From NCBI GenBank assembly GCA_028690035.1, contig JAQVCA010000006.1, positions 124,001-188,000 of the forward strand: a DNA stretch of 64,000 nucleotides, given 5' to 3'. The position numbers were made by a program, and so were the translations under genes. Positions 1 through 64,000 of this stretch are shown here, piece after piece. The DNA comes from Comamonas sp. Lineage in GTDB: Bacteria > Pseudomonadota > Gammaproteobacteria > Burkholderiales > Burkholderiaceae_C. Position 1 is the stretch's first letter, and each line of letters starts with the position of its first letter. A model generated the notes under the pieces. The model was not told the origin of the DNA, made no database searches, and saw only the letters and a program-made list of their open reading frames with translations.

Positions 1-1
1 C

Positions 2-727
2 ACCCCCGGCAGCTTTGCGCCCGACTTCGACAAAATCGCCGCTGCCCTCACGCCGCGCACGCGCCTGCTCATCACCAACAGCCCGCACAACCCCAGTGCC
101 ACCGTCTGGAGCGACGCGCAAATGCGCCAGCTAGAAGACCTGCTCGCCCCCACCAATGTGCTGCTGCTCAGCGACGAGGTGTACGAGCACATGGTCTTTG
201 ACGGCCAGCAACACCAAAGCGCAGCGCGCTTCCCCGGCCTGGCCACGCGCGCCTTCATCGTCTCCAGCTTTGGCAAGACCTACCACGTCACCGGCTGGAA
301 AGTGGGCACCGTCGCCGCCCCCGCCGCGCTCATGGCCGAGTTTCGCAAAGTCCACCAATTCAACGTCTTTAGCGTCAACACCCCCATGCAAGTGGGCCTG
401 GCGCAATACATGACCAACCCCGCGCCCTACCTGGAACTGTCCGCCTTCTACCAGCGCAAGCGCGACCTGTTCCTGCAAGGCCTGCAAGCCACGCGCCTGC
501 AGCCCCTGCCCACGCGCGGCACCTACTTTCAGTGCGTGGACATTTCTGCGGTCACCGACCTGAACGAAGCCGACTTCTGCCGCTGGCTGGTGCAAGAAAT
601 CGGCGTAGCCGCCATTCCGCTATCGGCCTTCTATGGCGATGGCTTCGACCAAAAAGTCGTGCGCTTTTGCTTTGCCAAGCAGGACGCGACCTTGCACGCA
701 GCGCTGGAGCGACTGCAGAAGCTATAA
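2..727 (+). CDS. PLP-dependent aminotransferase (methionine aminotransferase-like), 3' part
   Basis: The 5' end lies outside the window. The visible frame encodes the C-terminal ~240 residues of a fold-type I, class I/II aminotransferase. An NSPHNPSA segment (the NP.NP substrate/cofactor loop) is followed by a SDEVYEH segment, whose Asp and Tyr contact the PLP ring, and by SSFGKTYHVTGWKVG, whose Lys forms the Schiff base with PLP. The NSPHNP and FGKTYHVTGWK wording resembles the YbdL/methionine aminotransferase group, which uses methionine or aromatic amino acids, but exact substrate cannot be read from the fragment. The gene ends 200 bp before the CRISPR-Cas operon and is unrelated to it. 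Confidence 0.85.
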   Translation, partial: TPGSFAPDFDKIAAALTPRTRLLITNSPHNPSATVWSDAQMRQLEDLLAPTNVLLLSDEVYEHMVFDGQQHQSAARFPGLATRAFIVSSFGKTYHVTGWKVGTVAAPAALMAEFRKVHQFNVFSVNTPMQVGLAQYMTNPAPYLELSAFYQRKRDLFLQGLQATRLQPLPTRGTYFQCVDISAVTDLNEADFCRWLVQEIGVAAIPLSAFYGDGFDQKVVRFCFAKQDATLHAALERLQKL

Positions 728-731
728 ATTT

Positions 732-814
732 AAAAGCTGCTCGCGCTTATCTGACAAGGGTTTCATGGTTAAAAGGCTTTGAAACCCTTTGTTTTTGAGC
801 GGTGCAAGCTATGG
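732..814. repeat. Intergenic bipartite palindromic element, copy 1 (possible terminator)
   Basis: An imperfect long palindrome of about 83 bp. The inner arms AAGGGTTTCA (756-765) and TGAAACCCTT (780-789) are perfect complements. The outer arms carry AGCTGCTCGCGCTT and the complement of AGCTTGCACCGCTC. The same architecture recurs at 25.3, 26.3, 31.6 and 54.3 kb. The inner hairpin followed by TGTTTTTG could end transcription of the upstream aminotransferase gene. Confidence 0.7.
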
Positions 815-854
815 AAAAAGCAATCCGCTGGTTTGGCAAGCTTGTTGTCGCCGG

Positions 855-890
855 TTGAATGCAAAAAACCACATTTTTTGCATAGATACT
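855..890 (+). promoter_or_regulatory. Perfect 10-bp inverted repeat upstream of cas10, probable promoter/operator region
   Basis: ATGCAAAAAA (859-868), a 5-nt spacer CCACA, and TTTTTTGCAT (874-883) form a perfect dyad about 50 bp before the cas10 start. TAGATACT directly follows and resembles a -10 element, although no well-spaced -35 was found. The position suggests an operator or the regulatory part of the csm operon promoter. A hairpin terminator reading is also possible because the arms are A- and T-tracts. Confidence 0.4.
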
Positions 891-933
891 GCGCGTTATC
901 CATTTCTGGCACCGCAGCAGGAGAAAGCCGCCC

Positions 934-3651
934 ATGACCACCCTTTCAGAATCCCATTGGCTCCATGCCTCTTGCCGGGTGGCCTTGGCCGCCTACTTGC
1001 ATGACCTGGGTAAATTTGCCGAGCGTGCCCGGCTGGACGTGCCCCGCGACGCACTGGATGCGCACAAAACCCAGTACTGCCCCTGGCACAGCACCACCCC
1101 GGGGGGCAAAAACGGCTACCACAGCCACATCCACGCGGCCTACACCGCGCTGGCGTTTGACCACATTGAGCGCCACGCCCCCAGCCTGATCCACGGCGAC
1201 ATGGCGCCTTTCGTCAACCGCCATCAATTGCAGGCGGGCAGCGAGGCCGATTCGCTGGTCAACGCCGCTGCTGCGCACCACCGGCCCGACACGTTTTTGC
1301 AGTGGATCATCGCCAGCGCCGACCGCCTGGCCAGCGGCTTCGAGCGCGAGGCGTTTGAGCAGTACAACGCCGCCCAAGAGGGCAATGCAGACAATCCCAC
1401 CGGGCGTAACCACTACCAAGCACGGCTGCTCTCATTGTTGGAGCAAGTGCAAATCGACGGTGCCGACAAAAGTCACAGCCTCAAGAGTCTGCAATGGCGC
1501 TACCCGCTCAAGGCCTTGTCGCCGCAAGCCATCTTCCCGCAGCCGCGCGACAAATGCGAACCTGGTCAGGATGCCATCGCGCAGCAGGAATACGCCGCCC
1601 TGTGGCAGCAGTTTTTGCAGGCCCTGCAAGCCATTCCCGCCGCGCACCGCAGCCAATGGCCGCTGTGGCTAGACCATTTCGACACCGCCTGGCTCACTTT
1701 TACCCACGCCATTCCCTCGGCCACGGCCTTTGGCAGCAAGCCCGAGGTATCGCTGTACGACCACAGCAAAACCACCGCCGCCTTGGCCGTGGCCCTGTGG
1801 CGCTGGCATGAAGCCCAAGGCCAAACCGATGCCGCTGCCGCCCAGCGCCTGAAAGAGCGCAGCGACTGGGACGAGCAAAAGTTTCTGCTCATTCAGGGCG
1901 ACTTTTTCGGCATCCAAGATTTCATCTTTGCCGACGGCAGCCAAACCCGGCGCGATGCCGCGCGGCTCTTGCGCGGGCGCTCGTTCCAGGTGTCGCTGTT
2001 CACCGAACTGGCCGCGCTCAAAGTGCTGGAGGCGCTGCAACTGCCGCCCACCAGCCAAATTACCAACGCAGCGGGTAAATTCCTCATCGTCGCGCCCAAC
2101 ACCGCCGAGGCCCGCGCCCAACTGGCGGCGGTGCGTACCGAGCTGAACGACTGGTTTTTGCAGCACAGCTTTGGCCTGGCGGGCCTGGGCCTGGCAGGCA
2201 AGGCCGCCAGCAGCAACGATTTTCTGGACAAAAAGCCCGCACACCGCTTCCAGGCGCTGATGGGCGAGCTGTTTGCCGATTTGGAAAAAGCCAAACTGCA
2301 CCGCTTTGACCTGACAGCCGCCAGCGCGCCCAGCGTCTTTGAAGTGCAGTACCCCCATGGCGTGTGCCGCTACAACGACCGCCTGCCAGCCGATCGTGTG
2401 CAAGACGGGCAGGCCAGCGCCGCCCTCTCGCGCGACCAGATTGCCATTGGCAAAGGCCTGGCGCGCCAAGATCGCCTGCTGGTGCTGCGCCAGGGCGAAG
2501 CCGTGGCCCCAGGCGGCAGCGTCAAGCGATTGGAGGTGCCCATCTTTGGCTACACCGTCGCCTTTACCGCCGATGAAGACCGCAGCGGCAAGTTTGGCAA
2601 CCTCGCCAGCAACGCCAGCCTGGCGCGCTGCTGGGATTTCAGCCTGCCCGACACCCTGGACGCACCGCTGTGGCACGGCTACGCGCGCCGCTACATCAAC
2701 GCCTATGTGCCGCGCTTTGGCAGCCTGGACTTGCAAACCCAGGCCAAATACAAAGGCATCGAGGAAGAAGTGGATGCCGACGCGGTGGCGCATGGCGCGG
2801 GCAAAACCCTTAACCACATCGCCTGCGAAGACCGCCTGCCCAAAACCGACGACACCAGCAGCGCCGCCAACTGGCAGGGCCAAGTGGCACTGATGACCCT
2901 CAAGGGCGACGTGGACAACCTGGGCACCATCTTCCAGCAAGGCCTGCCGTCGCCCACGTTTGCCAAGATGGCCGCGCTCTCGCGCCAGATGAACGCGTTT
3001 TTTGCCGTGTACCTGCCCGCGCTGTGCGCGCAAGAATTTCCCAATACCTACACCGTGTTCGCTGGCGGGGACGATTTTTTCCTCATTGGCCCCTGGCACA
3101 GCACGCAAAAACTGGCCGCACGCATGGCCCGCGCCTTTGCCGACTACGTGGCGGGCAACCCGGGCATCACCTTCTCGGCAGGTATGTGCATGACCAAACC
3201 CGGCTTGCCCATGCACACCCTGGCGGCGCAGGCCGAAGATGCGCTCGATGCCGCCAAGGCAGGCAGCCACCCCGACCCGGCCCAGCGCAAAAACGCCCTG
3301 GTGGTCTATGGCGAGCGGGTGCGCTGGCCAGAGTGGAAGGTGATTGAGTACACCCAGCAGCAACTTGATGATGTGCGCGCCGCTTACGGCCTGTCCACCA
3401 GCTACGTCTATAGCCTGCTGCACCTGATCGACCTCAAGGCCGACACCGAGAACCCCGAGCACGCCATGTGGCGCAGCCGCTTTGCCTACCGCACGCGCCG
3501 CTACGTGGTGGACAAGCTCAAAGACCGCGACCCCCTGGCCCGCGCGCAGGCGCAAACCCACCTGGCCGAGGTTCTGGGCAAACAGGGCCTGGAGCTATTG
3601 GGCACCCAATTTCGCATTCCGCTTTTCAACCACTTCTACCGCCAGCGATAA
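934..3651 (+). CDS. cas10: Cas10/Csm1, large subunit and cyclic oligoadenylate synthase of type III-A effector
   Basis: The signature subunit of the Csm complex: on binding target RNA it makes cyclic oligoadenylates from ATP and may cut ssDNA. The 905-aa length is typical. An HD motif (LHDLGKF, His23-Asp24) opens the protein, so the HD nuclease domain looks intact. A first palm-like region follows (QGDFFGIQDFIF around residue 325), and the catalytic palm has AGGDDFF with GGDD at residues 711-714, so second-messenger synthesis should be active. The start at 934 follows AGGAGA at a good distance. It is first in a tight operon with csm2-csm5 and cas6. The presence of Csm2/3/4/5 partners defines subtype III-A. 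Confidence 0.97.
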   Translation: MTTLSESHWLHASCRVALAAYLHDLGKFAERARLDVPRDALDAHKTQYCPWHSTTPGGKNGYHSHIHAAYTALAFDHIERHAPSLIHGDMAPFVNRHQLQAGSEADSLVNAAAAHHRPDTFLQWIIASADRLASGFEREAFEQYNAAQEGNADNPTGRNHYQARLLSLLEQVQIDGADKSHSLKSLQWRYPLKALSPQAIFPQPRDKCEPGQDAIAQQEYAALWQQFLQALQAIPAAHRSQWPLWLDHFDTAWLTFTHAIPSATAFGSKPEVSLYDHSKTTAALAVALWRWHEAQGQTDAAAAQRLKERSDWDEQKFLLIQGDFFGIQDFIFADGSQTRRDAARLLRGRSFQVSLFTELAALKVLEALQLPPTSQITNAAGKFLIVAPNTAEARAQLAAVRTELNDWFLQHSFGLAGLGLAGKAASSNDFLDKKPAHRFQALMGELFADLEKAKLHRFDLTAASAPSVFEVQYPHGVCRYNDRLPADRVQDGQASAALSRDQIAIGKGLARQDRLLVLRQGEAVAPGGSVKRLEVPIFGYTVAFTADEDRSGKFGNLASNASLARCWDFSLPDTLDAPLWHGYARRYINAYVPRFGSLDLQTQAKYKGIEEEVDADAVAHGAGKTLNHIACEDRLPKTDDTSSAANWQGQVALMTLKGDVDNLGTIFQQGLPSPTFAKMAALSRQMNAFFAVYLPALCAQEFPNTYTVFAGGDDFFLIGPWHSTQKLAARMARAFADYVAGNPGITFSAGMCMTKPGLPMHTLAAQAEDALDAAKAGSHPDPAQRKNALVVYGERVRWPEWKVIEYTQQQLDDVRAAYGLSTSYVYSLLHLIDLKADTENPEHAMWRSRFAYRTRRYVVDKLKDRDPLARAQAQTHLAEVLGKQGLELLGTQFRIPLFNHFYRQR

Positions 3652-3663
3652 GGAGATATTTCT

Positions 3664-4116
3664 ATGGCACTCGCACTGAGCGCAATTGGCTTCAAGCAGC
3701 CGCTGCGAACCGACCTTTTTTCAGTCGTGGCCTTTGACTACGCGCAGGAGGTATTCATCGAAGGTTGCAAAAACGATAAAGGAATTCTGGTTCAAAACCG
3801 CGACGGTCAGCCTCAACAGCAAAAAAACAAATCATCGCAACTGCGACGCTTCTACGACGAGCTTGTGATGTGGTACGAGCGCGTGCAGTTTGAGCGCACG
3901 CCTGCCGAGCGCCAAGCCAAGTACCAAGAGGTCGCTCCTTTCATCCAGATGCTGGTGGCCAAAGCGGCATACGCAAACGGACGCAAACACATCGACGACA
4001 CCTTTGAGCAGATGTTCTCCCATGTGATCCGCCAGATCAGCGACGCAGACAGCCTGCGCCACGCCAAATTGTTCATGGAAGCCTTCATGGGCTTCTACAA
4101 AGCCCAGGAGAAATAA
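3664..4116 (+). CDS. csm2: Csm2, small subunit of type III-A effector complex
   Basis: A 150-aa protein of the Cas11-like small-subunit group, which lines the crRNA-target duplex in the Csm backbone as several copies. The predicted structure is mostly helical, with LRRFYDELVMWYERV near residues 60-75 and KAAYANGRKHID near residues 100-112, the latter resembling the conserved KxAYxxxR stretch of Csm2. A strong ribosome-binding site (AAGGAGATATTTCT) precedes the ATG, 12 bp after cas10, and csm3 starts 3 bp after its stop. Its slot between cas10 and csm3 is the canonical one. Confidence 0.93.
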   Translation: MALALSAIGFKQPLRTDLFSVVAFDYAQEVFIEGCKNDKGILVQNRDGQPQQQKNKSSQLRRFYDELVMWYERVQFERTPAERQAKYQEVAPFIQMLVAKAAYANGRKHIDDTFEQMFSHVIRQISDADSLRHAKLFMEAFMGFYKAQEK

Positions 4117-4119
4117 GCC

Positions 4120-4848
4120 ATGACCCAACAAGTACCACAACAACTCACCGGCATCACCACCATCGAGGCCACGCTGGAGCTGGTCAGCGGTCTGCGCATT
4201 GGCGCGGGCGACAGCGAAATGCGCATTGGCGGCGTGGACAACACCGTGATTCGCCACCCGCACACCCAGGCGCCCTACATCCCCGGCTCCAGCCTCAAGG
4301 GCAAGATGCGCAGCCTGCTCGAATGGCGCAGCGGCGCCGTCAAAGAAGCCCCGCTGGGCTACCAAGACCTGCAAAACGCCAGCGGCGCAGTGCAGGCTGA
4401 GGTCAAGCACATCCTGCAGCTGTTTGGCATCAGCGGCGATGCCAAGCTGGGCAAAGAGATGCAAGAGCTGGGCCCCAGCCGCCTGTCGTTTTGGGACTGC
4501 AACCTGCAGGCTGCCTGGGAAAAAGAAATCCGCGACAACAACCAAATGCTCACCGAGGTGAAAAGCGAAAACCGCATCAACCGCATCTCAGGCGTGGCCG
4601 AGCACCCACGCCAAACCGAGCGCGTTCCCGCCGGTGCGCGCTTTGACTTTCGCCTCTCCGTCAAGCGCCTGGCTGGCGATGGCGACGCGCTGCTCACCAC
4701 CGTGCTGCAGGGCCTCAAACTGCTAGAACTCGACAGCCTGGGCGGCAGCGGCTCGCGCGGCTACGGCAAGGTCAAATTCGTTGGCCTGACCATCGACGGC
4801 CAAGATGCCCAGGCCCGCTTTGACGCGGTGCAACCGTTTGCGAGGTAA
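4120..4848 (+). CDS. csm3: Csm3, RAMP backbone RNase of type III-A complex
   Basis: A 242-aa Cas7-family RAMP that forms the helical backbone along the crRNA and cuts target RNA every six nucleotides. Seen here: GLRIGAGDSEMRIGG followed by VDNTV, whose Asp40 aligns with the catalytic aspartate (Asp33 in Streptococcus thermophilus Csm3), and PGSSLKGKMRSLLE, the conserved glycine-rich RNA-binding stretch. A second glycine-rich loop, GGSGSRGYGKV, sits near the C-terminus. Ribonuclease activity is therefore expected. It starts 3 bp after csm2. The following 4-kb part of the operon is unusual because a toxin-antitoxin pair precedes csm4. Confidence 0.96.
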   Translation: MTQQVPQQLTGITTIEATLELVSGLRIGAGDSEMRIGGVDNTVIRHPHTQAPYIPGSSLKGKMRSLLEWRSGAVKEAPLGYQDLQNASGAVQAEVKHILQLFGISGDAKLGKEMQELGPSRLSFWDCNLQAAWEKEIRDNNQMLTEVKSENRINRISGVAEHPRQTERVPAGARFDFRLSVKRLAGDGDALLTTVLQGLKLLELDSLGGSGSRGYGKVKFVGLTIDGQDAQARFDAVQPFAR

Positions 4849-4851
4849 GCC

Positions 4852-5064
4852 ATGAACCACGCTGTCTTAAGCCAAAGAATTTTTGACACCGTACAGCAGC
4901 TGCCTGCCGCCTTGCAGCAAGAAGTGCTGGACTTTGCGGCGTTTCTGGCCCAGCGCGTCCAGGCATCTGCACAACAGGAATGGCACGACCTGCAGGCTGC
5001 GCAAACCACCGCGTTGCACGACGTATGGGACAACCCCGAAGACGAGGTGTGGAATGACGCTTGA
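4852..5064 (+). CDS. DUF2281-like small antitoxin
   Basis: A 70-aa acidic protein starting 3 bp after csm3. Its N-terminal half (RIFDTVQQLPAALQQEVLDF, then a helix AFLAQRV) matches the pattern of DUF2281-type antitoxins, where an LP..lq.Ev.dFv.fL helix precedes a disordered C-terminal tail. Here the tail ends NPEDEVWNDA. The downstream MazF/PemK-like gene overlaps it by 11 bp, the usual organisation of a type II toxin-antitoxin pair. Both genes lie in the middle of the csm operon on the same strand and are probably co-transcribed with it. Family assignment is from pattern only. Confidence 0.75.
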   Translation: MNHAVLSQRIFDTVQQLPAALQQEVLDFAAFLAQRVQASAQQEWHDLQAAQTTALHDVWDNPEDEVWNDA

Positions 5065-5392
5065 ACCCGGCAGCGTGGCCCTGGTGCCTTTTCCTTTCAG
5101 CGATTTGAGTGCCTCTAAAAAGCGCCCTGTTTTGCTGCTCACCGCCGCCGACGCACGCGGCGACTTTATCGCCATGGCATTGACCTCCAAGACGCAAGCA
5201 CAGCATGCCATCCCCCTGCCTGCTGGCCCCTTACCGCAAGGCGGTGCCCTGCCTGTTGCCAGCTGGATACGCACCGACAAAGTCATCACCCTGCGCAGCA
5301 CCATCGTCACCAAAACCCTGGGCCGTGTGGACGAAGCCACGCGCCAGGCTTGCGTGGCGCAACTGTGCAGCCAACTACACCAAGGAGGTTGA
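5054..5392 (+). CDS. MazF/PemK-family toxin (type II toxin-antitoxin endoribonuclease)
   Basis: A 112-aa protein; the ATG at 5054 lies within the antitoxin gene. LEPGSVALVPFPFSDLSASKKRPVLLL is the usual opening of PemK/MazF-like SH3-barrel toxins (V.FPFSD..KKRPVL). The later stretch SWIRTDKVITLRSTIV matches the conserved region with the catalytic Ser/Thr side. Toxins of this family cut mRNA or other RNA unless bound by their antitoxin. The gene ends with an AAGGAGG that serves as the ribosome-binding site of csm4, whose ATG begins at the next base. Integrity is complete. Its insertion between csm3 and csm4 is not the standard type III-A layout. Confidence 0.88.
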   Translation: MTLEPGSVALVPFPFSDLSASKKRPVLLLTAADARGDFIAMALTSKTQAQHAIPLPAGPLPQGGALPVASWIRTDKVITLRSTIVTKTLGRVDEATRQACVAQLCSQLHQGG

Positions 5393-6370
5393 ATGCAAAC
5401 CTACCGCCTCACCCTGCAACCCCTGTCCGCTTTGGGCACGCCCCTGGCGGGCGACACGCTGTTTGGCCAGCTGTGCTGGACGCTGCGCCACCAGCTGGGC
5501 AACGACGCCCTGACCGCCCTGCTGGCAGGCTACACCCAGGGCCAGCCCTTTGCGGTGGTGTCCGATGCGCTGCCGCAGGGCCACCTGCCCTTGCCCAGCC
5601 TGCCCAGCAGCGCCTGGCAGGCCGAGGCGGGCAGCGACCGCAAGGTTTTAAAGAAAAAACGCTGGTTGCCCTTATCCAGCTTGCGCGAGCAGCTACCAAA
5701 ATGGCAGCAATTGGCACAGGCCGACAGCGCCCTGGGCGCCACCCAGGAACGCGCCCAGCCACACAACACCATCAACCGCCAGACCGGCACCACCGGCACC
5801 GGCATGTTTGCCCCGTACACCATGGGCCAGACGTGGCTAGCGCCCGGCAGCCAGTTCGATGTGTACGTGGCCCTCGATAGCGCGCGCCTGTCGGTGGCGC
5901 AACTGCAGGCCGCTTTCACGTACATCGGCCAACACGGCTATGGGCGCGATGCCAGCATTGGCCTGGGCAAATTTGCGTTGGTGGGCGAGCCCACACCCGT
6001 CACCTGGGAGCCACCCAGCCAGGGCGCACCCAACGCCTGGCTCACGCTGGCCCCTTGCGCGCCGCAAGGCCAAGGCTTTTGCCCGGTGCGCAGCCACTGG
6101 CACAGCGTGACGCGCTTTGGCCGCCATGGCGATGTGGCCGTGCAAAGCGGCACGCCCTTCAAGCGCCCGGTGCTGCTGGCCAAAACTGCCAGCGTGTTCT
6201 GGCCCGAGCAGCTGGACGTGCAGCGCACCTTCATCGGCCAAGGCCTTGGGGGTACGGCGGCGCCCATCTCACTGACCCTGCCCGAGACAGTGCAGCAAGG
6301 CTACGCCCCCGTGGTACCGATCCATATTCCCAAAACCATAGCGCCTAGCGCAGACGTGGAGCGCGTATGA
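5393..6370 (+). CDS. csm4: Csm4, RAMP subunit binding the crRNA 5' handle
   Basis: A 325-aa Cas5-group RAMP that caps the crRNA 5' tag and contacts Cas10. The N-terminus YRLTLQPLSALGTPLAGDTLFGQLCWTL is the typical Csm4 beginning (RAMP beta strand, then the GDTLFGQLCW loop). A glycine-rich loop IGQHGYGRDASIGLGKF sits near residues 180-195, and the C-terminal IHIPKTIAP ends the protein. The ATG follows the toxin stop with no spacer. The stop overlaps the csm5 start (ATGA), so the two are translationally coupled. Confidence 0.95.
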   Translation: MQTYRLTLQPLSALGTPLAGDTLFGQLCWTLRHQLGNDALTALLAGYTQGQPFAVVSDALPQGHLPLPSLPSSAWQAEAGSDRKVLKKKRWLPLSSLREQLPKWQQLAQADSALGATQERAQPHNTINRQTGTTGTGMFAPYTMGQTWLAPGSQFDVYVALDSARLSVAQLQAAFTYIGQHGYGRDASIGLGKFALVGEPTPVTWEPPSQGAPNAWLTLAPCAPQGQGFCPVRSHWHSVTRFGRHGDVAVQSGTPFKRPVLLAKTASVFWPEQLDVQRTFIGQGLGGTAAPISLTLPETVQQGYAPVVPIHIPKTIAPSADVERV

Positions 6371-8124
6371 GCCAGTTTTTAACCACCCACCGGCTGCACC
6401 TGACGCCGCTCTCGCCCCTGCACATTGGCTGCGGCGAAGACTTTGAACCGACCAACTACGTCATCGACGATGGCCTGCTCTACGGCTTTGACCCCAGCCG
6501 AGCTACCTTGAACGAGCTACAGCGCAAGCAACTGAGCGATGTGGCCCGGCGTGGCTCGCTGGCTGGCATTCAGCGCTTTTTCCGCGACCACGCTGCCGCC
6601 TTCAAGCCCCATGCCCACGTGGTCATGCCGGTGTGCAGCGGTGTGGCGCGCTTGTACGAGCAGCGCATTGGCAAGGCGGCGAACGTGGAAGCCAGTGGCA
6701 ACCAGGTATTCAACAAGCTAGAGATTGAACGCCACGTGTACACCGGCGCGCTACAGCAGCCCTTTATCCCCGGCACCAGCTTCAAGGGCGCGCTGCGCAC
6801 GGCATGGCTCGATGATCTCAATGGCGAGCGCGTACCGCACGACGTGGAGTTCAAGCGCAATGGCGAAGCCAAATCCAGCGCCGCCATGGAAAAGCGCCTG
6901 CTGTGGGGGCCAGACCAGCGCGGCCAGCTGGGCGACTTCCAGACCAGCCCGCTGCGCCTGCTCAAGGTGGCCGACCTCATGCCCACGCGCGAACCCGAGC
7001 GTGAGGTGCTGTTTGCCGTGAACCGCAAAAAGCGCGAAGTCTTGGGACGCGATGGCCAGCCCCTGCAGCCCAAAGGCATTGCCGCGCGCAAAGACTGCGT
7101 GCTGCACGGCCAGTACCGCCTGTTTGTGGCCGATGTCACCCTGCCCGCGCTGCTGCAGCACGTGGACGCCACCGACAACAAAGGCAAGCCCGCCACGCCC
7201 CAGGCGCAGCAGCTCAACGCCCTCGGGGCCGTTGATCTGCGCAAGCTGGCGCGGCAATCCAACCAGTACCACCTGCAGCGCCTGCGCCGTGAACTGGCCG
7301 TGCTAGACGGGCGCGGGCTGGTGCATCCCACCTGGAAAAACAGCATCAACATGTTGTTGCTGGCTCAAGGCACCCTCGGCAAAAAACTTGCGGCAGGCGA
7401 TGCCTTTCTGGTACGCATTGGCCGCTACGGCAGCGCCGACAGCAAAACCCTGACCGGAGAAGGCGTGGCCAGCATCAAGATCATGGAAGGCAAAGGGCCT
7501 GACGGGAAGAACAAATTCTCTTTCCAGAGCGCCACCAAAACCGTCTGGCTGGCCGCGCAAACCGAAAGTGACCAAAAGCACCTCATCCCCTTTGGCTGGG
7601 CCGTGGTCGAAATCGACCCCCAGGGCGACTGCCCCGAGCTGCAAGCCTGGTGCCAGCAGCAAGCCCAGGGCCGCCCCAGCATGGCTGCGATGCGCGCCCA
7701 ACTGGCACAGCAGCGCGCACAGGCAGAAGCCGAGAAAGTGCGCCTGCGCGCGCAGGTCCAAGCCAAAGCCGCCGCGCAAGAGGCCGAGCGCCAAGCCCTG
7801 GAGCAGCGCGCCCAGGCCTTGAGCGCACTCTCCCCCCAGGGGCAAGAAATAGAAAAACTGCGCCAGGCCTGTGCCGACTGGGCTGCCAAGCTACCGCCCC
7901 ACGGCAACTTCAAAAAGCAGCTCGCCGATGCCAACAAGCCCGGCCTGTACCAGGATGCGCTGCGCCTGGTCAAAACCGCCCTGGACAGCGCCGACTGGAG
8001 CGCCGCCGACCGCGCCGCCCTGGCCGACATGCTGCCTACCGCCCTGGCCCCAGTGATCGAGCGCTGGGACGCCAAAGGGCAGCGCAAAAATCTGCAACTG
8101 GCCCAGCTCAAGGGCAGTGCATGA
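6367..8124 (+). CDS. csm5: Csm5, RAMP subunit at crRNA 3' side, with long coiled-coil C-terminus
   Basis: A Cas7-like RAMP that caps the 3' end of the crRNA in the Csm complex and helps recruit trimming nucleases. Family features: an N-terminal HRLHLTPLSPLHIGCGEDFEPT and the RNA-binding stretch FIPGTSFKGALRTAW near residue 137. At 585 aa it is much longer than usual Csm5 proteins (roughly 350-420 aa). The extra part, about residues 430-560, is rich in Ala, Gln, Glu and Arg with long helices (AMRAQLAQQRAQAEAEK and following), predicted coiled coil, then a basic/tryptophan-containing end. It overlaps csm4 by 4 bp and cas6 by 4 bp (ATGA). Confidence 0.93.
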   Translation: MSQFLTTHRLHLTPLSPLHIGCGEDFEPTNYVIDDGLLYGFDPSRATLNELQRKQLSDVARRGSLAGIQRFFRDHAAAFKPHAHVVMPVCSGVARLYEQRIGKAANVEASGNQVFNKLEIERHVYTGALQQPFIPGTSFKGALRTAWLDDLNGERVPHDVEFKRNGEAKSSAAMEKRLLWGPDQRGQLGDFQTSPLRLLKVADLMPTREPEREVLFAVNRKKREVLGRDGQPLQPKGIAARKDCVLHGQYRLFVADVTLPALLQHVDATDNKGKPATPQAQQLNALGAVDLRKLARQSNQYHLQRLRRELAVLDGRGLVHPTWKNSINMLLLAQGTLGKKLAAGDAFLVRIGRYGSADSKTLTGEGVASIKIMEGKGPDGKNKFSFQSATKTVWLAAQTESDQKHLIPFGWAVVEIDPQGDCPELQAWCQQQAQGRPSMAAMRAQLAQQRAQAEAEKVRLRAQVQAKAAAQEAERQALEQRAQALSALSPQGQEIEKLRQACADWAAKLPPHGNFKKQLADANKPGLYQDALRLVKTALDSADWSAADRAALADMLPTALAPVIERWDAKGQRKNLQLAQLKGSA

Positions 8125-9170
8125 GCATGCAAGCGCCTACACGGCACCAGCACCAGCACCAGCACGACGGCCACCCCCTGCCCATAGCGCGCTACCGCTT
8201 TAGCGCGCGTGCGGTGGATGCCGTGCAGCTGCCGTCCTACGCCGGATCGCTGCTGCGCGGGCAGTTTGGCGCTGCGCTGCGCCATCTGGCCTGCATGACG
8301 CGCCAGCCCAGCTGCACCGACTGCCCGCTGCGCAGCACCTGCCCCTACCCCGGCATTTTTGAAGCCCCCGCGCCCGCGCAGCACCAGCTGCAGCGCTTTA
8401 GCGCCATTCCCAACGCCTACGTGGTCGAGCCGCCCGCGCCCTTGGCACAGGCCACACCGGCGGTGCAGGCCACCGAGCGCAGCCTGCAGCCGGGCCACAT
8501 GCTGAACTTTCACCTGGTGCTCATCGGCCATGCCGTGGCGCAGCTGCCCCTCATCATCGTGGCCTGGCAACGCGCCCTGGCGCGCGGCCTGGGCACCCAG
8601 CGCAGCCGCCTGGAGCTGGAGCAGGTCGATTGGCAAGACGCCAGCGACCAGCTCCAGCCCATCTGGCACGCCCAGCAACCCCACATCCAGCCCCATGCCG
8701 CCAGCCTGACCGTGCCAGCGGCCCCCACCGCTTGCCAGGCACTGCAGCTGCACCTGCACACCCCTTTGCGCCTGCAGCACCAAGGCCACGCCCTGCCCCC
8801 GGCCCGGCTGACACCGCGCACCCTGATCAGCGCCGTGGCGCGGCGCACGGCGCTGGCGCTGGAGTTCCACGCCCAGCAAGCGCACTGGGGCGCCCAGGTG
8901 CCCGCCACCATTGCCCTGGCCGAGTCCCTCCACGACCAGCGCCAGTTGCACTGGTTTGACTGGACGCGCTACAGCAGCCGCCAGCAGCAAACCATGGCCC
9001 TGGGCGGCGTGCTGGGCACCTGGCAACTGCACGGCCCTGCCGACACGCTGGCCCAGCTGTGGCCCTGGCTCTGGCTGGGCCAATGGCTGCACATCGGCAA
9101 AAACGCCACCATGGGGCTGGGGGGCTACCGGCTCACGGCTGGCCAGATGGTGGCAACTGCCACGGGTTGA
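8121..9170 (+). CDS. cas6: Cas6, pre-crRNA processing endoribonuclease
   Basis: A 349-aa type III Cas6 that cuts CRISPR transcripts at the base of the repeat hairpin. N-terminal RAMP fold (PIARYRFSARAVDAVQLPSY, GSLLRGQFGAALR), then a four-cysteine motif CMTRQPSCTDCPLRSTCPY often seen in this Cas6 group. The C-terminal glycine-rich loop is LHIGKNATMGLGGYRL. The ATG at 8121 overlaps the csm5 stop; an alternative ATG at 8127 is possible. Residues 8-18 include a His/Gln-rich stretch of no clear meaning. Its 3' end overlaps the convergent PIN toxin gene by 38 bp. Confidence 0.93.
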   Translation: MSMQAPTRHQHQHQHDGHPLPIARYRFSARAVDAVQLPSYAGSLLRGQFGAALRHLACMTRQPSCTDCPLRSTCPYPGIFEAPAPAQHQLQRFSAIPNAYVVEPPAPLAQATPAVQATERSLQPGHMLNFHLVLIGHAVAQLPLIIVAWQRALARGLGTQRSRLELEQVDWQDASDQLQPIWHAQQPHIQPHAASLTVPAAPTACQALQLHLHTPLRLQHQGHALPPARLTPRTLISAVARRTALALEFHAQQAHWGAQVPATIALAESLHDQRQLHWFDWTRYSSRQQQTMALGGVLGTWQLHGPADTLAQLWPWLWLGQWLHIGKNATMGLGGYRLTAGQMVATATG

Positions 9171-9564
9171 GCAACTGCACCCCCATGCCGACAAAATCGC
9201 GCACATTGCGCGTCACCAGCGTCAGCCCATGCGCTAGGGCCGTGGCTGCAATCAGCGCATCGTGCGGCGGGGCGGGGTTGGGTACATGCAGCTGCGCACA
9301 GCGCTGCACCACGGTCTCATCCACCGCCAGCGTGCGCCCGGCAAACAAGGCGCGCACTTGGGCAAACCAAACCTGCAGCGCCTGGGCTTGCGCTGCATCG
9401 CGCCGCTGCAAGCGCAAGATGCCAATGTCCATCTCCATCCACGTCACCACACTCACATACTGCGCCGCCAGCGGCACAGTCGCCGCCCAAGCCAGCACCT
9501 GCGCATCGGGCTGGGGTTTGCCCGTGCGCAGCTCGGACAGCACGTTGGTATCGAGCAAATACAT
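9133..9564 (-). CDS. PIN-domain toxin (VapC/FitB-like)
   Basis: A 143-aa PIN-domain ribonuclease. MYLLDTNVLSELR carries the first catalytic Asp (residue 5). VVTWMEMDIGI supplies the conserved acidic residue of the second strand, and HDALIAATALAHGLTLVTRNVRDF the third and fourth acidic positions. The family cleaves tRNA or other RNA and is held by a cognate antitoxin. The upstream Phd/YefM-type gene overlaps it by an ATGA. It runs opposite to the cas operon and its last 38 bp overlap cas6, so it is probably regulated by its own antitoxin rather than by the cas promoter. Confidence 0.92.
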   Translation of the reverse strand: MYLLDTNVLSELRTGKPQPDAQVLAWAATVPLAAQYVSVVTWMEMDIGILRLQRRDAAQAQALQVWFAQVRALFAGRTLAVDETVVQRCAQLHVPNPAPPHDALIAATALAHGLTLVTRNVRDFVGMGVQLLNPWQLPPSGQP

Positions 9565-9854
9565 CAGCGCCCCGCCTGCACGCCGAAATCAGGTACGCGC
9601 GCGGCAAAACCGGCTGCCTCGGCCCGCCCCGGCAATTCCAACTCCACCCCAGCGGGGGCCTCTAGGGCCTGCATGGCTTGCAGCAGGCTGGGGCCACCGG
9701 TTTGCCCTGTCAACCGGTAATACTCCTCGATGCACAGCACCGCCAGCGCCGGTTTGCCCCGCTCTGTAATGATCACCGGCCCCTGCTGCGCCGCCCGCTT
9801 GACGGCCGCCGCATCGCGGGCAAACGTGCGGCTGTTCATGGTGGCAATGGTCAT
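9564..9854 (-). CDS. Phd/YefM-family antitoxin
   Basis: A 96-aa antitoxin upstream of and overlapping the PIN toxin by 4 bp. TMNSRTFARDAAAVKRAAQQGPVIITERGKPALAVL is the usual Phd/YefM N-terminal DNA-binding fold (S..EF....v.r....GPV.IT.rGkp..Vl). The tail binds toxin. The start at 9854 was chosen because AGGAGG lies 5 nt before it; an upstream in-frame ATG at 9962 has no such site. It likely represses its own promoter, which would lie at about 9860-9960. Confidence 0.9.
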   Translation of the reverse strand: MTIATMNSRTFARDAAAVKRAAQQGPVIITERGKPALAVLCIEEYYRLTGQTGGPSLLQAMQALEAPAGVELELPGRAEAAGFAARVPDFGVQAGR

Positions 9855-10034
9855 GCGCGCCTCCTGAAGAATGGTTTGTCTGTATGTTGCGACAAGATTA
9901 TCCAGCAAGCTTGCCGAGAGCCCCGCACACGCCCTGGTAACCCACAATCCCACCCATCGCAACCACCGCTTGTCCAGCCCCTACGGCATGAGCCACCCGC
10001 CCCACACCACCCGCGCCCGCCAGGCCCACACCGC

Positions 10035-10343
10035 ATGACCACCTGGTTCGTCAGCCGCCACCCCGGCGCATTGCAATGGATGCAGCAATGCGGCCCCGCG
10101 TTTGACTGCCATGTGCCACACCTGGACACGGCCCAAGTGCAGCGCGGCGACACCGTGATTGGCACGCTGCCCGTGAACCTGGCCGCGCAGGTGTGCGCGC
10201 GCGGTGCGACCTACCTGCACTTGGTGCTGGAGATGCCAGCACAACAACGCGGCCAGGAACTCAGCGCGCACGATCTGCAGGCGCTGGGCGCTACGCTGCA
10301 GCCATTTCACGTTCAACCCCTCAAAACCCGACCCGCACCATGA
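10035..10343 (+). CDS. csx16: Csx16 (VVA1548 family), predicted ring nuclease, copy 1
   Basis: A 102-aa protein with TTWFVSRHPGALQWM at the N-terminus, GDTVIGTLPVNLAAQVCARGA in the middle and RGQELSAHDLQALGA near the end, the recognised Csx16 pattern. Csx16 is a small Rossmann-like protein of type III loci considered a ring nuclease that degrades cyclic oligoadenylate and so switches the response off. A paralogue at 22364 shares about 70% of residues by eye. The stop overlaps the start of the csx2-like remnant (ATGA). No strong ribosome-binding site is visible. Confidence 0.9.
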   Translation: MTTWFVSRHPGALQWMQQCGPAFDCHVPHLDTAQVQRGDTVIGTLPVNLAAQVCARGATYLHLVLEMPAQQRGQELSAHDLQALGATLQPFHVQPLKTRPAP

Positions 10344-10593
10344 CCACACTCATCAGCCTGATAGGCAAAAGCAAGGCCGACCCCCAAACGGGCTACCGCA
10401 AGGCCCATTACAGCTTCGAGCCGGGCTTTAGCCGCACCGTATCGTTTTTTGGCTTGGCGCTGCTGGACTACGCCAAGCCCGAGCGGCTCATCTTGGCGTG
10501 CGCAGTGACAACCGCGACGCCAAACCCCTGCTGCAAGACCAGCAAAAGCTAGACAAAAAACTGCGCGCCTTGCGCAAAAGCCTGTTTCAGTAA
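10340..10593 (+). pseudogene. Csx2/TIGR02221-family CARF gene with large internal deletion
   Basis: From ATG 10340 the frame encodes about 53 residues typical of the N-terminus of the Csx2 (TIGR02221) CARF family: TTLISLIGKSKADPQTGYRK, then a SFFGLALLDYAKPERLIL stretch. At about 10497 the match ends and the frame stops at 10552. In another frame the next bases encode GVRSDNRDAKPLLQDQQKLDKKLRALRKSLFQ-like residues ending at a TAA at 10591-10593, which resembles the extreme C-terminus of such proteins. The middle (CARF remainder and HEPN domain, likely 300-350 residues) is missing and the ends are out of frame. The reading as a deletion remnant of a CARF-HEPN effector is inference. Confidence 0.7.
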
Positions 10594-10617
10594 ACCAACA
10601 CCGCCACCCATCGCACC

Positions 10618-11868
10618 ATGAAAAAACACACCCTGCTGGCCACCACAGGCGCCTCGCCCCAAGTCGTCACCGAAACCCTGTACGCCATCCACGACAAAAA
10701 TCTGCAATGGCCCGATGACATCTACCTCATCACCACCAGCGTTGGCAAAAAAGAAGCGGTCAAAGGATTGCTGGAAGACGGTCATTTGCAACGTCTGTGC
10801 CATGAACTCAACCGCCCTATGCCCACTTTTGATGCCGACCACGTATTGGTCACCCCGGGGGCCGATGGCACCGAAGTGGAAGATGCCCGCTCCCTGGCCG
10901 ACCACGAGGCCCTGGCCAACTTCATCATGACCGAGGTGCGCAACCGCACCGCCAGCCCCGATACCAGCTTGCACGCCTCGCTGGCCGGCGGGCGCAAGAC
11001 CATGACCTTTTACATTGGCTACGCCATGAGCCTGTTTGGGCGTGTGCAAGACACCTTGAGCCATGTGCTGGTGAGCAAAGACTACGAGACCCTGCGCGGC
11101 TTCTGGTTTCCCACACAGGCCCAGGCCCACCGCTACGTGGCGAACCACAAGGGACAAACGCTAGATGCCAGCACTGCCGAGGTCACGCTGGCGCGCATCC
11201 CGTTTATTCGCCATCGGCGCAACCTGCCACAGGTGCTGCTGCAAAACAGTACGACGGTGAAATTTGCCGACTTGGTGGAACTCATCAACTTGGGCGAGAA
11301 CCCTGCCGCCATTCGCCTGATCGTTGATTTGCCCACCCAAACCGTGCGCGTGCAAGGAGAGGGCGGCACGATCAAGATAGACACTCGGCTGGGTCTGCTG
11401 GAACTGGCGTTCTACGCCTTCATGGCACGGGCCACCCAAGAAAGTGAAAGCGATTGGACGCGACCCCATAAGGACAAACCTGACACAGCGTTGGCACAAG
11501 TACTGCTGCAAGAGCTGTTGCCTCTTTGCGGCTTGGAATCCAGCAACGACCGGGCGATTAACTTCAAACGACTGGAAGAATTCAACTTTAAGACCGAAAC
11601 CTTCAAAAGCGACACGCTCAAAGCGCTCAAGGACGGTATGCCTCAAAACTGGTTTGATTCACGAAAAAACAAAATTCTGCACAACCTCGCAGAAAAGCTC
11701 CCTGAAAGTTTGGTGCGCTGGATAGCCCCGACCAGTATTTGGACCGAAGACGGCAATCGCTTGGCCGATGAAGATATAGACAAAACCCTTAAAGGTGGCG
11801 GCTACGGCTTGCCTTTGCGCAGCCATCAAATCCAGATATTGGAACCCACTGGGCCTCAACTTCGGTAA
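10618..11868 (+). CDS. csm6: Csm6/NE0113-family (TIGR02584) CARF protein, copy 1
   Basis: A 416-aa CRISPR-associated protein. The N-terminal CARF-like Rossmann domain shows LLATTGASPQVVTETLYA (residues 6-23) and the ligand-site loop SLAGGRKTM (residues 121-129). The family is annotated as Csm6-type ring nuclease, expected to bind cyclic oligoadenylate made by Cas10. The C-terminal half has no certain catalytic motif. An RKNKILH string fits Rx4-6H numerically, but the paralogue at 22717 lacks it at the aligned place, so a HEPN nuclease is doubtful. It lies 24 bp after the csx2 remnant and upstream of array 1. Confidence 0.85.
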   Translation: MKKHTLLATTGASPQVVTETLYAIHDKNLQWPDDIYLITTSVGKKEAVKGLLEDGHLQRLCHELNRPMPTFDADHVLVTPGADGTEVEDARSLADHEALANFIMTEVRNRTASPDTSLHASLAGGRKTMTFYIGYAMSLFGRVQDTLSHVLVSKDYETLRGFWFPTQAQAHRYVANHKGQTLDASTAEVTLARIPFIRHRRNLPQVLLQNSTTVKFADLVELINLGENPAAIRLIVDLPTQTVRVQGEGGTIKIDTRLGLLELAFYAFMARATQESESDWTRPHKDKPDTALAQVLLQELLPLCGLESSNDRAINFKRLEEFNFKTETFKSDTLKALKDGMPQNWFDSRKNKILHNLAEKLPESLVRWIAPTSIWTEDGNRLADEDIDKTLKGGGYGLPLRSHQIQILEPTGPQLR

Positions 11869-12083
11869 ATGACGCGCCAAGACAAGCGCACCACCGGCAA
11901 GCTTGCACAGCCGCTTGCCGCCCTCGTTCCCGAACACCCCCGCGCACGCCCCCCTCAAACTCCGCTTCCTGCTGACCAGCGCCTGCACCCTGGGCCGCGT
12001 GCGCTAGGCCTGCCTGCGCGTGGCCTGGCGCCCATTGGGCACAAGCGTGCCCAGGCCACAAAGTGTCCGCCAAAGCGGTTTTT
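11869..12083 (+). other. Intergenic stretch between csm6-like gene and array 1 promoter
   Basis: About 215 bp with no convincing gene. An ATG directly after the csm6-like stop opens a 150-codon frame, but it is Pro/Arg-rich and runs into CRISPR repeat 1, so it is rejected. Another frame has a short basic/hydrophobic run (APLKLRFLLTSACTLGRVR) ending in TAG at 12006; it could be the tail of a lost gene but has no identifiable family. Confidence 0.4.
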
Positions 12084-12303
12084 GGCTCTTGATTTAATAG
12101 CTGATCGCGCTTGCCCAGCAAGGGCTAGAGGCCGATTTGGCTTGAAAACCTGGCGGCAGCCGCTACAATCGCCCCCAGCCCCGAAAAACCGGCCACAAGC
12201 CACAGCGGGCAGGCACGGCAAAAAAGACATCTTTTGTGAAAGCAAAAAAGTCCATAACCCCCTTTGCAAGTGCTTGTCAGACAACGGTTTTTTAGGCTCA
12301 GGA
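12084..12303 (+). promoter_or_regulatory. Promoter and leader of CRISPR array 1
   Basis: This 220-bp block is closely similar to the block before array 2. It begins with a half copy of the intergenic repeat (ATAGCTGATCGCGCTTGCCC, 12097-12116). A sigma70-type promoter follows: TTGAAA (12142-12147), 16-bp spacer, TACAAT (12164-12169). The near-repeat part of the leader shares the blocks AGTCCATAACCCCC, GCAAGTGCTTGTCAG and ACGGTTTTTTAGGCTCAGG with leader 2. Conservation of promoter spacing in both copies supports transcription rightwards through the array. Confidence 0.75.
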
Positions 12304-12615
12304 GTCCCGGGACAGCCCTGATTTCAAAGGGATTAAGACGTCATACCGTTTTGACCAAGCTGAACCAGTTCGTCCCGGGACAGCCCTGATTTCAAAGGGA
12401 TTAAGACCCCTGCTGAAGTGATAACTGTATGAGGTTTCTTCTGTCCCGGGACAGCCCTGATTTCAAAGGGATTAAGACTGAAAGTAATAGACCCCGATGT
12501 AAAACATCGAGGCGTCCCGGGACAGCCCTGATTTCAAAGGGATTAAGACTTTGCATATCAATTCCTATAAGTGAAAAGAAGCAAAGTCCCGGGACAGCCC
12601 TGATTTCAAACGGAT
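12304..12615 (+). CRISPR. CRISPR array 1: 5 repeats (last degenerate), 4 spacers, version A repeats
   Basis: 36-bp repeats at 12304-12339, 12372-12407, 12443-12478, 12514-12549 and a truncated one from 12586. Each begins GTCCCGGGAC and ends GGGATTAAGAC. The fifth matches for 25 bp, then diverges at 12611. Spacers are 32, 35, 35 and 36 bp. A hairpin CCCT...AGGG in the repeat and an ATTAAGAC 5' handle suit Cas6 processing. The leader is on the left and decay on the right, so orientation is plus. All repeats are the palindromic version found in the leader-proximal part of array 2. Confidence 0.97.
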
Positions 12616-12730
12616 GCAGCGGATACGCCGCCCAATGGCCCCAAGCCCATCGCAAGCTTACGACGCAGGCCATTTTTTCCGGCAGCCCAGATACTTCCTC
12701 CCATCGCACAGCAACACATCGGGAGGCTTT

Positions 12731-13594
12731 ATGGCTGCAACACACAACAACATCGTCATTGGTCGGGCACAGCGCACAGGGGTGGGCGCCAAAACTGCCT
12801 ACGAGGGCAGCGTCATTGCCCGCGCCATGCAGCGCGCTGGCAACAATCCGCACCTCAAAGGACACATCCATGAAGTGCTGATTCAGGACGCACGCAATGT
12901 GCGCAACCTGCTCAGCATGAACGGTGCCAGCACCCAGCTGACCAAGAGCACCACGGCGGGCACCGTGGATTTGGTGACCACGCGCGGCGGCAAGGTGATT
13001 GAGCGCATCCAGGTCAAGGACGTGACCAGCAGCTCGGGCATCAACAAGCTGGTCAAGCAGTGCGCCGATGGCAAGTACCGCAGCGCCAAGCTGATTGGCT
13101 CGGACGAGACCGCGCAGATGTTCAACAAAGCGGCAGAAAAAGCGGGCATCAGCAAGCGCATGAGCAGCTCGGGTGTGTCCAGTAAAACCTCCACCAGCTT
13201 GGCCCAGCGGGCCGGGGCCACGGGCAGTGGCACCCTGGGCAGTGCCATGGCCCAGGCGGCGCGCAGCGGTGGCGCAGCTGGGGCAGTGATTGGCGCGGGA
13301 GTGGAAGCGGTGCGCGGCGTGGTGGACTGGAGCAACGGCCAAGCCGATGGCGTGGAGGTCATCGGGCGCGTGACCAAGGCTGCCGCCAAGGGCGGGGTCA
13401 GCGGCGCGGCAGCCGGTGCGGCGGCCACCGCTGCGGGTGCAGGTGCTGCGGCTGCGGTCACCGCCCTGGGGGTGACGGGCGGCGCAGCCGTGGTGGCCAC
13501 GGTGGGCGCGCCGCTGCTGGCGGCTGTGGGGGTGGGCTACGTCGTCTCGGAAGTGTTCGACGGCGTGTGCGACTTCTTCAGCGATCTGTTCTGA
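12731..13594 (+). CDS. Putative PD-(D/E)XK-like nuclease with glycine-zipper membrane tail
   Basis: A 287-aa protein not assigned to a named family. In the first ~110 residues, HIHEVLIQDARN (Glu48) precedes VDLVTTRGGKVIERIQVKD, giving Asp80, Gln94 and Lys96. This spacing resembles a PD-(D/E)XK core with Gln in place of the second acid (D-x13-QxK); it is a suggestion only. From about residue 160 the protein is Ala/Gly-rich with small-residue repeats (GGAAGAVIGAGVEAV; GVSGAAAGAAATAAGAGAAAAV; VGAPLLAAVGVGYVV), like glycine-zipper transmembrane helices, ending in FDGVCDFFSDLF. The ATG at 12731 follows GGGAGG. It is the first gene after array 1 and precedes the kinase/vWA/PP2C genes. Confidence 0.6.
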   Translation: MAATHNNIVIGRAQRTGVGAKTAYEGSVIARAMQRAGNNPHLKGHIHEVLIQDARNVRNLLSMNGASTQLTKSTTAGTVDLVTTRGGKVIERIQVKDVTSSSGINKLVKQCADGKYRSAKLIGSDETAQMFNKAAEKAGISKRMSSSGVSSKTSTSLAQRAGATGSGTLGSAMAQAARSGGAAGAVIGAGVEAVRGVVDWSNGQADGVEVIGRVTKAAAKGGVSGAAAGAAATAAGAGAAAAVTALGVTGGAAVVATVGAPLLAAVGVGYVVSEVFDGVCDFFSDLF

Positions 13595-13697
13595 CCCCGA
13601 CCCGCAAGCTTGACAGCGGCCCCTTCTTCCAAGGTCGCAGCACACTGGCAACACATCGAAAAAAACACCACATCCACACCACACAGGAGACAGCCCC

Positions 13698-14696
13698 ATG
13701 ACCTTGACCGTTCTCAGTCCCGCAGGCGAGCGCGTGCAGCTCAACCCCCAGCCCCTGGCACAAGGGGGCGAGGCCCGCGTGCATGAGGTGCCCGCCTTCC
13801 CCAGGGCCGTGGTCAAGCTGTACCACCCCGAAGTGCTGGCCAGCCGTGGCGATGCCCTGCGCCAGAAGATCGAGGCCATGAGCACCGACCCCAAGCTGGC
13901 ATCTCTGAAAGAGAACCCGCACCTGGCCTGGCCACTCTTTGGCGTGCGCGATGAGCAGGGCCAATGGCGCGGTTACGCCATGCGTCGCGTGCAGGGGCAA
14001 GCGCTGAACAAGATGGCGCACGCCATGGCCTACCGCGAGCACTGGCCCGCGCTGGATCGCCTGGCCGTCGTCAACTACCTGCTGAGTTTGTTCAGCACCT
14101 TGCAGCAGCTGCAGCAAGCCGGTGTGCTGGTGGGGGATTACAACCCGGCCAACTTCCTGTGCGACACCAGCAGCTACCGCATCACTTGCATCGACTGCGA
14201 CAGCTGGCAGGTAACGGCCCAGGGCAAGCTGTTTGCCTGCCCGGTGTCGGTGCCCGACATGCTGCCCCCCGAGCTGCTGGACAAGAGCCTGGGGCAGGTG
14301 CAGCGCACGGAGCGCACCGAGGCGTTTGCCATCGCCATCGTGCTGTTCAAGACCCTGATGCTGGGGCGCCACCCCTACGACGTGGTCGGCGGGCACGGCC
14401 CGGTGGAGAACATCCGCCGGGGCTACTTTCCCTACGGCCTAGGTGGCGGTGGCATCCCCAAGGGGCCGTGGTTCAACATCTGGAGCCACCTGCCCTTCAA
14501 ACTCAAGGAGCAGCTCATTGCCACCTTCAAAGAAGGCGCGCACCAACCACAACACCGCACCACCCTGGCGCACTGGCTGGAGCTGCTGACCCTGTACCGC
14601 AAGGAGCTGGAAAAGGGCTGGCACGACGCTGCACTGCGCCCGCTGCAGCCCAAATCGCGCGACTACCGAGGGCACTCCCAACCCAGCGTGGCCTGA
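13698..14696 (+). CDS. Protein kinase-like protein of a TerY-P type triad
   Basis: A 332-aa protein kinase-fold protein. Seen: a glycine loop LAQGGEARVHEV (residues 20-31), Lys40 in AVVKLYHP for ATP phosphates, a catalytic loop VGDYNPANFL with Asp147 and Asn152, and a DFG-equivalent CIDCDSWQV with Asp166/Asp168. All key catalytic residues are present, so Ser/Thr kinase activity is plausible. Kinase, vWA (next gene) and PP2C (third) in one operon form the TerY-phosphorylation triad described for tellurium/stress and phage-defence contexts. An AGGAG precedes the ATG by 8-9 bases. The target protein is unknown; neighbours are candidates. Confidence 0.85.
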   Translation: MTLTVLSPAGERVQLNPQPLAQGGEARVHEVPAFPRAVVKLYHPEVLASRGDALRQKIEAMSTDPKLASLKENPHLAWPLFGVRDEQGQWRGYAMRRVQGQALNKMAHAMAYREHWPALDRLAVVNYLLSLFSTLQQLQQAGVLVGDYNPANFLCDTSSYRITCIDCDSWQVTAQGKLFACPVSVPDMLPPELLDKSLGQVQRTERTEAFAIAIVLFKTLMLGRHPYDVVGGHGPVENIRRGYFPYGLGGGGIPKGPWFNIWSHLPFKLKEQLIATFKEGAHQPQHRTTLAHWLELLTLYRKELEKGWHDAALRPLQPKSRDYRGHSQPSVA

Positions 14697-14819
14697 GCCA
14701 AGCTGCTGTCGCCCCACCCAAGCACACAACAACACAACACGCACAGGAGACGCTTACCCATGTTCTCAAAAAACTTTGCCAGCTTCTTTCCCGATAACTC
14801 TTTTCAGGAGACCCTCAGC

Positions 14820-15479
14820 ATGCCGCAAGAAACCCAGCAAGACCTCATTGACAACCCCTCACCACGCTGCCCGGTGGCCCTGGTGCTGGACACCTCCGGC
14901 TCCATGGACGGCGCACCCATCCAGGCACTGAATGCCGGAGCGCAGCTGTTCATCGAGGAGGTCAAAGCGCACGACCTGGCGCGCTGGTCGGTGGACCTGG
15001 CGGTCTATACCGCTGGGGGCCAGGCGCAGTGCCTGCAGGAGTTCATCGGCATTGAGCAGATCGGTGGCATTGCTCCCATGCAGGCCAGTGGCCAGACCCC
15101 GCTGGGCGCAGCCGTGGGCATGGCGCTGCACGATCTGGAGGTGCGCAAAAAAACCTACCGCGACAGCGGCGTGCCCTACTACCAGCCCTGGCTGGTCATC
15201 ATCAGCGACGGCGCGCCCACCGACAGCTGGCAAGACGCGGCCCAGCGCGCGCGCCAGCTGGCCGAACAGCGCAAGCTGGTGAGCCTGCCCATTGGGGTTG
15301 CCGGTGCCGACCTGCGCATCCTGGGCCAGTTCTCCAACAAACCCGCCGTGGCTTTGCAGGGGCTGAAGTTTGTCGAGTTCTTCCAGTGGCTGTCGGCCTC
15401 CATGGCGCGGGTGTCGGCCAGCACTTCGTCAGACGCATCTGTGGCCCTGCCCAGCATGAACAGCTGGGGGAGCATCTGA
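14820..15479 (+). CDS. TerY-like von Willebrand factor A domain protein
   Basis: A vWA-fold protein of 219 aa. The MIDAS metal site is intact: DTSGSM (DxSxS) near residue 24 from this start, the Thr in ASGQTPLGAA, and the Asp in IISDGAPTDSW. TerY-like vWA proteins act as scaffolds whose phosphorylation state is set by the partner kinase and PP2C. Two starts are possible: 14820 (AGGAG 9 nt upstream; chosen because the core begins shortly after) or 14760 (also AGGAG at 10 nt), which adds 20 residues. Its stop is 2 bp before the PP2C start, so translation is likely coupled. Confidence 0.88.
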   Translation: MPQETQQDLIDNPSPRCPVALVLDTSGSMDGAPIQALNAGAQLFIEEVKAHDLARWSVDLAVYTAGGQAQCLQEFIGIEQIGGIAPMQASGQTPLGAAVGMALHDLEVRKKTYRDSGVPYYQPWLVIISDGAPTDSWQDAAQRARQLAEQRKLVSLPIGVAGADLRILGQFSNKPAVALQGLKFVEFFQWLSASMARVSASTSSDASVALPSMNSWGSI

Positions 15480-15481
15480 GC

Positions 15482-16438
15482 ATGAAACACAAACGCACCC
15501 CTGCCACCCCGCCACGCCATGGCAAACGCCCCCTGTTGCGCCTGCCCGGCAAGGCGCGCCCCAGCGCTGCCGCGCTGCTTACACCGGTGCCGGTGCCGGT
15601 GCCCAGCGTGGCCCTGCAAAGCTGGCAGCTCACCGGCGCCGCCATCACTGGCCTGGCGCATTGGCAAAAGCACCTGCCCTGCCAGGATGCGGTGCGCTGG
15701 AGCCAGCAGCCCCGCCCCGTGCTGGTGCTGGCCGATGGTGCAGGCTCGGCCGCAGTGAGCGAGCTGGGCGCACAGGCCCTCACACAGGGCATGCTGCGTT
15801 TTATCGCCAGCCTGGAAGATGAGGTCAGCGCCTGGCTGGACCAGGAGCACAGCCCCGAGGCCTTGGACGCCCTGCAGGCCCGCTGGCGCCTGCGCCTGCT
15901 GCGCCATGCCCAGGGCCTGCTGCACGACCTGGCCGAGCAGCACCGGCGCAGTGTGCGCGATGTGCGCGCCACCTTGCACCTTGCCGTGCTGGGGCAAAAG
16001 CATTGCTTCTGGTGGCAGGTGGGCGATGGCGCCATCGTGGTGCAAGAACCCGCCGCGCCCCCCGATGCGCCCCCCGATGCGCCCACCAGCAGCTTGCGTG
16101 TGCTGGGCAGCATTGAGCAGGCCAAAGGCGAGTTTGCCAACCAAACCTGCTTTGTCGATGCCGCCAGCCTGGACGATGTGCAGTGCGGCCATCTGGCCAG
16201 CCACCGCACCTTGGGCTGGGCGCTGATGAGCGACGGCGGCGCAGAAAAACTGGTGGCCCACGATGCCAGCCGCGTCGCCGCCCGCCTGGGGCAGTGGCTG
16301 GAGCGCACCGCACAGCGCAAACTCTCGCCCCAAGACCTGGCCGTGGCCTACCACGATGCAGCCATGTGGCAACGCACCACCTTGGACGACCGCGCCATCG
16401 TTCTGGCCGGGCGCAGCCTGCCAGAACCGGCGCCTTAA
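15482..16438 (+). CDS. PP2C-family Ser/Thr phosphatase
   Basis: A 318-aa PP2C (PPM) phosphatase, expected to remove phosphates placed by the neighbouring kinase. Motifs in order: LPCQDAV (metal Asp), VLADGAGSAAVS (the ADG metal-binding motif), WQVGDGAIVV, ALMSDGGAEK (metal Asp) and TLDDRAIVL (final DDxxxI motif). The first ~50 residues are a basic, Pro-rich extension with a PVPVPVP run. A tandem APPDAPPDAP repeat lies near residue 200. It is the last member of the triad; 142 bp separate it from the next gene. Confidence 0.92.
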   Translation: MKHKRTPATPPRHGKRPLLRLPGKARPSAAALLTPVPVPVPSVALQSWQLTGAAITGLAHWQKHLPCQDAVRWSQQPRPVLVLADGAGSAAVSELGAQALTQGMLRFIASLEDEVSAWLDQEHSPEALDALQARWRLRLLRHAQGLLHDLAEQHRRSVRDVRATLHLAVLGQKHCFWWQVGDGAIVVQEPAAPPDAPPDAPTSSLRVLGSIEQAKGEFANQTCFVDAASLDDVQCGHLASHRTLGWALMSDGGAEKLVAHDASRVAARLGQWLERTAQRKLSPQDLAVAYHDAAMWQRTTLDDRAIVLAGRSLPEPAP

Positions 16439-16500
16439 CCTGCCGCCGCCCCACGCACGGCCCACACGGCAATGGACGGCAATGGAAGGCGTACGGCACG

Positions 16501-16580
16501 GCTATACTGGAACAGCCCGCACGGGCACGCGGCTGTTTTCCAATATTTGTCAAATAAATCAATAGGTTAATTTTTAATTC
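16501..16580 (+). promoter_or_regulatory. AT-rich intergenic region with hairpin, possible terminator/promoter before the DUF3800-TPR gene
   Basis: In otherwise GC-rich surroundings this gap contains TATACT (16503-16508), a -10-like hexamer, then a 7-bp stem AACAGCC (16511-16517) / GGCTGTT (16531-16537) followed by TTTC, and an A/T-rich stretch up to the ATG at 16581. It may end the triad transcript, start a new one, or both. No good -35 was found. Confidence 0.3.
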
Positions 16581-19340
16581 ATGCTTGCCTTACGCCTACC
16601 TGCCTGCCCGGTGCAGCTGCCCACCAGCTTTTTGACCACCCTGGACGCTGCCCTGGCACCCGGTGCGATGCCATCCATTGCCAGCATCACCCAGGCGTTG
16701 CAGGCCCTGCTGACGAAAAACACCCCCCAAGTCATTCTGGGCAGCGACGCCACCCCCGTGACGTGGTGGCTGCTGGCAGCCAGCCAGCTCCCCCAGGCCC
16801 AGCGGTGGCTGTACAGCGGCCAGCGCTGGGCCCGGCTGGACCCCGCAGAGCAGGTGCCCCAGCCCCCACAGGCCCCCCCGGCCCCGGCAGCCGCTCCTGC
16901 GCCCGCTGTGGTCCGCGTGGACCCGCCTGCTCCCGTTCCTGTTGCTGCGCCCGCTCCTGCGCCTGCGCCTGCTGCGGTCGCCGCGCCGCCCGCAGCACCC
17001 AGGGCGCCCAAGCCCCTCACCGATGCCCAGCTGCAAAGCGAAACGTTCAAACTGGCCGCCTGGGGGCCTTCGCCAGAACGCTTGCGCCAGCTGGATGACT
17101 TGGCCGAGCAGGCCCTGCAACCGGGCCGCCCCGCATCGCTACACGGGCAACTGCAGGCCGTGCGCCGCAACGGCGAAAAGGCCTATGAACTAGGCTTGGA
17201 ACTGGATGCGCTGTTTCGCAGCCAGGGGGCTCAGGCCGCACAGGCATGGCTGGATAAAAAATCGCGGGTCGTACCCCACGAACGCATGGCCACGCACCTG
17301 CGCATCACCCTGGACAAGTTGATAAAGCGCCAGCACGAGCAGGCCCAACGCCAAAGCGCCGCCCAAGCGCAACAATACAAATCGAATGTGGCCGTGCAAA
17401 TGCACGATGGCCAGCACCCCAACAGCCTGCACCGGCAGGCCCCAGCGACACACTGGCGCATTTACATCGACGAAACCGGCAGCGTGTTCGACGAGCAGGC
17501 CAGCGCCCTGAACCCGACAGACAAAGACGTGGGGCGCATCGTGGCCCTGGCCGTGCCCGCGTCCACCAAGCTGCCCGAGCTGGGCAACTTTCACGCCACC
17601 CAGGCCAGCCCCGCGCAGGTGGACAACGTGCTGCAAACCCTGCTTGATGCGCGGGTGGGCATTCTGGGCTTTAGCGTGCAAGACAGCACAGCGCGGCACA
17701 GCTACTGGCTAGGTCAGGTGCTGCATTTGATTCGCTGGACTTTGCTGCAACTGCCCGTGCCAGAAAACGCACCCTCGTGCCAGGTGCAAATCTATATTGA
17801 GAAAAGAGACGGCTACACCAGCGCCGACAGCCTGCAGGTGCTGAGCACCACGCTAGAGAGTGAATTTCGCACCCTAGATCCCGAGCGCTTTCGCCACATG
17901 GGCTTGAAGCTGGCATTCATGGACAAAAGCCATCCCATGAATGGCTACGTGGATGCCGTGGCCTTCACCTGGGGCAGCCCGGCGGGCATCAGCAAAGACC
18001 GCCTGAAAAAATCCCAGCTGCGCGGCCACTGCCTGGTGGACGCAGCCCAAGAGAGCCTGCACCACCTGTTTTTGAGCCTGAGCGAGCACAGCGCCCTGGC
18101 CCCGCAAGACTGGTACGCCCTGTGCAGCGCCGCCAGCGGCGAGCGCGAGGGCAGCTTCTTGCAGCGCTCGCTGGCGCGCATCGGCGCCCAGGCCGCACAA
18201 GACAGCCTGCTGTGGCAGCGTTACCTCAGCGAGGTGCAGCAACGCCTGGCGCACAAGCAATACCGGTTGAGCGAACTGGGCTGCGCCCTGGCCTGGCTCA
18301 AACGCCACAGCCCTGCGCAGCAAACCCTGCCGCCCGCGCTGCACCTGCTGCTGCTGGCCAATGAGCTGGTGCTGCACAACCACCAGGGTAAGACCGACCT
18401 TCACCTGCTGGAGCAATGCTTGGACATGGCCATCAAGCTGCGCGATGAGGAACCCGCCCTGAGCGCAGAAACCGTGCTGCGCATTGCCACAGCCTGCACC
18501 AACCAGTTTGAATTTAAGGCGTTACAGCCCACCCTTGAAGAATGGCTGCGGCAACCGGTGGCTGTGCCCGGCCTGCTGCTGCACGGCAAACTGCAATCGG
18601 CGCTGGGGCAAATCAGCGCCTTTACCGGCCAGGGCGAGAAGGCGCTGCAACAGTTCGATGCGGCCCTGGCTTGCTTTGCACGGCTGAGCGACCCCGCCCA
18701 AGCCCAACGCGAACAGACGCAAACGCGCAGCTACCGCCTGGTGGCGCAGATGGATTTGTGCCAGCAGCAAGGCGCACCACAGTCGCAAACCCAGGCCCTG
18801 GTGCAGCAGCTGCAACAGCACTTGGGCGATAAATCCCCCGAAAACCTCAGCCGCTCCCTGGCCCACAGCACACAAGTGCAGCGCTTTGCACATTACCTGT
18901 GGCTGCGCGCCCTGGTGCACCTGCCCCAAACTTTGGACAGCGCACGCCAGGCCTATGTGCAACTGCAGCCCCAATGGCACAGCGGCAAAGACCACCCCTG
19001 GCCCCTCATCAACGCCTACCGCGCCTGGCTGCTGCACGATGGCGGGCAGCACGCCCAGGCGCAAGCGCACATGCAAAACGCCATCCAATCCTGCATGGAT
19101 GAGAGCCATGGCCCCACGCTGCAGTGGATGGCCGAAGTGCTGCGCACCCTGGCGTATGCCCTGAACCTGGAGTTGCCCGCGGACGCACAGCCCAGCGCCG
19201 CGCAACGCCAGCACCTGCAACAGCTCCTGCCCCACGCGCCGCATGCCGCCCTGGCGGCCTTTGCCCTGGCGGGCCTGGGCACCACGCATGCACAGCTGCT
19301 GCAGCACCTGGCAGACTGCCTGCCCTTCAATTTCCATTGA
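16581..19340 (+). CDS. Large DUF3800-like (RNase H-fold) protein with C-terminal TPR-like helices
   Basis: A 919-aa protein with no named family known to me. Layout: residues 1-90 a small domain; 93-148 a Pro/Ala linker; 150-285 helices; about 290-480 a DUF3800-like domain; 540-919 helical repeats of TPR type with many Ala, Leu and Gln. The DUF3800 pattern is seen in WRIYIDETGS (Asp297, Glu298), VQIYIEKRDGY and a late NGYVDAVAFTW (Asp458); DUF3800 proteins are RNase H-like and proposed nucleases. The start at 16581 lacks a clear ribosome-binding site. The Card1-like gene follows after 28 bp, so the two are probably co-transcribed. Confidence 0.65.
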   Translation: MLALRLPACPVQLPTSFLTTLDAALAPGAMPSIASITQALQALLTKNTPQVILGSDATPVTWWLLAASQLPQAQRWLYSGQRWARLDPAEQVPQPPQAPPAPAAAPAPAVVRVDPPAPVPVAAPAPAPAPAAVAAPPAAPRAPKPLTDAQLQSETFKLAAWGPSPERLRQLDDLAEQALQPGRPASLHGQLQAVRRNGEKAYELGLELDALFRSQGAQAAQAWLDKKSRVVPHERMATHLRITLDKLIKRQHEQAQRQSAAQAQQYKSNVAVQMHDGQHPNSLHRQAPATHWRIYIDETGSVFDEQASALNPTDKDVGRIVALAVPASTKLPELGNFHATQASPAQVDNVLQTLLDARVGILGFSVQDSTARHSYWLGQVLHLIRWTLLQLPVPENAPSCQVQIYIEKRDGYTSADSLQVLSTTLESEFRTLDPERFRHMGLKLAFMDKSHPMNGYVDAVAFTWGSPAGISKDRLKKSQLRGHCLVDAAQESLHHLFLSLSEHSALAPQDWYALCSAASGEREGSFLQRSLARIGAQAAQDSLLWQRYLSEVQQRLAHKQYRLSELGCALAWLKRHSPAQQTLPPALHLLLLANELVLHNHQGKTDLHLLEQCLDMAIKLRDEEPALSAETVLRIATACTNQFEFKALQPTLEEWLRQPVAVPGLLLHGKLQSALGQISAFTGQGEKALQQFDAALACFARLSDPAQAQREQTQTRSYRLVAQMDLCQQQGAPQSQTQALVQQLQQHLGDKSPENLSRSLAHSTQVQRFAHYLWLRALVHLPQTLDSARQAYVQLQPQWHSGKDHPWPLINAYRAWLLHDGGQHAQAQAHMQNAIQSCMDESHGPTLQWMAEVLRTLAYALNLELPADAQPSAAQRQHLQQLLPHAPHAALAAFALAGLGTTHAQLLQHLADCLPFNFH

Positions 19341-19368
19341 GTCGGCCAGCACGCCACCGGAGCGCAAC

Positions 19369-20706
19369 ATGACCACATCCATTTACGTTTACGCGATTTC
19401 CGAGTTCACCCTGCCGGCGCTGGAGGCCTGCCTGAGCCTGCGGCCCGAGCACATTGTGCTCATCGCCAGCGATGGTGCGGACTTTGCCAGGCAGGCTCTG
19501 CAGCTGCAGGGCCGGCTGCAAGAGCGGCTGAGCGGCAGCCGGGTCGAAATCCTGTCGTCAGCCAGCACGGGGCAGAGCCTGGGCGGTGACGACATCATCG
19601 CCAACCAGGCATGGCTGGCCGCGCACCTGGTGCCGCGCCTGCAAGAGGTGACGCGCCAGGGCGGGGTCTGTGCTGCCAACCTCACTGGCGGCACCAAGGC
19701 CATGGCCCTGGCCCTGGCCGCCTGCCACGACTGGCAGCGCCTGGACTACCAGCCCCTGGGCAACAAGAACACGCCCATGCAAAGCGTGCGCGCCTCGCAG
19801 CAGCCGCGCTACCAGGCGCAGCCCAGCGCCGTGCCCCACCTGCACGACGCCCGGCCCCTGGACATTGCCCGGCTGCACAACGAAAACGCCCGCGTCAGCA
19901 CGCCCAACCGCGTGCGCCAATACCCGCACGCCCTGGAATTGGCCCAGCGCATCTGGGATGCACAGCAAGCGCAGCAGCCCGCGCTGCAGGCACTGTTTGC
20001 AGGCTTGGAGCGCATCTGGGCGCATGAGCGCGAGCAGCACCAGCAAGCCAGCATCACCTTGGCGTGGTCGCAATTTCTGGCCGACGGCAGCCATGCCCAG
20101 GCGCACCTGGACGATATCCGCGCCTGGGTCGCGGCCCTGGGCAGCCTGCATGCCTCGACAACCCCGCCCCTGCTGCACGCCGACGCCCAGTGCATCACCC
20201 TGCCGGGCAACGACCCAGGCAAAAGCAAAGCCCACAAACATCTACGCGACTGGATCAGCGGCGACTGGCTGGAGCAGCTGGTGCAGCACTGGCTGGTGCA
20301 ACAAGACATTCCCGCCACCGCCATGGAGAGCAACCTCATTGGCGCCGAGGAAGACGCCAGTGGCAGCCAGCGCGAGGCGGATTTGCTCGTCCACCACCGC
20401 CACGTCACCTCGCTCATTGAAATCAAGGCCGGGCTGCCGCCAAACAAGACGCCGGGGGAGCTGGAAAACCAGCTCTCCTCGCTGGGCTCGCGCTTTGGCA
20501 AAACCCGCAAGGCCCTGTTTCTGGGGCCAGAGGCGCTGCGCGCCATGCGTGCCCAGCGCCGCTCGGAAGACTTTTGGCTGCGCTGCCGGGCCAACCAGGT
20601 CACGTTGCTGCTCACGCCCGAACAGCTGTACCGTTTTGTGCAGGGAGACAACAAGATCTGGCCCGACCTGAAACGCGGCCACGTGCCGCCCGAGTTTGCC
20701 CGCTGA
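19369..20706 (+). CDS. card1: Card1/Can2-like CARF nuclease (DUF1887 type)
   Basis: A 445-aa effector expected to be activated by cyclic oligoadenylate (cA4 in known Card1/Can2 proteins) and to nick DNA or cut RNA. The N-terminal CARF domain begins SIYVYAISEFTLPALEA and has the ligand loop NLTGGTKAM (Asn104-Met112). The C-terminal PD-(D/E)XK domain shows SGDWLEQLV, then READLLV (Asp338) and SLIEIKAG (Glu351, Lys353), giving an intact D-x12-ExK site. It is somewhat longer than Card1 (about 370 aa) owing to a middle segment. GGAG precedes the ATG. It is the last gene before the array 2 leader. Confidence 0.9.
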   Translation: MTTSIYVYAISEFTLPALEACLSLRPEHIVLIASDGADFARQALQLQGRLQERLSGSRVEILSSASTGQSLGGDDIIANQAWLAAHLVPRLQEVTRQGGVCAANLTGGTKAMALALAACHDWQRLDYQPLGNKNTPMQSVRASQQPRYQAQPSAVPHLHDARPLDIARLHNENARVSTPNRVRQYPHALELAQRIWDAQQAQQPALQALFAGLERIWAHEREQHQQASITLAWSQFLADGSHAQAHLDDIRAWVAALGSLHASTTPPLLHADAQCITLPGNDPGKSKAHKHLRDWISGDWLEQLVQHWLVQQDIPATAMESNLIGAEEDASGSQREADLLVHHRHVTSLIEIKAGLPPNKTPGELENQLSSLGSRFGKTRKALFLGPEALRAMRAQRRSEDFWLRCRANQVTLLLTPEQLYRFVQGDNKIWPDLKRGHVPPEFAR

Positions 20707-20727
20707 ACGCGCCCTGCCCAAGCGCAC

Positions 20728-20939
20728 TTTTGATAGCTGCTGGCGCTTACCCAGCAAGGGCCAGAGGCCAATTTTGCTTGCAATCCCGCGTGCCGTGGCT
20801 ACAATGGCGCGTAGCCCTGAAAACCGGCCACAAGCCAGCCCCGACATGCACCGCCCAAGAGACATCTTTCGCCGATCCGAAAAAGTCCATAACCCCCCTT
20901 GCAAGTGCTTGTCAGCCAACGGTTTTTTAGGCTCAGGGG
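20728..20939 (+). promoter_or_regulatory. Promoter and leader of CRISPR array 2
   Basis: Homologous to the block before array 1. It has a half copy of the intergenic repeat (ATAGCTGCTGGCGCTTACCC, 20732-20751), then TTGCAA (20778-20783), 16-bp spacer and TACAAT (20800-20805). The shared leader core (GTCCATAACCCCC, GCAAGTGCTTGTCAG, CAACGGTTTTTTAGGCTCAGG) runs to the first repeat. The part between promoter and core is less alike between copies, so promoter and repeat-proximal leader appear under selection. Confidence 0.78.
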
Positions 20940-22148
20940 GTCCCGGGACAGCCCTGATTTCAAAGGGATTAAGACGTCTGGTCGTTAGAGAGGTGGGCGT
21001 CGAGCATGGTCCCGGGACAGCCCTGATTTCAAAGGGATTAAGACGTTGTTGATAATAGCCATGATTTTTCTCCTTAGTCCCGGGACAGCCCTGATTTCAA
21101 AGGGATTAAGACAGATACATTACCACAGGTTGATCTGACTAATTAGGGTCCCGGGACAGCCCTGATTTCAAAGGGATTAAGACACTGCGCACTTCGGAGG
21201 TCTGAGAATTGGGGTCCCGGGACAGCCCTGATTTCAAAGGGATTAAGACCTAAACTCAACAGCAACTTGAAGTTCTTCCTTAGGGTCCCGGGACAGCCCT
21301 GATTTCAAAGGGATTAAGACCGTTTGAACACGCTGGTCTTCACTCCAGTTTCAGTCCCGGGACAGCCCTGATTTCAAAGGGATTAAGACGGATGGCGACC
21401 CATCCGGCGGCTGCCATGTCGTCCCGGGACAGCCCTGATTTCAAAGGGATTAAGACGCATCTCTCCGAGCATTCCCAGTAAAGCTTTACAGTCCCGGGAC
21501 AGCCCTGATTTCAAAGGGATTAAGACGAGATCTTGATTTCGATCCCCTTAGTAAACTGAAGTCCCGGGACAGCCCTGATTTCAAAGGGATTAAGACTATG
21601 AAGCACCGCCTGGAGGATTAATCCTCCGTCCCGGGACAGCCCTGATTTCAAAGGGATTAAGACCGTTGAGTGCCGTGTGAACGGTGATGCATATACGTTT
21701 CAAGCCAGCCCTGATTTCAAAGGGATTAAGACCTAGCTTGAAACCAACAAACACTGAACAAACACGTTTCAAGCCAGCCCTGATTTCAAAGGGATTAAGA
21801 CGCTTTCAGCACCCAAGATAGGCATATCCACTGCAGTTTCAAGCCAGCCCTGATTTCAAAGGGATTAAGACCCATCTGCGTATTCGATTGCCGGGCCATC
21901 CAGGGTTTCAAGCCAGCCCTGATTTCAAAGGGATTAAGACCAAGCATTCTTGTGCTTGCTGTACGTCAGATGCGTTTCAAGCCAGCCCTGATTTCAAAGG
22001 GATTAAGACAGCGGCATGCTTGCAAGTTCTTGCTCCTGCTTGGTTTCAAGCCAGCCCTGATTTCAAAGGGATTAAGACGCAGTGGCGGTCACTTTCCCGG
22101 CCTTGTTAAGGCGTTTCAAGCCAGCCCTGATTTCAAAGGGATTAAGAC
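20940..22148 (+). CRISPR. CRISPR array 2: 18 repeats, 17 spacers, with a repeat-version switch
   Basis: 36-bp repeats start at 20940, 21009, 21077, 21148, 21214, 21285, 21354, 21421, 21491, 21561, 21628 (version A, beginning GTCCCGGGAC) and at 21697, 21766, 21836, 21905, 21974, 22043, 22113 (version B, beginning GTTTCAAGCC). The last 26 bp of all are the same, ending GGGATTAAGAC. Spacers are 30-35 bp. The leader lies left of the first repeat, so version A is younger. The last repeat is complete. The common 3' part holds the CCCT/AGGG hairpin and the ATTAAGAC handle needed by Cas6 and Csm. Confidence 0.98.
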
Positions 22149-22363
22149 TGCTACAGTATTGCAAGCACTTGGCGCTTGCTGGGCGTAGTTTTCAAAATAA
22201 AAATCATAAAAATGCTGGTGCAATCAGCGCAACAAGCTACCAGGTTGATAGCACTGCCCCCATCCCACCCCCACCGCCTCGGCAAGCTTGCCAAGGCACC
22301 ACCGGGGGGCGGTGGGCGGTGACAATCGGCGCTTTGTTGGTGCAAAAGGAGGCGGTGTTGGTC
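22149..22363 (+). other. Intergenic region between array 2 and second csx16
   Basis: About 215 bp without a gene. The first ~100 bp contain GCAAGCACTTGGCGCTTGCTGG and, inverted, AGCTTGTTGCGCTGATTGC around an A/T-rich centre (22190-22225), perhaps a worn copy of the intergenic palindromic element. GGCAAGCTTGCC near 22282 is a perfect 12-bp palindrome. An AGGAGG at 22347 serves csx16. Confidence 0.4.
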
Positions 22364-22714
22364 ATGACGGTCTGGTTTGTTAGCCGCCATCCCGGCGCGT
22401 TGGAGTGGATGCAGGGACATGGCCCGGCGTTCGATCGCCATGTGGAGCATTTGGCGCCGGACGATGTGCAGCCGGGCGATCGGGTGGTGGGCACCTTGCC
22501 CATGCAGCTGGCCGCGCAGGTGTGCGCCCGGGGCGCCGAGTATTGGCATCTGGTGCTGCACCTGCCCCAGCCCGTGCGCGGGCAGGAGCTGTCGGCGCAG
22601 CAGCTCAGCCACCTGGGCGCGACGCTGCAGCGCTTTCATGTGCAGCCGGTGGGCGCGGGGGTGTGGGGTGAAGTGGCAGAGGCAGAGGCACAGCACGTGC
22701 CCGAAAGGGGATAG
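22364..22714 (+). CDS. csx16: Csx16 (VVA1548 family), predicted ring nuclease, copy 2
   Basis: A 116-aa paralogue of the protein at 10035: VWFVSRHPGALEWM, GDRVVGTLPMQLAAQVCARGA and RGQELSAQQLSHLGATLQ are shared, about 70% identity by eye. The C-terminus is longer and ends in an acidic tail. The role is expected to be cleavage of cyclic oligoadenylate. AAAGGAGG precedes the ATG by about 10 bases; GTG/TTG starts 6-9 bp upstream are possible. It pairs with the second Csm6/NE0113 gene 2 bp downstream, repeating the csx16-csm6 order of copy 1. Confidence 0.9.
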   Translation: MTVWFVSRHPGALEWMQGHGPAFDRHVEHLAPDDVQPGDRVVGTLPMQLAAQVCARGAEYWHLVLHLPQPVRGQELSAQQLSHLGATLQRFHVQPVGAGVWGEVAEAEAQHVPERG

Positions 22715-22716
22715 AA

Positions 22717-23829
22717 ATGGCGTTTGCGCGGCGTATTTTGTTGGCGGTGACGGGTTTGTATCCGCAAATCCTGACTGAGACGGTGTACGCGCTGGGCGGG
22801 TTTGCCACGCAGCCCCAGGGCCAGGAGCAGGCGCCGTTCATGCCGACCGAGATCCATTTGCTCACCACCAGCGACGGCGCCAAGCTGGCGCGCACGGCCT
22901 TGTTGCACCCCGATGGTGGGCAGTTCCACGCGTTGCTGGCCAATTACCCGGCGTTGGGTCGGCCTGTGTTCCATGAGGGGCAGATCCACGTCATCCACAA
23001 CGCGCAGGGCCAACCGCTGGCCGATATCCGCACCCCCGAAGAAAACGCCTGCGCCGCCGATTGCATTACGGCGCTGATGGCGCAGCTGACCAGCGACGCG
23101 CAGGCGCAGCTGCATGTGTCGATTGCCGGGGGGCGCAAGACGATGGGGTTTTACCTGGGCTATGCGTTTTCGCTGTTCGCGCGCCCGCAGGATGAGCTGT
23201 CGCATGTGCTGGTGAACAGCCCGTTTGAGGGGCACCCGGAGTTTTTCTTTCCCCCGGCCATGCCCCGGCGCCTGGCCACGCGCGATGGCACGCACATCGA
23301 TACGGCCGATGCGCGCATCACGCTGGCGCGCATTCCGGTGGTGCATTTGCGCCACGGCCAGCCCCAGGCGCTGCTGCAGGGCCAGGCCAGCTTTGGCGCG
23401 ACGGTGGCGGCCATCGAAAAAAGCCTGCAACCGGCGCGCCTGCGCATCGACCTGGCGCAGCGCCAGGTGCTGTGCGGCGACACCCCGGTCAAGCTGCCCC
23501 CGGCGCTGCTGGCCTGGCTGGCCTGGTGGGCCGACAACACGCTGCAAGGCCACGGCCCGCAAAGCTGGCGCACGGCCAACGCGCAGCGCTTTTTGCAGCT
23601 GTACCAGCGCGTGGTGACCATCGACGCACCGGTGTTTGAAAACGCGCAGCTGCGCCTGCAAGACGGCATGGAAAAGACGTTTTTTGAAGAAAACAACGCC
23701 AAACTGGAGCGCGCCCTGCGCACCCAGCTGGGGCCCGCCGCCCTGCCCTACCTGCTGGCCACCACAGGCAAGCGCCCGCACACGCAGCGCTGCCTGAGCT
23801 TGGCGCCCGAGGCGCTGGAGTTGGGTTGA
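22717..23829 (+). CDS. csm6: Csm6/NE0113-family (TIGR02584) CARF protein, copy 2
   Basis: A 370-aa protein. The CARF-like N-terminal domain shows ILLAVTGLYPQILTETVYAL (residues 7-26) and the ligand loop SIAGGRKTM (residues 135-143). The C-terminus has ENNAKLERALRTQLG and LATTGKR stretches aligned with the end of copy 1. No Rx4-6H HEPN motif is evident, so enzymatic activity, if any, may be ring cleavage. It starts after AAAGGGGATAGAA, 2 bp beyond csx16. The two copies share motifs but are far more diverged from each other than the csx16 pair. It is the last CRISPR-related gene. Confidence 0.85.
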   Translation: MAFARRILLAVTGLYPQILTETVYALGGFATQPQGQEQAPFMPTEIHLLTTSDGAKLARTALLHPDGGQFHALLANYPALGRPVFHEGQIHVIHNAQGQPLADIRTPEENACAADCITALMAQLTSDAQAQLHVSIAGGRKTMGFYLGYAFSLFARPQDELSHVLVNSPFEGHPEFFFPPAMPRRLATRDGTHIDTADARITLARIPVVHLRHGQPQALLQGQASFGATVAAIEKSLQPARLRIDLAQRQVLCGDTPVKLPPALLAWLAWWADNTLQGHGPQSWRTANAQRFLQLYQRVVTIDAPVFENAQLRLQDGMEKTFFEENNAKLERALRTQLGPAALPYLLATTGKRPHTQRCLSLAPEALELG

Positions 23830-23865
23830 CATCCTCCCCGCCCTAAAGGACGGGGAGGATGTCAA
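23826..23865. terminator. Strong bidirectional hairpin between csm6-like gene and fic-like gene
   Basis: TTGACATCCTCCCCG (23826-23840) and CGGGGAGGATGTCAA (23851-23865) are perfect 15-bp arms around a 10-nt loop that can pair further. The stop codons of both convergent genes lie inside the arms (TGA at 23827 on plus; TGA at 23864 on minus). There is no clear T-run, so it could instead be a palindromic repeat or end of a lost IS200/IS605-type element. Confidence 0.6.
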
Positions 23866-25247
23866 TGCTGCCAATCCAGCAGCTCCAGCGGCCTGAGGCC
23901 AAAGCGTACGGCGTTGCCTGCATGCAATCCGGCAAGTTCTGTCATGACCAGTTGGATGAACCGCACCCGGTCTTCGGGCTGCACTTCTGGCGGTAGCAGG
24001 GCCTGCACATGGGCCTCACTGGCGCTTTTGCGGCCACGCACGATGGCGGCGACCACTTCGCCCAGAGCTTTGCGGTAGCGCAGCCGCAGGATGTCTGGCG
24101 GCACCAGGGTTTGTTGCACGGCAACGTACTGCTGGCACGAGCGCGCGTAGGCCCAGGCAAAGACGTCGCGCAGCAGGTCAACTTGGTTGAGTTCGTACAC
24201 GCCGATGATGGCATCCACGTACGCCTGCTGGGGTACGTCGATAAAGGACAGCGGGCACAGGTTGTGGCGGATAAAGGGGATGTTGGCGGCCAGGCGCGAG
24301 ACGCGTTTGTTCACGTCCTCAAACGGCTGCAGATAGGGCAAGTGCACCATCAGGAAGAAGGCTTGCTCAAAGGGGTCTTCAATTTCGGCAGCGATGTTCA
24401 CGACGGCGGTGAACAATTCTTCCAGGAGCTGGGGCAAGGCCGCGGGCAGGTACACGCTGCCGCCAATCTCTACGGCCCGGCTGCGGATGCGGCCACACAT
24501 GGCGGGCTCGGGCAGTAGGCCGTCTGAAAGCAGTGCATGCAGGGCAAAGAGGGTGTCTGGGCAGACGGTCGCGGCCTCGGGCGCATGCACCAGAAATTCA
24601 ATGGCCTGTTTGTGGTTCAGGATCATCTGCGTTTCCAGTGCGTCCTTGCCCTCTGCGGTTTGGCCCAATTCGATCAGCCGGGCGGTGTCCAGGCGGCTGT
24701 AGGTGTTGCCCTCGAGTTGCGAGGATGCCCAGGACAGGTCAATCAGCAAGCGGCTCAGGATGTCTTTGGCAAAGGTGCCTGCGGGCGTTTGCTGGGCGGG
24801 TGAGCGGCCCATGTCGTGCAACTGCGCGCGCAGCTTGGCGGGCAGGTAGTGGGTGCTGTTGGGGTGGTAAGCCGCTAAAAATTCTGTCCGGTAGGCCACA
24901 GGCGTGCGCAGGTGGCGCGGCTGGCGCACATAGGTTTGGATGGCCTGCGCCTCTGGGCTGATGGGAATGTAGGGCTGCGCTGCATAGGGTGTCGCCGGTG
25001 GCGGCGCGCTGGCCTGTACTGCTACCGCTGTGCTGCTGGTCATGGGTACATAACGCATGGCGCGCGCCTTGCCTTGTACGCCAATGTGGCCCTGCTCGAC
25101 CAACAGCGCCAAGCGGCGCTGCAAGGTGCGCTGCTGTAGCCCCAGATCGGTCTGGCGCAGCAAGGCATGGGCGTCGATGCCTTGCGGATGGGCGGCAATG
25201 GCTTGGCGTAAAACGTCCAGCTGTGTCGTGATTGTGTCGTGGTGCAT
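23862..25247 (-). CDS. Fic-domain protein with winged-helix N-terminus and atypical Fic motif
   Basis: A 461-aa protein. Residues 1-70 look like a winged helix (HALLRQTDLGLQQRTLQRRLALLVEQGHI). The Fic core has an inhibitory-type motif SSQLEGN (S/TxxxEG/N) near residue 181. In place of HxFx(D/E)GNGRxxR it has QPFEDVNKRVSR, so the catalytic His is Gln and GNG is VNK. Fic enzymes transfer AMP or other groups to proteins; this subgroup may use other chemistry or be regulatory, since the Phe-Glu-Asp and both Arg are kept. It is convergent with the CRISPR locus and could be part of a defence region. Confidence 0.82.
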   Translation of the reverse strand: MHHDTITTQLDVLRQAIAAHPQGIDAHALLRQTDLGLQQRTLQRRLALLVEQGHIGVQGKARAMRYVPMTSSTAVAVQASAPPPATPYAAQPYIPISPEAQAIQTYVRQPRHLRTPVAYRTEFLAAYHPNSTHYLPAKLRAQLHDMGRSPAQQTPAGTFAKDILSRLLIDLSWASSQLEGNTYSRLDTARLIELGQTAEGKDALETQMILNHKQAIEFLVHAPEAATVCPDTLFALHALLSDGLLPEPAMCGRIRSRAVEIGGSVYLPAALPQLLEELFTAVVNIAAEIEDPFEQAFFLMVHLPYLQPFEDVNKRVSRLAANIPFIRHNLCPLSFIDVPQQAYVDAIIGVYELNQVDLLRDVFAWAYARSCQQYVAVQQTLVPPDILRLRYRKALGEVVAAIVRGRKSASEAHVQALLPPEVQPEDRVRFIQLVMTELAGLHAGNAVRFGLRPLELLDWQH

Positions 25248-25336
25248 GGCGCGATTGTGTCGTTATTTTCTAAATCACGTCAAAAATCGCGACAAAATGG
25301 GCGGTAGATTGCATCCATCATGAACGAGGTTTAAAT

Positions 25337-25422
25337 AAAGTAGCGGCCCCCGCACGAAAACCAAGGGTTTCATCATAAAAACACCATGAAACTTATGTTT
25401 GCTGAACGACAGCAGCTCTTTT
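25337..25422. repeat. Intergenic bipartite palindromic element, copy 2
   Basis: AAGGGTTTCAT (25363-25373) faces ATGAAACTT (25386-25394) around a 12-nt loop. The outer right arm contains the complement of AGAGCTGCTGTCGTTCAGC. It overlaps the 3' end of the DTW-domain gene, whose stop lies in the right inner arm, so it may have formed or extended the last codons. Confidence 0.6.
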
Positions 25423-26211
25423 ATTCAGAGCACAGCGCAGGCGCCGATGTGCCTCCCCGTCCCACTGCGGTGGCAGCTGGTGTTTGGCTTGCAGGTAGTG
25501 GTGGGTGAACACGTCCAGATAGGCGTCCAGCGTTTGCGCGGCGCGGTGGTCGCCGGTGAGCTGCAGGCACAGGGCAGCGACTTCGGCGGTGCAGAAGTGG
25601 TCGCCCCGGCCCGAGCGGCGCAGGGTGTAGCGCGATAGCTGCTCGGGCGCGAGGCTGAGCACGGGCAGGTGGTTCAGGTACGGGCTTTTGCGGAACATCT
25701 TGCGCGCTTCTTGCCAGGTGGCATCCAGCAGGATGAGCAAGGGGCGTGGGGCGGTCTTTGGCGGGCCCGGTGCTGGGGCGGGTACGGTGGTGATGACGCG
25801 CTCGGGCGGGACAAATTCACCGGGAAAGACCACCAGCGGCTGCCACTGCGGGTCGGCCAGCAGGGCCAGCAGGCCGGGGGCGACTTGGGTGCGCGCCCAA
25901 GGGAAGGCGAAGGTGTCGGGCACGACGTCGGCAATCAGCCAGCCGGTGTTGCTGGGTTTGAGCGGTTCGATGTCGGCCATCAACAAACACACCCCGGCGT
26001 GCGTGGGCACGATGGGGCGCAGGCTGCACAGGCAATGGCTGGGCACGAGGCGGCAGCCGGGGCAGCGCGCGCCTTTGGGGCCACCACGGGCCAGAAAGGG
26101 TTTGCTGCTGCGCGCCAGGCGCTCAGCGCGCAGGCGTGCGACGGCGTGGGGGGCGGCAGCTGCTTGCTGCGCTGCGGCAAGGCTGGGGGGCAAGGGCTGG
26201 GAGTGGGTCAT
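25393..26211 (-). CDS. DTW-domain tRNA-uridine aminocarboxypropyltransferase (TapT-like)
   Basis: A 272-aa DTW-domain protein; family members transfer the 3-amino-3-carboxypropyl group from S-adenosylmethionine to U47 of tRNA (acp3U). Seen: CPGCRLVPSHCLCSLRP, the N-terminal cysteine cluster (CxxC...CxC); LLMADIEPLKPSNTG; and LDATWQEARKMFRKS with the diagnostic D-T-W. TLRRSGRGDHFCTAEVAAL lies towards the end. The start at 26211 was preferred over an in-frame ATG 87 bp upstream because the domain begins soon after and the extension falls within an intergenic repeat. Confidence 0.88.
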   Translation of the reverse strand: MTHSQPLPPSLAAAQQAAAAPHAVARLRAERLARSSKPFLARGGPKGARCPGCRLVPSHCLCSLRPIVPTHAGVCLLMADIEPLKPSNTGWLIADVVPDTFAFPWARTQVAPGLLALLADPQWQPLVVFPGEFVPPERVITTVPAPAPGPPKTAPRPLLILLDATWQEARKMFRKSPYLNHLPVLSLAPEQLSRYTLRRSGRGDHFCTAEVAALCLQLTGDHRAAQTLDAYLDVFTHHYLQAKHQLPPQWDGEAHRRLRCALNKRAAVVQQT

Positions 26212-26284
26212 GGTGTGCGGCGGGCGGCGCAACAGCGTGCTGCGTTGGCGTGGTTGATGGCACGCGCTGGTGGTGTGATATATA

Positions 26285-26371
26285 AAAAAGAGCTGCATCC
26301 GCGCAAAAACAAAGGGTTTCAGAGTAGTTTGGCTCTGAAACCCTTGTGCAGTGAGCGTGACAAGCTCTGGT
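26285..26371. repeat. Intergenic bipartite palindromic element, copy 3
   Basis: The best-preserved copy. AAGGGTTTCAGAG (26312-26324) and CTCTGAAACCCTT (26333-26345) form a perfect 13-bp stem with an 8-nt loop. The outer parts are AGAGCTGCATCCGCGC and the complement of AGAGCTTGTCACGCTCAC. It separates rng from the DTW-domain gene and could terminate rng transcription. Confidence 0.75.
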
Positions 26372-26395
26372 ATTTAGAGCATATTCGCGCGCAGA

Positions 26396-27895
26396 TCAAA
26401 GTAACACAATGTCGTACTGCTCTTGCCCCCAGGTGGGCTCGGCCTGCAAGGAGATCGGTTTGCCGATGAAGTCGCTCAGGCCCGCCAGGTGCTGGCTTTC
26501 TTCTTCAAGCAGCAGGTCGATGACGTCGGCGTGCGCGACGACGCGAAACTCCTTGGGGTTGAATTGGCGCGCTTCGCGCAGGATTTCGCGCAGGATTTCA
26601 TAGCAGACGGTGCGCACGGTTTTGACACTGCCTTTGCCTTGGCACACGGGGCAGGGTTCGCACAGCATGTGCGCCAGCGATTCGCGCGTGCGTTTGCGCG
26701 TCATCTCCACCAGGCCCAGTTGCGAGAAGCCCCCGGCCATGGTCTTGACGCGGTCGCGCGCCAGTTGTTTTTTGAATTCGCCCAGCACCTGGTCGCGGTG
26801 CTCGGGCTGGGTCATGTCGATGAAGTCCACGATGATGATGCCGCCCAGGTTGCGCAGGCGCAGTTGGCGGGCGATGGTTTGGGCCGCTTCGAGGTTGGTT
26901 TTGAAGATGGTGTCATCAAAATTGCGCGCGCCGACAAAGCCGCCGGTGTTGACGTCGATGGTGGTCAGCGCTTCGGTCTGATCGACGATGAGGTAGCCGC
27001 CGGACTTCAAATCCACCCGTTTGCCCAGCGCTTTGGCGATTTCTTGGTCGATGGCGTACAGGTCAAAGATCGGGCGCTCGCCTTTATAGAGCTGCAGCTT
27101 GGCGGCGGCGCTGGGCATGAATTCTTGGCCAAAGGCCTGCATCCGCTCGAACTGCTCGCGCGAGTCGATGCGGATGCTGCCCGTGTGCTCGCCCACCAGA
27201 TCGCGCAGCACGCGCTGCAACAGGTTGAGGTCTTGGTGCAGCACCGACATGGGCGGCAGGCGCAGCGCGGCGGTTTTGATGCGCGACCAGGTTTTGCGCA
27301 GGTAGGCGATGTCTTCGCACAGCTCTTCGTCGCTGGCGTCTTCGCCATTGGTGCGCAGGATGAAACCGCCACTGGGTTCTTGCCCGTTGCTGGTGTCTTG
27401 CACCAGGGTTTGCAGGCGCTGGCGCAGTGCGTCGCGCTCTTGTGGGGGGATTTTTTGGGATACGCCAATGTGGTCGTCTTGCGGCAGAAACACCAGCATG
27501 CGCCCGGCAATGCTGATTTGCGTGGACAGGCGCGCGCCTTTGCTGCCGATGGGGTCTTTGATGACCTGCACCATGATGGGTTGGCCTTCAAAGATTTGGC
27601 GCTCAATGGGCTCGGGCGCTTCGTGCTTGTTGCGCGCAAACATGGGCGCTTCGCCGCCCTCTTGGCGGTGCCAGACATCGGCCACATGCAAAAACGCGGC
27701 ACGCTCCAGGCCGATGTCGATAAAGGCCGATTGCATGCCCGGCAGCACGCGCACGACTTTGCCCAGATAGACGTTGCCCACCAGGCCGCGCTCCAGCGAG
27801 CGCTCCATGTGCAGCTCTTGCACGGCGCCGCCCTCGACGATGGCCACGCGCGTTTCTTGGGGCGACCAGTTGATCAGAATGTCTTGTTGTTGCAT
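26396..27895 (-). CDS. rng: Ribonuclease G
   Basis: A 499-aa RNase E/G-family endoribonuclease that matures 16S rRNA 5' ends and degrades mRNA. The N-terminal S1-like domain has GNVYLGKVVRVLPGMQSAFIDIGLERAAFLH. The catalytic DNase I-like site includes TTIDVNTGGFVG, and LGGIIIVDFIDM carries further metal-binding acids. The zinc-link is CEPCPVCQGKG (CPxC). The length fits RNase G (about 490 aa) and lacks the long RNase E tail. The start at 27895 (MQQQDILIN) matches the family; an ATG 10 codons upstream is less likely. Confidence 0.96.
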   Translation of the reverse strand: MQQQDILINWSPQETRVAIVEGGAVQELHMERSLERGLVGNVYLGKVVRVLPGMQSAFIDIGLERAAFLHVADVWHRQEGGEAPMFARNKHEAPEPIERQIFEGQPIMVQVIKDPIGSKGARLSTQISIAGRMLVFLPQDDHIGVSQKIPPQERDALRQRLQTLVQDTSNGQEPSGGFILRTNGEDASDEELCEDIAYLRKTWSRIKTAALRLPPMSVLHQDLNLLQRVLRDLVGEHTGSIRIDSREQFERMQAFGQEFMPSAAAKLQLYKGERPIFDLYAIDQEIAKALGKRVDLKSGGYLIVDQTEALTTIDVNTGGFVGARNFDDTIFKTNLEAAQTIARQLRLRNLGGIIIVDFIDMTQPEHRDQVLGEFKKQLARDRVKTMAGGFSQLGLVEMTRKRTRESLAHMLCEPCPVCQGKGSVKTVRTVCYEILREILREARQFNPKEFRVVAHADVIDLLLEEESQHLAGLSDFIGKPISLQAEPTWGQEQYDIVLL

Positions 27896-27931
27896 GGCGG
27901 GGCTTTCTCTGCGGGGCAGAAGCAAAACGGG

Positions 27932-28756
27932 TCAGAGCGGGTGATCCGCTGGGGTACGCAAGTGTGGCAGCAGTTGGGCATGCAGGCCGACCACGGCGCC
28001 AATGACGATGAGAGCAGGCGGGCGGACTTGGTGCGCCTGTGCCAGCTCGGGCAGGCTGGCGATGGTGCCGACGATGCAGCGCTGCTCGGGGCGCGAGATT
28101 TTTTCGATGATGGCCGCAGGCGTATGGGCATCCATGCCGTGCTGCTGCAGCTGCGCGCTGATGGTGGGCAAATTGCTCACGCCCATGTACACCACCACCG
28201 TTTGCTGGGGACGCGCCAGCATGGGCCAGTTCAGTTCGGCGGCCAGCGGCTGCTCGGCGCTGTCGCGCAGGTGGCCGGTGACAAAGACGACCGAGGTGGC
28301 CAGCTCGCGGTGCGTCAGCGGAATACCGGCATAGGCGCTGGCGCCCTGGGCGCTGGTGATGCCGGGCACCACTTCAAAGGCAATGCCCGCCTGCACCAGG
28401 CCCAGCGCCTCTTCGCCGCCCCGGCCAAAAATCAGGCTGTCGCCGCCTTTCAGGCGCAGTACATGCCGCCCCTGCTGGGCCAGGCGCACCATCAGCGCGG
28501 TGATTTCTTCTTGCGGCAGCGCATGGCGCGAGGCGCGCTTGCCCACATAAATGCGTTCGGCCTGAGGGGGCAGCAGTTCGAGCACGCCGGGGCCCACCAG
28601 GTTGTCGTACAGCACCACATCGGCCTGGGCCAGGATTTTGGCGGCGCGCACGGTGAGCAGCTCTGGGTCGCCCGGGCCAGCACCGATCAGGGTGACACGG
28701 CCCAAGGCTGGGGACTGCGGTGCAGCAGCGCAAGGGGCAACAGAGGATTCAGACAT
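27932..28756 (-). CDS. cobA: Uroporphyrinogen-III C-methyltransferase (SUMT)
   Basis: A 274-aa methylase converting uroporphyrinogen III to precorrin-2 with two SAM, on the route to siroheme and cobalamin. Motifs: VTLIGAGPGDPELLTVRA (P-loop-like), VLYDNLVGPGVLELLP, VGKRASRHALPQEEI, RLKGGDSLIFGRGGEE, and EVVPGITSAQGASAYAGIPLTHR. It is the stand-alone form, without the CysG dehydrogenase/chelatase domain. The start at 28756 is preferred to one 9 codons upstream. Co-directional with rng. A sulfate importer lies close by, consistent with siroheme use in sulfite reduction. Confidence 0.95.
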   Translation of the reverse strand: MSESSVAPCAAAPQSPALGRVTLIGAGPGDPELLTVRAAKILAQADVVLYDNLVGPGVLELLPPQAERIYVGKRASRHALPQEEITALMVRLAQQGRHVLRLKGGDSLIFGRGGEEALGLVQAGIAFEVVPGITSAQGASAYAGIPLTHRELATSVVFVTGHLRDSAEQPLAAELNWPMLARPQQTVVVYMGVSNLPTISAQLQQHGMDAHTPAAIIEKISRPEQRCIVGTIASLPELAQAHQVRPPALIVIGAVVGLHAQLLPHLRTPADHPL

Positions 28757-28767
28757 GGTGCAGGCAT

Positions 28768-28792
28768 AAAAAACCCCAAGCAAGACTTGGGG
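28768..28792 (-). terminator. Rho-independent terminator of infA
   Basis: On the minus strand CCCCAAG (28792-28786), a 5-nt loop, and CTTGGGG (28780-28774) are followed by TTTTTT (28773-28768). It sits just after infA and before cobA. Confidence 0.85.
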
Positions 28793-28830
28793 TGTTCAGG
28801 GGGTTAGGGCGCATGCCCCAGCAGGGCTGC

Positions 28831-29097
28831 TTAACGACGGTGGTGGTTGGTGTTGTTGTTTGGGCCAGGGCCACGGTTGGGCAGGTGGCGGAAGGTGATG
28901 CGACCTTTGCTCAGGTCGTAGGGCGACATCTCCAGCGACACGTTGTCGCCCGCCAGAATGCGGATGTGGTGCTTGCGCATCTTGCCGCCGGTGTAGGCGA
29001 TGAGCTGGTGCCCGTTTTCCAGAGTGACGCGAAAGCGCGAGTCGGGCAACACCTCGGTAACCTGCCCTTGCATTTCAATCAGTTCTTCTTTTGCCAT
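28831..29097 (-). CDS. infA: Translation initiation factor IF-1 (extended paralogue)
   Basis: An 88-aa S1/OB-fold protein: [67 protein letters not shown]-1 binds the 30S A site during initiation. The usual protein has 72 residues; here the C-terminus adds [17 protein letters not shown], Asn/Pro-rich and basic. It is not in a ribosomal-protein operon, so it is likely a second infA of the type common in Burkholderiales. Confidence 0.95.
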
Positions 29098-29291
29098 GTG
29101 CTATCTCTTTGCTAAATGTGGGTGCGGCGCCTTTGCTGAGAACCTCGCACACCGACGGCATGGCAGCCGGATGGACAAAAAAGCGAGAGGCTCGGTGCGC
29201 GGACACCAAGCAGTCAGAGGGCCTAAAGGCTGCGAATATAGAAACCGGGTATTGTAGTCGTTTTCCCTAGCAGCTTGCAACGCGGACGCAA

Positions 29292-29873
29292 TCAGCGCGT
29301 GGTAGGTCGGCCCTGCTCCCAGGCGATGTCGGCACGCGCCACTTCGCGCCATTGGCCGGGGGGCAGATCGTCCAGCGTCAGGTTGGCGATGCTGCGGCGT
29401 ATCAGGCGCAGCGTGGGGTGGCCGATGGCTGCGGTCATCTTGCGCACTTGGCGGTTTTTGCCCTCGACCACGGTGATTTCCAGCCACACATCCTGCACCG
29501 TTTTGCGCACCCGCACCGGCGGATCGCGTGGCGGCACGTCGGGCTGGGGTTGCAGCAGCTGCGCTTGGCACGGGCGGGTGAGGTAGTTCTCAATGCGCAG
29601 GCCGTTGCGCAGGCGCTGCAGCGCGGTCTCGTCGGGCACGCGCTCGACCAAGGCCCAGTAGGTTTTGGGCTTGGCGTTGCGGGGGTTCAAGAGCTGCTCG
29701 ATCAGGGGGCCGTCGTCGGTGAGCAGCAGCAGGCCTTCGGAGTCTTTGTCCAGCCGACCGGCGGGGTAAACGCCCGGCGGCAGGTCGAACTCGGCCAGGC
29801 TGCGCGCGCCGTCCTCGGGGGTGAATTGCGAGAGCACGCCATACGGCTTGTGGAACAGAACGTAGCGGGGCAT
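29292..29873 (-). CDS. rluE: 23S rRNA pseudouridine synthase, RluE-like
   Basis: A 193-aa RsuA/RluB/E-family pseudouridine synthase. It has YVLFHKPYGVLSQFT, then PAGRLDKDSEGLLLLTDDG with the catalytic Asp in GRLDKDSEG, and GKNRQVRKMTAAIGHPTLRLIR. The absence of an N-terminal S4 domain and the short length point to RluE, which modifies U2457 of 23S rRNA, but position specificity is inferred. It is downstream of dsbB on the same strand. Confidence 0.88.
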   Translation of the reverse strand: MPRYVLFHKPYGVLSQFTPEDGARSLAEFDLPPGVYPAGRLDKDSEGLLLLTDDGPLIEQLLNPRNAKPKTYWALVERVPDETALQRLRNGLRIENYLTRPCQAQLLQPQPDVPPRDPPVRVRKTVQDVWLEITVVEGKNRQVRKMTAAIGHPTLRLIRRSIANLTLDDLPPGQWREVARADIAWEQGRPTTR

Positions 29874-29907
29874 GGGAGAACGGTGGGGCGGCGCTGGCTG
29901 GCCAAAG

Positions 29908-30414
29908 TCATCGGCTGCGACGCAGCAGCAAGACCGTCAGCACCACGGCCAGCGCGCTGAAGCACAGGAACGACCAGTTGGCAATGGTGCCGCCCAAAAA
30001 TGTCCAGTCCACCGCCGAGCAGTCGCCCGAGCCCTTGAAGATCATGGGCAGCGCCCGGCTGAAGGAGTAGCTTTCGACGATGCCGTAAAAATCGCGCCCG
30101 CAGGTGGCAAATTCGGGTGGATTCCACTGCAGCCAGGTTTGGCGTGCAGCGGTAAAAGCACCAAAAACGGCAAAGGCTATGCCCACAGCGCTCCAGCTTT
30201 TCCACCAGAGTTTTTGCGGCCTAAGGCTTGCCAGACCTGCGGCAATAGCTACACCAAACAGAGCGTAGCGCTGCACGATACACATGGGACACGGCTCCAG
30301 ACCCACCACATGCTGCAAATACATGCCAAAGGCCAGCATGGCCACGCACACCACGGCCAGCAGGGCCAGGGTGCGGCGCGTATGGGTACACAGGGCACAC
30401 AAAAAACTCATCAC
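29908..30414 (-). CDS. dsbB: Disulfide bond formation protein DsbB
   Basis: A 168-aa inner-membrane protein with four transmembrane segments that reoxidises DsbA and passes electrons to quinone. The first periplasmic pair is EPCPMCIVQRYALF (CxxC); the second pair are the cysteines in FATCGRDFYG and GDCSAVDWTF. It starts 12 bp after cysA on the same strand, perhaps read from the sulfate transport operon. Confidence 0.93.
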   Translation of the reverse strand: MMSFLCALCTHTRRTLALLAVVCVAMLAFGMYLQHVVGLEPCPMCIVQRYALFGVAIAAGLASLRPQKLWWKSWSAVGIAFAVFGAFTAARQTWLQWNPPEFATCGRDFYGIVESYSFSRALPMIFKGSGDCSAVDWTFLGGTIANWSFLCFSALAVVLTVLLLRRSR

Positions 30415-30426
30415 GATGCGATCTTT

Positions 30427-31584
30427 CTAAATGCCCGCGCCCTGATCGACAAACACACGAACACGCCGGGGCGTGACAATCAGCGCTTCGCCGTTTTGCA
30501 GGGCCAGCTCTTGGTACTGCTGCACGGGAATGTGCGCTTCAATCACCTGCGATGGTGCGCCGCGCGGGGTGGGGTCTTGGGCGCGCTGGGTGGCGATAAG
30601 TTCCAGGCGTGCAATCGGGCCGACAACGATGGCGCGATCCAGCCGCACCTGCAGCCCGTTGGGGTAGCTGCGGCCCGGCACGGGGCGCGTGACTTCCAGC
30701 TCGTGCGGGCGCACATAGGCCTGGGCCGCGCCGGCTGTCCCCACGCTGGCACCGTTGCCGTTGCTGCTGGCGGCGCTGCTGGTGCCAGTTTCGGTGGCGG
30801 CTGGCAGGGCAAAACCATCGTCCAGCACGACCTCGTCGGCGCTGGCGCGGCCATGGAACAGGTTCACGTCGCCCAAAAAACTGTACACAAACGGGCTGGC
30901 TGGGTTGTCCCACACTTCTTGGGGCGTGCCCACCTGCTCGATCTGGCCCTTGTTGATGACGACCACGCGGTCGGCCACTTCCAGCGCTTCTTCTTGGTCG
31001 TGCGTGACGAAGATGCTGGTCACATGCAGCTCGTCGTGCAGGCGGCGCAGCCAGCGGCGCAGTTCTTTGCGCACTTTGGCGTCCAGCGCGCCAAAGGGCT
31101 CGTCCAGCAGCAGCACCTGCGGCTCCACGGCCAGGGCGCGCGCCAAGGCGATGCGCTGGCGCTGGCCGCCCGACAGCTGGGCCGGAAAGCGCTCGGCCAC
31201 CCAGTCCAGCTGCACCAGGCCCAAAAGCTCCATCACCTTGGTGCGGATTTGTGCCTCGCTGGGGCGCTCTTTTTTGGGCTTCATGCGCAAGCCAAAAGCC
31301 ACGTTTTCAAACACGCTCATGTGCTTGAACAGCGCATAGTGCTGAAAGACAAAGCCCACGCCGCGCTCGCGCACATGTACGCTGGTTTGGTCTTGGCCGC
31401 TGAAGTGGATGCTGCCGCTGTCGGCCCCTTCCAGCCCGGCGATGATGCGCAGCAGCGTGGTTTTGCCACAGCCCGAGGGCCCCAGCAAAGCGACCAGCTC
31501 GCCCGAGGCGATGTCCAGGTTCACGTTGCGCAGGGCATGGAAATCACCAAAGCGCTTGTCGATGTTGCGGATTTCAATACTCAT
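30427..31584 (-). CDS. cysA: Sulfate/thiosulfate ABC transporter ATP-binding protein CysA
   Basis: A 385-aa ABC ATPase energising sulfate/thiosulfate import. Walker [16 protein letters not shown]-loop [20 protein letters not shown], signature [15 protein letters not shown], Walker [13 protein letters not shown] and H-loop [10 protein letters not shown] are all present. The C-terminal regulatory domain starts [11 protein letters not shown] and contains a low-complexity Thr/Ser/Ala/Asn linker (about residues 262-288) before [11 protein letters not shown]. It follows cysW after about 108 bp, containing an intergenic palindrome. Confidence 0.96.
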
Positions 31585-31585
31585 T

Positions 31586-31670
31586 TTGATAGCTTCTTGC
31601 GCTGGTAAATCAAGGGTTTCAAGGCCATTTATTGCCTAAATCTAGGTGTATCGTGCGCTGGCAGCTATGT
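31586..31670. repeat. Intergenic bipartite palindromic element, copy 4
   Basis: Lies between cysW and cysA. Left arm TGATAGCTTCTTGCGCTGG then CAAGGGTTTCAAGGC; right arm GCCTAAATCTAGG then GTGCGCTGGCAGCTATG. The inner arms are less perfect than in copies 1 and 3. Because cysA is downstream, it may reduce read-through or protect mRNA ends. Confidence 0.6.
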
Positions 31671-31692
31671 TTTTTACACAGCTGCCAGTGGC

Positions 31693-32592
31693 TCAGGACT
31701 GCACGGGGCGCTCGGGCGGCAGCTGGGCGGCGGCGCGTTGCTGCGCGGCGCTGCGGTGCTCGGCCACGGTTTTGATGGCCAGCGTGACCAGGGCCAGCAG
31801 CGCCAGCAGCGAGGCGGCAGAGAACGCGGCCACGGATTGGTATTCGTTGTAGAGAATCTCCACATGCAGCGGGATGGTGTTGGTCTGCCCCCGGATGTGG
31901 CCCGACACCACCGACACCGCGCCAAACTCGCCCATGGCGCGCGCATTGCACAAGATCACGCCGTACAGCAGGCCCCATTTGATGTTGGGCAGCGTGACGT
32001 ACCAAAAGGTCTGCCAGCCGTTGGCGCCCAGCACGGTGGCGGCCTGCTCTTCGTCGTTGCCCTGGGCCTGCATGAGCGGAATCAGCTCACGCGCAATGAA
32101 GGGAAAGGTCACAAACACCGTTGCCAGCACAATGCCCGGTACGGCAAAGATGATTTTGATGTCGTGCTCGGCCAGCCAGTGGCCCAGCCAGCCGTTGGTG
32201 CCAAACACCAGCACGTACATCAGACCGGCCACGACGGGCGAAATCGAAAACGGCAGGTCGATCAGCGTGACCAGCAGCGCTTTGCCCCGGAACTCAAACT
32301 TGGCAATGCACCAGGCGGCGGCCACGCCAAACACCAGGTTCAGCGGCACGGCGATCACGGCGGTCAGCAGCGTCAGTTTGATGGCCGACCAGGCGTCGGG
32401 CTCGCGCAGGCCATCGAGGTAGGCATGCCAGCCTTGGCGCAGCGCTTCAGAGAACACAGCGGCCAGCGGCAGCAGCAAAAACAGCAGCAAAAAGGCCAGG
32501 CTGATGCCAATCAGCAGGCGGCGCACCCAGGGTGCCTCGGTGGTGCTTACGCGGCTGGGCAGCGCGGCAGAAGAAGTCGATGGGTGGCTCAT
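31693..32592 (-). CDS. cysW: Sulfate ABC transporter permease CysW
   Basis: A 299-aa membrane permease with about six helices. Features: [25 protein letters not shown] as first helix, [18 protein letters not shown], and the EAA loop region [31 protein letters not shown] that docks on Cys[21 protein letters not shown] is characteristic of sulfate permeases. The ATG overlaps the cysT stop by 4 bp. A Pro/Gln/Arg-rich tail ends the protein. Confidence 0.95.
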
Positions 32593-33461
32593 GCTTGCAT
32601 CCCCGCGCGGCGGCGTTGCCAGGCTTGCAACAGGTTGATGATCAGCAGCATGACAAACGAGGCCAGCAGCATCACCACCGCCACGGCAGTGGCACCGGGC
32701 ACGTCGTACTGCTCCAGCTTGCCGATGATGATCAGCGGCACGATTTCAGACACCATGGGCATGTTGCCGGCAATGAAAATCACCGAGCCGTATTCGCCCA
32801 GCGCGCGCGCAAAGGCCATGGCAAAGCCGGTGAGCAGCGCCGGTGTGATGCTGGGCAGAATCACCAACGTGAAAATTTGCCAGCGGTTGGCGCCCAGGCT
32901 GCTGGCGGCCTCTTCCAGCTCTTTTTCGCAGTCTTGCAGCACCGGCTGCACGGTGCGCACCACAAACGGCAGGCCAATGAAGATCAGCGCAATCACAATG
33001 CCGCCGGGCTGAAACGCCAGCTGGATGCCCAAGGGCTCCAGGTACTGCCCCACCCAGCCGTTGCCCGCCAGCAGCGCGGTCAGCGAGATGCCGGCCACGG
33101 CTGTGGGCAGCGCAAAGGGCAAATCGACCAGCGCATCGACCAGTTTTTTGCCAAAGAACTCATAGCGCACCAAGACCCAGGCGATCAGCAGGCCAAACAC
33201 CAGATTGACCAGCGCAGCCAGCAGCGAGGCCCCCAGGGAAAGACGGTAGGCCGCCAGCACGCGCGGCGCGGAGACGGCTTGCCAGAATGCATCCCAGGAG
33301 AGGCTGAAGGTTTTCAGTACCAAGGCCAGCAGCGGAATCAAGACCACCACGCTGAGATAGAACAGGGTATAGCCCAGGGTGATGCCAAAGCCGGGCAAGA
33401 CCCGGCGTGGCCCCTGGGGGCGGGAGCTGGGGGCCGATGGCCCCAACGCGATGGCACTCAT
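32589..33461 (-). CDS. cysT: Sulfate ABC transporter permease CysT (CysU)
   Basis: A 290-aa permease partner of Cys[29 protein letters not shown] opens the membrane part, [20 protein letters not shown] follows, and the EAA loop is [48 protein letters not shown] is the conserved CysT motif. It is 51 bp downstream of the binding-protein gene in the same transcription unit. Confidence 0.95.
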
Positions 33462-33512
33462 GCAGACGGTCGCTTTTTGTTGTTGGTCGGTGCGAAGGGG
33501 GAGATGGGCTGC

Positions 33513-34517
33513 TTATTTGGCCGAACCTTGGTACAGCTGGTCGAACTTGCCGCCATCGTTGAAATGCTCTTTTTGCGCTTGGTTCAGCGTGCCAAAGTAC
33601 TTGGCCACGGTGAACTGCTGGATGGGTTTGAATTGGTCTTGGTATTTGGCCAGTGCCGCTTCAGAGCGCGGACGAATGGCGTGCTTGGCGGCAATGTCTT
33701 GTGCCTCTTCGGAATAGAGGTAATCCAGATAGGCCTTGGCCAGTTCACCCGAGCCTTTTTTGGCGGTGGTGCGCTGCACGACGGCTACCGGATTTTCGGT
33801 GGTGATGCTGACCGAGGGGTACACCGCATCGACCTTGCCTTTGCCAAATTCGCGCTCCACCGAGACCACTTCCGATTCAAACGTAATCAGCACATCGCCC
33901 ACATTGCGCTGCAAGAAGGTGGCGGTGGCGTCGCGCCCACCCTTGGCCAGCACGGGCACGTTTTTGTAGAGCTGGGTGATGTAAGCGGCGGCATCGGCAT
34001 CGCTGCCACCCTTTTCACGCACACTGCCCCAAGCGGCCAGATAGGCGTAGCGACCATTGCCCCCGGTCTTGGGGTTGACGACGACCACTTTCACATCGGG
34101 GCGGGTCAGGTCGTTCCAGTCCTTGATGTTTTTGGGATTGCCCTTGCGCACCAGAAACAGCATGGTGGAGGTGGTGGGGGCGGCATCGTGCGGGAACTGC
34201 TTGGCCCAGTCTTTGGCCACGACGCCGTTGTCGGCCAGGAACTGCACGTCGGTGGTGGTGTTGAAGGTGACGACATCGGCCTCCAGTCCGTCGTTGACGG
34301 CACGCGCCTGGGCGCTGGAGCCAGCGTGCGATTGGTCGATCTTGACGTCTTTGCCGGTGGTTTTTTTGTAGTGGTTGGCAAAGGCGGCGTTGTAGTCTTT
34401 GTAGAACTCACGCGCCACGTCGTAGGAGACATTGAGCAGCTTGTCTTGTGCCAGGGCACTGCCGCCGATGGCCAGTGCGGCGGCAAGAACAACAGATTTC
34501 ACAGTGGTGGAGATCAT
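33513..34517 (-). CDS. sbp: Periplasmic sulfate-binding protein
   Basis: A 334-aa precursor with a signal peptide (STTVKSVVLAAALAIGGSALAQ) and a type II binding-protein fold. Recognisable parts: LLNVSYDVAREFYKDYNAAF, KIDQSHAGSSAQARAVNDGLEADVVTFN (sulfate-contact loop), NPKTGGNGRYAYLAAWG, and a late YLYSEEAQDIAAKHAIRPR. It delivers sulfate to CysTW. The start at 34517 has AGGAAT about 9 nt upstream. It is the first gene of the cys operon. Sbp and CysP (thiosulfate) are hard to separate by eye. Confidence 0.93.
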   Translation of the reverse strand: MISTTVKSVVLAAALAIGGSALAQDKLLNVSYDVAREFYKDYNAAFANHYKKTTGKDVKIDQSHAGSSAQARAVNDGLEADVVTFNTTTDVQFLADNGVVAKDWAKQFPHDAAPTTSTMLFLVRKGNPKNIKDWNDLTRPDVKVVVVNPKTGGNGRYAYLAAWGSVREKGGSDADAAAYITQLYKNVPVLAKGGRDATATFLQRNVGDVLITFESEVVSVEREFGKGKVDAVYPSVSITTENPVAVVQRTTAKKGSGELAKAYLDYLYSEEAQDIAAKHAIRPRSEAALAKYQDQFKPIQQFTVAKYFGTLNQAQKEHFNDGGKFDQLYQGSAK

Positions 34518-34643
34518 GGCGAGCATTCCTAAAAGGTGATGAATGCTGCAATTGTGCAAACAGCCCTTTAAAACTCAAACCAATATATTTTTTTTTGCTA
34601 ATGCAAATTTCGTATATGCAACGCTGTTTGCTGCGCAGAAATG

Positions 34644-34668
34644 AAAATGCCCGCTGGGCAGCGGGCAT
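34644..34668 (-). terminator. Hairpin terminator downstream of tRNA-Val
   Basis: ATGCCCGCT (34647-34655) and AGCGGGCAT (34660-34668) form a 9-bp stem with loop GGGC. On the minus strand it is followed by TTTTCATTT, fitting a terminator for the tRNA transcript. Confidence 0.75.
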
Positions 34669-34702
34669 TGGCATGGGCAAGTGTTGGTGGGCTTGCGGTA
34701 TC

Positions 34703-34779
34703 TGGTAGGCGCGATTGGATTCGAACCAACGACCCCCACCATGTCAAGGTGGTGCTCTAACCAACTGAGCTACGCGCCT
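34703..34779 (-). tRNA. tRNA-Val (anticodon GAC)
   Basis: A 77-nt cloverleaf on the minus strand. Acceptor arms AGGCGCG and CGCGCCT pair fully; the D arm is GCTC/GAGC. The anticodon stem CACC../GGTGG encloses TTGACAT with anticodon GAC; the T arm has GGTTCGAATCC. A discriminator A and an encoded CCA end the gene at 34703. Confidence 0.97.
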
Positions 34780-34839
34780 GTCGTTTGAACGAAGCGCGCA
34801 TTATAGCACGCCGTTTTTGTATCTTTCAGGGTGGCATGC

Positions 34840-37095
34840 TCAGCGGCGCCGCGCAGAGCGCACTCCAGGCACGCTGGCCACCTGGCCCAGCACCTTGTTC
34901 AGACGCCCTGCATCGGACACTTCCACGGTGAAGGTCATCCACGCCACGCCTTTGATGGATTGGGTCTGCACGCCGATGACGTTGGTTTTTTCGCGCGCGA
35001 ACACCTCCGAGATGTCGCGCAGCAAACCTTGGCGATCGGAGGCCTGAACGGCCACATCCACCGGGTACAGCGCCGTTTGCGCGGTATGACCTTTGGCTTC
35101 ACCCCACGCCACCTCAATGACGCGCTCCTGGTTGCGCGCTGCCATTTCGCGAAAGTTGCTGCAATCTTGGCGGTGCACGCTCACGCCCTTGCCGCGCGTG
35201 ACAAAGCCCGATATGACATCGGGCGGTGCGGGGCGGCAGCACTTGGCCAGCTGGGTCATGAGCGAGCCCACGCCGACCACCAGCACCCCGCCCTTGTTGC
35301 CGCCAGCGCGGGGTTTGCGTACCAGCGATTGCGGGTCTTGGTGCAGGGGATCGGGTTCAGAGGGGCGCAGCACCGCTTCAATGTTGCGCAGGGAGTATTC
35401 GTCCTTGCCCACGACCTCGAACAGCGCGTCGGCACTTTTAAAGCCCAGTTGCAAGGCAAGGTCGTCCAGCTTGAGGGCGGTCTTGCCCTCACGCTGCAGC
35501 AGCTTTTCGACGGCCTCGCGGCCCCGGGCCACGGTTTCCTGGCTGGCCTGGGCATTGAACCAAGCGCGCACCTTGGCCTTGGCGCGGTTGCTGTGCAGGT
35601 AGCCCAGCTCTGGGTTCAACCAGTCGCGCGAGGGGCGCCCTTCTTTGACGGTGACGATCTCTACCGTTTGGCCACTTTGCAGCGCCGCGTTGAGTGGCAC
35701 CATGGCACCATCCACACGCGCGCCCCGGCAGCGGTGGCCCAAGTCGGTGTGTACGGCGTAGGCAAAGTCCACGGGCGTGGCACCTTCAGGCAGTTCAACC
35801 ACCGCAGCATCGGGCGTGAGCACGTAGATACGGTCGTCAAACAGGCCTTTGTGCGCGGGGTTTTCTGACAGGTCTTTGCCCCAGGCCAGCAGTTGACGCA
35901 GCACGGCGATCTTGGCGTCGTACTGGCCCGTGACACTCACGCCTGCATAGCCTTTGGTGCCCGCCTCTTTATAAGCCCAGTGTGCTGCGACGCCATTTTC
36001 AGCGTGGCTGTGCATGGCTTGGGAACGGATCTGAATTTCGATGGCTCTGCCCTGGGTGTCGCGCACCACGGTGTGCAGCGACTGGTAGCCGTTGGGTTTG
36101 GGGCGGGCAATGTAGTCGTCGAACTCGGATTCGATCGGGGTGAAGTGCTGATGCACCCAGGACAAGGTCGAGTAGCAGTCCTTGACCGTAGGCACCACCA
36201 CGCGCAGGGCGCGCAAGTCAAACAGCTGGTCAAAGCTCAGCTGCTTACCACGCATTTTTTTGATGATGCTGTAGATGTGCTTGGGGCGCCCCTGCACCGT
36301 GGCACTGATACTGGCGCCGCGCAGCTGCGCTTCGAGCCTTTGGCGCAGCTGCTCCATGTAGATTTCGCGTTCGGCGCGCTTTTCGTCGAGCAACAGCGCG
36401 ATTTCGCGGTAGGTGTCGGGCTCAAGAAAGCGAAACGCCAGATCTTCAATCTCCCACTTCAGCTGCCAGATACCCAGCCGGTTGGCCAGGGGGGCAAACA
36501 CATGCAGCGCTTCAGAGGCCAATGCGGGCGAGATGGGCAGTTTGCTGGCGGCGTACCAGCGCAGGGTTTGCAAGCGCGATGCCAGACGCAGCAGCACCAC
36601 GCGCACATCGCGCGAAAACCCCAGCAGCATCTTGCGCACGGTCTCGGTCTGCAAAGCAGGATTGTGGGCCTGGGCCACCAGGCGTTCGGCATTGCGCGAC
36701 TGCTGCTGCACATGCATGAGCTTGATGGTTTCAACCGCCAGAGAGGCAAAGTGCGGGCCAAAAGCCTTGGTTAGCACCTCCAGCGGACGGTTCAGGTGCA
36801 TGCTGGCATACACCAGATACACCGCCGCCTGCATGGTCTCTGAGCCGCCAATGCCCTGCAAGATAGCCGCCACCGCATCGGCGTGGGCCAAGACGTTTTC
36901 GCCCGTGCCCAGCACTTCACCGGCCAGTAAGGGTTCGGCAAAGCTGCGCGCGCGCACCAGAGCGTTGACTTGGTCTGGAATGGTGTGCGCCGTTGCAGCA
37001 ATCAAGTCCGGCACTACTTGGGCCACCTTGCTGTGCAGCTGTGCAATGCTGGCACTGTCCCCCGTGGTCGGTGGTAAAGACGTTACGCTGCGCAT
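34840..37095 (-). CDS. relA: GTP pyrophosphokinase RelA ((p)ppGpp synthetase)
   Basis: A 751-aa RelA/SpoT homologue. The N-terminal hydrolase-like domain has lost the HD motif (VYLVYASMH where HDxxED would be). The synthetase domain keeps FDQLFDLRALRVVV and an acidic ESEFDDYIARPKPNGYQSLH; the EFDD form is that of synthetase-only RelA rather than the RxKD of bifunctional Rel/SpoT. TGS (IYVLTPDAAVVELPEGATPVDFAY), helical, zinc-finger (KCCRPAPPD) and C-terminal ACT domains follow. It makes (p)ppGpp on amino-acid starvation at the ribosome. A separate SpoT is expected elsewhere. Confidence 0.95.
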   Translation of the reverse strand: MRSVTSLPPTTGDSASIAQLHSKVAQVVPDLIAATAHTIPDQVNALVRARSFAEPLLAGEVLGTGENVLAHADAVAAILQGIGGSETMQAAVYLVYASMHLNRPLEVLTKAFGPHFASLAVETIKLMHVQQQSRNAERLVAQAHNPALQTETVRKMLLGFSRDVRVVLLRLASRLQTLRWYAASKLPISPALASEALHVFAPLANRLGIWQLKWEIEDLAFRFLEPDTYREIALLLDEKRAEREIYMEQLRQRLEAQLRGASISATVQGRPKHIYSIIKKMRGKQLSFDQLFDLRALRVVVPTVKDCYSTLSWVHQHFTPIESEFDDYIARPKPNGYQSLHTVVRDTQGRAIEIQIRSQAMHSHAENGVAAHWAYKEAGTKGYAGVSVTGQYDAKIAVLRQLLAWGKDLSENPAHKGLFDDRIYVLTPDAAVVELPEGATPVDFAYAVHTDLGHRCRGARVDGAMVPLNAALQSGQTVEIVTVKEGRPSRDWLNPELGYLHSNRAKAKVRAWFNAQASQETVARGREAVEKLLQREGKTALKLDDLALQLGFKSADALFEVVGKDEYSLRNIEAVLRPSEPDPLHQDPQSLVRKPRAGGNKGGVLVVGVGSLMTQLAKCCRPAPPDVISGFVTRGKGVSVHRQDCSNFREMAARNQERVIEVAWGEAKGHTAQTALYPVDVAVQASDRQGLLRDISEVFAREKTNVIGVQTQSIKGVAWMTFTVEVSDAGRLNKVLGQVASVPGVRSARRR

Positions 37096-37143
37096 GGCTT
37101 GGCTCCTGGCACTGCGGCGATAAAGGCGGTTGTACCCAATTAA

Positions 37144-38061
37144 TCACCCAAAAAGAAAATTCTGCACGATGGCTACCTGGCCCTCTGCCACCAACGTGGG
37201 GGCATGACCAATGCCTTCAAGCTCGATGCAGCTGGCACAAGGGCCACGCTGCCCCATCTCCTGGGCGGTGCTGGCGCTCAGTAAATCAGACTCAGCACCG
37301 CGCAGCAGCAGGGTGCGTGCGCTGATGGCGTCGTACAGCGTCCACAGCAATTGCGCATTTTGTGCAGCTTGCTCCTGCGTTAGCGCGTGCATGGGCAGGG
37401 CGATGCGTGGGTCGTAATGCAGGCCAAAGCCGCCCTCGGGCAAAGGACGCAGCATGGGGCGCGACAGGGCCAGCCACTGCGCTTCGGTATGCGGCCCAAA
37501 TCCGGGGGCCAGAGCACGCAGCGCAGCCGCGCCCTCTTCCTCGGTGGCATAGCGCGCAGGTTGCCCCAGATAGCTACCAATGCGCTGCAGGGCAACCCAC
37601 TCCAAGCGCGGGCCGACATCGTTGAGCAGCAGGCGGTCGATGGCCTTGGGCAGTGGCAGCTGCGCCGCCCCAGCAATACCCATGCCTATCAGTCCACCCA
37701 TGCTGGTGCCGACCCAGTCCAAGCGCTTTATGGGTGCTTGTGCATGCAACTGGTGCAGCAGCACCAGTAGATCCGAAACATATTGAGGAACCGCATAGGC
37801 ACTGGGGTCGTGCAGCCAGTCGCTATAGCCGCGCCCAGCAACATCAGGACAAATGACCCGTGCATGGCGGCTGAGGGTTTGTGCCAGCACATCGAAGTCG
37901 CGTCCTTGCCGTGTCAGGCCATGCACACACACCACCACATGCGGATGACCCGCATCACCCGTCTGATTCCACTGCCAGTATGCCAGCCGATGCATGCCGC
38001 CCTCAGGGTGCTGCTGCGCTGGTGCTGGGCACATTACGTAGTTCAGCCTAGGTTCATTCAT
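37144..38061 (-). CDS. Alpha/beta hydrolase
   Basis: A protein of about 305 aa with the alpha/beta hydrolase fold. VVVCVHGLTRQGRDFD gives the oxyanion-hole HG motif, DWVGTSMGGLIGM the nucleophile elbow (GTSMGG), and IELEGIGHAPTL the catalytic His; LLLRGAESDLLS carries the acid. The substrate is unknown. Starts at 38061, 38073 or 38085 are possible, none with a strong ribosome-binding site. It is divergent from the 3-hydroxybutyrate dehydrogenase gene, sharing its promoter region of under 100 bp, which might hint at polyhydroxybutyrate-related metabolism, but this is weak. Confidence 0.85.
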   Translation of the reverse strand: MNEPRLNYVMCPAPAQQHPEGGMHRLAYWQWNQTGDAGHPHVVVCVHGLTRQGRDFDVLAQTLSRHARVICPDVAGRGYSDWLHDPSAYAVPQYVSDLLVLLHQLHAQAPIKRLDWVGTSMGGLIGMGIAGAAQLPLPKAIDRLLLNDVGPRLEWVALQRIGSYLGQPARYATEEEGAAALRALAPGFGPHTEAQWLALSRPMLRPLPEGGFGLHYDPRIALPMHALTQEQAAQNAQLLWTLYDAISARTLLLRGAESDLLSASTAQEMGQRGPCASCIELEGIGHAPTLVAEGQVAIVQNFLFG

Positions 38062-38148
38062 GCGGTCGATCATGGCAATAAGCATTTCATAATAGTTCGC
38101 TCATCGTAATTCATTCCCACGCTATCTATTTCACAGAAAGAGACAATC

Positions 38149-38931
38149 ATGCTCAAAGGTAAAACGGCACTGGTGACCGGCTCCACCAGTGGTATTGGTC
38201 TGGGTATTGCCCAGGCTTTGGCGGCCCAAGGGGCCCATGTAGTGCTAAATGGCTTTGGCGAGTACCAGGGTGCTGTGGATGCCGTACATGCCGCAGGCGC
38301 CACCCATGGCGTGCAGGTGGACTACCACGGCGCCGATATGAGCCAGCCCAACGATATTGCTGCCATGATGGATTTCGCAGCCCAGCGTTTTGGGCGTGTG
38401 GACATCTTGGTGAACAACGCCGGCATTCAGCATGTCGCCCCTGTGCAGGATTTTCCGACCGAGAAATGGGATGCCATCCTCGCCATCAATCTGTCCAGCG
38501 CTTTTCACACCACCCGCTTGGCCTTGCCTGCCATGCTGGCAGCTGGCTGGGGACGCATCATTAACGTTGCATCGGTGCATGGGCTGGTGGCCTCGGCGCA
38601 GAAAAGCGCATATGTGGCCGCCAAGCATGGCATCGTCGGTTTGACCAAAGTGACGGCGCTGGAAAACGCCACCACAGGCGTAACGTGCAATGCCATCTGC
38701 CCAGGCTGGGTGCTGACGCCCTTGGTGCAAAAGCAGGTGGACGCCAAAGCCGTGCAGTATGGTGTTTCCAATGCAGAGGCAACCAAACTGCTGCTGGGTG
38801 AAAAGGAGCCTTCCCTTGAATTCACTACACCTGAAGAATTAGGCGCGTTGGCAGTGTTCTTCTGCTCGCCAGCGGGCAACAACGTGCGCGGTGTTGCCTG
38901 GAATATGGACGGCGGCTGGGCCGCCCAGTAA
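38149..38931 (+). CDS. bdhA: 3-hydroxybutyrate dehydrogenase
   Basis: A 260-aa short-chain dehydrogenase that interconverts 3-hydroxybutyrate and acetoacetate with NAD. The cofactor motif is TGSTSGIGLGIA; NNAG is in VDILVNNAGIQHV; the catalytic Tyr-Lys pair is YVAAKHG with the Ser in NVASVHG. Family-typical segments are AICPGWVLTPLV and the end MDGGWAAQ. AGAAAGAG precedes the ATG. The usual context is polyhydroxybutyrate breakdown, common in this bacterial group. Confidence 0.95.
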   Translation: MLKGKTALVTGSTSGIGLGIAQALAAQGAHVVLNGFGEYQGAVDAVHAAGATHGVQVDYHGADMSQPNDIAAMMDFAAQRFGRVDILVNNAGIQHVAPVQDFPTEKWDAILAINLSSAFHTTRLALPAMLAAGWGRIINVASVHGLVASAQKSAYVAAKHGIVGLTKVTALENATTGVTCNAICPGWVLTPLVQKQVDAKAVQYGVSNAEATKLLLGEKEPSLEFTTPEELGALAVFFCSPAGNNVRGVAWNMDGGWAAQ

Positions 38932-39066
38932 GCGCCAGGCAGCGGTTGCTCGTAAACCCTTGCAAGAGAACGTTACCCGCGCTTACGCACAGCATTCATC
39001 TCTGCTTGTTATGCTTGAAAGTTATGCCCGTACGGCAGGCCCAGACCAACAAGTTATTGAGAATCC

Positions 39067-40245
39067 ATGTTGACCTTACTTGCCCCGCTCGCCCTGGTGG
39101 TTGCCCTGTGGCTATGGCATCCCCTGATTGGTACCGGATGGCGTTATTACCTATGGACGGTGCTGGTGACTGCCTTATTGGGCGCTTTGCCCGCAGGCTT
39201 GATCTGGCTGGCTCGCAATACTGATCTTAGTTATGCCGTGGTGGCATACCTGCAGGTGCCTTCTGGCTGGTTGTTTGCCAGCATCGTCGGGGCATGGCTA
39301 CTGGCTGTGGTGCGCGATGTGTTCGCTTTGCTAGGTTGGGGCATGGGTAGTCCGCAAGTTGCGCAGGTGCTGTGGCAGCCCAAATACACCCTAATAGCCT
39401 TGAGCGCCATGTTGCTCATCTGCGGCCATGCGGCGGTGCAAGGATTGCGTGTTCCCGAGGTGCGCGAACATGAGTTACGCCTAGCAACCCTCCCTTCTGA
39501 GCTCGATGGCCTACGTATTGCGGTGCTCGCCGACCTGCACGCCAGCCCTGTCAATAACATGTTTTATGTGCGTGAAGTGGTGGCACGCACCAACGCGGCC
39601 AAGCCCGATCTGATAGTGCTGCCCGGTGACTTGGTGGATGGCGACGCAGCTGTCCAAGCAGCCGAGTTGAGTGGGTTAGCCGATCTGAATGCACCTTATG
39701 GTGTGTGGGCCGCACCCGGTAACCACGAGTATTACAGTGGCTACGACGCTTGGGCGAACGTGTTTGCCAAACTGGGCTTGGCCTATCTGGCCAACCGAGC
39801 CCACACCATTGATATCCGCGGCCAGCGCGTTACCTTGTCTGGCGTAGGCGACCCAGCCTACCATCAGCGTCACAACGCCGATGCGGGAGGCGTGCCGCCA
39901 GACATTGTCAGCGTGGCGCAACAAGCGCATGAGCAGGGAACGCAGTTCCATATCCTTTTGGGGCATCAACCCAAGATGGCACGCCAATATGCAGCTTCTG
40001 GCAGCGTGCATCTGCAGATTGCAGGACATACCCATGGCGGGCATATCCGGGGCTTTGATCAGTGGGTGGTGGCGCGGGCCAACCAAGGATTTGTGCGTGG
40101 GCGTTACGACATCGGGGGCATGACCTTGTTCATCAGCAGTGGTGCGGGTCTGTGGTCTGGGTTTACTTTGCGTTTGGGCGTGCCTGCTGCCATTGATGTA
40201 CTCACCTTGCGCAGTGACAAGCTACAAAGTTCAGCATCTAAATAG
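39067..40245 (+). CDS. Membrane-anchored calcineurin-like metallophosphoesterase
   Basis: A 392-aa protein. Residues 1-125 hold about four transmembrane helices (LLAPLALVVALWLW; YYLWTVLVTALLGALPAGLIWL; GWLFASIVGAWLLAVV; TLIALSAMLLICGHAAV). The rest is a metallophosphoesterase domain with the five blocks DLHASP, LPGDLVDGD, APGNHEYYSGYD, LLGHQPKM and AGHTHGGH for two metal ions. The fold matches YaeI/YkuE-type enzymes that hydrolyse phosphodiester bonds in lipids or nucleotides. The physiological substrate is unknown. Confidence 0.9.
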   Translation: MLTLLAPLALVVALWLWHPLIGTGWRYYLWTVLVTALLGALPAGLIWLARNTDLSYAVVAYLQVPSGWLFASIVGAWLLAVVRDVFALLGWGMGSPQVAQVLWQPKYTLIALSAMLLICGHAAVQGLRVPEVREHELRLATLPSELDGLRIAVLADLHASPVNNMFYVREVVARTNAAKPDLIVLPGDLVDGDAAVQAAELSGLADLNAPYGVWAAPGNHEYYSGYDAWANVFAKLGLAYLANRAHTIDIRGQRVTLSGVGDPAYHQRHNADAGGVPPDIVSVAQQAHEQGTQFHILLGHQPKMARQYAASGSVHLQIAGHTHGGHIRGFDQWVVARANQGFVRGRYDIGGMTLFISSGAGLWSGFTLRLGVPAAIDVLTLRSDKLQSSASK

Positions 40246-40347
40246 TCAGAAAACATAGCTAAATTCGCTTAATTTATAAGGAAAAATAGCGTTTTTTATA
40301 TAGAATATTACAATGTGTAAAAACCCGCATTAAACTGTGTGAGCTGC

Positions 40348-40384
40348 AAGGCCCACCCCTTGACTCTCTAGAGGGTGGGCCTTT
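40348..40384 (+). terminator. Hairpin upstream of argA, terminator or attenuator
   Basis: AAGGCCCACCC (40348-40358) and GGGTGGGCCTT (40373-40383) make a perfect 11-bp stem with a 14-nt loop, followed by TTG. It lies about 45 bp before argA and downstream of a very A/T-rich stretch (40250-40320) that contains TACAAT (40309-40314). It could stop read-through from the phosphoesterase gene or attenuate argA. Confidence 0.6.
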
Positions 40385-40428
40385 GTCCATGGTCTTTTTT
40401 CAGCCGTTTGCTGCCCATGCCTCCCACC

Positions 40429-41775
40429 ATGTCCACTGTTTTTAATTTCACCTTCGTCCCGTGGTTTCGCTCGGTGGCTCCGTACATGCACAAATTTCGC
40501 CACCAGACGTTTGTTGTGGGCATCACGGGTGAGGCCATCGCTGCGGGCAAGCTGCAATCGATTGTGCAGGACCTGGCCATGATTCAAGCTATGGGGGTGC
40601 ATATCGTGCTGGTGCATGGTTTTCGTCCGCAGGTCAATGAACAGCTGCGCCTTAAAGGCCATACGCCCCAATACGCCAGCGGCGTACGTATTACCGACAG
40701 CCTGGCCCTGGACTGTGCCCAAGAGGCTGCAGGCCAGCTGCGTTACGAGATTGAAGCCGCATTCAGCCAGGGCTTACCCAACACCCCGATGGCAGGGGCA
40801 CGGGTACGCGTTATTTCGGGCAATTTTCTGACAGCCCGGCCTGTGGGCATCGTAGATGGCATCGACTTTCAGCATACGGGGCTGGTGCGCAAAGTCGATG
40901 TAGAAGGTATTCGCAGTGCGCTAGATTCTGAGGCCATGGTGCTGCTTTCTCCCTTTGGCTTCTCACCCACCGGAGAGGCTTTCAACCTCAGTATGGAAGA
41001 AGTGGCCACGCGTGTGGCTACCGAGCTCAAGGCCCACAAGCTGATTTTCTTGACCGAAGTACCTGGCGTGGCTGCGGATCCCCTACAGCCGTTGAGCGAA
41101 GACAACCCAATCGACACCGAAATTCCGTTGGCCGCAGCGCGGCGCATGCTAGCGCAGCTGCCTATGCCTGAAAAACCTACCGATACAGGTTTTTATTTAC
41201 AGCATTGCGTGCGGGCCTGTGAGCATGGCGTTGAGCGCAGCCATATCCTGCCTTTTGCCGTCGATGGTGCGCTGCTGCTAGAGATTTATGTGCACGATGG
41301 CATCGGCACCATGGTAATCGACGAAAAACTCGAGGAACTGCGTGAGGCCAGCATCGATGACGTGGCTAGCATCATTCAGCTGATCGAGCCCTTTGAAAAG
41401 GATGGCACGCTAGTGAAGCGTGATCGCACAGAGATTGAACAAGATATTGCTAATTACACCGTCATAGAACATGACGGTGTAATTTTTGGCTGCGCTGCTT
41501 TACATATGTATCCCGAGGCACAAACCGCCGAAATGGCTGCAGTGACCGTATCGTCTAAAAGTCAAGGTACAGGGGATGGCGAGAAGTTACTTAAGCGCAT
41601 TGAGCAACGTGCCCGGGCCGGGGGCGCAAAGACATTGTTTGTGCTGACCACCCGCACCATGCACTGGTTCATCAAGCGGGGGTTTGAGCCAGTCAGCCCG
41701 GATTGGCTCCCTCAGGCACGCAAAGATAAGTACAACTGGAACCGCAAGAGCCAAGTGCTTGTCAAGCAGTTGTAA
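40429..41775 (+). CDS. argA: Amino-acid N-acetyltransferase (N-acetylglutamate synthase)
   Basis: A 448-aa enzyme for the first step of arginine synthesis, acetyl-CoA plus glutamate to N-acetylglutamate. The N-terminal amino-acid-kinase domain begins FVPWFRSVAPYMHKFRHQTFV and has LVHGFRPQVNEQL and GVAADPLQP; the C-terminal GNAT domain has AEMAAVTVSSKSQGTGDGEKLLKRI and a CoA-binding segment, ending KRGFEPVSPDWLP. The classical ArgA fold is complete. The start at 40429 matches the family; ATG 40417 and a GTG at 40375 are alternatives. The last 14 bp overlap the convergent glutaredoxin-like gene. Confidence 0.95.
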   Translation: MSTVFNFTFVPWFRSVAPYMHKFRHQTFVVGITGEAIAAGKLQSIVQDLAMIQAMGVHIVLVHGFRPQVNEQLRLKGHTPQYASGVRITDSLALDCAQEAAGQLRYEIEAAFSQGLPNTPMAGARVRVISGNFLTARPVGIVDGIDFQHTGLVRKVDVEGIRSALDSEAMVLLSPFGFSPTGEAFNLSMEEVATRVATELKAHKLIFLTEVPGVAADPLQPLSEDNPIDTEIPLAAARRMLAQLPMPEKPTDTGFYLQHCVRACEHGVERSHILPFAVDGALLLEIYVHDGIGTMVIDEKLEELREASIDDVASIIQLIEPFEKDGTLVKRDRTEIEQDIANYTVIEHDGVIFGCAALHMYPEAQTAEMAAVTVSSKSQGTGDGEKLLKRIEQRARAGGAKTLFVLTTRTMHWFIKRGFEPVSPDWLPQARKDKYNWNRKSQVLVKQL

Positions 41776-42019
41776 GTGTGAGTTGACGCAGCTGGGTGCG
41801 CAGGTCGTCATAGCCACCGACATAGGTGGTGTTGTCTTCGGTGCGGACAAAGATTTGTGGCAGACTACGTACAGGCTGTCCTACCTGCTCTTGCAGAGCT
41901 TCTGCGGTAATGTCGGTACCTACCAGTAGGTACTGAAAAGACAGCGACTGAATCTGGCAAAGCATGCGGGTTTTATCGCAATTGATACACCCTTCTTTGC
42001 CGTAAATAATGATTTCCAT
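41762..42019 (-). CDS. Glutaredoxin-like thioredoxin-fold protein (NrdH-like role suspected)
   Basis: An 85-aa thioredoxin-fold protein with redox motif GKEGCINCDKTR (CxxC), then SLPQIFV (cis-Pro) and YVGGYDDL, as in glutaredoxins. It lies 38 bp downstream of nrdB on the same strand, so it could supply electrons to the ribonucleotide reductase as NrdH or Grx do; this role is inferred from position only. Its 3' end overlaps argA. Confidence 0.85.
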   Translation of the reverse strand: MEIIIYGKEGCINCDKTRMLCQIQSLSFQYLLVGTDITAEALQEQVGQPVRSLPQIFVRTEDNTTYVGGYDDLRTQLRQLTLTTA

Positions 42020-42057
42020 AAAAAAACTCCTAGCAATAACTAAAACAAGAAAATGAT

Positions 42058-43173
42058 TTAAAAATCGATGTCGAACACTTGGTTCTCATCGGTGCGGCGC
42101 ATGACGCCGACTTTGTAGGCTGCTATATCCTGCTCTTGGGGTGAGGCTTGGGTTTTGGAGATATTGAGCCACTTTTCCATGAACTTCAGGGGGTTGTTCG
42201 TGGGCAGGGTGTATTTGCTGGTACTTAGTCCAAAGAGCTGGTACACGTCCTTGGCACAGTACAGCGTCCAGGCAGACAGGCGATCGGCGTTCATGCCCAC
42301 CAGCTCACGGCCTTCAGAGAAGAGGTAGCTAATCCAGCGCAGCTCGCTATCCACCACTTCTTCGATCATTTTTTCAATGCGGTTGCGACACTGTGCGAAG
42401 GCAATCTGACCACGCTCGGTAGCCAACTCATGGCGCAATACAGCACGATCCAACTCCACGTGGACTTCCAGCTCATCCTGGGCAATCTTCTGTATGGCCT
42501 TGCCAATGGGCTGAAACAGTCCCGTGTCGCAAATGGCAAAAGTGACGGCAAAGCTGGCCATGAACTGAATACGCTCCATGCACAGCAGAGCAACGATGGT
42601 CATGAACGCCGCGTTGTAGGTATCTTGGTCGTTAGGGCGCATCCCCAGCGCATATTGGTGCGCCACTTCGTAGCCTGTGGCAAAAGCGCGTGCGACCTCG
42701 CCCAGACGATCGTGGGCTTCCTGCACGCGCAGAATCTCGCCCAGGATAACGCTGGGGTCGTCGAAGGAATTGCGCACGATTTCCGAATAAGTCGCAGCAT
42801 GCACCACTTCGTTATCAGAAATGCGCTGCCAAGCGGCCCATAACTCGCTAGAGGTGATGAACGGCGCCAACACAGGGGCAATGGCACGTGAGGCGACAGA
42901 GTCGGCCTCCCACTGCCAAGCCAACGTCTTGATCATCATGTCGTAGGTGGCACGCGTACACGATTTGAAGTCGGCATTACAGGAGGAGTAGTCGAACTCG
43001 TTTTCATCCCAATCCAAGGATTTTTGTGCTTTGTACAGCTTCCAGATCTCGGGATAGTGTCGATTGACAGTGTCAAATAAGCCAGGGCGCTGTCCCAAAA
43101 GCAGTTGTGGCTTTTGGTAGTCGTTCTTTTCGTAATTGAAAACCGTGTCGGTGGTGCTGGCAGTGTCGGTCAT
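42058..43173 (-). CDS. nrdB: Class Ia ribonucleotide reductase beta subunit
   Basis: A 371-aa ferritin-fold protein holding the diiron-tyrosyl radical. Seen: SLDWDENEFDYSSC, AWQWEADSVASRA (metal Glu), VVHAATYSEIVRNSF (ligand Glu/His and radical Tyr), and a late LDRAVLRHELATERG region. The C-terminal NQVFDIDF tail binds NrdA. It is downstream of nrdA by 35 bp on the same strand and probably controlled from the nrdA promoter with NrdR boxes. Confidence 0.96.
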   Translation of the reverse strand: MTDTASTTDTVFNYEKNDYQKPQLLLGQRPGLFDTVNRHYPEIWKLYKAQKSLDWDENEFDYSSCNADFKSCTRATYDMMIKTLAWQWEADSVASRAIAPVLAPFITSSELWAAWQRISDNEVVHAATYSEIVRNSFDDPSVILGEILRVQEAHDRLGEVARAFATGYEVAHQYALGMRPNDQDTYNAAFMTIVALLCMERIQFMASFAVTFAICDTGLFQPIGKAIQKIAQDELEVHVELDRAVLRHELATERGQIAFAQCRNRIEKMIEEVVDSELRWISYLFSEGRELVGMNADRLSAWTLYCAKDVYQLFGLSTSKYTLPTNNPLKFMEKWLNISKTQASPQEQDIAAYKVGVMRRTDENQVFDIDF

Positions 43174-43208
43174 GGTGTGTGTTCTCTCGATCTAGTCCAT
43201 TGCCAAAA

Positions 43209-45668
43209 TTACAAAGTACAGGCTTCACAGTCGGTGTCCTGAACGTCCTGCGCGGCGGTCGCACTGCTTACCAGTGCAGCGGTTTCTGGCATGTCGGTCA
43301 CTTGGCGCATGCCGTTGGATGTCTTCTGGTTCATGTAGTACTTGGACTTGAGCCCCAGCTTGACGCGGTAGAGGTAATCCTCGATGAGCTCAGAGGAAGA
43401 AATAGAGGCATCACCAATCACGCGGCGATAAAAGTCGGCAGAAATACCTTGGTCAGTCCACTTTTGTACGATGGCGTACATTTCGGTCATATCGGACGTT
43501 GGAATATCCCAAGCAGATTGGTAGTACTCTGCCAAGGTATCGCTATCGGGCGCGGCCCAATAATTCACGCGTTGATTATCGGTTTTGATCAGAGTCAGCT
43601 CTCGCACAGGGTACAGACCGTTGGTGGTGCCCGAGGCGTTGGCGGATGTCTCTGTCGGCATGTGTGCTACCAGCACTGAATTGCGGATACCGCCGTTGGC
43701 CACGATGGCGCGGCGCAGTGACTCCCAGTCATAGCGTAGGTTGAACGGTGCAATCTTGTCGACATGCGGGTTGCAAGTATCCAGCGGCAACCAACCTTCA
43801 GGCCAGCGAGTCTTGTGCATCCAAGGCGCATTGCCTAGCTCCTTGCCCAGTTTCAGGCTGGCATTGAGCAGATGGTAGTAGTGCCGCTCAGCCACTTCGT
43901 GGATGAACTGTTTGCCTTGCTGGTCGGTGTAGCACTTACCGTTTTTTGCCATCAGGTGTGCCAGTCCCAGAATACCCACCCCCGCGTTCAATCGCTTGCG
44001 CGACGTCACCCCCACTTGGGGTAGCTCGTAGTGCGCCAAATGTATGCACTTGTCGATCATCAACAGCGCGTAATAAGCCACCTCGGCGTACTGTTCTTCA
44101 GACTCTACGTTTGACACCACAATGCCGGCCAGATTGCAAGTGGCCACTTCAGGCGCAGAGCGCTGCACGATGGCCTCGATGGGCACACCATCCAACGCAT
44201 CGCCAGCCTGCAGGTCATCGGGCCACATGGACTTGCTTTGCGAGCCACGCTGCACTTGCACTTGGGTATCGCCGGACAGCTTGCGTCGGCTGCCGTTGGC
44301 CAATTGCACTTCAACAAATGAGATGTCGTGCTCAGCGTATAGCTCCATCACATGGTTGTAAGGTGCTGTAGGCAAAGCAATCTCTGCACATAAATTAGAG
44401 CTGTAGATGGTGTCTTTGAACGGCGTGTGGCGGTTCATTTCTGAGATGTTGTGCTCGTACACACGGCCCGTCTCATTCCATTCATTGCTGGCTGTAATGA
44501 GCAGCTCGCGCGCACTGACCCAAGTCTTTTGGAAGTTCTCGTCCTGTTCGTAGCGTGCGTAAATTTCCTCAAACCGTGCCTCATCACCGCTGTACAGCGC
44601 AGCATGCAGATCAGGGGCAGTAAAACAATTAAAAAGGAAGATGTCCTCGTTGCGTGCCACCTTACGGGCAAAAAAACGGTTCCCACCCCACGAATAATCC
44701 ATGCCCCGGATCTTTTTGTCTTCCGTGGACATCGGGTTTTTCAAGCGCAGCAGAGTATCCACTTCTGGATCGAAGATGGGAAAGTAGGTGGTACAAGCGC
44801 CGCCACGACCGTTTTGCAGGTTGGATTTCACTTCAGCGACCAACGCACGGTAGTAAGGCAGCTTACCTTGGTGGCGAATCACGCCACCCCGTACAGGATC
44901 GTTGATGGAGCGTGTCGCCATGTGCGCTCCAATGCCCGCACTCATGTAGGTCATGGTGTTGGCGATATGGTTGCCTACAGCAATCGAGCGTGCATTGTCG
45001 CCTACCGTGTACAGGCAGCAGCTCGCGTAACCACGCAAGGGCGTTCCTAAATTCACGTGGTTGGGTGTGGGGGCGTTGATGCGGTTTTTGGACAAGTGTT
45101 CGTAAAAGCGCTGCACGTCGCGCATGCGTCGCTCGCGTGGTTGATCCACAGACAAGGCCATAGCCATGCGCATGTAAATGAACTGAGGTGACTCGTAGTA
45201 CACACCATTGACGCGGTCGGCAATTGCGTACTTGGTCAGGTGGGTGTGTAGCTGATAGTGCGCATACTCAAAGTCGCGCTCATGGTCGATCCACTCTTGA
45301 ATTACCGCGTACTCGGACTCAGAGTAATCCAGTGTTTCCATGAAGCCCAGTTGTTGCAGTTTGCGGTGTAAATCCAACACGGTGGGACGACGGTTGCGAT
45401 ACAAGTCCTTGCGAATCAGGGTGGCGTACAGGCGCCCTGCCATGCGGTTGTACGACCACGTGTCAAAATTCAGACAGGTTCGGATGAGCTGCTGCTGTAG
45501 CTCGCGCGATGTTGCCGTCTCGGACATGGCAGAAACTGTTTCCAGTACTGCCGACGGCCAGTCCACCGTCTCCCCCAACGACTGCGCGGCCCACTCTCCC
45601 CATTGGTTTAATTTGGACGGGGTAAACGGCTCCGTATAGCCGTCGCGCTTGACAATAAACTTCAACAT
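43209..45668 (-). CDS. nrdA: Class Ia ribonucleotide reductase alpha subunit
   Basis: An 819-aa catalytic subunit reducing ribonucleoside diphosphates. An N-terminal ATP cone (FIVKRDGYTEPFTPSKLNQW) is present. The active site includes SNLCAEIALPT (Cys427, Glu429, the C439/E441 positions of E. coli), CNLAGI with Cys511 (equivalent of Cys462), and a C-terminal DCEACTL shuttle pair. Cys427 and Cys511 are 84 residues apart against 23 in E. coli, owing to an insertion with VQLANGSRRKLSGDTQVQV and DDLQAGDALDG. The start at 45668 has GGAG 8 nt upstream. Confidence 0.95.
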   Translation of the reverse strand: MLKFIVKRDGYTEPFTPSKLNQWGEWAAQSLGETVDWPSAVLETVSAMSETATSRELQQQLIRTCLNFDTWSYNRMAGRLYATLIRKDLYRNRRPTVLDLHRKLQQLGFMETLDYSESEYAVIQEWIDHERDFEYAHYQLHTHLTKYAIADRVNGVYYESPQFIYMRMAMALSVDQPRERRMRDVQRFYEHLSKNRINAPTPNHVNLGTPLRGYASCCLYTVGDNARSIAVGNHIANTMTYMSAGIGAHMATRSINDPVRGGVIRHQGKLPYYRALVAEVKSNLQNGRGGACTTYFPIFDPEVDTLLRLKNPMSTEDKKIRGMDYSWGGNRFFARKVARNEDIFLFNCFTAPDLHAALYSGDEARFEEIYARYEQDENFQKTWVSARELLITASNEWNETGRVYEHNISEMNRHTPFKDTIYSSNLCAEIALPTAPYNHVMELYAEHDISFVEVQLANGSRRKLSGDTQVQVQRGSQSKSMWPDDLQAGDALDGVPIEAIVQRSAPEVATCNLAGIVVSNVESEEQYAEVAYYALLMIDKCIHLAHYELPQVGVTSRKRLNAGVGILGLAHLMAKNGKCYTDQQGKQFIHEVAERHYYHLLNASLKLGKELGNAPWMHKTRWPEGWLPLDTCNPHVDKIAPFNLRYDWESLRRAIVANGGIRNSVLVAHMPTETSANASGTTNGLYPVRELTLIKTDNQRVNYWAAPDSDTLAEYYQSAWDIPTSDMTEMYAIVQKWTDQGISADFYRRVIGDASISSSELIEDYLYRVKLGLKSKYYMNQKTSNGMRQVTDMPETAALVSSATAAQDVQDTDCEACTL

Positions 45669-45694
45669 GCAGGCAACTCCAGAAATAAGAAAAA

Positions 45695-45741
45695 ACACTA
45701 TACACAGTGTTTTTTTTGCCTGATGGTACTACATGTAGCGT
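45695..45741 (-). promoter_or_regulatory. Tandem NrdR boxes upstream of nrdA
   Basis: ACACTATACACAGTGT (45695-45710) and GTACTACATGTAGCGT (45726-45741) fit the 16-bp NrdR box pattern acaCwAtATaTwGtgt. Their spacing is 31 bp start to start, about three helix turns, as in known paired boxes. Box 1 overlaps a TATAGT that could be the -10 on the minus strand. This predicts dATP-responsive repression of nrdA-nrdB by NrdR. Confidence 0.8.
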
Positions 45742-45802
45742 TTCACCCTGCGCTTGACATAGTGCCCCATTCCTCATATGTGATGCGATCCTTAGAGCAT
45801 TC

Positions 45803-48106
45803 TTAGCACCGGTAGAGCTGGCTTTTTTGAAGCAGGAAACCTTCAATTTCCGAGGCTGGCTTGGGGCGGCTAAAGTAGTAGCCCTGAACTTCATCACAGC
45901 CCAAAGAGCGCAGAAAATGCAGTTGTTGTTCGGTTTCCACACCCTCGGCGGTAATGCGTAGACCCATCGCTTGGGCCATGCGCACCATGGCATTGACCAT
46001 CGCCTTATCAGCATCCCCCTTGTCGATGTCACGCACAAAAGATTGATCAATCTTGAGCTTGTAGCTAGGAAAGCGCTTGAGCTGTGCCAACGATGAATAG
46101 CCTGTCCCAAAATCGTCGATCGAAATTTTTACCCCAAGATCGCGCAATTGCTGCAAGGCTGTCAAGGCCGAATGGGTATCGCTCATGGCCATGCTTTCGG
46201 TCAATTCCAGCTCAAAGTTCTGGGCTGGCACGTCTGTGTGCTGCAGTACACGGCGCACCATATCCGCCAACTGCGGCTGATGGAATTGGCGTGCTGACAG
46301 GTTCACTGCCATTGTCAGCTGCAACAGCCCCTTGTTGCGCCACTGCTTGAGCTGGTGTGCAGCCGTCTGCAGCACCCACTCGCCGATGGGCCAGATCAAG
46401 CCACTGTTTTCGGCCACAGGGATGAACTCTGCTGGCGAGATGGCACCCAGTTGCGGATGCTGCCAGCGCAGCAACGCCTCTACCCCCAGCACCCGGCCTG
46501 TGCTGGTATCCACCTGGGGCTGGTAATGCAAGCTCAATTGCTGGCGCTCCAATGCGCGTCGCAAGGCGTTCTCCAGCTCCAAGACACGCATCGACTGGGC
46601 TTGCATCTGCGAGGTAAAAAAGCGATAGGTGTTGCGCCCTTCACGCTTAGCCCCATACATGGCAGTGTCAGCCGATTGCACCAATGCGTCAAAATTGGCT
46701 CCGTCGTGGGGATGCAGTGCCACACCCACCGAGCAGGCCAGCGTCAGATCGTGCTGACCGACCTGAAAGGCGCGCGCAAACGCTTGGGCCACTTTGGCTG
46801 CAACGCGTTCTGCTCCCTGGGCGTTGGCGCCCGGCAGCAGCAGCACGAACTCATCCCCTCCGAGACGGGCCACCGTATCGTACTCACGCACCGTAGCCAA
46901 CAGACGCTGGGCAATCAGAACCAGCAAACTATCCCCTACGCGATGGCCCAATGAATCGTTGATGTGCTTGAAATGATCCAAATCCAGAAACAGCACCGCC
47001 AGGGGAGCGCCGCTTTCCTGAGCTGCACGAATGGCTTGCTGACTGCGCTGAGCCAGCAGGGTGCGGTTGGGCAACCCCGTGAGTGCATCGTAATGGGCCA
47101 ACCAGTAAATGCGCTCCTGATCGTACTTGCGCCCTTGAATTTCGCGATCTAGGTCTTTGGTCGCCGTGCGCAACGCCGAGGTACGATCCTGCACGAGGCT
47201 TTCTAGCTCTTGGTGGGCTTTACGCAGCGCCTCTTGGGCGCGTTTGCGCTCGGTAATATCCATCAAGATCCAGACCGATGTCCCCTTGCCCAGCACCTTG
47301 CCACGCACTTCGCAGATGATCTTGTTGCCATCCTTGCGGCACAGGGTGGATTCACCAGAAAACACGTGACCAGCGCTCAGGGTCGGTATGCTGCGCGCTG
47401 CTTCGCCTTGCCACGCCTCATCGGTACAGAACCAACGACGCGCATGACTGTCTTGCAGCTCCCCCGGGGCATAGCCCAACATCAGCTCAAAGTGGCGGTT
47501 GCAGCGCTGCAAATGCGACCCTTGCAGAAAAGCGATGCCTACCATGGCATTGTCCAGCAGCAGCTGTGTCTCCAGCTGGATGCTGTTCAGCTGCGAGCGC
47601 ATCTGCACCTGCGCGTGGATATCGTCCAGTGTCCAGATGGAGCCTTCGGTCGTATCTTCGGGGTGGACGAGTCGCCCCGTCAGACTGACCCAGAACAGCT
47701 GCCCATCGCGCTTGCACAGTTGGCGCTCGCAGCGGAATGTTTCGCCGAGCGACAAGGTGGGATAGGCATCGCGCCCCAGTGCTCGAAAGGCATCCCGGTC
47801 GGGATGCAGCATTTGACTGGAAAGTCCTTGCACTGCCTGCGCACTGGCGTAGCCCAGCATCTGGGCGAAGCGCTCATTGCAGCGCACCACCCTGCGCTGC
47901 CGGATGAAAACCACACCGATGTCGGCGCTCGCCAGCAGGGAATGTTGTTCGCGCAGCAGGCGTGCCATTGCATTAGAGGAAAGCTCCTCGTCCAGCATTT
48001 TTTTTTCTAGCAGCACATCACGCATGACATTTCTTGACAAAGGTAGTAAATTTTTGCAATGCGGTAAATCATGCCATTGAACATACGCACGATCCACTTT
48101 AGGCAT
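45803..48106 (-). CDS. PAS-PAS-GGDEF-EAL cyclic di-GMP protein
   Basis: A 767-aa soluble signalling protein. Two PAS domains come first (ADIGVVFIRQRRVVRCNERFAQMLGY; DNAMVGIAFLQGSHLQRCNRHFELMLGY), then a coiled linker ERKRAQEALRKAHQELESL. The GGDEF domain has REYDTVARLGGDEFVLLL with an RxxD inhibitory site; the EAL domain starts GVEALLRWQHPQLG and has DFGTGYSSLAQLKRFP. Both catalytic signatures are intact, so it could make or degrade cyclic di-GMP. AAAGG precedes the ATG at 48106. It is divergent from map. Confidence 0.93.
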   Translation of the reverse strand: MPKVDRAYVQWHDLPHCKNLLPLSRNVMRDVLLEKKMLDEELSSNAMARLLREQHSLLASADIGVVFIRQRRVVRCNERFAQMLGYASAQAVQGLSSQMLHPDRDAFRALGRDAYPTLSLGETFRCERQLCKRDGQLFWVSLTGRLVHPEDTTEGSIWTLDDIHAQVQMRSQLNSIQLETQLLLDNAMVGIAFLQGSHLQRCNRHFELMLGYAPGELQDSHARRWFCTDEAWQGEAARSIPTLSAGHVFSGESTLCRKDGNKIICEVRGKVLGKGTSVWILMDITERKRAQEALRKAHQELESLVQDRTSALRTATKDLDREIQGRKYDQERIYWLAHYDALTGLPNRTLLAQRSQQAIRAAQESGAPLAVLFLDLDHFKHINDSLGHRVGDSLLVLIAQRLLATVREYDTVARLGGDEFVLLLPGANAQGAERVAAKVAQAFARAFQVGQHDLTLACSVGVALHPHDGANFDALVQSADTAMYGAKREGRNTYRFFTSQMQAQSMRVLELENALRRALERQQLSLHYQPQVDTSTGRVLGVEALLRWQHPQLGAISPAEFIPVAENSGLIWPIGEWVLQTAAHQLKQWRNKGLLQLTMAVNLSARQFHQPQLADMVRRVLQHTDVPAQNFELELTESMAMSDTHSALTALQQLRDLGVKISIDDFGTGYSSLAQLKRFPSYKLKIDQSFVRDIDKGDADKAMVNAMVRMAQAMGLRITAEGVETEQQLHFLRSLGCDEVQGYYFSRPKPASEIEGFLLQKSQLYRC

Positions 48107-48203
48107 GCAGAAACCTTTTGAGAAAAGACAAACTTGGGATCATATTTCGTCGGTAAAACCATCGCCCAAGCGTGGCAGTAGTGCGGTGGGATAATCGCGC
48201 GCC

Positions 48204-49019
48204 ATGAACATCACCATCAAAACTGCGCAGGACATCGAGCGCATGCGTGAGGCAGGACGCTTGGCTTCTGAAGTACTGGACTACCTCACCCCCTTCATCC
48301 AGCCTGGCATCACCACTTTGGAAATCGACCGTCTCAGCGCTGAATGCATGGCACGCCAGGGCACCAAATCGGCCACGGTGGGTTACCAGCCCCCAGGTTA
48401 CCCGCCCTATCCTGGTCATGTTTGCACCTCAGTTAACCACGTGGTCTGCCATGGCATCCCCAACGACAAGCCCCTGAAAAAAGGCGACATTCTGAACGTA
48501 GACGTCACCGTCATCACCCACGACGGCTGGTTTGGCGACAACAGCCGCATGTTCATCATTGGCGAGGGCACCATTGCGGGCAAGCGCCTGTGCCAGCTTA
48601 CCTTTGAAGCCATGTGGAAAGGCATCGAGCAGGTCAAGCCTGGCGCCACCTTGGGCGATATTGGCCATGCCATCCAGACCTTTGCCGAAGGACACCATCT
48701 GTCGGTCGTGCGTGAATACTGCGGCCATGGCATTGGGCAAAAATTCCATGAAGACCCACAAGTGCTGCATTACGGCAGGCCGGGCACGGGTGTCAAACTC
48801 AAGGAAGGGATGGTGTTTACCATCGAGCCGATGCTCAATCTGGGCAAGCGCGAAGTCAAGGAACTGGGCAAGGACGGCTGGACCATCGTGACCAAAGATC
48901 GCAGTCTTTCCGCGCAGTGGGAGCTGATGTTGGCGGTTACCCCCACAGGATACGACGTCTTGACCTGGTCGGAGGGTTCCCCCACTCCACCCTCCTTCAT
49001 TCGCGACATTCGCACTTAA
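48204..49019 (+). CDS. map: Methionine aminopeptidase type I
   Basis: A 271-aa cobalt/iron-dependent enzyme removing N-terminal methionine. Metal ligands: the two Asp in LNVDVTVITHDGWFGDNSRM, His in GHGIGQKFHEDP, Glu in FTIEPML and Glu in SAQWELM. The final motif departs from the usual SAQ(F/Y)EHT in having Leu-Met after Glu. Length fits type I enzymes. It is upstream of glnD by 25 bp and probably cotranscribed. Confidence 0.95.
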   Translation: MNITIKTAQDIERMREAGRLASEVLDYLTPFIQPGITTLEIDRLSAECMARQGTKSATVGYQPPGYPPYPGHVCTSVNHVVCHGIPNDKPLKKGDILNVDVTVITHDGWFGDNSRMFIIGEGTIAGKRLCQLTFEAMWKGIEQVKPGATLGDIGHAIQTFAEGHHLSVVREYCGHGIGQKFHEDPQVLHYGRPGTGVKLKEGMVFTIEPMLNLGKREVKELGKDGWTIVTKDRSLSAQWELMLAVTPTGYDVLTWSEGSPTPPSFIRDIRT

Positions 49020-49044
49020 TGCCACTACGGGCACAGGCGATACC

Positions 49045-51639
49045 GTGCACACCCATCTTGCCCAGTTGCGCACACACTACGAGCAAAAAAAAGCGCAGTT
49101 GCTCTCCCATCTGCACCATCCGGGTGGCCCGCCCATCCGCCAGCTGCTGCATCGTCTGGCGCTCTTGGTGGATGCGCAGCTGGTGGCGCTGCGCCAGGCC
49201 ACAGCACTGCCCTCTGACGTGGCCATTGTGGCGGTGGGGGGCTATGGGCGCAGCCAACTCTTTCCCTATTCAGACGTGGATGTGCTGCTGCTGGTGCCCG
49301 GGGAAAGCAGCGCAGTCTGTACCGAGCTGCGCCCTGCACTGGAGCGCTTTGTTGGCGCCTGTTGGGATGCTGGACTAGAAATCGGCTCCAGCGTATGCAC
49401 CGTTGCCGAATGTCTGACCCTGGCCAGCCAGGACATTACCGCACAGACATCGATGCTTGATGCACGTCTGATTGATGGCAGCGCCGCGTGCTTTCAGGCG
49501 CTGATGCGCGCGCTGCCCAGTACCTTGCAGCCGCAGGAGTTCTTTTTGGCCAAGCACCTCGAACTGCGCCAGCGGCACACCAAATTTGAAAACACCCCCT
49601 ACGCGCTGGAGCCCAACTGCAAGGAGGCACCGGGGGGCCTGCGCGATCTGCAAACCATTGTCTGGGTGGCCATGGCTTCGGGCCTGGGGCGCAACTGGCA
49701 AGAGCTGGCGCAGCAACACATCATCACCCCCCTGGAAGCGCAGCAGCTGGAGCGCAACGAAACCACCCTATTCCAGATCCGAGCGCGCCTGCACGCCATG
49801 GCGGGGCGCCACGAAGACCGCCTGCTGTTTGACCTGCAAACCGCTGTAGCGCACAGCTTGGGCGTGCAAAGCCATGAGCTGCCAGGACAGGCACAGCCGG
49901 TGCGCGCCAGCGAGGTGCTCATGCGTCGTTACTACTGGGCGGCCAAGGCAGTCATGCAGTTGCAGCAGATCGTACTGCTCAATATTCAGGAGCGCCTGCA
50001 CCCCAGCCTAGCTGCACCCTTGGTCATCAACGACTGGTTTGCCGATAAAAATGGCTTGCTTGAGGTGCGCGATGACACCCTCTTCCAGCGTCAGCCGCAG
50101 GCCATCCTGCACACCTTCTTGACACTGCAAACGCACCCAGGCTTGCGCGATGCATCGGCACGCACTCTGCGTGCGCTGTACAACGCGCGCGATAGCATGA
50201 ACGCCCAGTGGCGCCGCGATCCGGTCAACCGCGCCACCTTTGTGCGCATCTTGCAGCAGCCCAGCGGTATCACGCATGCCCTGCGCCTTATGAACGCCAC
50301 CTCGGTGCTAGGGCGCTACCTGTGGTCGTTTCGGCGCATCGTCGGCAAGATGCAGCACGACCTGTTTCATGTGTACACCGTCGATCAGCACTCGCTGATG
50401 GTGCTGCGCAACATGCGCCGCTTTTTCATGCCCGAGTTTGCCCACGAGTACCCGCTGTGCTCTGAGCTGGCCAGCCAGTGGGAACAGCCCTGGCTGCTGT
50501 ATCTGGCGGCCTTGTTTCACGATATCGGCAAAGGGCGCGGCGGTGACCACAGCACCATTGGTGCCATTGAAGTGCGCCGCTTTGCGCACCAGCATGGCTT
50601 GGCGCGCGCCGATGCCGAACTGGCTGAATTTTTGGTGCGAGAGCACCTGCGTATGAGTACCGTGGCGCAAAAGCAAGACACCAACGACCCCGCTGTCGTG
50701 CGCGCCTTTGCCGACGCTGTGGGCACGCCCCAGCGCCTGACCGGCCTGTACCTGCTCACCGTTGCCGACATTCGCGGTACCAGCCCTAAAGTCTGGAGCG
50801 CCTGGAAAGGCAAGCTGCTACAAGACCTGTACCACGCCGCTTTGCGCATGCTGGGCGGCCACAGTCTGCACGGCGAGGCACTGACCCAAGCCCGCCAGCG
50901 CCAAGCACAGATCTTGCTCAGCCAAGCGGGACTGCCCGCCGACAGTGCCCGTCTGCTTTGGAATACGCTGGAGGCAGGTTATTTCCTGCGCCACGAACCT
51001 GCTGATATTGCCTGGCATGCACGACAACTGTATCTGCACGTGGGCAGCCCCGTGCCGATTGTGCGAGCGCGCCCCTCGCTTGCGGGCGAAGGGGTACAAG
51101 TGCTGGTCTATGCACCCGATGGCAATGATCTGTTTGCGCGCATCTGTGGCTACTTTGACCGCATGGGACTGTCCATCCTGCATGCGCGCATCTACACCAG
51201 CCCACATGGTCATGCCTTGGACACCTTTCAGGTGCAAGCCACCCATCTGGGCATCGAAGAGCGCGAGCTCAGCACCCTGATTGAGGCCGGTCTGCCCGGT
51301 GCGCTGGCCGCCGATAGCCCGCTGCCTGAGCCTGCACGCCGCCAACCCTCGCGGCGCGCACGCTGCTTTCCAATGGCGCCCCATGTCAGCCTGCAGCCCG
51401 ACGAGAAAGCCCAGCGCTGGCTGCTGCACATCAGTGCCACCGACCGCGCGGGCCTGCTCTACAGCGTGGCGCGCGTGCTGGCACGCTACGGCCTGAGCGT
51501 GCAGCTGGCCAAGGTGATGACCCTGGGCGAGCGCGTGGAAGACAGCTTCTTGCTCGAAGGCCCCCAGTTGCAACACACCGCACGTCAGTTGGAGCTGGAG
51601 AAAGAATTGGTGCATATGTTGCAGGTGGATGCGTCCTAG
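49045..51639 (+). CDS. glnD: Bifunctional uridylyltransferase/uridylyl-removing enzyme GlnD
   Basis: An 864-aa nitrogen sensor that adds and removes UMP on PII proteins. The nucleotidyltransferase domain shows AVGGYGRSQLFPYSDVDVLLL; NCKEAPGGLRDLQTI is the conserved second part. The HD hydrolase domain is LFHDIGKGRGGDHS. Two ACT domains are at the C-terminus (LVYAPDGNDLFARICGYF and LLHISATDRAGLLYSVARVL). It starts with GTG at 49045; no ATG is in a suitable place. Its 3' end overlaps the convergent cyclase gene by 4 bp. Confidence 0.96.
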   Translation: MHTHLAQLRTHYEQKKAQLLSHLHHPGGPPIRQLLHRLALLVDAQLVALRQATALPSDVAIVAVGGYGRSQLFPYSDVDVLLLVPGESSAVCTELRPALERFVGACWDAGLEIGSSVCTVAECLTLASQDITAQTSMLDARLIDGSAACFQALMRALPSTLQPQEFFLAKHLELRQRHTKFENTPYALEPNCKEAPGGLRDLQTIVWVAMASGLGRNWQELAQQHIITPLEAQQLERNETTLFQIRARLHAMAGRHEDRLLFDLQTAVAHSLGVQSHELPGQAQPVRASEVLMRRYYWAAKAVMQLQQIVLLNIQERLHPSLAAPLVINDWFADKNGLLEVRDDTLFQRQPQAILHTFLTLQTHPGLRDASARTLRALYNARDSMNAQWRRDPVNRATFVRILQQPSGITHALRLMNATSVLGRYLWSFRRIVGKMQHDLFHVYTVDQHSLMVLRNMRRFFMPEFAHEYPLCSELASQWEQPWLLYLAALFHDIGKGRGGDHSTIGAIEVRRFAHQHGLARADAELAEFLVREHLRMSTVAQKQDTNDPAVVRAFADAVGTPQRLTGLYLLTVADIRGTSPKVWSAWKGKLLQDLYHAALRMLGGHSLHGEALTQARQRQAQILLSQAGLPADSARLLWNTLEAGYFLRHEPADIAWHARQLYLHVGSPVPIVRARPSLAGEGVQVLVYAPDGNDLFARICGYFDRMGLSILHARIYTSPHGHALDTFQVQATHLGIEERELSTLIEAGLPGALAADSPLPEPARRQPSRRARCFPMAPHVSLQPDEKAQRWLLHISATDRAGLLYSVARVLARYGLSVQLAKVMTLGERVEDSFLLEGPQLQHTARQLELEKELVHMLQVDAS

Positions 51640-54284
51640 CCTGGCATCTCGCCCTGGATAGGGGATGGGTGTGCGCCCAATGCCTGCTCACCAGCCAAAC
51701 ACACGCGATTGCGCCCCATAGCTTTGGCTTGGTACAGCGCCTTATCCGCCTGGGCCAGCGCCGTATGGCTTTCCTGCCCCGACAAAACAGCCACGCCAAT
51801 GCTGATGGTCACGGCCACATGCCCCCCTGGCACCGCCGCTCCCACCGGGGCAGGATGGTCGGCCAGAGTCTGGCGGATTCGCTCTGCCAAGCGCACCGCC
51901 TCTTGGATGGTGGTGTGACGGACAAGTACAGCAAACTCCTCACCCCCCAAACGCCCGGGGTAATCGCTCTCGCGCAGGTTTTGCCGCACCACCTGCGCCA
52001 CATGCTTGAGCACCAAATCGCCCACGGGATGGCCCCAGGTATCGTTCACCCGTTTGAAATGGTCCACATCCAGAGCCAAGATGGCACCACCAGCACGCGT
52101 GGTCGGCGAGGTGGCCAAGTATTGCTCCAGCATCGACAAAAAACTGCGCCGATTGGGCAAGCCTGTCAGCACATCGGTGCTAGCCAGGGTGGCCAACTCC
52201 TGCTCTTTGAGCTTGCGCTCGGTGATGTCATGCAACAGCCAAATTTGCCCCAGTGATTCGCCCTGATGCACGATGGGTAACCATTGCAGCCACAAATGGC
52301 GACCCAACACCTCATCACAGACCTCCAGACTATGGCGCGGCTCATGCTGGGGTAAGGAAAGCCAGCGCGCGCGCTGCGGCGCAATTTGCTCCAGCAGCTG
52401 GACATGGGCCAGCCCTTGGAGATGTGCCGGGGTTGCTTGCAGCGCCAACAGATGGCACAGCCCCGTATTGGCCATGACCACTTGGTCGTGGGCATCTTCC
52501 AGCAGCACACCCGCCTGAAATTGCTCCAGCAGCGTCACCAAGCGCAAATGCTGCGCTGCCAGTTCTTGTGCGGCATGGTGCCCCTCGGTGATATCGGTCA
52601 GCGTCCACACCGCTATATCGTCTGGGTCATCAGGTTGGCTCAATACCGCTTGCATGTCGAACCAGCGCACCGTTCCCACAACGTCGCGCAGTGGGTATTT
52701 CAGCCGAGTGCGTCCTTGCGTATGCAACTGCATGTAATACGGTGCCAAATCGACCCCATGGGCGCTGTTCACATGCAGGCTACTGGTGGGTATGCCCTGC
52801 AGCGTCTGCCCTGGATGGGCAAAAAGATGGTGGGCCTGTGCATTGGCATACAGAATGTGCCGCTCTTTTGTCACTAAAAAAATAGCGGCAGTACTGCCTT
52901 CCAACAAAGCCTGACGCAGCTGATGTGCAGCCACACGCTCTGAAATATCGCTGCACGTGCCCATAAATTGCAGACCGCGGTCCGGGCCAGGGCGCATCAT
53001 TTGCCCCCGCAGCTCCACCCAATGCCAGCGCCCATCGTGTCCCCGCACGCGGCACTCCAGCCGCTGGGGGCTGCTGTCGCTGCATTCCAACGCGGCCTGC
53101 ACCGCCACACGCTCGTCAGGGTGCAGCAGCTGGCACCACTGCGCGTAGTCGGTCGGCAACCCACCCTGGGGCCAGCCCATCATGTCGTGGCACAGCGCAT
53201 CCCAGTGCATCTGGCCACTGTCCACCTCCCAGTGCCACAGCCCGTCGCGCAATGCCTGCAAGGTCTGCTGCAGGCGCAGCTGGGTTTTTTCCAGGTTGCG
53301 CTGCTGCACGGCCCGCAGCAGCACCAGGCGCGTGATGCTGCCCGCAGCCAGCAACAGCAGCAGCGTGGAGATCAGGCTGTGGATGTGGCTCATGCGCAGG
53401 CTCTGCTCCAGCGGCGCCATCACCTTGTCACGGCCCAGCCCCAGGCTGAGCACCAACGGAAAGTTGGGAATGCGCTGCCAGGCGTAGTAGCGCATCACAC
53501 CGTCCACTGCAGCGCGGGCTTCATACACGCCCGATTGCAGCTGCGGAAAGCGCAGAAAGTCCCGATCGGTAGGTACCCGCTGCCCCATGGTCTGATCCAG
53601 ACCGTGGGTGCGCGTCAGGTAGCGTCCCTCGCTGTCGAGCAGCATGACCACGTCCTGCGGGTCGGGGAACACCCGCTGGAACGCCTCTGCCAAATGCGCC
53701 GCCGAAATCGAAGCCGCAATCACATAGGCCAGATTGCCATCTGCATCCAGGATGGGACGCGACAGCTCCCCTGTCCATTGACCAAAGATGTGCTGCCGCC
53801 CCGGGATGCCGATGTGCAGGTGCGGCTCATTGAAGCCCAGATGCGCCTGGAAAAAATCCCGATCCACCACCGACACCGGCGCCAGCAAACGGCCGGGCGG
53901 CTGCAGGCTGGAAAACACCACCTGCCCGTGCGCATCGGCGATCAGCACCTCCAGGATCGCTCCCCGGGCCACGCTATCCATGGCGATACGCAGCACGTGG
54001 CGCATCTGGGCATCGTCCTGGCCCTGCCAGTGCTCGCCCACATGCTGCACGATGAAGTTGAGCTTGCGCAGATTGCTCTCCGTCTGGTACGCCAGAGCTT
54101 GTGCTGTTTGCCCAGCGCGCAGGCGCACCTGCTGCTGGGTGTCGGCCAGCGCGCTTTGGTGTGCGGAGTACAGCTGCGCCCAATACGCACCTACCAGCAC
54201 CAGCAATGCCAACCAGACTGCCATCACCAAGCGCCACATGGAGCGCGGCAAATCCCATACGGTTCCGGTTTTTTCAGACTTCAT
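51636..54284 (-). CDS. Membrane sensor diguanylate cyclase (Cache-PAS-GGDEF)
   Basis: An 882-aa protein. A transmembrane helix (residues 18-36, LVMAVWLALLVLVGAYWA) leads to a periplasmic Cache-type sensor to about residue 285. A second helix (HSLISTLLLLLAAGSITRLVLL) follows. PAS-like domains come next (WEVDSGQMHWDALCHDMM; EGSTAAIFLVTKERHILYANA; and more), then GGDEF with RESDYPGRLGGEEFAVLV, an active GGEEF site and RxxD inhibitory site. It should make cyclic di-GMP in response to an extracellular ligand. No EAL domain. Confidence 0.93.
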   Translation of the reverse strand: MKSEKTGTVWDLPRSMWRLVMAVWLALLVLVGAYWAQLYSAHQSALADTQQQVRLRAGQTAQALAYQTESNLRKLNFIVQHVGEHWQGQDDAQMRHVLRIAMDSVARGAILEVLIADAHGQVVFSSLQPPGRLLAPVSVVDRDFFQAHLGFNEPHLHIGIPGRQHIFGQWTGELSRPILDADGNLAYVIAASISAAHLAEAFQRVFPDPQDVVMLLDSEGRYLTRTHGLDQTMGQRVPTDRDFLRFPQLQSGVYEARAAVDGVMRYYAWQRIPNFPLVLSLGLGRDKVMAPLEQSLRMSHIHSLISTLLLLLAAGSITRLVLLRAVQQRNLEKTQLRLQQTLQALRDGLWHWEVDSGQMHWDALCHDMMGWPQGGLPTDYAQWCQLLHPDERVAVQAALECSDSSPQRLECRVRGHDGRWHWVELRGQMMRPGPDRGLQFMGTCSDISERVAAHQLRQALLEGSTAAIFLVTKERHILYANAQAHHLFAHPGQTLQGIPTSSLHVNSAHGVDLAPYYMQLHTQGRTRLKYPLRDVVGTVRWFDMQAVLSQPDDPDDIAVWTLTDITEGHHAAQELAAQHLRLVTLLEQFQAGVLLEDAHDQVVMANTGLCHLLALQATPAHLQGLAHVQLLEQIAPQRARWLSLPQHEPRHSLEVCDEVLGRHLWLQWLPIVHQGESLGQIWLLHDITERKLKEQELATLASTDVLTGLPNRRSFLSMLEQYLATSPTTRAGGAILALDVDHFKRVNDTWGHPVGDLVLKHVAQVVRQNLRESDYPGRLGGEEFAVLVRHTTIQEAVRLAERIRQTLADHPAPVGAAVPGGHVAVTISIGVAVLSGQESHTALAQADKALYQAKAMGRNRVCLAGEQALGAHPSPIQGEMPG

Positions 54285-54340
54285 AGAGAACTTTTCAGTG
54301 TGGGCAGTGGAATGGCAGCATGCCCTTTCGGATTCATATT

Positions 54341-54428
54341 TTTGATAGCTTATAGCGCTTTTAAGACGGCACTTTCAAACCAATTTCTTTGAAATTTTTA
54401 GAGATTACAAGCGCCTGCAGCTATCAAT
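54341..54428. repeat. Intergenic bipartite palindromic element, copy 5
   Basis: Left arm TTGATAGCTTATAGCGCTTTT, inner ACTTTCAAACC / TTTGAAA, right arm AAGCGCCTGCAGCTATCAA. The outer ends TTGATAGCT and AGCTATCAA are exact complements. It lies between slyX and the cyclase gene and touches the slyX stop. Confidence 0.65.
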
Positions 54429-54648
54429 AATGAGGCGGCAGCTCATCGCGCAGATTGCGCGGGCCTTGCTGGCCTGCCTCGGGCAGTTGCTGGCGCAGTT
54501 GGCGCAGCTCTTGCAGCAGCGCATCGATGCTTTGCTGCTGGCGGTAGATGGTCAGGTTCAGCGTTTCCAGCAAGTCTTCGCTGTAGCTGGCCTTGACCTC
54601 CAGCGCTTCCACACGCGCTTGCAAAGTTTCCAGGCGGTCGCTGCTCAT
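54424..54648 (-). CDS. slyX: SlyX family protein
   Basis: A 74-aa coiled-coil protein. DRLETLQARVEALEVKASYSEDLLETLNLTIYRQQQSIDALLQEL is the usual SlyX pattern, and the C-terminus ends DELPPHY as most SlyX proteins do. Function is not established. The start overlaps the aminotransferase stop (ATGA). Confidence 0.92.
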   Translation of the reverse strand: MSSDRLETLQARVEALEVKASYSEDLLETLNLTIYRQQQSIDALLQELRQLRQQLPEAGQQGPRNLRDELPPHY

Positions 54649-55838
54649 GCCAGCGCCTTGGCCAAGCGGCGCACACCTTCACGGATTTTTTCTTCATCGG
54701 CCGTGGCAAACGACAGGCGCAGGCTGGCCATGTCGGGGTTTTGGCTAAAGAACGGCGCGCCGGGCACAAAGGCCACACCCTGGTCGATGGCGCGCTTGGC
54801 CAGTTCGGTGGCATCGGTGAGCTTGCCGCCCTGGCCCGTCAAACGCAGCCACAGGAACAGGCCGCCTTGCGGGGCGGTGAACTCCACCGCGTCGCCCAGC
54901 TCTGCGCGCAGCGCCTGCATCATCACCTGGGCGCGCTGGGCGTACACCTGGCGCACCTTGGCCAGCGCAGCGGGCATATGGCCAGCGGCCAGGTAGTGCG
55001 CCGCCGTGGCTTGGGCAAAGGTGCTGGTGTGCGCGTCGGAGAACTGCTTGCACATCACCGCCTTGCCCAGCAGCTCGGCAGGCGCCACCAGCCAGCCAAT
55101 GCGCAGGCCGGGCGAGAGCACCTTGCTCAAGCTGCCGCAGTGCGCCAAAAACGCGCGGCTGCCGGGTACCTGCTCGGACAGGGCCAGCAGGCTGGGCGGG
55201 GGCGATGCGTCAAAGTACAGGTCGCCATAGGGATCGTCTTCCACCACCAGCACCTGGTAGCGCACGGCCAGCTCCAGCAGGCGTTTGCGGCGTTCCAGAC
55301 TCAGCGTGGCGCCGCTGGGGTTGCCAAAGGTGGGGATGGTGTAGATCAGCTTGGGCTTGTGCTGCACGATGAGCTGCTCCAGCGCATCCACTTGCACGCC
55401 CTCGCCATCGATGGGCGCGCTGATGACTTCGGCGCCGTACAGGCGAAAGCACTGGATGGTGGCCAAGAACGTCGGGCCTTCCACGATGACCTTGTCGCCC
55501 TCGTCGATCAAGCATTTGCCCAGCAAGTCCAGCGCCTGCTGGCTGCCGGTGGTCACGATCAATTCTTGTGCCGCCAAGCTGGGCACGCCCTTGGCCTGCA
55601 TGAACTGGGCAATTTGCTGGCGCAGCGGCTCGTAGCCTTCGGTGGCGCCGTATTGCAGCGCCGCACCGGGCTCCTGGGCCAAGGCGTGCTGGCTGGCCGC
55701 TTGCAGGCCGGGCACGTCAAACAAGGCGCTGTCGGGAAAGCCCCCGGCAAAGCTGACGATGCCGGGTTTGCCCAGCAGTTTGAACAGTTCACGAATGGCC
55801 GATGTTTCTACGTTGTCCAGGCGCCGAGCGAGTTGCAT
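54645..55838 (-). CDS. PLP-dependent aminotransferase (class I, 2-aminoadipate/LysN-like)
   Basis: A 397-aa fold-type I aminotransferase. It has ISFAGGFPDSALFDVPG-like opening (VSFAGGFPDSALFDVPG), ALQYGATEGYEPLRQQIA, VTTGSQQALDLLGK, a NPSG substrate loop in FGNPSGATLS, EDDPYGDLYFD, and GSLSKVLSPGLRIGW with the PLP lysine. This wording is that of the stand-alone relatives of MocR regulators (multi-substrate 2-aminoadipate/kynurenine aminotransferases). The actual substrate is uncertain. It is upstream of slyX. Confidence 0.9.
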   Translation of the reverse strand: MQLARRLDNVETSAIRELFKLLGKPGIVSFAGGFPDSALFDVPGLQAASQHALAQEPGAALQYGATEGYEPLRQQIAQFMQAKGVPSLAAQELIVTTGSQQALDLLGKCLIDEGDKVIVEGPTFLATIQCFRLYGAEVISAPIDGEGVQVDALEQLIVQHKPKLIYTIPTFGNPSGATLSLERRKRLLELAVRYQVLVVEDDPYGDLYFDASPPPSLLALSEQVPGSRAFLAHCGSLSKVLSPGLRIGWLVAPAELLGKAVMCKQFSDAHTSTFAQATAAHYLAAGHMPAALAKVRQVYAQRAQVMMQALRAELGDAVEFTAPQGGLFLWLRLTGQGGKLTDATELAKRAIDQGVAFVPGAPFFSQNPDMASLRLSFATADEEKIREGVRRLAKALA

Positions 55839-55970
55839 GAAAACCTCTTGTTGCTGTCGATCAAAAATGGGTCAAAAAAACCACCACAAAACGAAAAAGC
55901 CGCCACGGCGGCCCACGCGCCATCTTAGAACGTGTTGCACTGCCCTGGCTGCAGGACAATCGCCCGCACC

Positions 55971-56657
55971 ATGAAGAAGTCCGACATCTGCGCTTTTTTT
56001 GCCATCCTGCAAGAAGCCAACCCCCACCCACGCACCGAGCTGGAATACAGCAGCCACTTTGAGCTGCTCACCGCCGTGCTGCTCTCGGCCCAGGCCACCG
56101 ATGTGGGCGTCAACAAAGCCACGCGCGGCCTGTTTGCCGTGGCCAACACGCCCCAAGCCATGCTCGATCTGGGCCAGGAGGGGCTGGAGCGCTATATCCA
56201 AACCATTGGCCTGTACCGCAGCAAAGCCAAACACCTGCTGCAAACCTGCCAAATTTTGCTAGAGCGCTACGACGGCCAAGTGCCCAACACGCGCGAGGCG
56301 CTGGAAAGCCTGCCCGGCGTGGGCCGCAAAACCGCCAACGTGGTGCTCAATGTGGCGTTTGGCCAGCCGACGATGGCGGTGGATACGCACATCTTTCGCG
56401 TGGGCAACCGCACGGGGCTGGCCCCCGGCAGCACACCCTTGGCGGTGGAGCAAGGGCTGCTCAAGCGCATTCCGGCGCAATACCTGCTGCACGCCCACCA
56501 CTGGCTGATTTTGCTGGGCCGCTACGTTTGCCAGGCGCGCACGCCGCGTTGCTGGGAATGCAGCGTGGCGGCGCACTGCGACTTCAAGCCCAAAACCCCC
56601 GCCAAAACACCGGCCTCGACCGTGCGCAAGCAGCGCCCGACCGCAAAAATCGCTTAG
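55971..56657 (+). CDS. nth: Endonuclease III
   Basis: A 228-aa DNA glycosylase/AP lyase for oxidised pyrimidines. The helix-hairpin-helix is LPGVGRKTANVV with the catalytic Lys; the catalytic Asp is in MAVDTHIFRVGNR. The 4Fe-4S cluster is CQARTPRCWECSVAAHC (C-x6-C-x2-C-x5-C). It is extended by a basic C-terminal tail of about 20 residues. The ATG at 55971 begins MKKSDICAFF, matching family starts. Confidence 0.95.
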   Translation: MKKSDICAFFAILQEANPHPRTELEYSSHFELLTAVLLSAQATDVGVNKATRGLFAVANTPQAMLDLGQEGLERYIQTIGLYRSKAKHLLQTCQILLERYDGQVPNTREALESLPGVGRKTANVVLNVAFGQPTMAVDTHIFRVGNRTGLAPGSTPLAVEQGLLKRIPAQYLLHAHHWLILLGRYVCQARTPRCWECSVAAHCDFKPKTPAKTPASTVRKQRPTAKIA

Positions 56658-56664
56658 ATTGCGG

Positions 56665-56713
56665 GTCTTTTTGGCCTTCAGGGCTTGCTGGCTCTGCGCT
56701 AGCAGCTACAAAA
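56665..56713. repeat. Half copy of the intergenic palindromic element before cobT
   Basis: Read on the minus strand it gives TAGCTGCTAGCGCAGAGCCAGCAAGCCCTGAAGGCC, the same sequence type as the half copies found before both CRISPR leaders. Only one arm is present. It fills the gap between nth and cobT. Confidence 0.55.
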
Positions 56714-56715
56714 AT

Positions 56716-57849
56716 ATGCAAACCACTTCTTTGTCTTCGTGGGCCGATACCGATCTGCCGACGTGCCTGCGCCCCATCTCTGACCTCCACGACGCTGTAT
56801 TGCAGCAGCAGGTGCAGCGATTACTGGACCAAAAAACCAAACCCGTTGGCTCCCTGGGGCGCTTGGAAGCGCTGGCGCTGCGCCTGGCCTGCATTCTGGG
56901 CACCCCAACTCCTGTGCTGCAACAACCCCAGATGCTGGTGTGTGCGGGCGATCACGGCCTGGCCGCGCGCGGCGTTTCGGCCTACCCCACCGAAGTCACG
57001 TGGCAGATGGTGCAAAACTTTCTTGCCGGCGGTGCTGCCGTCAGCGTGCTGGCACGCCAGCACCATGTCGCACTGCACGTGCTGGACTGCGGTGTAGCGC
57101 GCGATATCAGCGCGCCTGCCGTGGCTCACCGCGATGCACCCGGGCTGCCCGCGCCGCGCCTGTGGGCGTGCAAAGTGGCGTATGGCACGCAGGACTGCAG
57201 CCAAGGGCCTGCCATGACCCCGGCACAGTGCCTGCAAGCCATCGCGCATGGTGCTCAGGTGGTGCAGCAGCTGCCCGGCAATGCGGTGCTGCTGGGGGAG
57301 ATGGGGATTGGCAATACCTCCAATGCCGCCTTGCTGACCGCACGGCTGTGTGGCTTGCCACTGGAGCAGGTCACGGGTATGGGTACGGGTTTGGATGCGG
57401 CGGGCGTGCAGCGCAAGCTGGCGGTGCTGCAACAGGTGCTGCAACGCCACCCGCAGGCCCAAGAGCCGCTGCAGGTGCTGGCCGCGATGGGCGGTTTTGA
57501 GCTGGCCGCCATGGTGGGCATCGTGCTGCAGGCCGCGCACGAACGCCGCGTGGTGCTGGTGGATGGCTTCATCACCACCGCTGCGGTGCTGGTGGCAGCG
57601 CGCCTACAGCCGCAGGTGCTGCAGCGCTGCGTTTTTGCCCACAGCTCGGGCGAGCCTGGGCATGCGCTGCTGCTGCACAACTTGGGGGCGCAGGCGTTGC
57701 TTGATTGGCAGCTGCGTCTGGGGGAAGGTTCGGGCGCGGCACTGGCCTGGCCGCTGTTGGATTCGGCCTGCCGCATCTTGTGCGACATGGCCAGTTTTGC
57801 CGAGGCGGGGGTCGCTACGCGCAGCGCGGACGCAGCGACACACCCATAA
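56716..57849 (+). CDS. cobT: Nicotinate-nucleotide--dimethylbenzimidazole phosphoribosyltransferase
   Basis: A 377-aa enzyme activating the lower ligand for cobalamin. Seen: KTKPVGSLGRLEALALRLA, VCAGDHGLAARGVSAYPTEVT, LGEMGIGNTSNAALL, GTGLDAAGVQRKL, GFELAAMVGIVLQAA, VLVDGFITTAAVLVAARL, and AHSSGEPGHALLL, the conserved catalytic region with its Glu near the end. The start at 56716 is supported by the N-terminal pattern. No other cobalamin nucleotide-loop gene is adjacent. Confidence 0.95.
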   Translation: MQTTSLSSWADTDLPTCLRPISDLHDAVLQQQVQRLLDQKTKPVGSLGRLEALALRLACILGTPTPVLQQPQMLVCAGDHGLAARGVSAYPTEVTWQMVQNFLAGGAAVSVLARQHHVALHVLDCGVARDISAPAVAHRDAPGLPAPRLWACKVAYGTQDCSQGPAMTPAQCLQAIAHGAQVVQQLPGNAVLLGEMGIGNTSNAALLTARLCGLPLEQVTGMGTGLDAAGVQRKLAVLQQVLQRHPQAQEPLQVLAAMGGFELAAMVGIVLQAAHERRVVLVDGFITTAAVLVAARLQPQVLQRCVFAHSSGEPGHALLLHNLGAQALLDWQLRLGEGSGAALAWPLLDSACRILCDMASFAEAGVATRSADAATHP

Positions 57850-57862
57850 CCCCAATGGAAAC

Positions 57863-58660
57863 TTAGCCCTGGCGCCAGGCCGGGGTACGTTTCTGGGCAA
57901 AGGCCTGCGCGCCCTCCTGGGCGTCGGCATCCATCATGTTGGTGGCCATGGTCTGCCCCGCCAACTGGTAGGCGGCCTCCATGCCCATCTCGCGCTGGCG
58001 GTAGAGCATGGCTTTGCCCATGCGCACGGCGGTGCTGGGCTTGTGCAAGATGGAAGTGAGCAGCTTTTCGACCTCCGCATCCAACGCTTCAGGAGGCACC
58101 ACCCGGTTGAGCAGGCCCTGCTCGAGTGCGGTCTGGGCGTCGATGAAATCACCGGTCAGCAGCATTTCCATGGCCCGCTTCATGGGCATGTTGCGCACCA
58201 AGGGCACGCTGGGCGTAGAGCAAAACAGGCCATAGTGGATGCCACTGGTGGCAAAGCTGGCCTCGGTACTGGCCACAGCCAGATCGCTTTGCGCCACCAG
58301 CTGGCACCCTGCTGCCGTGGCCATGCCATGCACCCGGGCAATCACGGGCACGGGCAGATTCTGAATGGACAGCATCACGCGCGAGCATTGGGCAAACAGC
58401 TGCTGGTACCAAGCCAGCTCAGGGCGCGCTGCCATTTCTTTGAGGTTGTGCCCAGCGCAAAAAGCCTTGCCGCTGCCAGCCAGCACCACGGCGCGCAACT
58501 GTGCATCTTGCGCCAAGCTGTCCAGCGCGCGCTGCAGGGCCGCCAGCATCTCTTGGCCCAGCGCATTGAAGCGCTGGGGGTCGTTCAAAGTCAAGGTGGC
58601 CACGCCGCGCGCATCGCGCTGCAGCAGTACCCACTCGGTAGGTTCAGTAGAAACCGTCAT
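57863..58660 (-). CDS. Enoyl-CoA hydratase/isomerase family protein
   Basis: A 265-aa crotonase-fold protein. GVATLTLNDPQRFNALGQEML opens it; AVVLAGSGKAFCAGHNLKEM is the acyl-CoA-binding/oxyanion region; VIARVHGMATAAGCQLVAQSDLAVAS follows. The second catalytic Glu of true hydratases (in GxxPxxG) is not obvious; here the sequence reads IHYGLFCSTPSVPLVRNMP, so the reaction is uncertain. It is downstream of the deacetylase-like gene on the same strand. Confidence 0.9.
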   Translation of the reverse strand: MTVSTEPTEWVLLQRDARGVATLTLNDPQRFNALGQEMLAALQRALDSLAQDAQLRAVVLAGSGKAFCAGHNLKEMAARPELAWYQQLFAQCSRVMLSIQNLPVPVIARVHGMATAAGCQLVAQSDLAVASTEASFATSGIHYGLFCSTPSVPLVRNMPMKRAMEMLLTGDFIDAQTALEQGLLNRVVPPEALDAEVEKLLTSILHKPSTAVRMGKAMLYRQREMGMEAAYQLAGQTMATNMMDADAQEGAQAFAQKRTPAWRQG

Positions 58661-58678
58661 GGTGGTAGCACTCCAGGG

Positions 58679-59632
58679 TTAGACATCGGCCAGCACGCGC
58701 AGATGCGCTTCCACGCTGCGCGCCAGCGGACTCATCATGTAGCCACCCTCTAGGCAGGACACCATGCGTCCATTGCAAAAACGCCGCGCCACATCTTTGA
58801 GGCGCTCGGTGATCCAGGTGTAATCGTTTTCGGTCAGGCCCATCTGCCCCATATCGTCTTCGCGGTGGGCATCGAAACCGGCGCTGATGAACAGCATCTC
58901 GGGTTTGAACGCTTCCAGGCGTGGAATCCACATCATCTCGACCAGTTCACGCACTTCCATGCCCTTGGTGTAGGCGGGCACGGGAATGTTGAGCATGTTG
59001 GGCGCAGGCTCTTTGTCGCCACTAAAGGGGTAAAACGGGTGCTGGAAGAAGCTCACCATCAGCACGCGCTCGTCACCGGCCAGGATGTCTTCGGTGCCAT
59101 TGCCGTGGTGCACATCAAAGTCGATCACCGCCACACGCTTGAGGCCTCGGCGCTGCAAGGCATGCAAAGCGGCGATGGCCACGTTATTGAAAAAGCAAAA
59201 CCCCATGGCTTTTTCACGCATGGCGTGGTGGCCAGGTGGTCGAATGGCGCAGAACGCGTTTTCCAGCTGTCCCGCGATCACAGCATCGGTGGCCGCCAAG
59301 GCGGCGCCTGCCGAAAGTCGCGCTGCATCGAAAGTGTAGGCATTGATCGAAGTATCGGTGTCAATCTGGGCATACTCGGGGCCGCCAGCTTGGTGCTCTT
59401 CAATCAAGCGATCGGTCAAGCCGCGCATGGCGGCGATGTACATGCGATCGTGCGCCAGTTCAATATCGCTGTAACTGGCTTGGGGTGCTTCCAAACGCTC
59501 CAACGCATCAAACACGCCACTAATGAGTAAACGATCCTCTATCGCTGAAATACGCTCCGGGCACTCCGGATGCCCTGGGCCCATTTCGTGTTTGCGACAG
59601 AGATTGTGGGTGTAATAACCGGTCTTGCTCAT
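58679..59632 (-). CDS. Histone deacetylase-like amidohydrolase
   Basis: A 317-aa member of the HDAC/AcuC/acetylpolyamine amidohydrolase group. RPPGHHAMREKAMGFCFFNN has the His-His charge relay, IDFDVHHGNGTEDIL the zinc-binding Asp and His, and ISAGFDAHREDDMGQMGLTENDY the further Asp ligand. GGYMMSPLARSVEAHL ends the domain. It removes acetyl groups from small amines or protein lysines; substrate unknown. The start at 59632 has GGAGG upstream. It is divergent from moxR. Confidence 0.92.
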   Translation of the reverse strand: MSKTGYYTHNLCRKHEMGPGHPECPERISAIEDRLLISGVFDALERLEAPQASYSDIELAHDRMYIAAMRGLTDRLIEEHQAGGPEYAQIDTDTSINAYTFDAARLSAGAALAATDAVIAGQLENAFCAIRPPGHHAMREKAMGFCFFNNVAIAALHALQRRGLKRVAVIDFDVHHGNGTEDILAGDERVLMVSFFQHPFYPFSGDKEPAPNMLNIPVPAYTKGMEVRELVEMMWIPRLEAFKPEMLFISAGFDAHREDDMGQMGLTENDYTWITERLKDVARRFCNGRMVSCLEGGYMMSPLARSVEAHLRVLADV

Positions 59633-59677
59633 ATTCAATGCCTCCAACTTTGTCCTTGTTTTTAGATAGGTTCGCGC

Positions 59678-60595
59678 ATGCATGCACACACCATTCCATC
59701 ACTTCTACAGCAGCTTAACACGGTCGTTGTCGGCAAAAACCAGCAGGTACGCGACTGCGTGACGTGTTTGTTGGCGGGGGGACATTTGCTGCTGGAGGAT
59801 GTGCCCGGCGTCGGCAAAACCACGCTGGCGCACGCGTTGGCACACAGTTTTGGGTTGCAGTTTTCGCGGGTGCAATTCACCGCCGATCTGATGCCCAGCG
59901 ACCTGACGGGCGTGAGCATCTACGAACAGGCCAGCCAGGGCTTTGTCTTTCATCCCGGCCCGGTGTTTGCGCAAATTTTGCTGGCCGACGAGATCAACCG
60001 CGCCAGCCCCAAAACGCAAAGTGCTTTGCTCGAAGCCATGGAAGAAAAGCAGGTCAGCGTGGAGGGGCAGACACGCCCCTTGCCCGAGCCGTTTTTTGTT
60101 ATTGCCACACAAAACCCGCAGGAGCAACTGGGCACCTACCCCTTGCCCGAAAGCCAGCTCGATCGCTTTCTGATGCGCATCAGCCTGGGCTATCCCGGCC
60201 GGGAGGCAGAGCTGCAGCTGCTGCAGCACAACGGGCACCGCAACCTGGCCAACCAGTTGCAGCCCCAGCTGGATGCTGCGGGCCTGGCGCAGCTGCAGCA
60301 GGCGGTGCTGCAGGTGCACGCCGCCATGCCGCTGCTGCACTATGTGCAGGACTTGCTCACGGCATCGCGCAATGGCCAATGGTTTGTGCAAGGGCTGTCG
60401 CCCCGCGCCGGCATTGCGCTGTTGCGTGCGGCCAAGGCCCACGCCTTTATCGAAGGGCGCGACTACGTGGCCCCAGACGACGTGCAGGCCGTGTTTGTGC
60501 AAACCATGGCCCACCGCCTGCACCCCGTGGCCCAAGCGGGCCGGGGCAGCCGTGAACAATGCCGGGCCCTGCTGGCGGCCACGCCCCTGCCATGA
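59678..60595 (+). CDS. MoxR-family AAA+ ATPase
   Basis: A 305-aa AAA+ protein. Walker A EDVPGVGKTTLAHAL, Walker B ILLADEINRASPKTQSALLEAMEE, sensor FVIATQNPQEQLGTYPLPESQLDRF are all present, and the lid follows. MoxR proteins act as chaperones with a vWA or DUF58 partner to activate enzymes or complexes. The stop overlaps the DUF58 gene start (ATGA). Confidence 0.94.
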   Translation: MHAHTIPSLLQQLNTVVVGKNQQVRDCVTCLLAGGHLLLEDVPGVGKTTLAHALAHSFGLQFSRVQFTADLMPSDLTGVSIYEQASQGFVFHPGPVFAQILLADEINRASPKTQSALLEAMEEKQVSVEGQTRPLPEPFFVIATQNPQEQLGTYPLPESQLDRFLMRISLGYPGREAELQLLQHNGHRNLANQLQPQLDAAGLAQLQQAVLQVHAAMPLLHYVQDLLTASRNGQWFVQGLSPRAGIALLRAAKAHAFIEGRDYVAPDDVQAVFVQTMAHRLHPVAQAGRGSREQCRALLAATPLP

Positions 60596-61725
60596 GCCGC
60601 CACCCGCAGCCGGCAGCGCCAGCTGGCGTCGCGCAGCCCACAAAGCACCGAACCACGCCCCAAATAACGACCCGAACATGGCCGCTGCAACGCTGGCTGC
60701 AGCGGCGCTGGCTGGCCTGGATCGTGCGGCGCCATCCGGCGCGCAGCGAGCACGCATTCACCCAAAGCTCAACCTACGTGTTGCCCACGCGGGCAGGCTG
60801 GTTGCTGGGCCTGACGCTGGCCCTACTGCTGTTGGCCTCCATCAACTTTCAGCTCAACCTGGGCTATTTGCTCACTTTCTGGTTGCTGGCTGCCGCCTTG
60901 GCCAGTGTCTGGCAGGGCTACCGCAACCTGCGTGGCATTCGCGTGCGTGTGGGCGCGCTGGAGCCGGTTTTTGCCCAGCAGGTGGCCTCCTTGCCCATTG
61001 TGCTGGACGCTCCTGGGCAGCGCACCCGCTTTGCGCTGGGCCTGGCGCTGCATCCATTGGCGCAGGTGCTGGGCCAGACTCGGCCCGCCGCTGCCGCTGC
61101 CTGGAGCCACACCGACCTTGCCCCGGGCGGCAGCCACACCGTCACCCTGACCCACACCGCACAGCGGCGCGGCTGGCAGCCGCTGCCCCGGTTGCAGCTG
61201 CAGTCGCATTACCCGCTGGGGGTGTTTAGGCTGTGGAGCTACTGGCAGCCCAGCGCACGTCTGCTGGTCTATCCGGCGCCAGAGTCGCCTTGCCCCCCCC
61301 TGCAGCAGCCCGACACGCAAGACAGCCACGCGCACAGTGCCCCGCCCCAGGCCCACAGTGGCCAGCAGGCCCAGGACAGCGTGCGCCCCTACCAGCGCGG
61401 CGACCGGCTGCGCGACATTGCCTGGAAAAAATCGGCCCCGGCGCTGGCCACGGGCAGCGGGCATCTGGTGGTGCGCAGTGGTCAGGCGGCCCCGCCCCAG
61501 CAGCTGTGGCTGGAGGCGCGCGCCACGGGCCTGACCGAAACCGAAGCGCAAATCGCACGCCTGACGGCCTGGGTGCTGCACGCCCATGAGCAGGGCCACC
61601 GCTGGGGCCTGCGCCTGCCCAGTGGGCACACGCTGCAGCCCGCCAGTGGCGCAGCCCATCTGCACAACTGCCTGCGTGCCTTGGCGCTGGATGGGCAGTC
61701 TGCATCGCATAAAAAATATGAATAA
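60592..61725 (+). CDS. DUF58 domain protein
   Basis: A 377-aa protein. Two adjacent transmembrane helices near residues 60-105 (GWLLGLTLALLLLASINFQL; LGYLLTFWLLAAALASVW) precede a soluble part with the DUF58 core VRPYQRGDRLRDIAWKKSA. Family members partner MoxR ATPases and are linked to cell-envelope or large-complex assembly. The start at 60592 overlaps moxR. Confidence 0.92.
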   Translation: MSRHPQPAAPAGVAQPTKHRTTPQITTRTWPLQRWLQRRWLAWIVRRHPARSEHAFTQSSTYVLPTRAGWLLGLTLALLLLASINFQLNLGYLLTFWLLAAALASVWQGYRNLRGIRVRVGALEPVFAQQVASLPIVLDAPGQRTRFALGLALHPLAQVLGQTRPAAAAAWSHTDLAPGGSHTVTLTHTAQRRGWQPLPRLQLQSHYPLGVFRLWSYWQPSARLLVYPAPESPCPPLQQPDTQDSHAHSAPPQAHSGQQAQDSVRPYQRGDRLRDIAWKKSAPALATGSGHLVVRSGQAAPPQQLWLEARATGLTETEAQIARLTAWVLHAHEQGHRWGLRLPSGHTLQPASGAAHLHNCLRALALDGQSASHKKYE

Positions 61726-61738
61726 TTTTAATAAAAAT

Positions 61739-61779
61739 GCCACTTCAACCTTGCTGGTAAAGCGCCAGCAGCTATAAAA
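61739..61779. repeat. Half copy of the intergenic palindromic element before the transglutaminase gene
   Basis: On the minus strand it reads TAGCTGCTGGCGCTTTACC then AGCAAGGTTGAAG, matching the half copies at 20.7 and 56.7 kb. It fills the 54-bp gap between the DUF58 gene and the next gene in the operon and may contribute its ribosome-binding context. Confidence 0.55.
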
Positions 61780-63810
61780 ATGAATGCTTTTAAACTGTCT
61801 CAACTGCCGCGCGAAGCACGCGATACCCTGCTGATCCTGGCTGCGGTGGCGCTGGTGCTGCTGCCCCAGCTGGCGCATTTGCCGCTGTGGGCGGGAGCTT
61901 TGGGTGTGGGCATGTTGCTGTGGCGCGCACGCCTGGCATGGCAGCAGCAAGCGCTGCCCGGACGCTGGCTGCTGCTGGGGGTGTTGGCGCTGGTGGTGGG
62001 AAGCATCTGGCTGCAATTTCGCACCATTGTGGGCCCCGATGCGGGGGTGGCCCTGCTGGCCTTGCTGCTCACCATGAAAACCCTGGAAATGCGCGCACGC
62101 CGCGATGCCATGGTGATTTTCTTTCTGGGCTTTTTCAGCCTGGTCACTGTGTTTTTGCACTCGCAAAGCCTGCTCACGGCCCTTGCCGCATTACTGGCCC
62201 TATGGGGTCTGCTGGCAGCACTGGTCAATGCTCATCGCCCCGCCGGACGCCCCACGGTGCGTCAGCTGCTGGCGCAGTCGGGGCAATTGCTGCTGTGGGC
62301 CATGCCGCTGATGCTGGTGCTGTTTGTGTTTTTTCCGCGCCTGCCTCCGCTGTGGGGCTTGCCCAGCAACCAGCTGCAAGGCACCACGGGCCTGTCAGAA
62401 GACATGCAAGTGGGCCAAGTGGCCAGTCTGGCCCAAGATGGCAGTGTCGCCCTGCGCGTGCGCTTCGAGGATGAACAGGCCCCGCCGCGCCACCTGCTCT
62501 ACTTTCGTGGCCCGGTGCTGTCGGAGTTTGATGGCCGCCACTGGCGTGCCAGCAGCCCGCACTGGCCCCCGAATGGCACGGTGCAGGCGGAGACTGCTGC
62601 TGTGCCAGAAGGCACCCCCTCGGCCCCGATCGCGTACGAGGTGACGCTGGAGCCACACCGCCAGCGCTGGCTGCTGACGCTGGATGCCACCACCGCCACC
62701 CCCAGCACCGCACAGCGGCGCCTGCTACCCACCGCGCAGCTGCAATGGTTCAGCGCCCAACCCATCACCGAGGTGCTGCGCTACCAGGCCCAGGCACAGC
62801 TGCATTACCGCTACGGGCAAGCGCTGCCCAGGCACACCCTGCATGCCCTGCGCAGCCTGCCCCCTGGCGTGGATCCGCGCACCCGCGCCTGGGCGCAGGA
62901 GCTGCGGGCCACGCACGGCGCAGACGATGGCGCCATCGTCCAAGCCGTGCTGCAACAGCTGCGCACCGGGGGGTACACCTACACGCTGCAGCCCGGCCCC
63001 TACCCTGCCAACACGGCAGATACTTTCTGGTTTGACCGCAAGCAGGGTTTTTGTGAGCACATTGCTTCAGCCTTTGCCGTGCTGATGCGCGCAGCCGATA
63101 TCCCGGCGCGCATCGTCACCGGCTACCAGGGTGGCGAGCGCAACCCTGTCGATGGCCTCTGGACGGTGCGCCAAAGCGATGCCCATGCCTGGACGGAGGT
63201 GTGGCTGCCCAATCAGGGCTGGGTGCGCATCGACCCCACCGCCTCGGTCGCACCGGCACGTACCGATTTTCTGCAGCGCCTGCAACCGCCCCCCAGCCTG
63301 CTGGGTGGCACCATGGGGCGCATGGTGGGCAACAGCACCTTGCTGCGCCTGCAAGCCAATTGGGAGGCACTGAACCACCGCTGGAACAGCTGGGTGCTCA
63401 ACTACAACAGCGACGCGCAAGGCGAGCTTTTTGGCAGCCTGGGGCTGGAGCGCCTCAAGCTGAGCCATTGGGGCGTAGGGTTGGGCGGGGCACTGCTGAT
63501 GGGGCTGCTGGGCACCGCCTTATGGCGCCTGCACCAGCGGCGCCAGCACGATCCGTGGCTGCGCCTGCTGCAGCAGGCGCGCCAGCGCATGGTGGCCCTG
63601 GGCATCATTGATGTGCAGCACGACGCGCATGCAGGGCCACGCCAGCTGGCACAGCGCCTGCGCGCCCTGCCCGGCAGCGATAGCCAGGCTGCCCAAGCGT
63701 GGCTGCTGGCCATGGAACAATGGCGGTATGCGCCAGACAGCCCCCAACGCCCCAGCCTGCACGCTCTGCGCCGCAGCTTCAGGGCCCTGCGCTGGCCACG
63801 CCCTGATTGA
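61780..63810 (+). CDS. DUF3488/transglutaminase-like membrane protein (TgpA type)
   Basis: A 676-aa protein. About six transmembrane helices occupy residues 15-190. A periplasmic transglutaminase-like domain follows, with the Cys in DRKQGFCEHIASAFAVLMRAA, the His in QSDAHAWTEVWLPNQGW and the Asp in WVRIDPTASV forming the catalytic triad. A last helix lies near 565-585 (GVGLGGALLMGLLGTALW), then a cytosolic DUF4129-like tail. It is the third member of the moxR-DUF58-tgpA operon; TgpA is essential in Pseudomonas aeruginosa, with a proposed envelope role. Confidence 0.93.
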   Translation: MNAFKLSQLPREARDTLLILAAVALVLLPQLAHLPLWAGALGVGMLLWRARLAWQQQALPGRWLLLGVLALVVGSIWLQFRTIVGPDAGVALLALLLTMKTLEMRARRDAMVIFFLGFFSLVTVFLHSQSLLTALAALLALWGLLAALVNAHRPAGRPTVRQLLAQSGQLLLWAMPLMLVLFVFFPRLPPLWGLPSNQLQGTTGLSEDMQVGQVASLAQDGSVALRVRFEDEQAPPRHLLYFRGPVLSEFDGRHWRASSPHWPPNGTVQAETAAVPEGTPSAPIAYEVTLEPHRQRWLLTLDATTATPSTAQRRLLPTAQLQWFSAQPITEVLRYQAQAQLHYRYGQALPRHTLHALRSLPPGVDPRTRAWAQELRATHGADDGAIVQAVLQQLRTGGYTYTLQPGPYPANTADTFWFDRKQGFCEHIASAFAVLMRAADIPARIVTGYQGGERNPVDGLWTVRQSDAHAWTEVWLPNQGWVRIDPTASVAPARTDFLQRLQPPPSLLGGTMGRMVGNSTLLRLQANWEALNHRWNSWVLNYNSDAQGELFGSLGLERLKLSHWGVGLGGALLMGLLGTALWRLHQRRQHDPWLRLLQQARQRMVALGIIDVQHDAHAGPRQLAQRLRALPGSDSQAAQAWLLAMEQWRYAPDSPQRPSLHALRRSFRALRWPRPD

Positions 63811-63816
63811 TTTTGC

Positions 63817-64000
63817 ATGCCCTTTTCTATTTACCTTCCCCGCGTTCCACGCTTGCCCCGAGTCGCCCACGCGCCCCACACCTTGCGTCTTTCGGCCTCT
63901 TTCCTGGTGGTGGCCTTGGGCTGCTGCCTGGGCTGGAGCCTGCCTGCCGCAGCGCAGTCTGGTGCATCCGGCAAAAAATCGCCCCCACCCCGCCTGACCC
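63817..64000 (+). CDS. Exported protein, 5' part
   Basis: The frame opens 6 bp after the transglutaminase gene and runs off the window end with 61 codons seen. A basic start is followed by a hydrophobic stretch LRLSASFLVVALGCCLGWSL and an Ala-x-Ala site (PAAAQS), a signal peptide. Genes in this position are often lytic transglycosylases, but too little is visible to name it. Confidence 0.7.
   Translation, partial: MPFSIYLPRVPRLPRVAHAPHTLRLSASFLVVALGCCLGWSLPAAAQSGASGKKSPPPRLT

Follow-up and report, generated by a model that had tools for sequence, protein, structure and literature searches.

A kinase, vWA and phosphatase triad with a TPR protein and a Card1-like nuclease as a likely accessory cassette of a Comamonas type III-A CRISPR locus

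In the window, a 64,000-nucleotide stretch of Comamonas sp. DNA, the paired CRISPR arrays of a type III-A system enclose six genes. These genes raise the question of whether a set that joins a protein kinase, a vWA protein and a PP2C phosphatase to a CARF nuclease and a TPR protein serves the CRISPR system or is only its neighbour. All six open reading frames were found in the order and on the plus strand reported by an earlier interpretation made from the letters alone, here named the sequence-only reading (Table 1). The locus is type III-A, with arrays and with Cas10/Csm1 (676 bits), Csm2, Csm3, Csm4 and Csm5 above the NCBIfam cut-offs, Csm5 barely so (39.2 vs 38.3); both the HD and GGDD motifs of Cas10 are intact. 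The six-gene set is likely an accessory effector cassette of this locus. The reading as a whole, in which a Card1-like nuclease stands beside a phospho-switch that would license the TPR protein, is given about even odds (probability of roughly 0.5).

Table 1. Features of the type III-A locus and of the genes between its arrays (window positions).
Feature	Position	Strand	Remarks
Type III-A cas operon	934..9170	+	cas10/csm1, csm2, csm3, csm4, csm5, cas6-like
Csx16, copy 1	10035..10343	+	TIGR02620, 104.6 bits, cut-off 46.35
NE0113/CARF5 protein, copy 1	10618..11868	+	NCBIfam name: ring nuclease Csm6
Leader 1	12090..12301	+	
CRISPR array 1	about 12304..12621	+	five repeats, final one degenerate
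MEM	12731..13594	+	287 aa; candidate PD-(D/E)XK-like N-terminal part, hydrophobic glycine-rich C-terminal part
KIN, YegI/TerY-type protein kinase	13698..14696	+	332 aa; motifs GDYNPANF and IDCDS present
vWA protein, TerY-like	14820..15479 (alternative start 14760)	+	MIDAS DTSGS present
PP2C phosphatase	15482..16438 (alternative start 15386)	+	D85, D182, D251, D302, D303 conserved
TPR protein	16581..19340	+	919 aa
CARF-PD-(D/E)XK protein, Card1/Can2 kind	19369..20706 (alternative start 19243)	+	ATG 19369 likelier
Leader 2	20726..20937	+	
CRISPR array 2	about 20940..22148	+	18 repeats
Csx16, copy 2	22370..22714	+	TIGR02620, 100 bits
NE0113/CARF5 protein, copy 2	22717..23829	+	

The last gene of the set encodes a candidate effector. 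Its product was detected by PADLOC and matched the Can2/Card1 chains 7bdv and 6wxw in profile comparison, and its D338/E351/K353 motif is intact and invariant in four aligned sequences, which bears out the proposed Card1-like CARF nuclease. The protein has the CARF and PD-(D/E)XK domains of the Card1/Can2 nucleases but is divergent, its three aligned relatives being 19-36% identical to it. A relation to Card1/Can2 is thus supported, and messenger-activated cleavage is predicted.

The kinase with catalytic motifs in place, the TerY-like vWA protein and the PP2C phosphatase were confirmed as adjacent, with motifs present in all three. The vWA and PP2C proteins both exceeded the Pfam cut-offs, and the ATG at 15482, 2 bp past the vWA stop codon, is a likelier PP2C start than 15386. 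KIN was matched weakly by Pkinase (E 4e-4, 20.2 bits, cut-off 31.7), the sole Pfam family found in it, and profile searches found no CARF domain in any triad protein. In a kinase tree that excluded the partial kinase of L067, and for which the program warned of long branches, KIN falls in a clade of five kinases (support 100/99) apart from 16 other rows from the class and order samples. Four clade members are 328-354 aa long and the fifth is truncated at 299 aa.

The combination of kinase, PP2C and vWA protein is also that of E. coli YegI-PphC(YegK)-YegL, where YegL is the vWA protein. Records of an E. coli plasmid collection, some annotated yegI or pphC, were about 30-32% identical to KIN over 69% of the query. 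YegI is described in the available part of its source as a membrane-bound kinase (PMC13232886), whereas the window has a short kinase and, upstream of it, a separate gene for a membrane-type protein. The name TerY-P triad, given in the sequence-only reading, holds only in part: the same three protein types occur in neighbouring genes with intact motifs in the CoCoNuT-associated triads and in the stand-alone form of Gao et al. 2020, but the window kinase is short, belongs to its own clade, is found at type III CRISPR loci and has neither of the C-terminal fusions of TerY-P kinases, which are a Zn-ribbon in the CoCoNuT form and an OB-fold in the Gao 2020 form (PMC11090510, available portion). 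Modules in which a vWA protein accompanies a kinase or phosphatase near CRISPR were also listed by FLSHclust (UAS-7, 87, 91, 100, 129, 139, 149 and 155), and the likeness is drawn from the general terms of the accessible published description.

At E <= 1e-20 the short-KIN clade numbers 166 proteins, many of them on metagenome contigs. Of the five clade kinases in the tree, four are next to or close to type III loci (III-A, III-B and III-D). This count is biased, since three of the four were first arrived at from the window or from the TPR protein; a search with the kinase led to one of them, and the kinase also led back to the Chitinilyticum locus (G815 is the same genome, counted once). The triad and the TPR protein occur together at the Chitinilyticum III-B locus and adjoin III-D genes in a gamma MAG; a Photobacterium plasmid carries the triad, with type III genes some 11 kb away, but no TPR protein, so the two are separable. 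Triad gene order varies among these loci. No type III genes were seen at 17 loci of kinase relatives outside the clade (0/17). By the criterion of the sequence-only reading, under which a triad usually found away from type III would be a chance neighbour, the evidence points in both directions. Two kinase relatives were excluded from the type III count: one adjoins an I-E-like set by our own ORF reading (L119) and the other a cas1-like gene (L063). A search of the 369 class genomes with NE0113 matched 31; besides the window's genome, three of them (G131, G262 and G294) had a kinase relative, on a different contig, and the triad and NE0113 were together only in the window's genome. KIN was not found in viral contigs.

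The TPR protein is composed of a small N-terminal alpha/beta domain (residues 1-86), a middle alpha/beta domain and a TPR superhelix (about 505-914). Four acidic residues of the middle domain (D297/E298/E407/D458) are near-invariant, and in the structure model (pLDDT 82.5) the predicted succession of strands and helices over residues about 285-485 is one that an RNase H fold would allow; from the conserved quartet and this succession, and not from membership of a recognised family, the protein is a likely nuclease. A fold search with the middle domain gave listed matches that fall on the TPR half. The sequence-only reading had described a DUF3800-TPR protein, of which the repeats and the acidic-residue domain stand and the family membership does not. 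The Pfam DUF3800 model gave no match in nine proteins scanned singly at E<=1, and DUF3800 was absent among the best 25 of 27 families listed for 18 members of A1; membership was rejected at the sequence level.

Among 28 loci of TPR-protein relatives, five had type III features, five Cas13 and seven a Schlafen/NACHT protein, and nine were without class. They span III-A, III-B, III-D, VI-D, VI-B-like and Schlafen/NACHT settings; no type III genes were seen at the seven Schlafen/NACHT and five Cas13 loci, and no CRISPR array was found at the former. The member at L007 adjoins kinases. The N-terminal domain of the window protein is shared with L007 and L013, two loci at which type III genes were not seen. 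A Csm1 model matched 4 of 13 genomes with a TPR-protein locus at E <= 0.001, none above cut-off, and its silence is no proof of absence because it missed the III-D cas10 of G007. The TPR protein was not found in viral contigs, plasmids or phages. According to the available parts of the sources, TPR-DUF3800 proteins occur at Cas12a2 loci (FLSHclust) and DUF3800 nucleases at VI-F and V-A2 loci (PMC10910872, PMC12669027). Compared by description, these also have TPRs and an acidic domain with an RNA-triggered CRISPR effector adjacent, but the window family has no Pfam DUF3800 and extends to type III, Cas13 and Schlafen/NACHT loci.

Three type III copies of the TPR protein carry Csx16 fused at the N-terminus (L010/L035, L011 and L015), with TIGR02620 scores of 104.5 (L035), 101.8 (L011) and 76.2 bits (L015), all above cut-off. 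No published description of this fusion was found in the literature available to our search. Csx16 is a ring nuclease, cA4-specific in published assays as far as the accessible text describes them. The window has it as two stand-alone copies, and its TPR protein is without it: Csx16 was tried for the N-terminal domain and rejected (profile comparison probability 0.7%), and NCBIfam finds no family there. Of the sequence evidence, this fusion speaks most strongly for a putative role of the TPR protein in cyclic-oligoadenylate signalling.

MEM, the first gene of the set, had been proposed as a possible membrane nuclease. Nothing past motif and hydrophobicity was found for the nuclease identity: the candidate residues (E48, D80, Q94-V-K96) come from our own motif reading, the match to PADLOC PDC-M72B was weak (E 0.0011), and the structure model, of low confidence (pLDDT 44.5), was set aside. 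In its distribution MEM follows the kinase, not type III. Listed contig sizes agreed 15 times between MEM and KIN rows vs about 1.2 expected; between TPR-protein rows and those of KIN or MEM they agreed only four and three times, respectively. The sole other MEM locus read (G549) holds a MEM-KIN pair, with KIN truncated, and no type III genes in the 20 kb fetched. Relatives numbered at least 306 for MEM and at least 61 for the TPR protein. In the 369 class genomes MEM was matched in the window and by one partial match (E 5.7e-4), and none was found in viral contigs or plasmids.

These MEM figures, together with the 0/17 count outside the clade, agree with an explanation in which MEM, the kinase, the vWA protein and the phosphatase form an autonomous TerY-P-like defence module that is a mere neighbour, with the TPR protein and CARF nuclease as the true type III accessories; modules of the TerY-P-like kind are reported to defend against phages on their own (Gao et al. 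2020, cited in the available part of PMC11090510). This explanation is possible but doubtful, as type III genes are found next to or close to four of the five clade kinases, whose triads differ in gene order, and the kinase bait itself led to one type III-linked kinase and back to Chitinilyticum. A chance origin of the link is unlikely, and insertion by recombination between the arrays with no functional tie is a highly improbable account because type III loci in three other lineages carry related genes, with about 31-59% identity to the window. The duplicated leader (168 of 213 alignment positions identical, one copy before each array), csx16 and NE0113 do point to recombination through the arrays, as does array 2, composed of 11 repeats of the variant GTCCCGGGAC... 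followed by 7 of GTTTCAAGCC...; the TPR protein was also found in 0/40 other genomes of the relatives sample.

The TPR protein could instead be an RNA-processing or reset factor, acting in crRNA maturation or decay or in messenger clearance, and not an effector. The Csx16 fusion at three loci would fit a reset role, and the FLSHclust authors suggested, in the portion of PMC10910872 available, that the Cas12a2-adjacent TPR-DUF3800 protein functions in interference or in crRNA biogenesis or degradation. However, crRNA processing is hard to see at Schlafen/NACHT loci with no array found or next to the kinases of L007, and we regard this role as improbable.

In the preferred reading, an accessory cassette with a phospho-switch, Cas10 would produce a cyclic oligoadenylate that activates the Card1/Can2-related protein; the messenger may be cA4, since Csx16 is specific for it in published assays. 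The TPR protein, probably a second nuclease, is predicted to be licensed by the kinase-phosphatase-vWA switch, in which the kinase and PP2C would act on another product of the cassette, possibly the TPR protein or MEM, with the vWA protein as a scaffold. MEM could be a membrane anchor or an output of the kinase, since YegI is itself a membrane protein. The Csx16 and NE0113 proteins would reset the signal, and ring nucleases, alongside the phospho-switch, would control the TPR protein. By inference, the cassette would couple the cyclic-oligoadenylate messenger to protein phosphorylation; the absence of CARF matches in the triad proteins counts against such coupling.

Type III outputs are mostly described, in the literature excerpts available, as effectors to which the nucleotide messenger binds directly. 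If true, a kinase-phosphatase-vWA switch that recurs at type III loci would add reversible phosphorylation to these outputs and connect phage RNA sensing with the YegI/TerY kinases, which are poorly understood. A TPR nuclease common to type III, Cas13 and NACHT loci, if true, would be one effector across otherwise unrelated immune systems. As a tentative and rather speculative extension, the TPR nucleases might be a plug-in executioner family for RNA-sensing bacterial immunity, covering type III, Cas13 and Cas12a2 CRISPR and NACHT systems, with input from cyclic oligoadenylate via fused Csx16 or from a kinase-phosphatase-vWA switch of their own; on this view, the window would be a CRISPR system that relays its alarm to protein phosphorylation.

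An Rfam scan of positions 9000-25500 gave no match. The cas6-like gene of the operon had no NCBIfam match and clusters with L011_0, itself a PADLOC Cas6. The csm3-csm4 interval holds, by our own reading, a small toxin-like ORF.

The window, part of contig C21 of a 2.9 Mb genome in 22 contigs, contains a type III-A locus with cas10/csm1, csm2, csm3, csm4 and csm5, followed by a cas6-like gene. The first five exceeded their NCBIfam cut-offs, csm5 by a narrow margin, and HD and GGDD motifs are present in Cas10. ORF and array reading confirmed six plus-strand genes between two arrays, in the order csx16 (cA4 ring nuclease), NE0113 (CARF5-type protein), leader 1, array 1, cassette, leader 2, array 2, csx16 and NE0113. 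The cassette is real, recurrent and conserved; in the most likely reading, the core idea of the sequence-only reading, it would couple the type III signal to protein phosphorylation, by a mechanism that we infer. A VapBC-like toxin-antitoxin pair and a further small toxin-like ORF were also noted in this region on reading of ORFs.

Leaders 1 and 2 agree at 168 of 213 positions. Array 2 is a hybrid in which 11 repeats of one variant precede 7 of another that has the same 3' part, suggesting that two arrays were fused by recombination. Together with the duplicated layout, these features suggest that the cassette may have arrived or become enclosed through recombination between arrays. Gaps between the cassette genes are 2 to 142 bp, and the sole plus-strand terminator-like site in the cassette falls within the 919-aa gene, at its 3' end. 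The region has 13 such sites, no excess over shuffled sequence (mean 12.1). One promoter-like site was found in each leader, so that the leader of array 1 might drive the cassette.

The proposed kinship of the CARF protein with Card1 was borne out at sequence level: a four-sequence profile matched solved Can2 (7bdv, 4.9e-15) and Card1 (6wxw, 3.7e-9), PADLOC assigned the protein to CARF_PDDEXK, and D338, E351 and K353 were invariant in 4/4 aligned sequences. Relatives lie immediately 3' of the TPR gene in the Chitinilyticum locus (L009) and in L015. L015 also encodes a CARF-PD-(D/E)XK protein fused to Csx16 (38.2 bits, below the 46.35 cut-off), which, judged from sequence, could possibly make a self-limiting Card1/Can2-like effector.

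The triad of kinase (KIN), TerY-like vWA protein (VWA) and PP2C phosphatase was found at type III loci in several internal orders, while adjacency was kept, which argues for a working unit; the motifs of all three are intact in three aligned loci. The Chitinilyticum and gamma MAG loci were reached via the TPR protein, Chitinilyticum again via the kinase, and the Photobacterium toruni locus via the kinase (52 plasmid records matched, one opened). On that plasmid, cas1/cas2 lie past NE0113 and a III-D-like cas10 set ~21 kb from the triad; the TPR protein was not found there. Paired GTPases, 45-49% identical, were observed near the Chitinilyticum and Photobacterium type III loci, the longer one in L009 having a glycine-rich tail.

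Triads and positioned features in the window and fetched loci
Feature	Place	Position	Order or strand	Company
Triad	Window		KIN-VWA-PP2C	III-A
Triad	Chitinilyticum		VWA-KIN-PP2C, one strand	NE0113, cmr-type operon (cas10 the member tested by HMM), TPR protein, CARF nuclease
Triad	Gamma MAG		VWA-KIN-PP2C-NE0113 ... Csx16::TPR protein	array; divergent III-D genes
Triad	P. toruni plasmid		VWA-PP2C-KIN	array ~4 kb, NE0113 ~11 kb away
Array 2	Window	20940-22148
VapBC-like pair	Window	9133-9962	minus	between cas genes and csx16
Small toxin-like ORF (reading of ORFs)	Window	near 4883-5392		inside csm operon
Csx16-CARF-PD-(D/E)XK fusion	L015	807-2459
Paired GTPases	L009	14438-16241
Paired GTPases	L117 (Photobacterium)	25702-27447
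SDR and Gfo/Idh-type oxidoreductases	L035 (gamma MAG)	14719-16540		Csx16::TPR gene
SDR and Gfo/Idh-type oxidoreductases	L011	4324-6088		Csx16::TPR gene
MEM-KIN remnant	L118 (genome G549)	3720-6657		phage terminase-like genes

Kinase relatives (E <= 1e-10) served as a control and were present in 11/369 class genomes and 19/399 order genomes, the window's genome being counted in both. Eighteen of the 29 places outside the window were fetched (11 + 7), comprising 17 relatives outside the clade described below and G549. A tblastn search with a cas protein set, which could miss a divergent cas10, detected no type III-specific genes in any of the 18, and cas1 matches only in L063 and L119. In a tree of 21 kinases, which carries a long-branch warning and leaves out L067, those of the window, Chitinilyticum, gamma MAG, Photobacterium and G549 grouped together (100/99), separate from the other 16. 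Four of these five are beside or near type III, a biased count since the window and two others of the four were not picked by kinase. The proposed link between triad and type III is supported for four members of this clade, and not for the relatives outside it (0/17 with type III genes by tblastn). YegI/TerY-type triads were seen beside an I-E-like CRISPR locus in L119 (reading of ORFs) and beside a solitary cas1-like gene in L063.

PMC11090510 places TerY-P triads in CoCoNuT type II and III-A systems. The FLSHclust study (PMC10910872) mentions, in general terms only, CRISPR-neighbouring systems that combine a vWA protein with a kinase and a phosphatase, and it reports TPR-DUF3800 adjoining Cas12a2. 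Nucleases of the DUF3800 kind are placed at VI-F and V-A2 loci by the 2025 classification (PMC12669027). Searches of an open-access library yielded no description of a Csx16-TPR fusion, nor of the triad together with the TPR protein next to type III genes, although the FLSHclust tables may list either.

The DUF3800 label given to the 919-aa protein was not recovered by Pfam, which weakens that claim; the protein is a predicted nuclease. At least 61 relatives were found by protein search, and 28 loci by a non-exhaustive pattern search (one genome per species, 84,980 species). In an alignment of 88 rows, made up of the 61 relatives and 27 further proteins taken from the window and the loci, with some possible duplicates, D297, E298 and E407 are kept in 87 rows, the remaining one having a gap, D458 in all 88, and the C-terminus PFNF(H/R) is also kept. 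In the predicted structure (pLDDT 82.5), two alpha/beta domains, a small one at the N-terminus and one in the middle, precede a TPR superhelix, and this last half matches solved TPR proteins.

Type III features occur in 5/28 TPR loci: L009, L010, L015, L011 (counted on an array, a cas6-like gene and a Csx16 fusion) and L019 (on a CARF-HEPN Csx1 only). Another five have Cas13, namely Cas13d in L021, L024 and L025 (the latter two by tblastn only) and Cas13b-like in L017 and L027. A Schlafen-AlbA_2/NACHT protein is present in seven (L003-L006, L013, L014, L016) by cluster membership, with Pfam run on the L006 member. Kinases were found in one (L007), and an RtcR-type sigma-54 regulator, matched over its AAA part, in one (L018). 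The remaining nine fell in no group (L008, L012, L020, L022, L023, L026, L028-L030); seven of them are shorter than 9 kb, and gene calling covered the nine except L029 and L030.

In three type III copies an N-terminal Csx16 is fused to the TPR protein, over the cut-off; Csx16 degrades cA4, not cA6, according to the available text of PMC12409355. Together with the separate csx16 genes in the window, this fusion makes the best sequence-based case that the TPR protein may work in messenger signalling. New leads are the fusion and the occurrence of the TPR protein at Cas13 and NACHT as well as type III loci. Both gammaproteobacterial Csx16::TPR loci have SDR and Gfo/Idh-type oxidoreductase genes nearby (reading of ORFs). 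Cas13d or Cas13b-like genes adjoin TPR relatives in L021/L038, L041, L042, L037 and L039, L038 having two cas13d genes and an array at each end. By cluster, the Schlafen-AlbA_2/NACHT loci also carry a thymidylate-synthase-like gene (7/7) and an AIR-synthase-like gene (6/7), forming with the TPR gene a recurring set.

The suggestion that MEM is a membrane nuclease was weakened, leaving a candidate nuclease at motif level only. MEM has at least 306 relatives, and 14 aligned copies are 70-90% identical to that of the window; tblastn detected no relative in the stretches from Chitinilyticum, gamma MAG and Photobacterium. MEM is tied to KIN: contig sizes coincided 15 times between 120 listed of 306 MEM matches and 120 listed of 166 KIN matches, with ~1.2 expected by a rough estimate, and among listed matches KIN-TPR and MEM-TPR coincidences numbered 4 and 3. 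In G549, MEM adjoins a truncated KIN next to phage-like genes, and the pair stands alone there. Reading of ORFs placed the shortened KIN beside phage terminase-like genes, as a MEM-KIN remnant.
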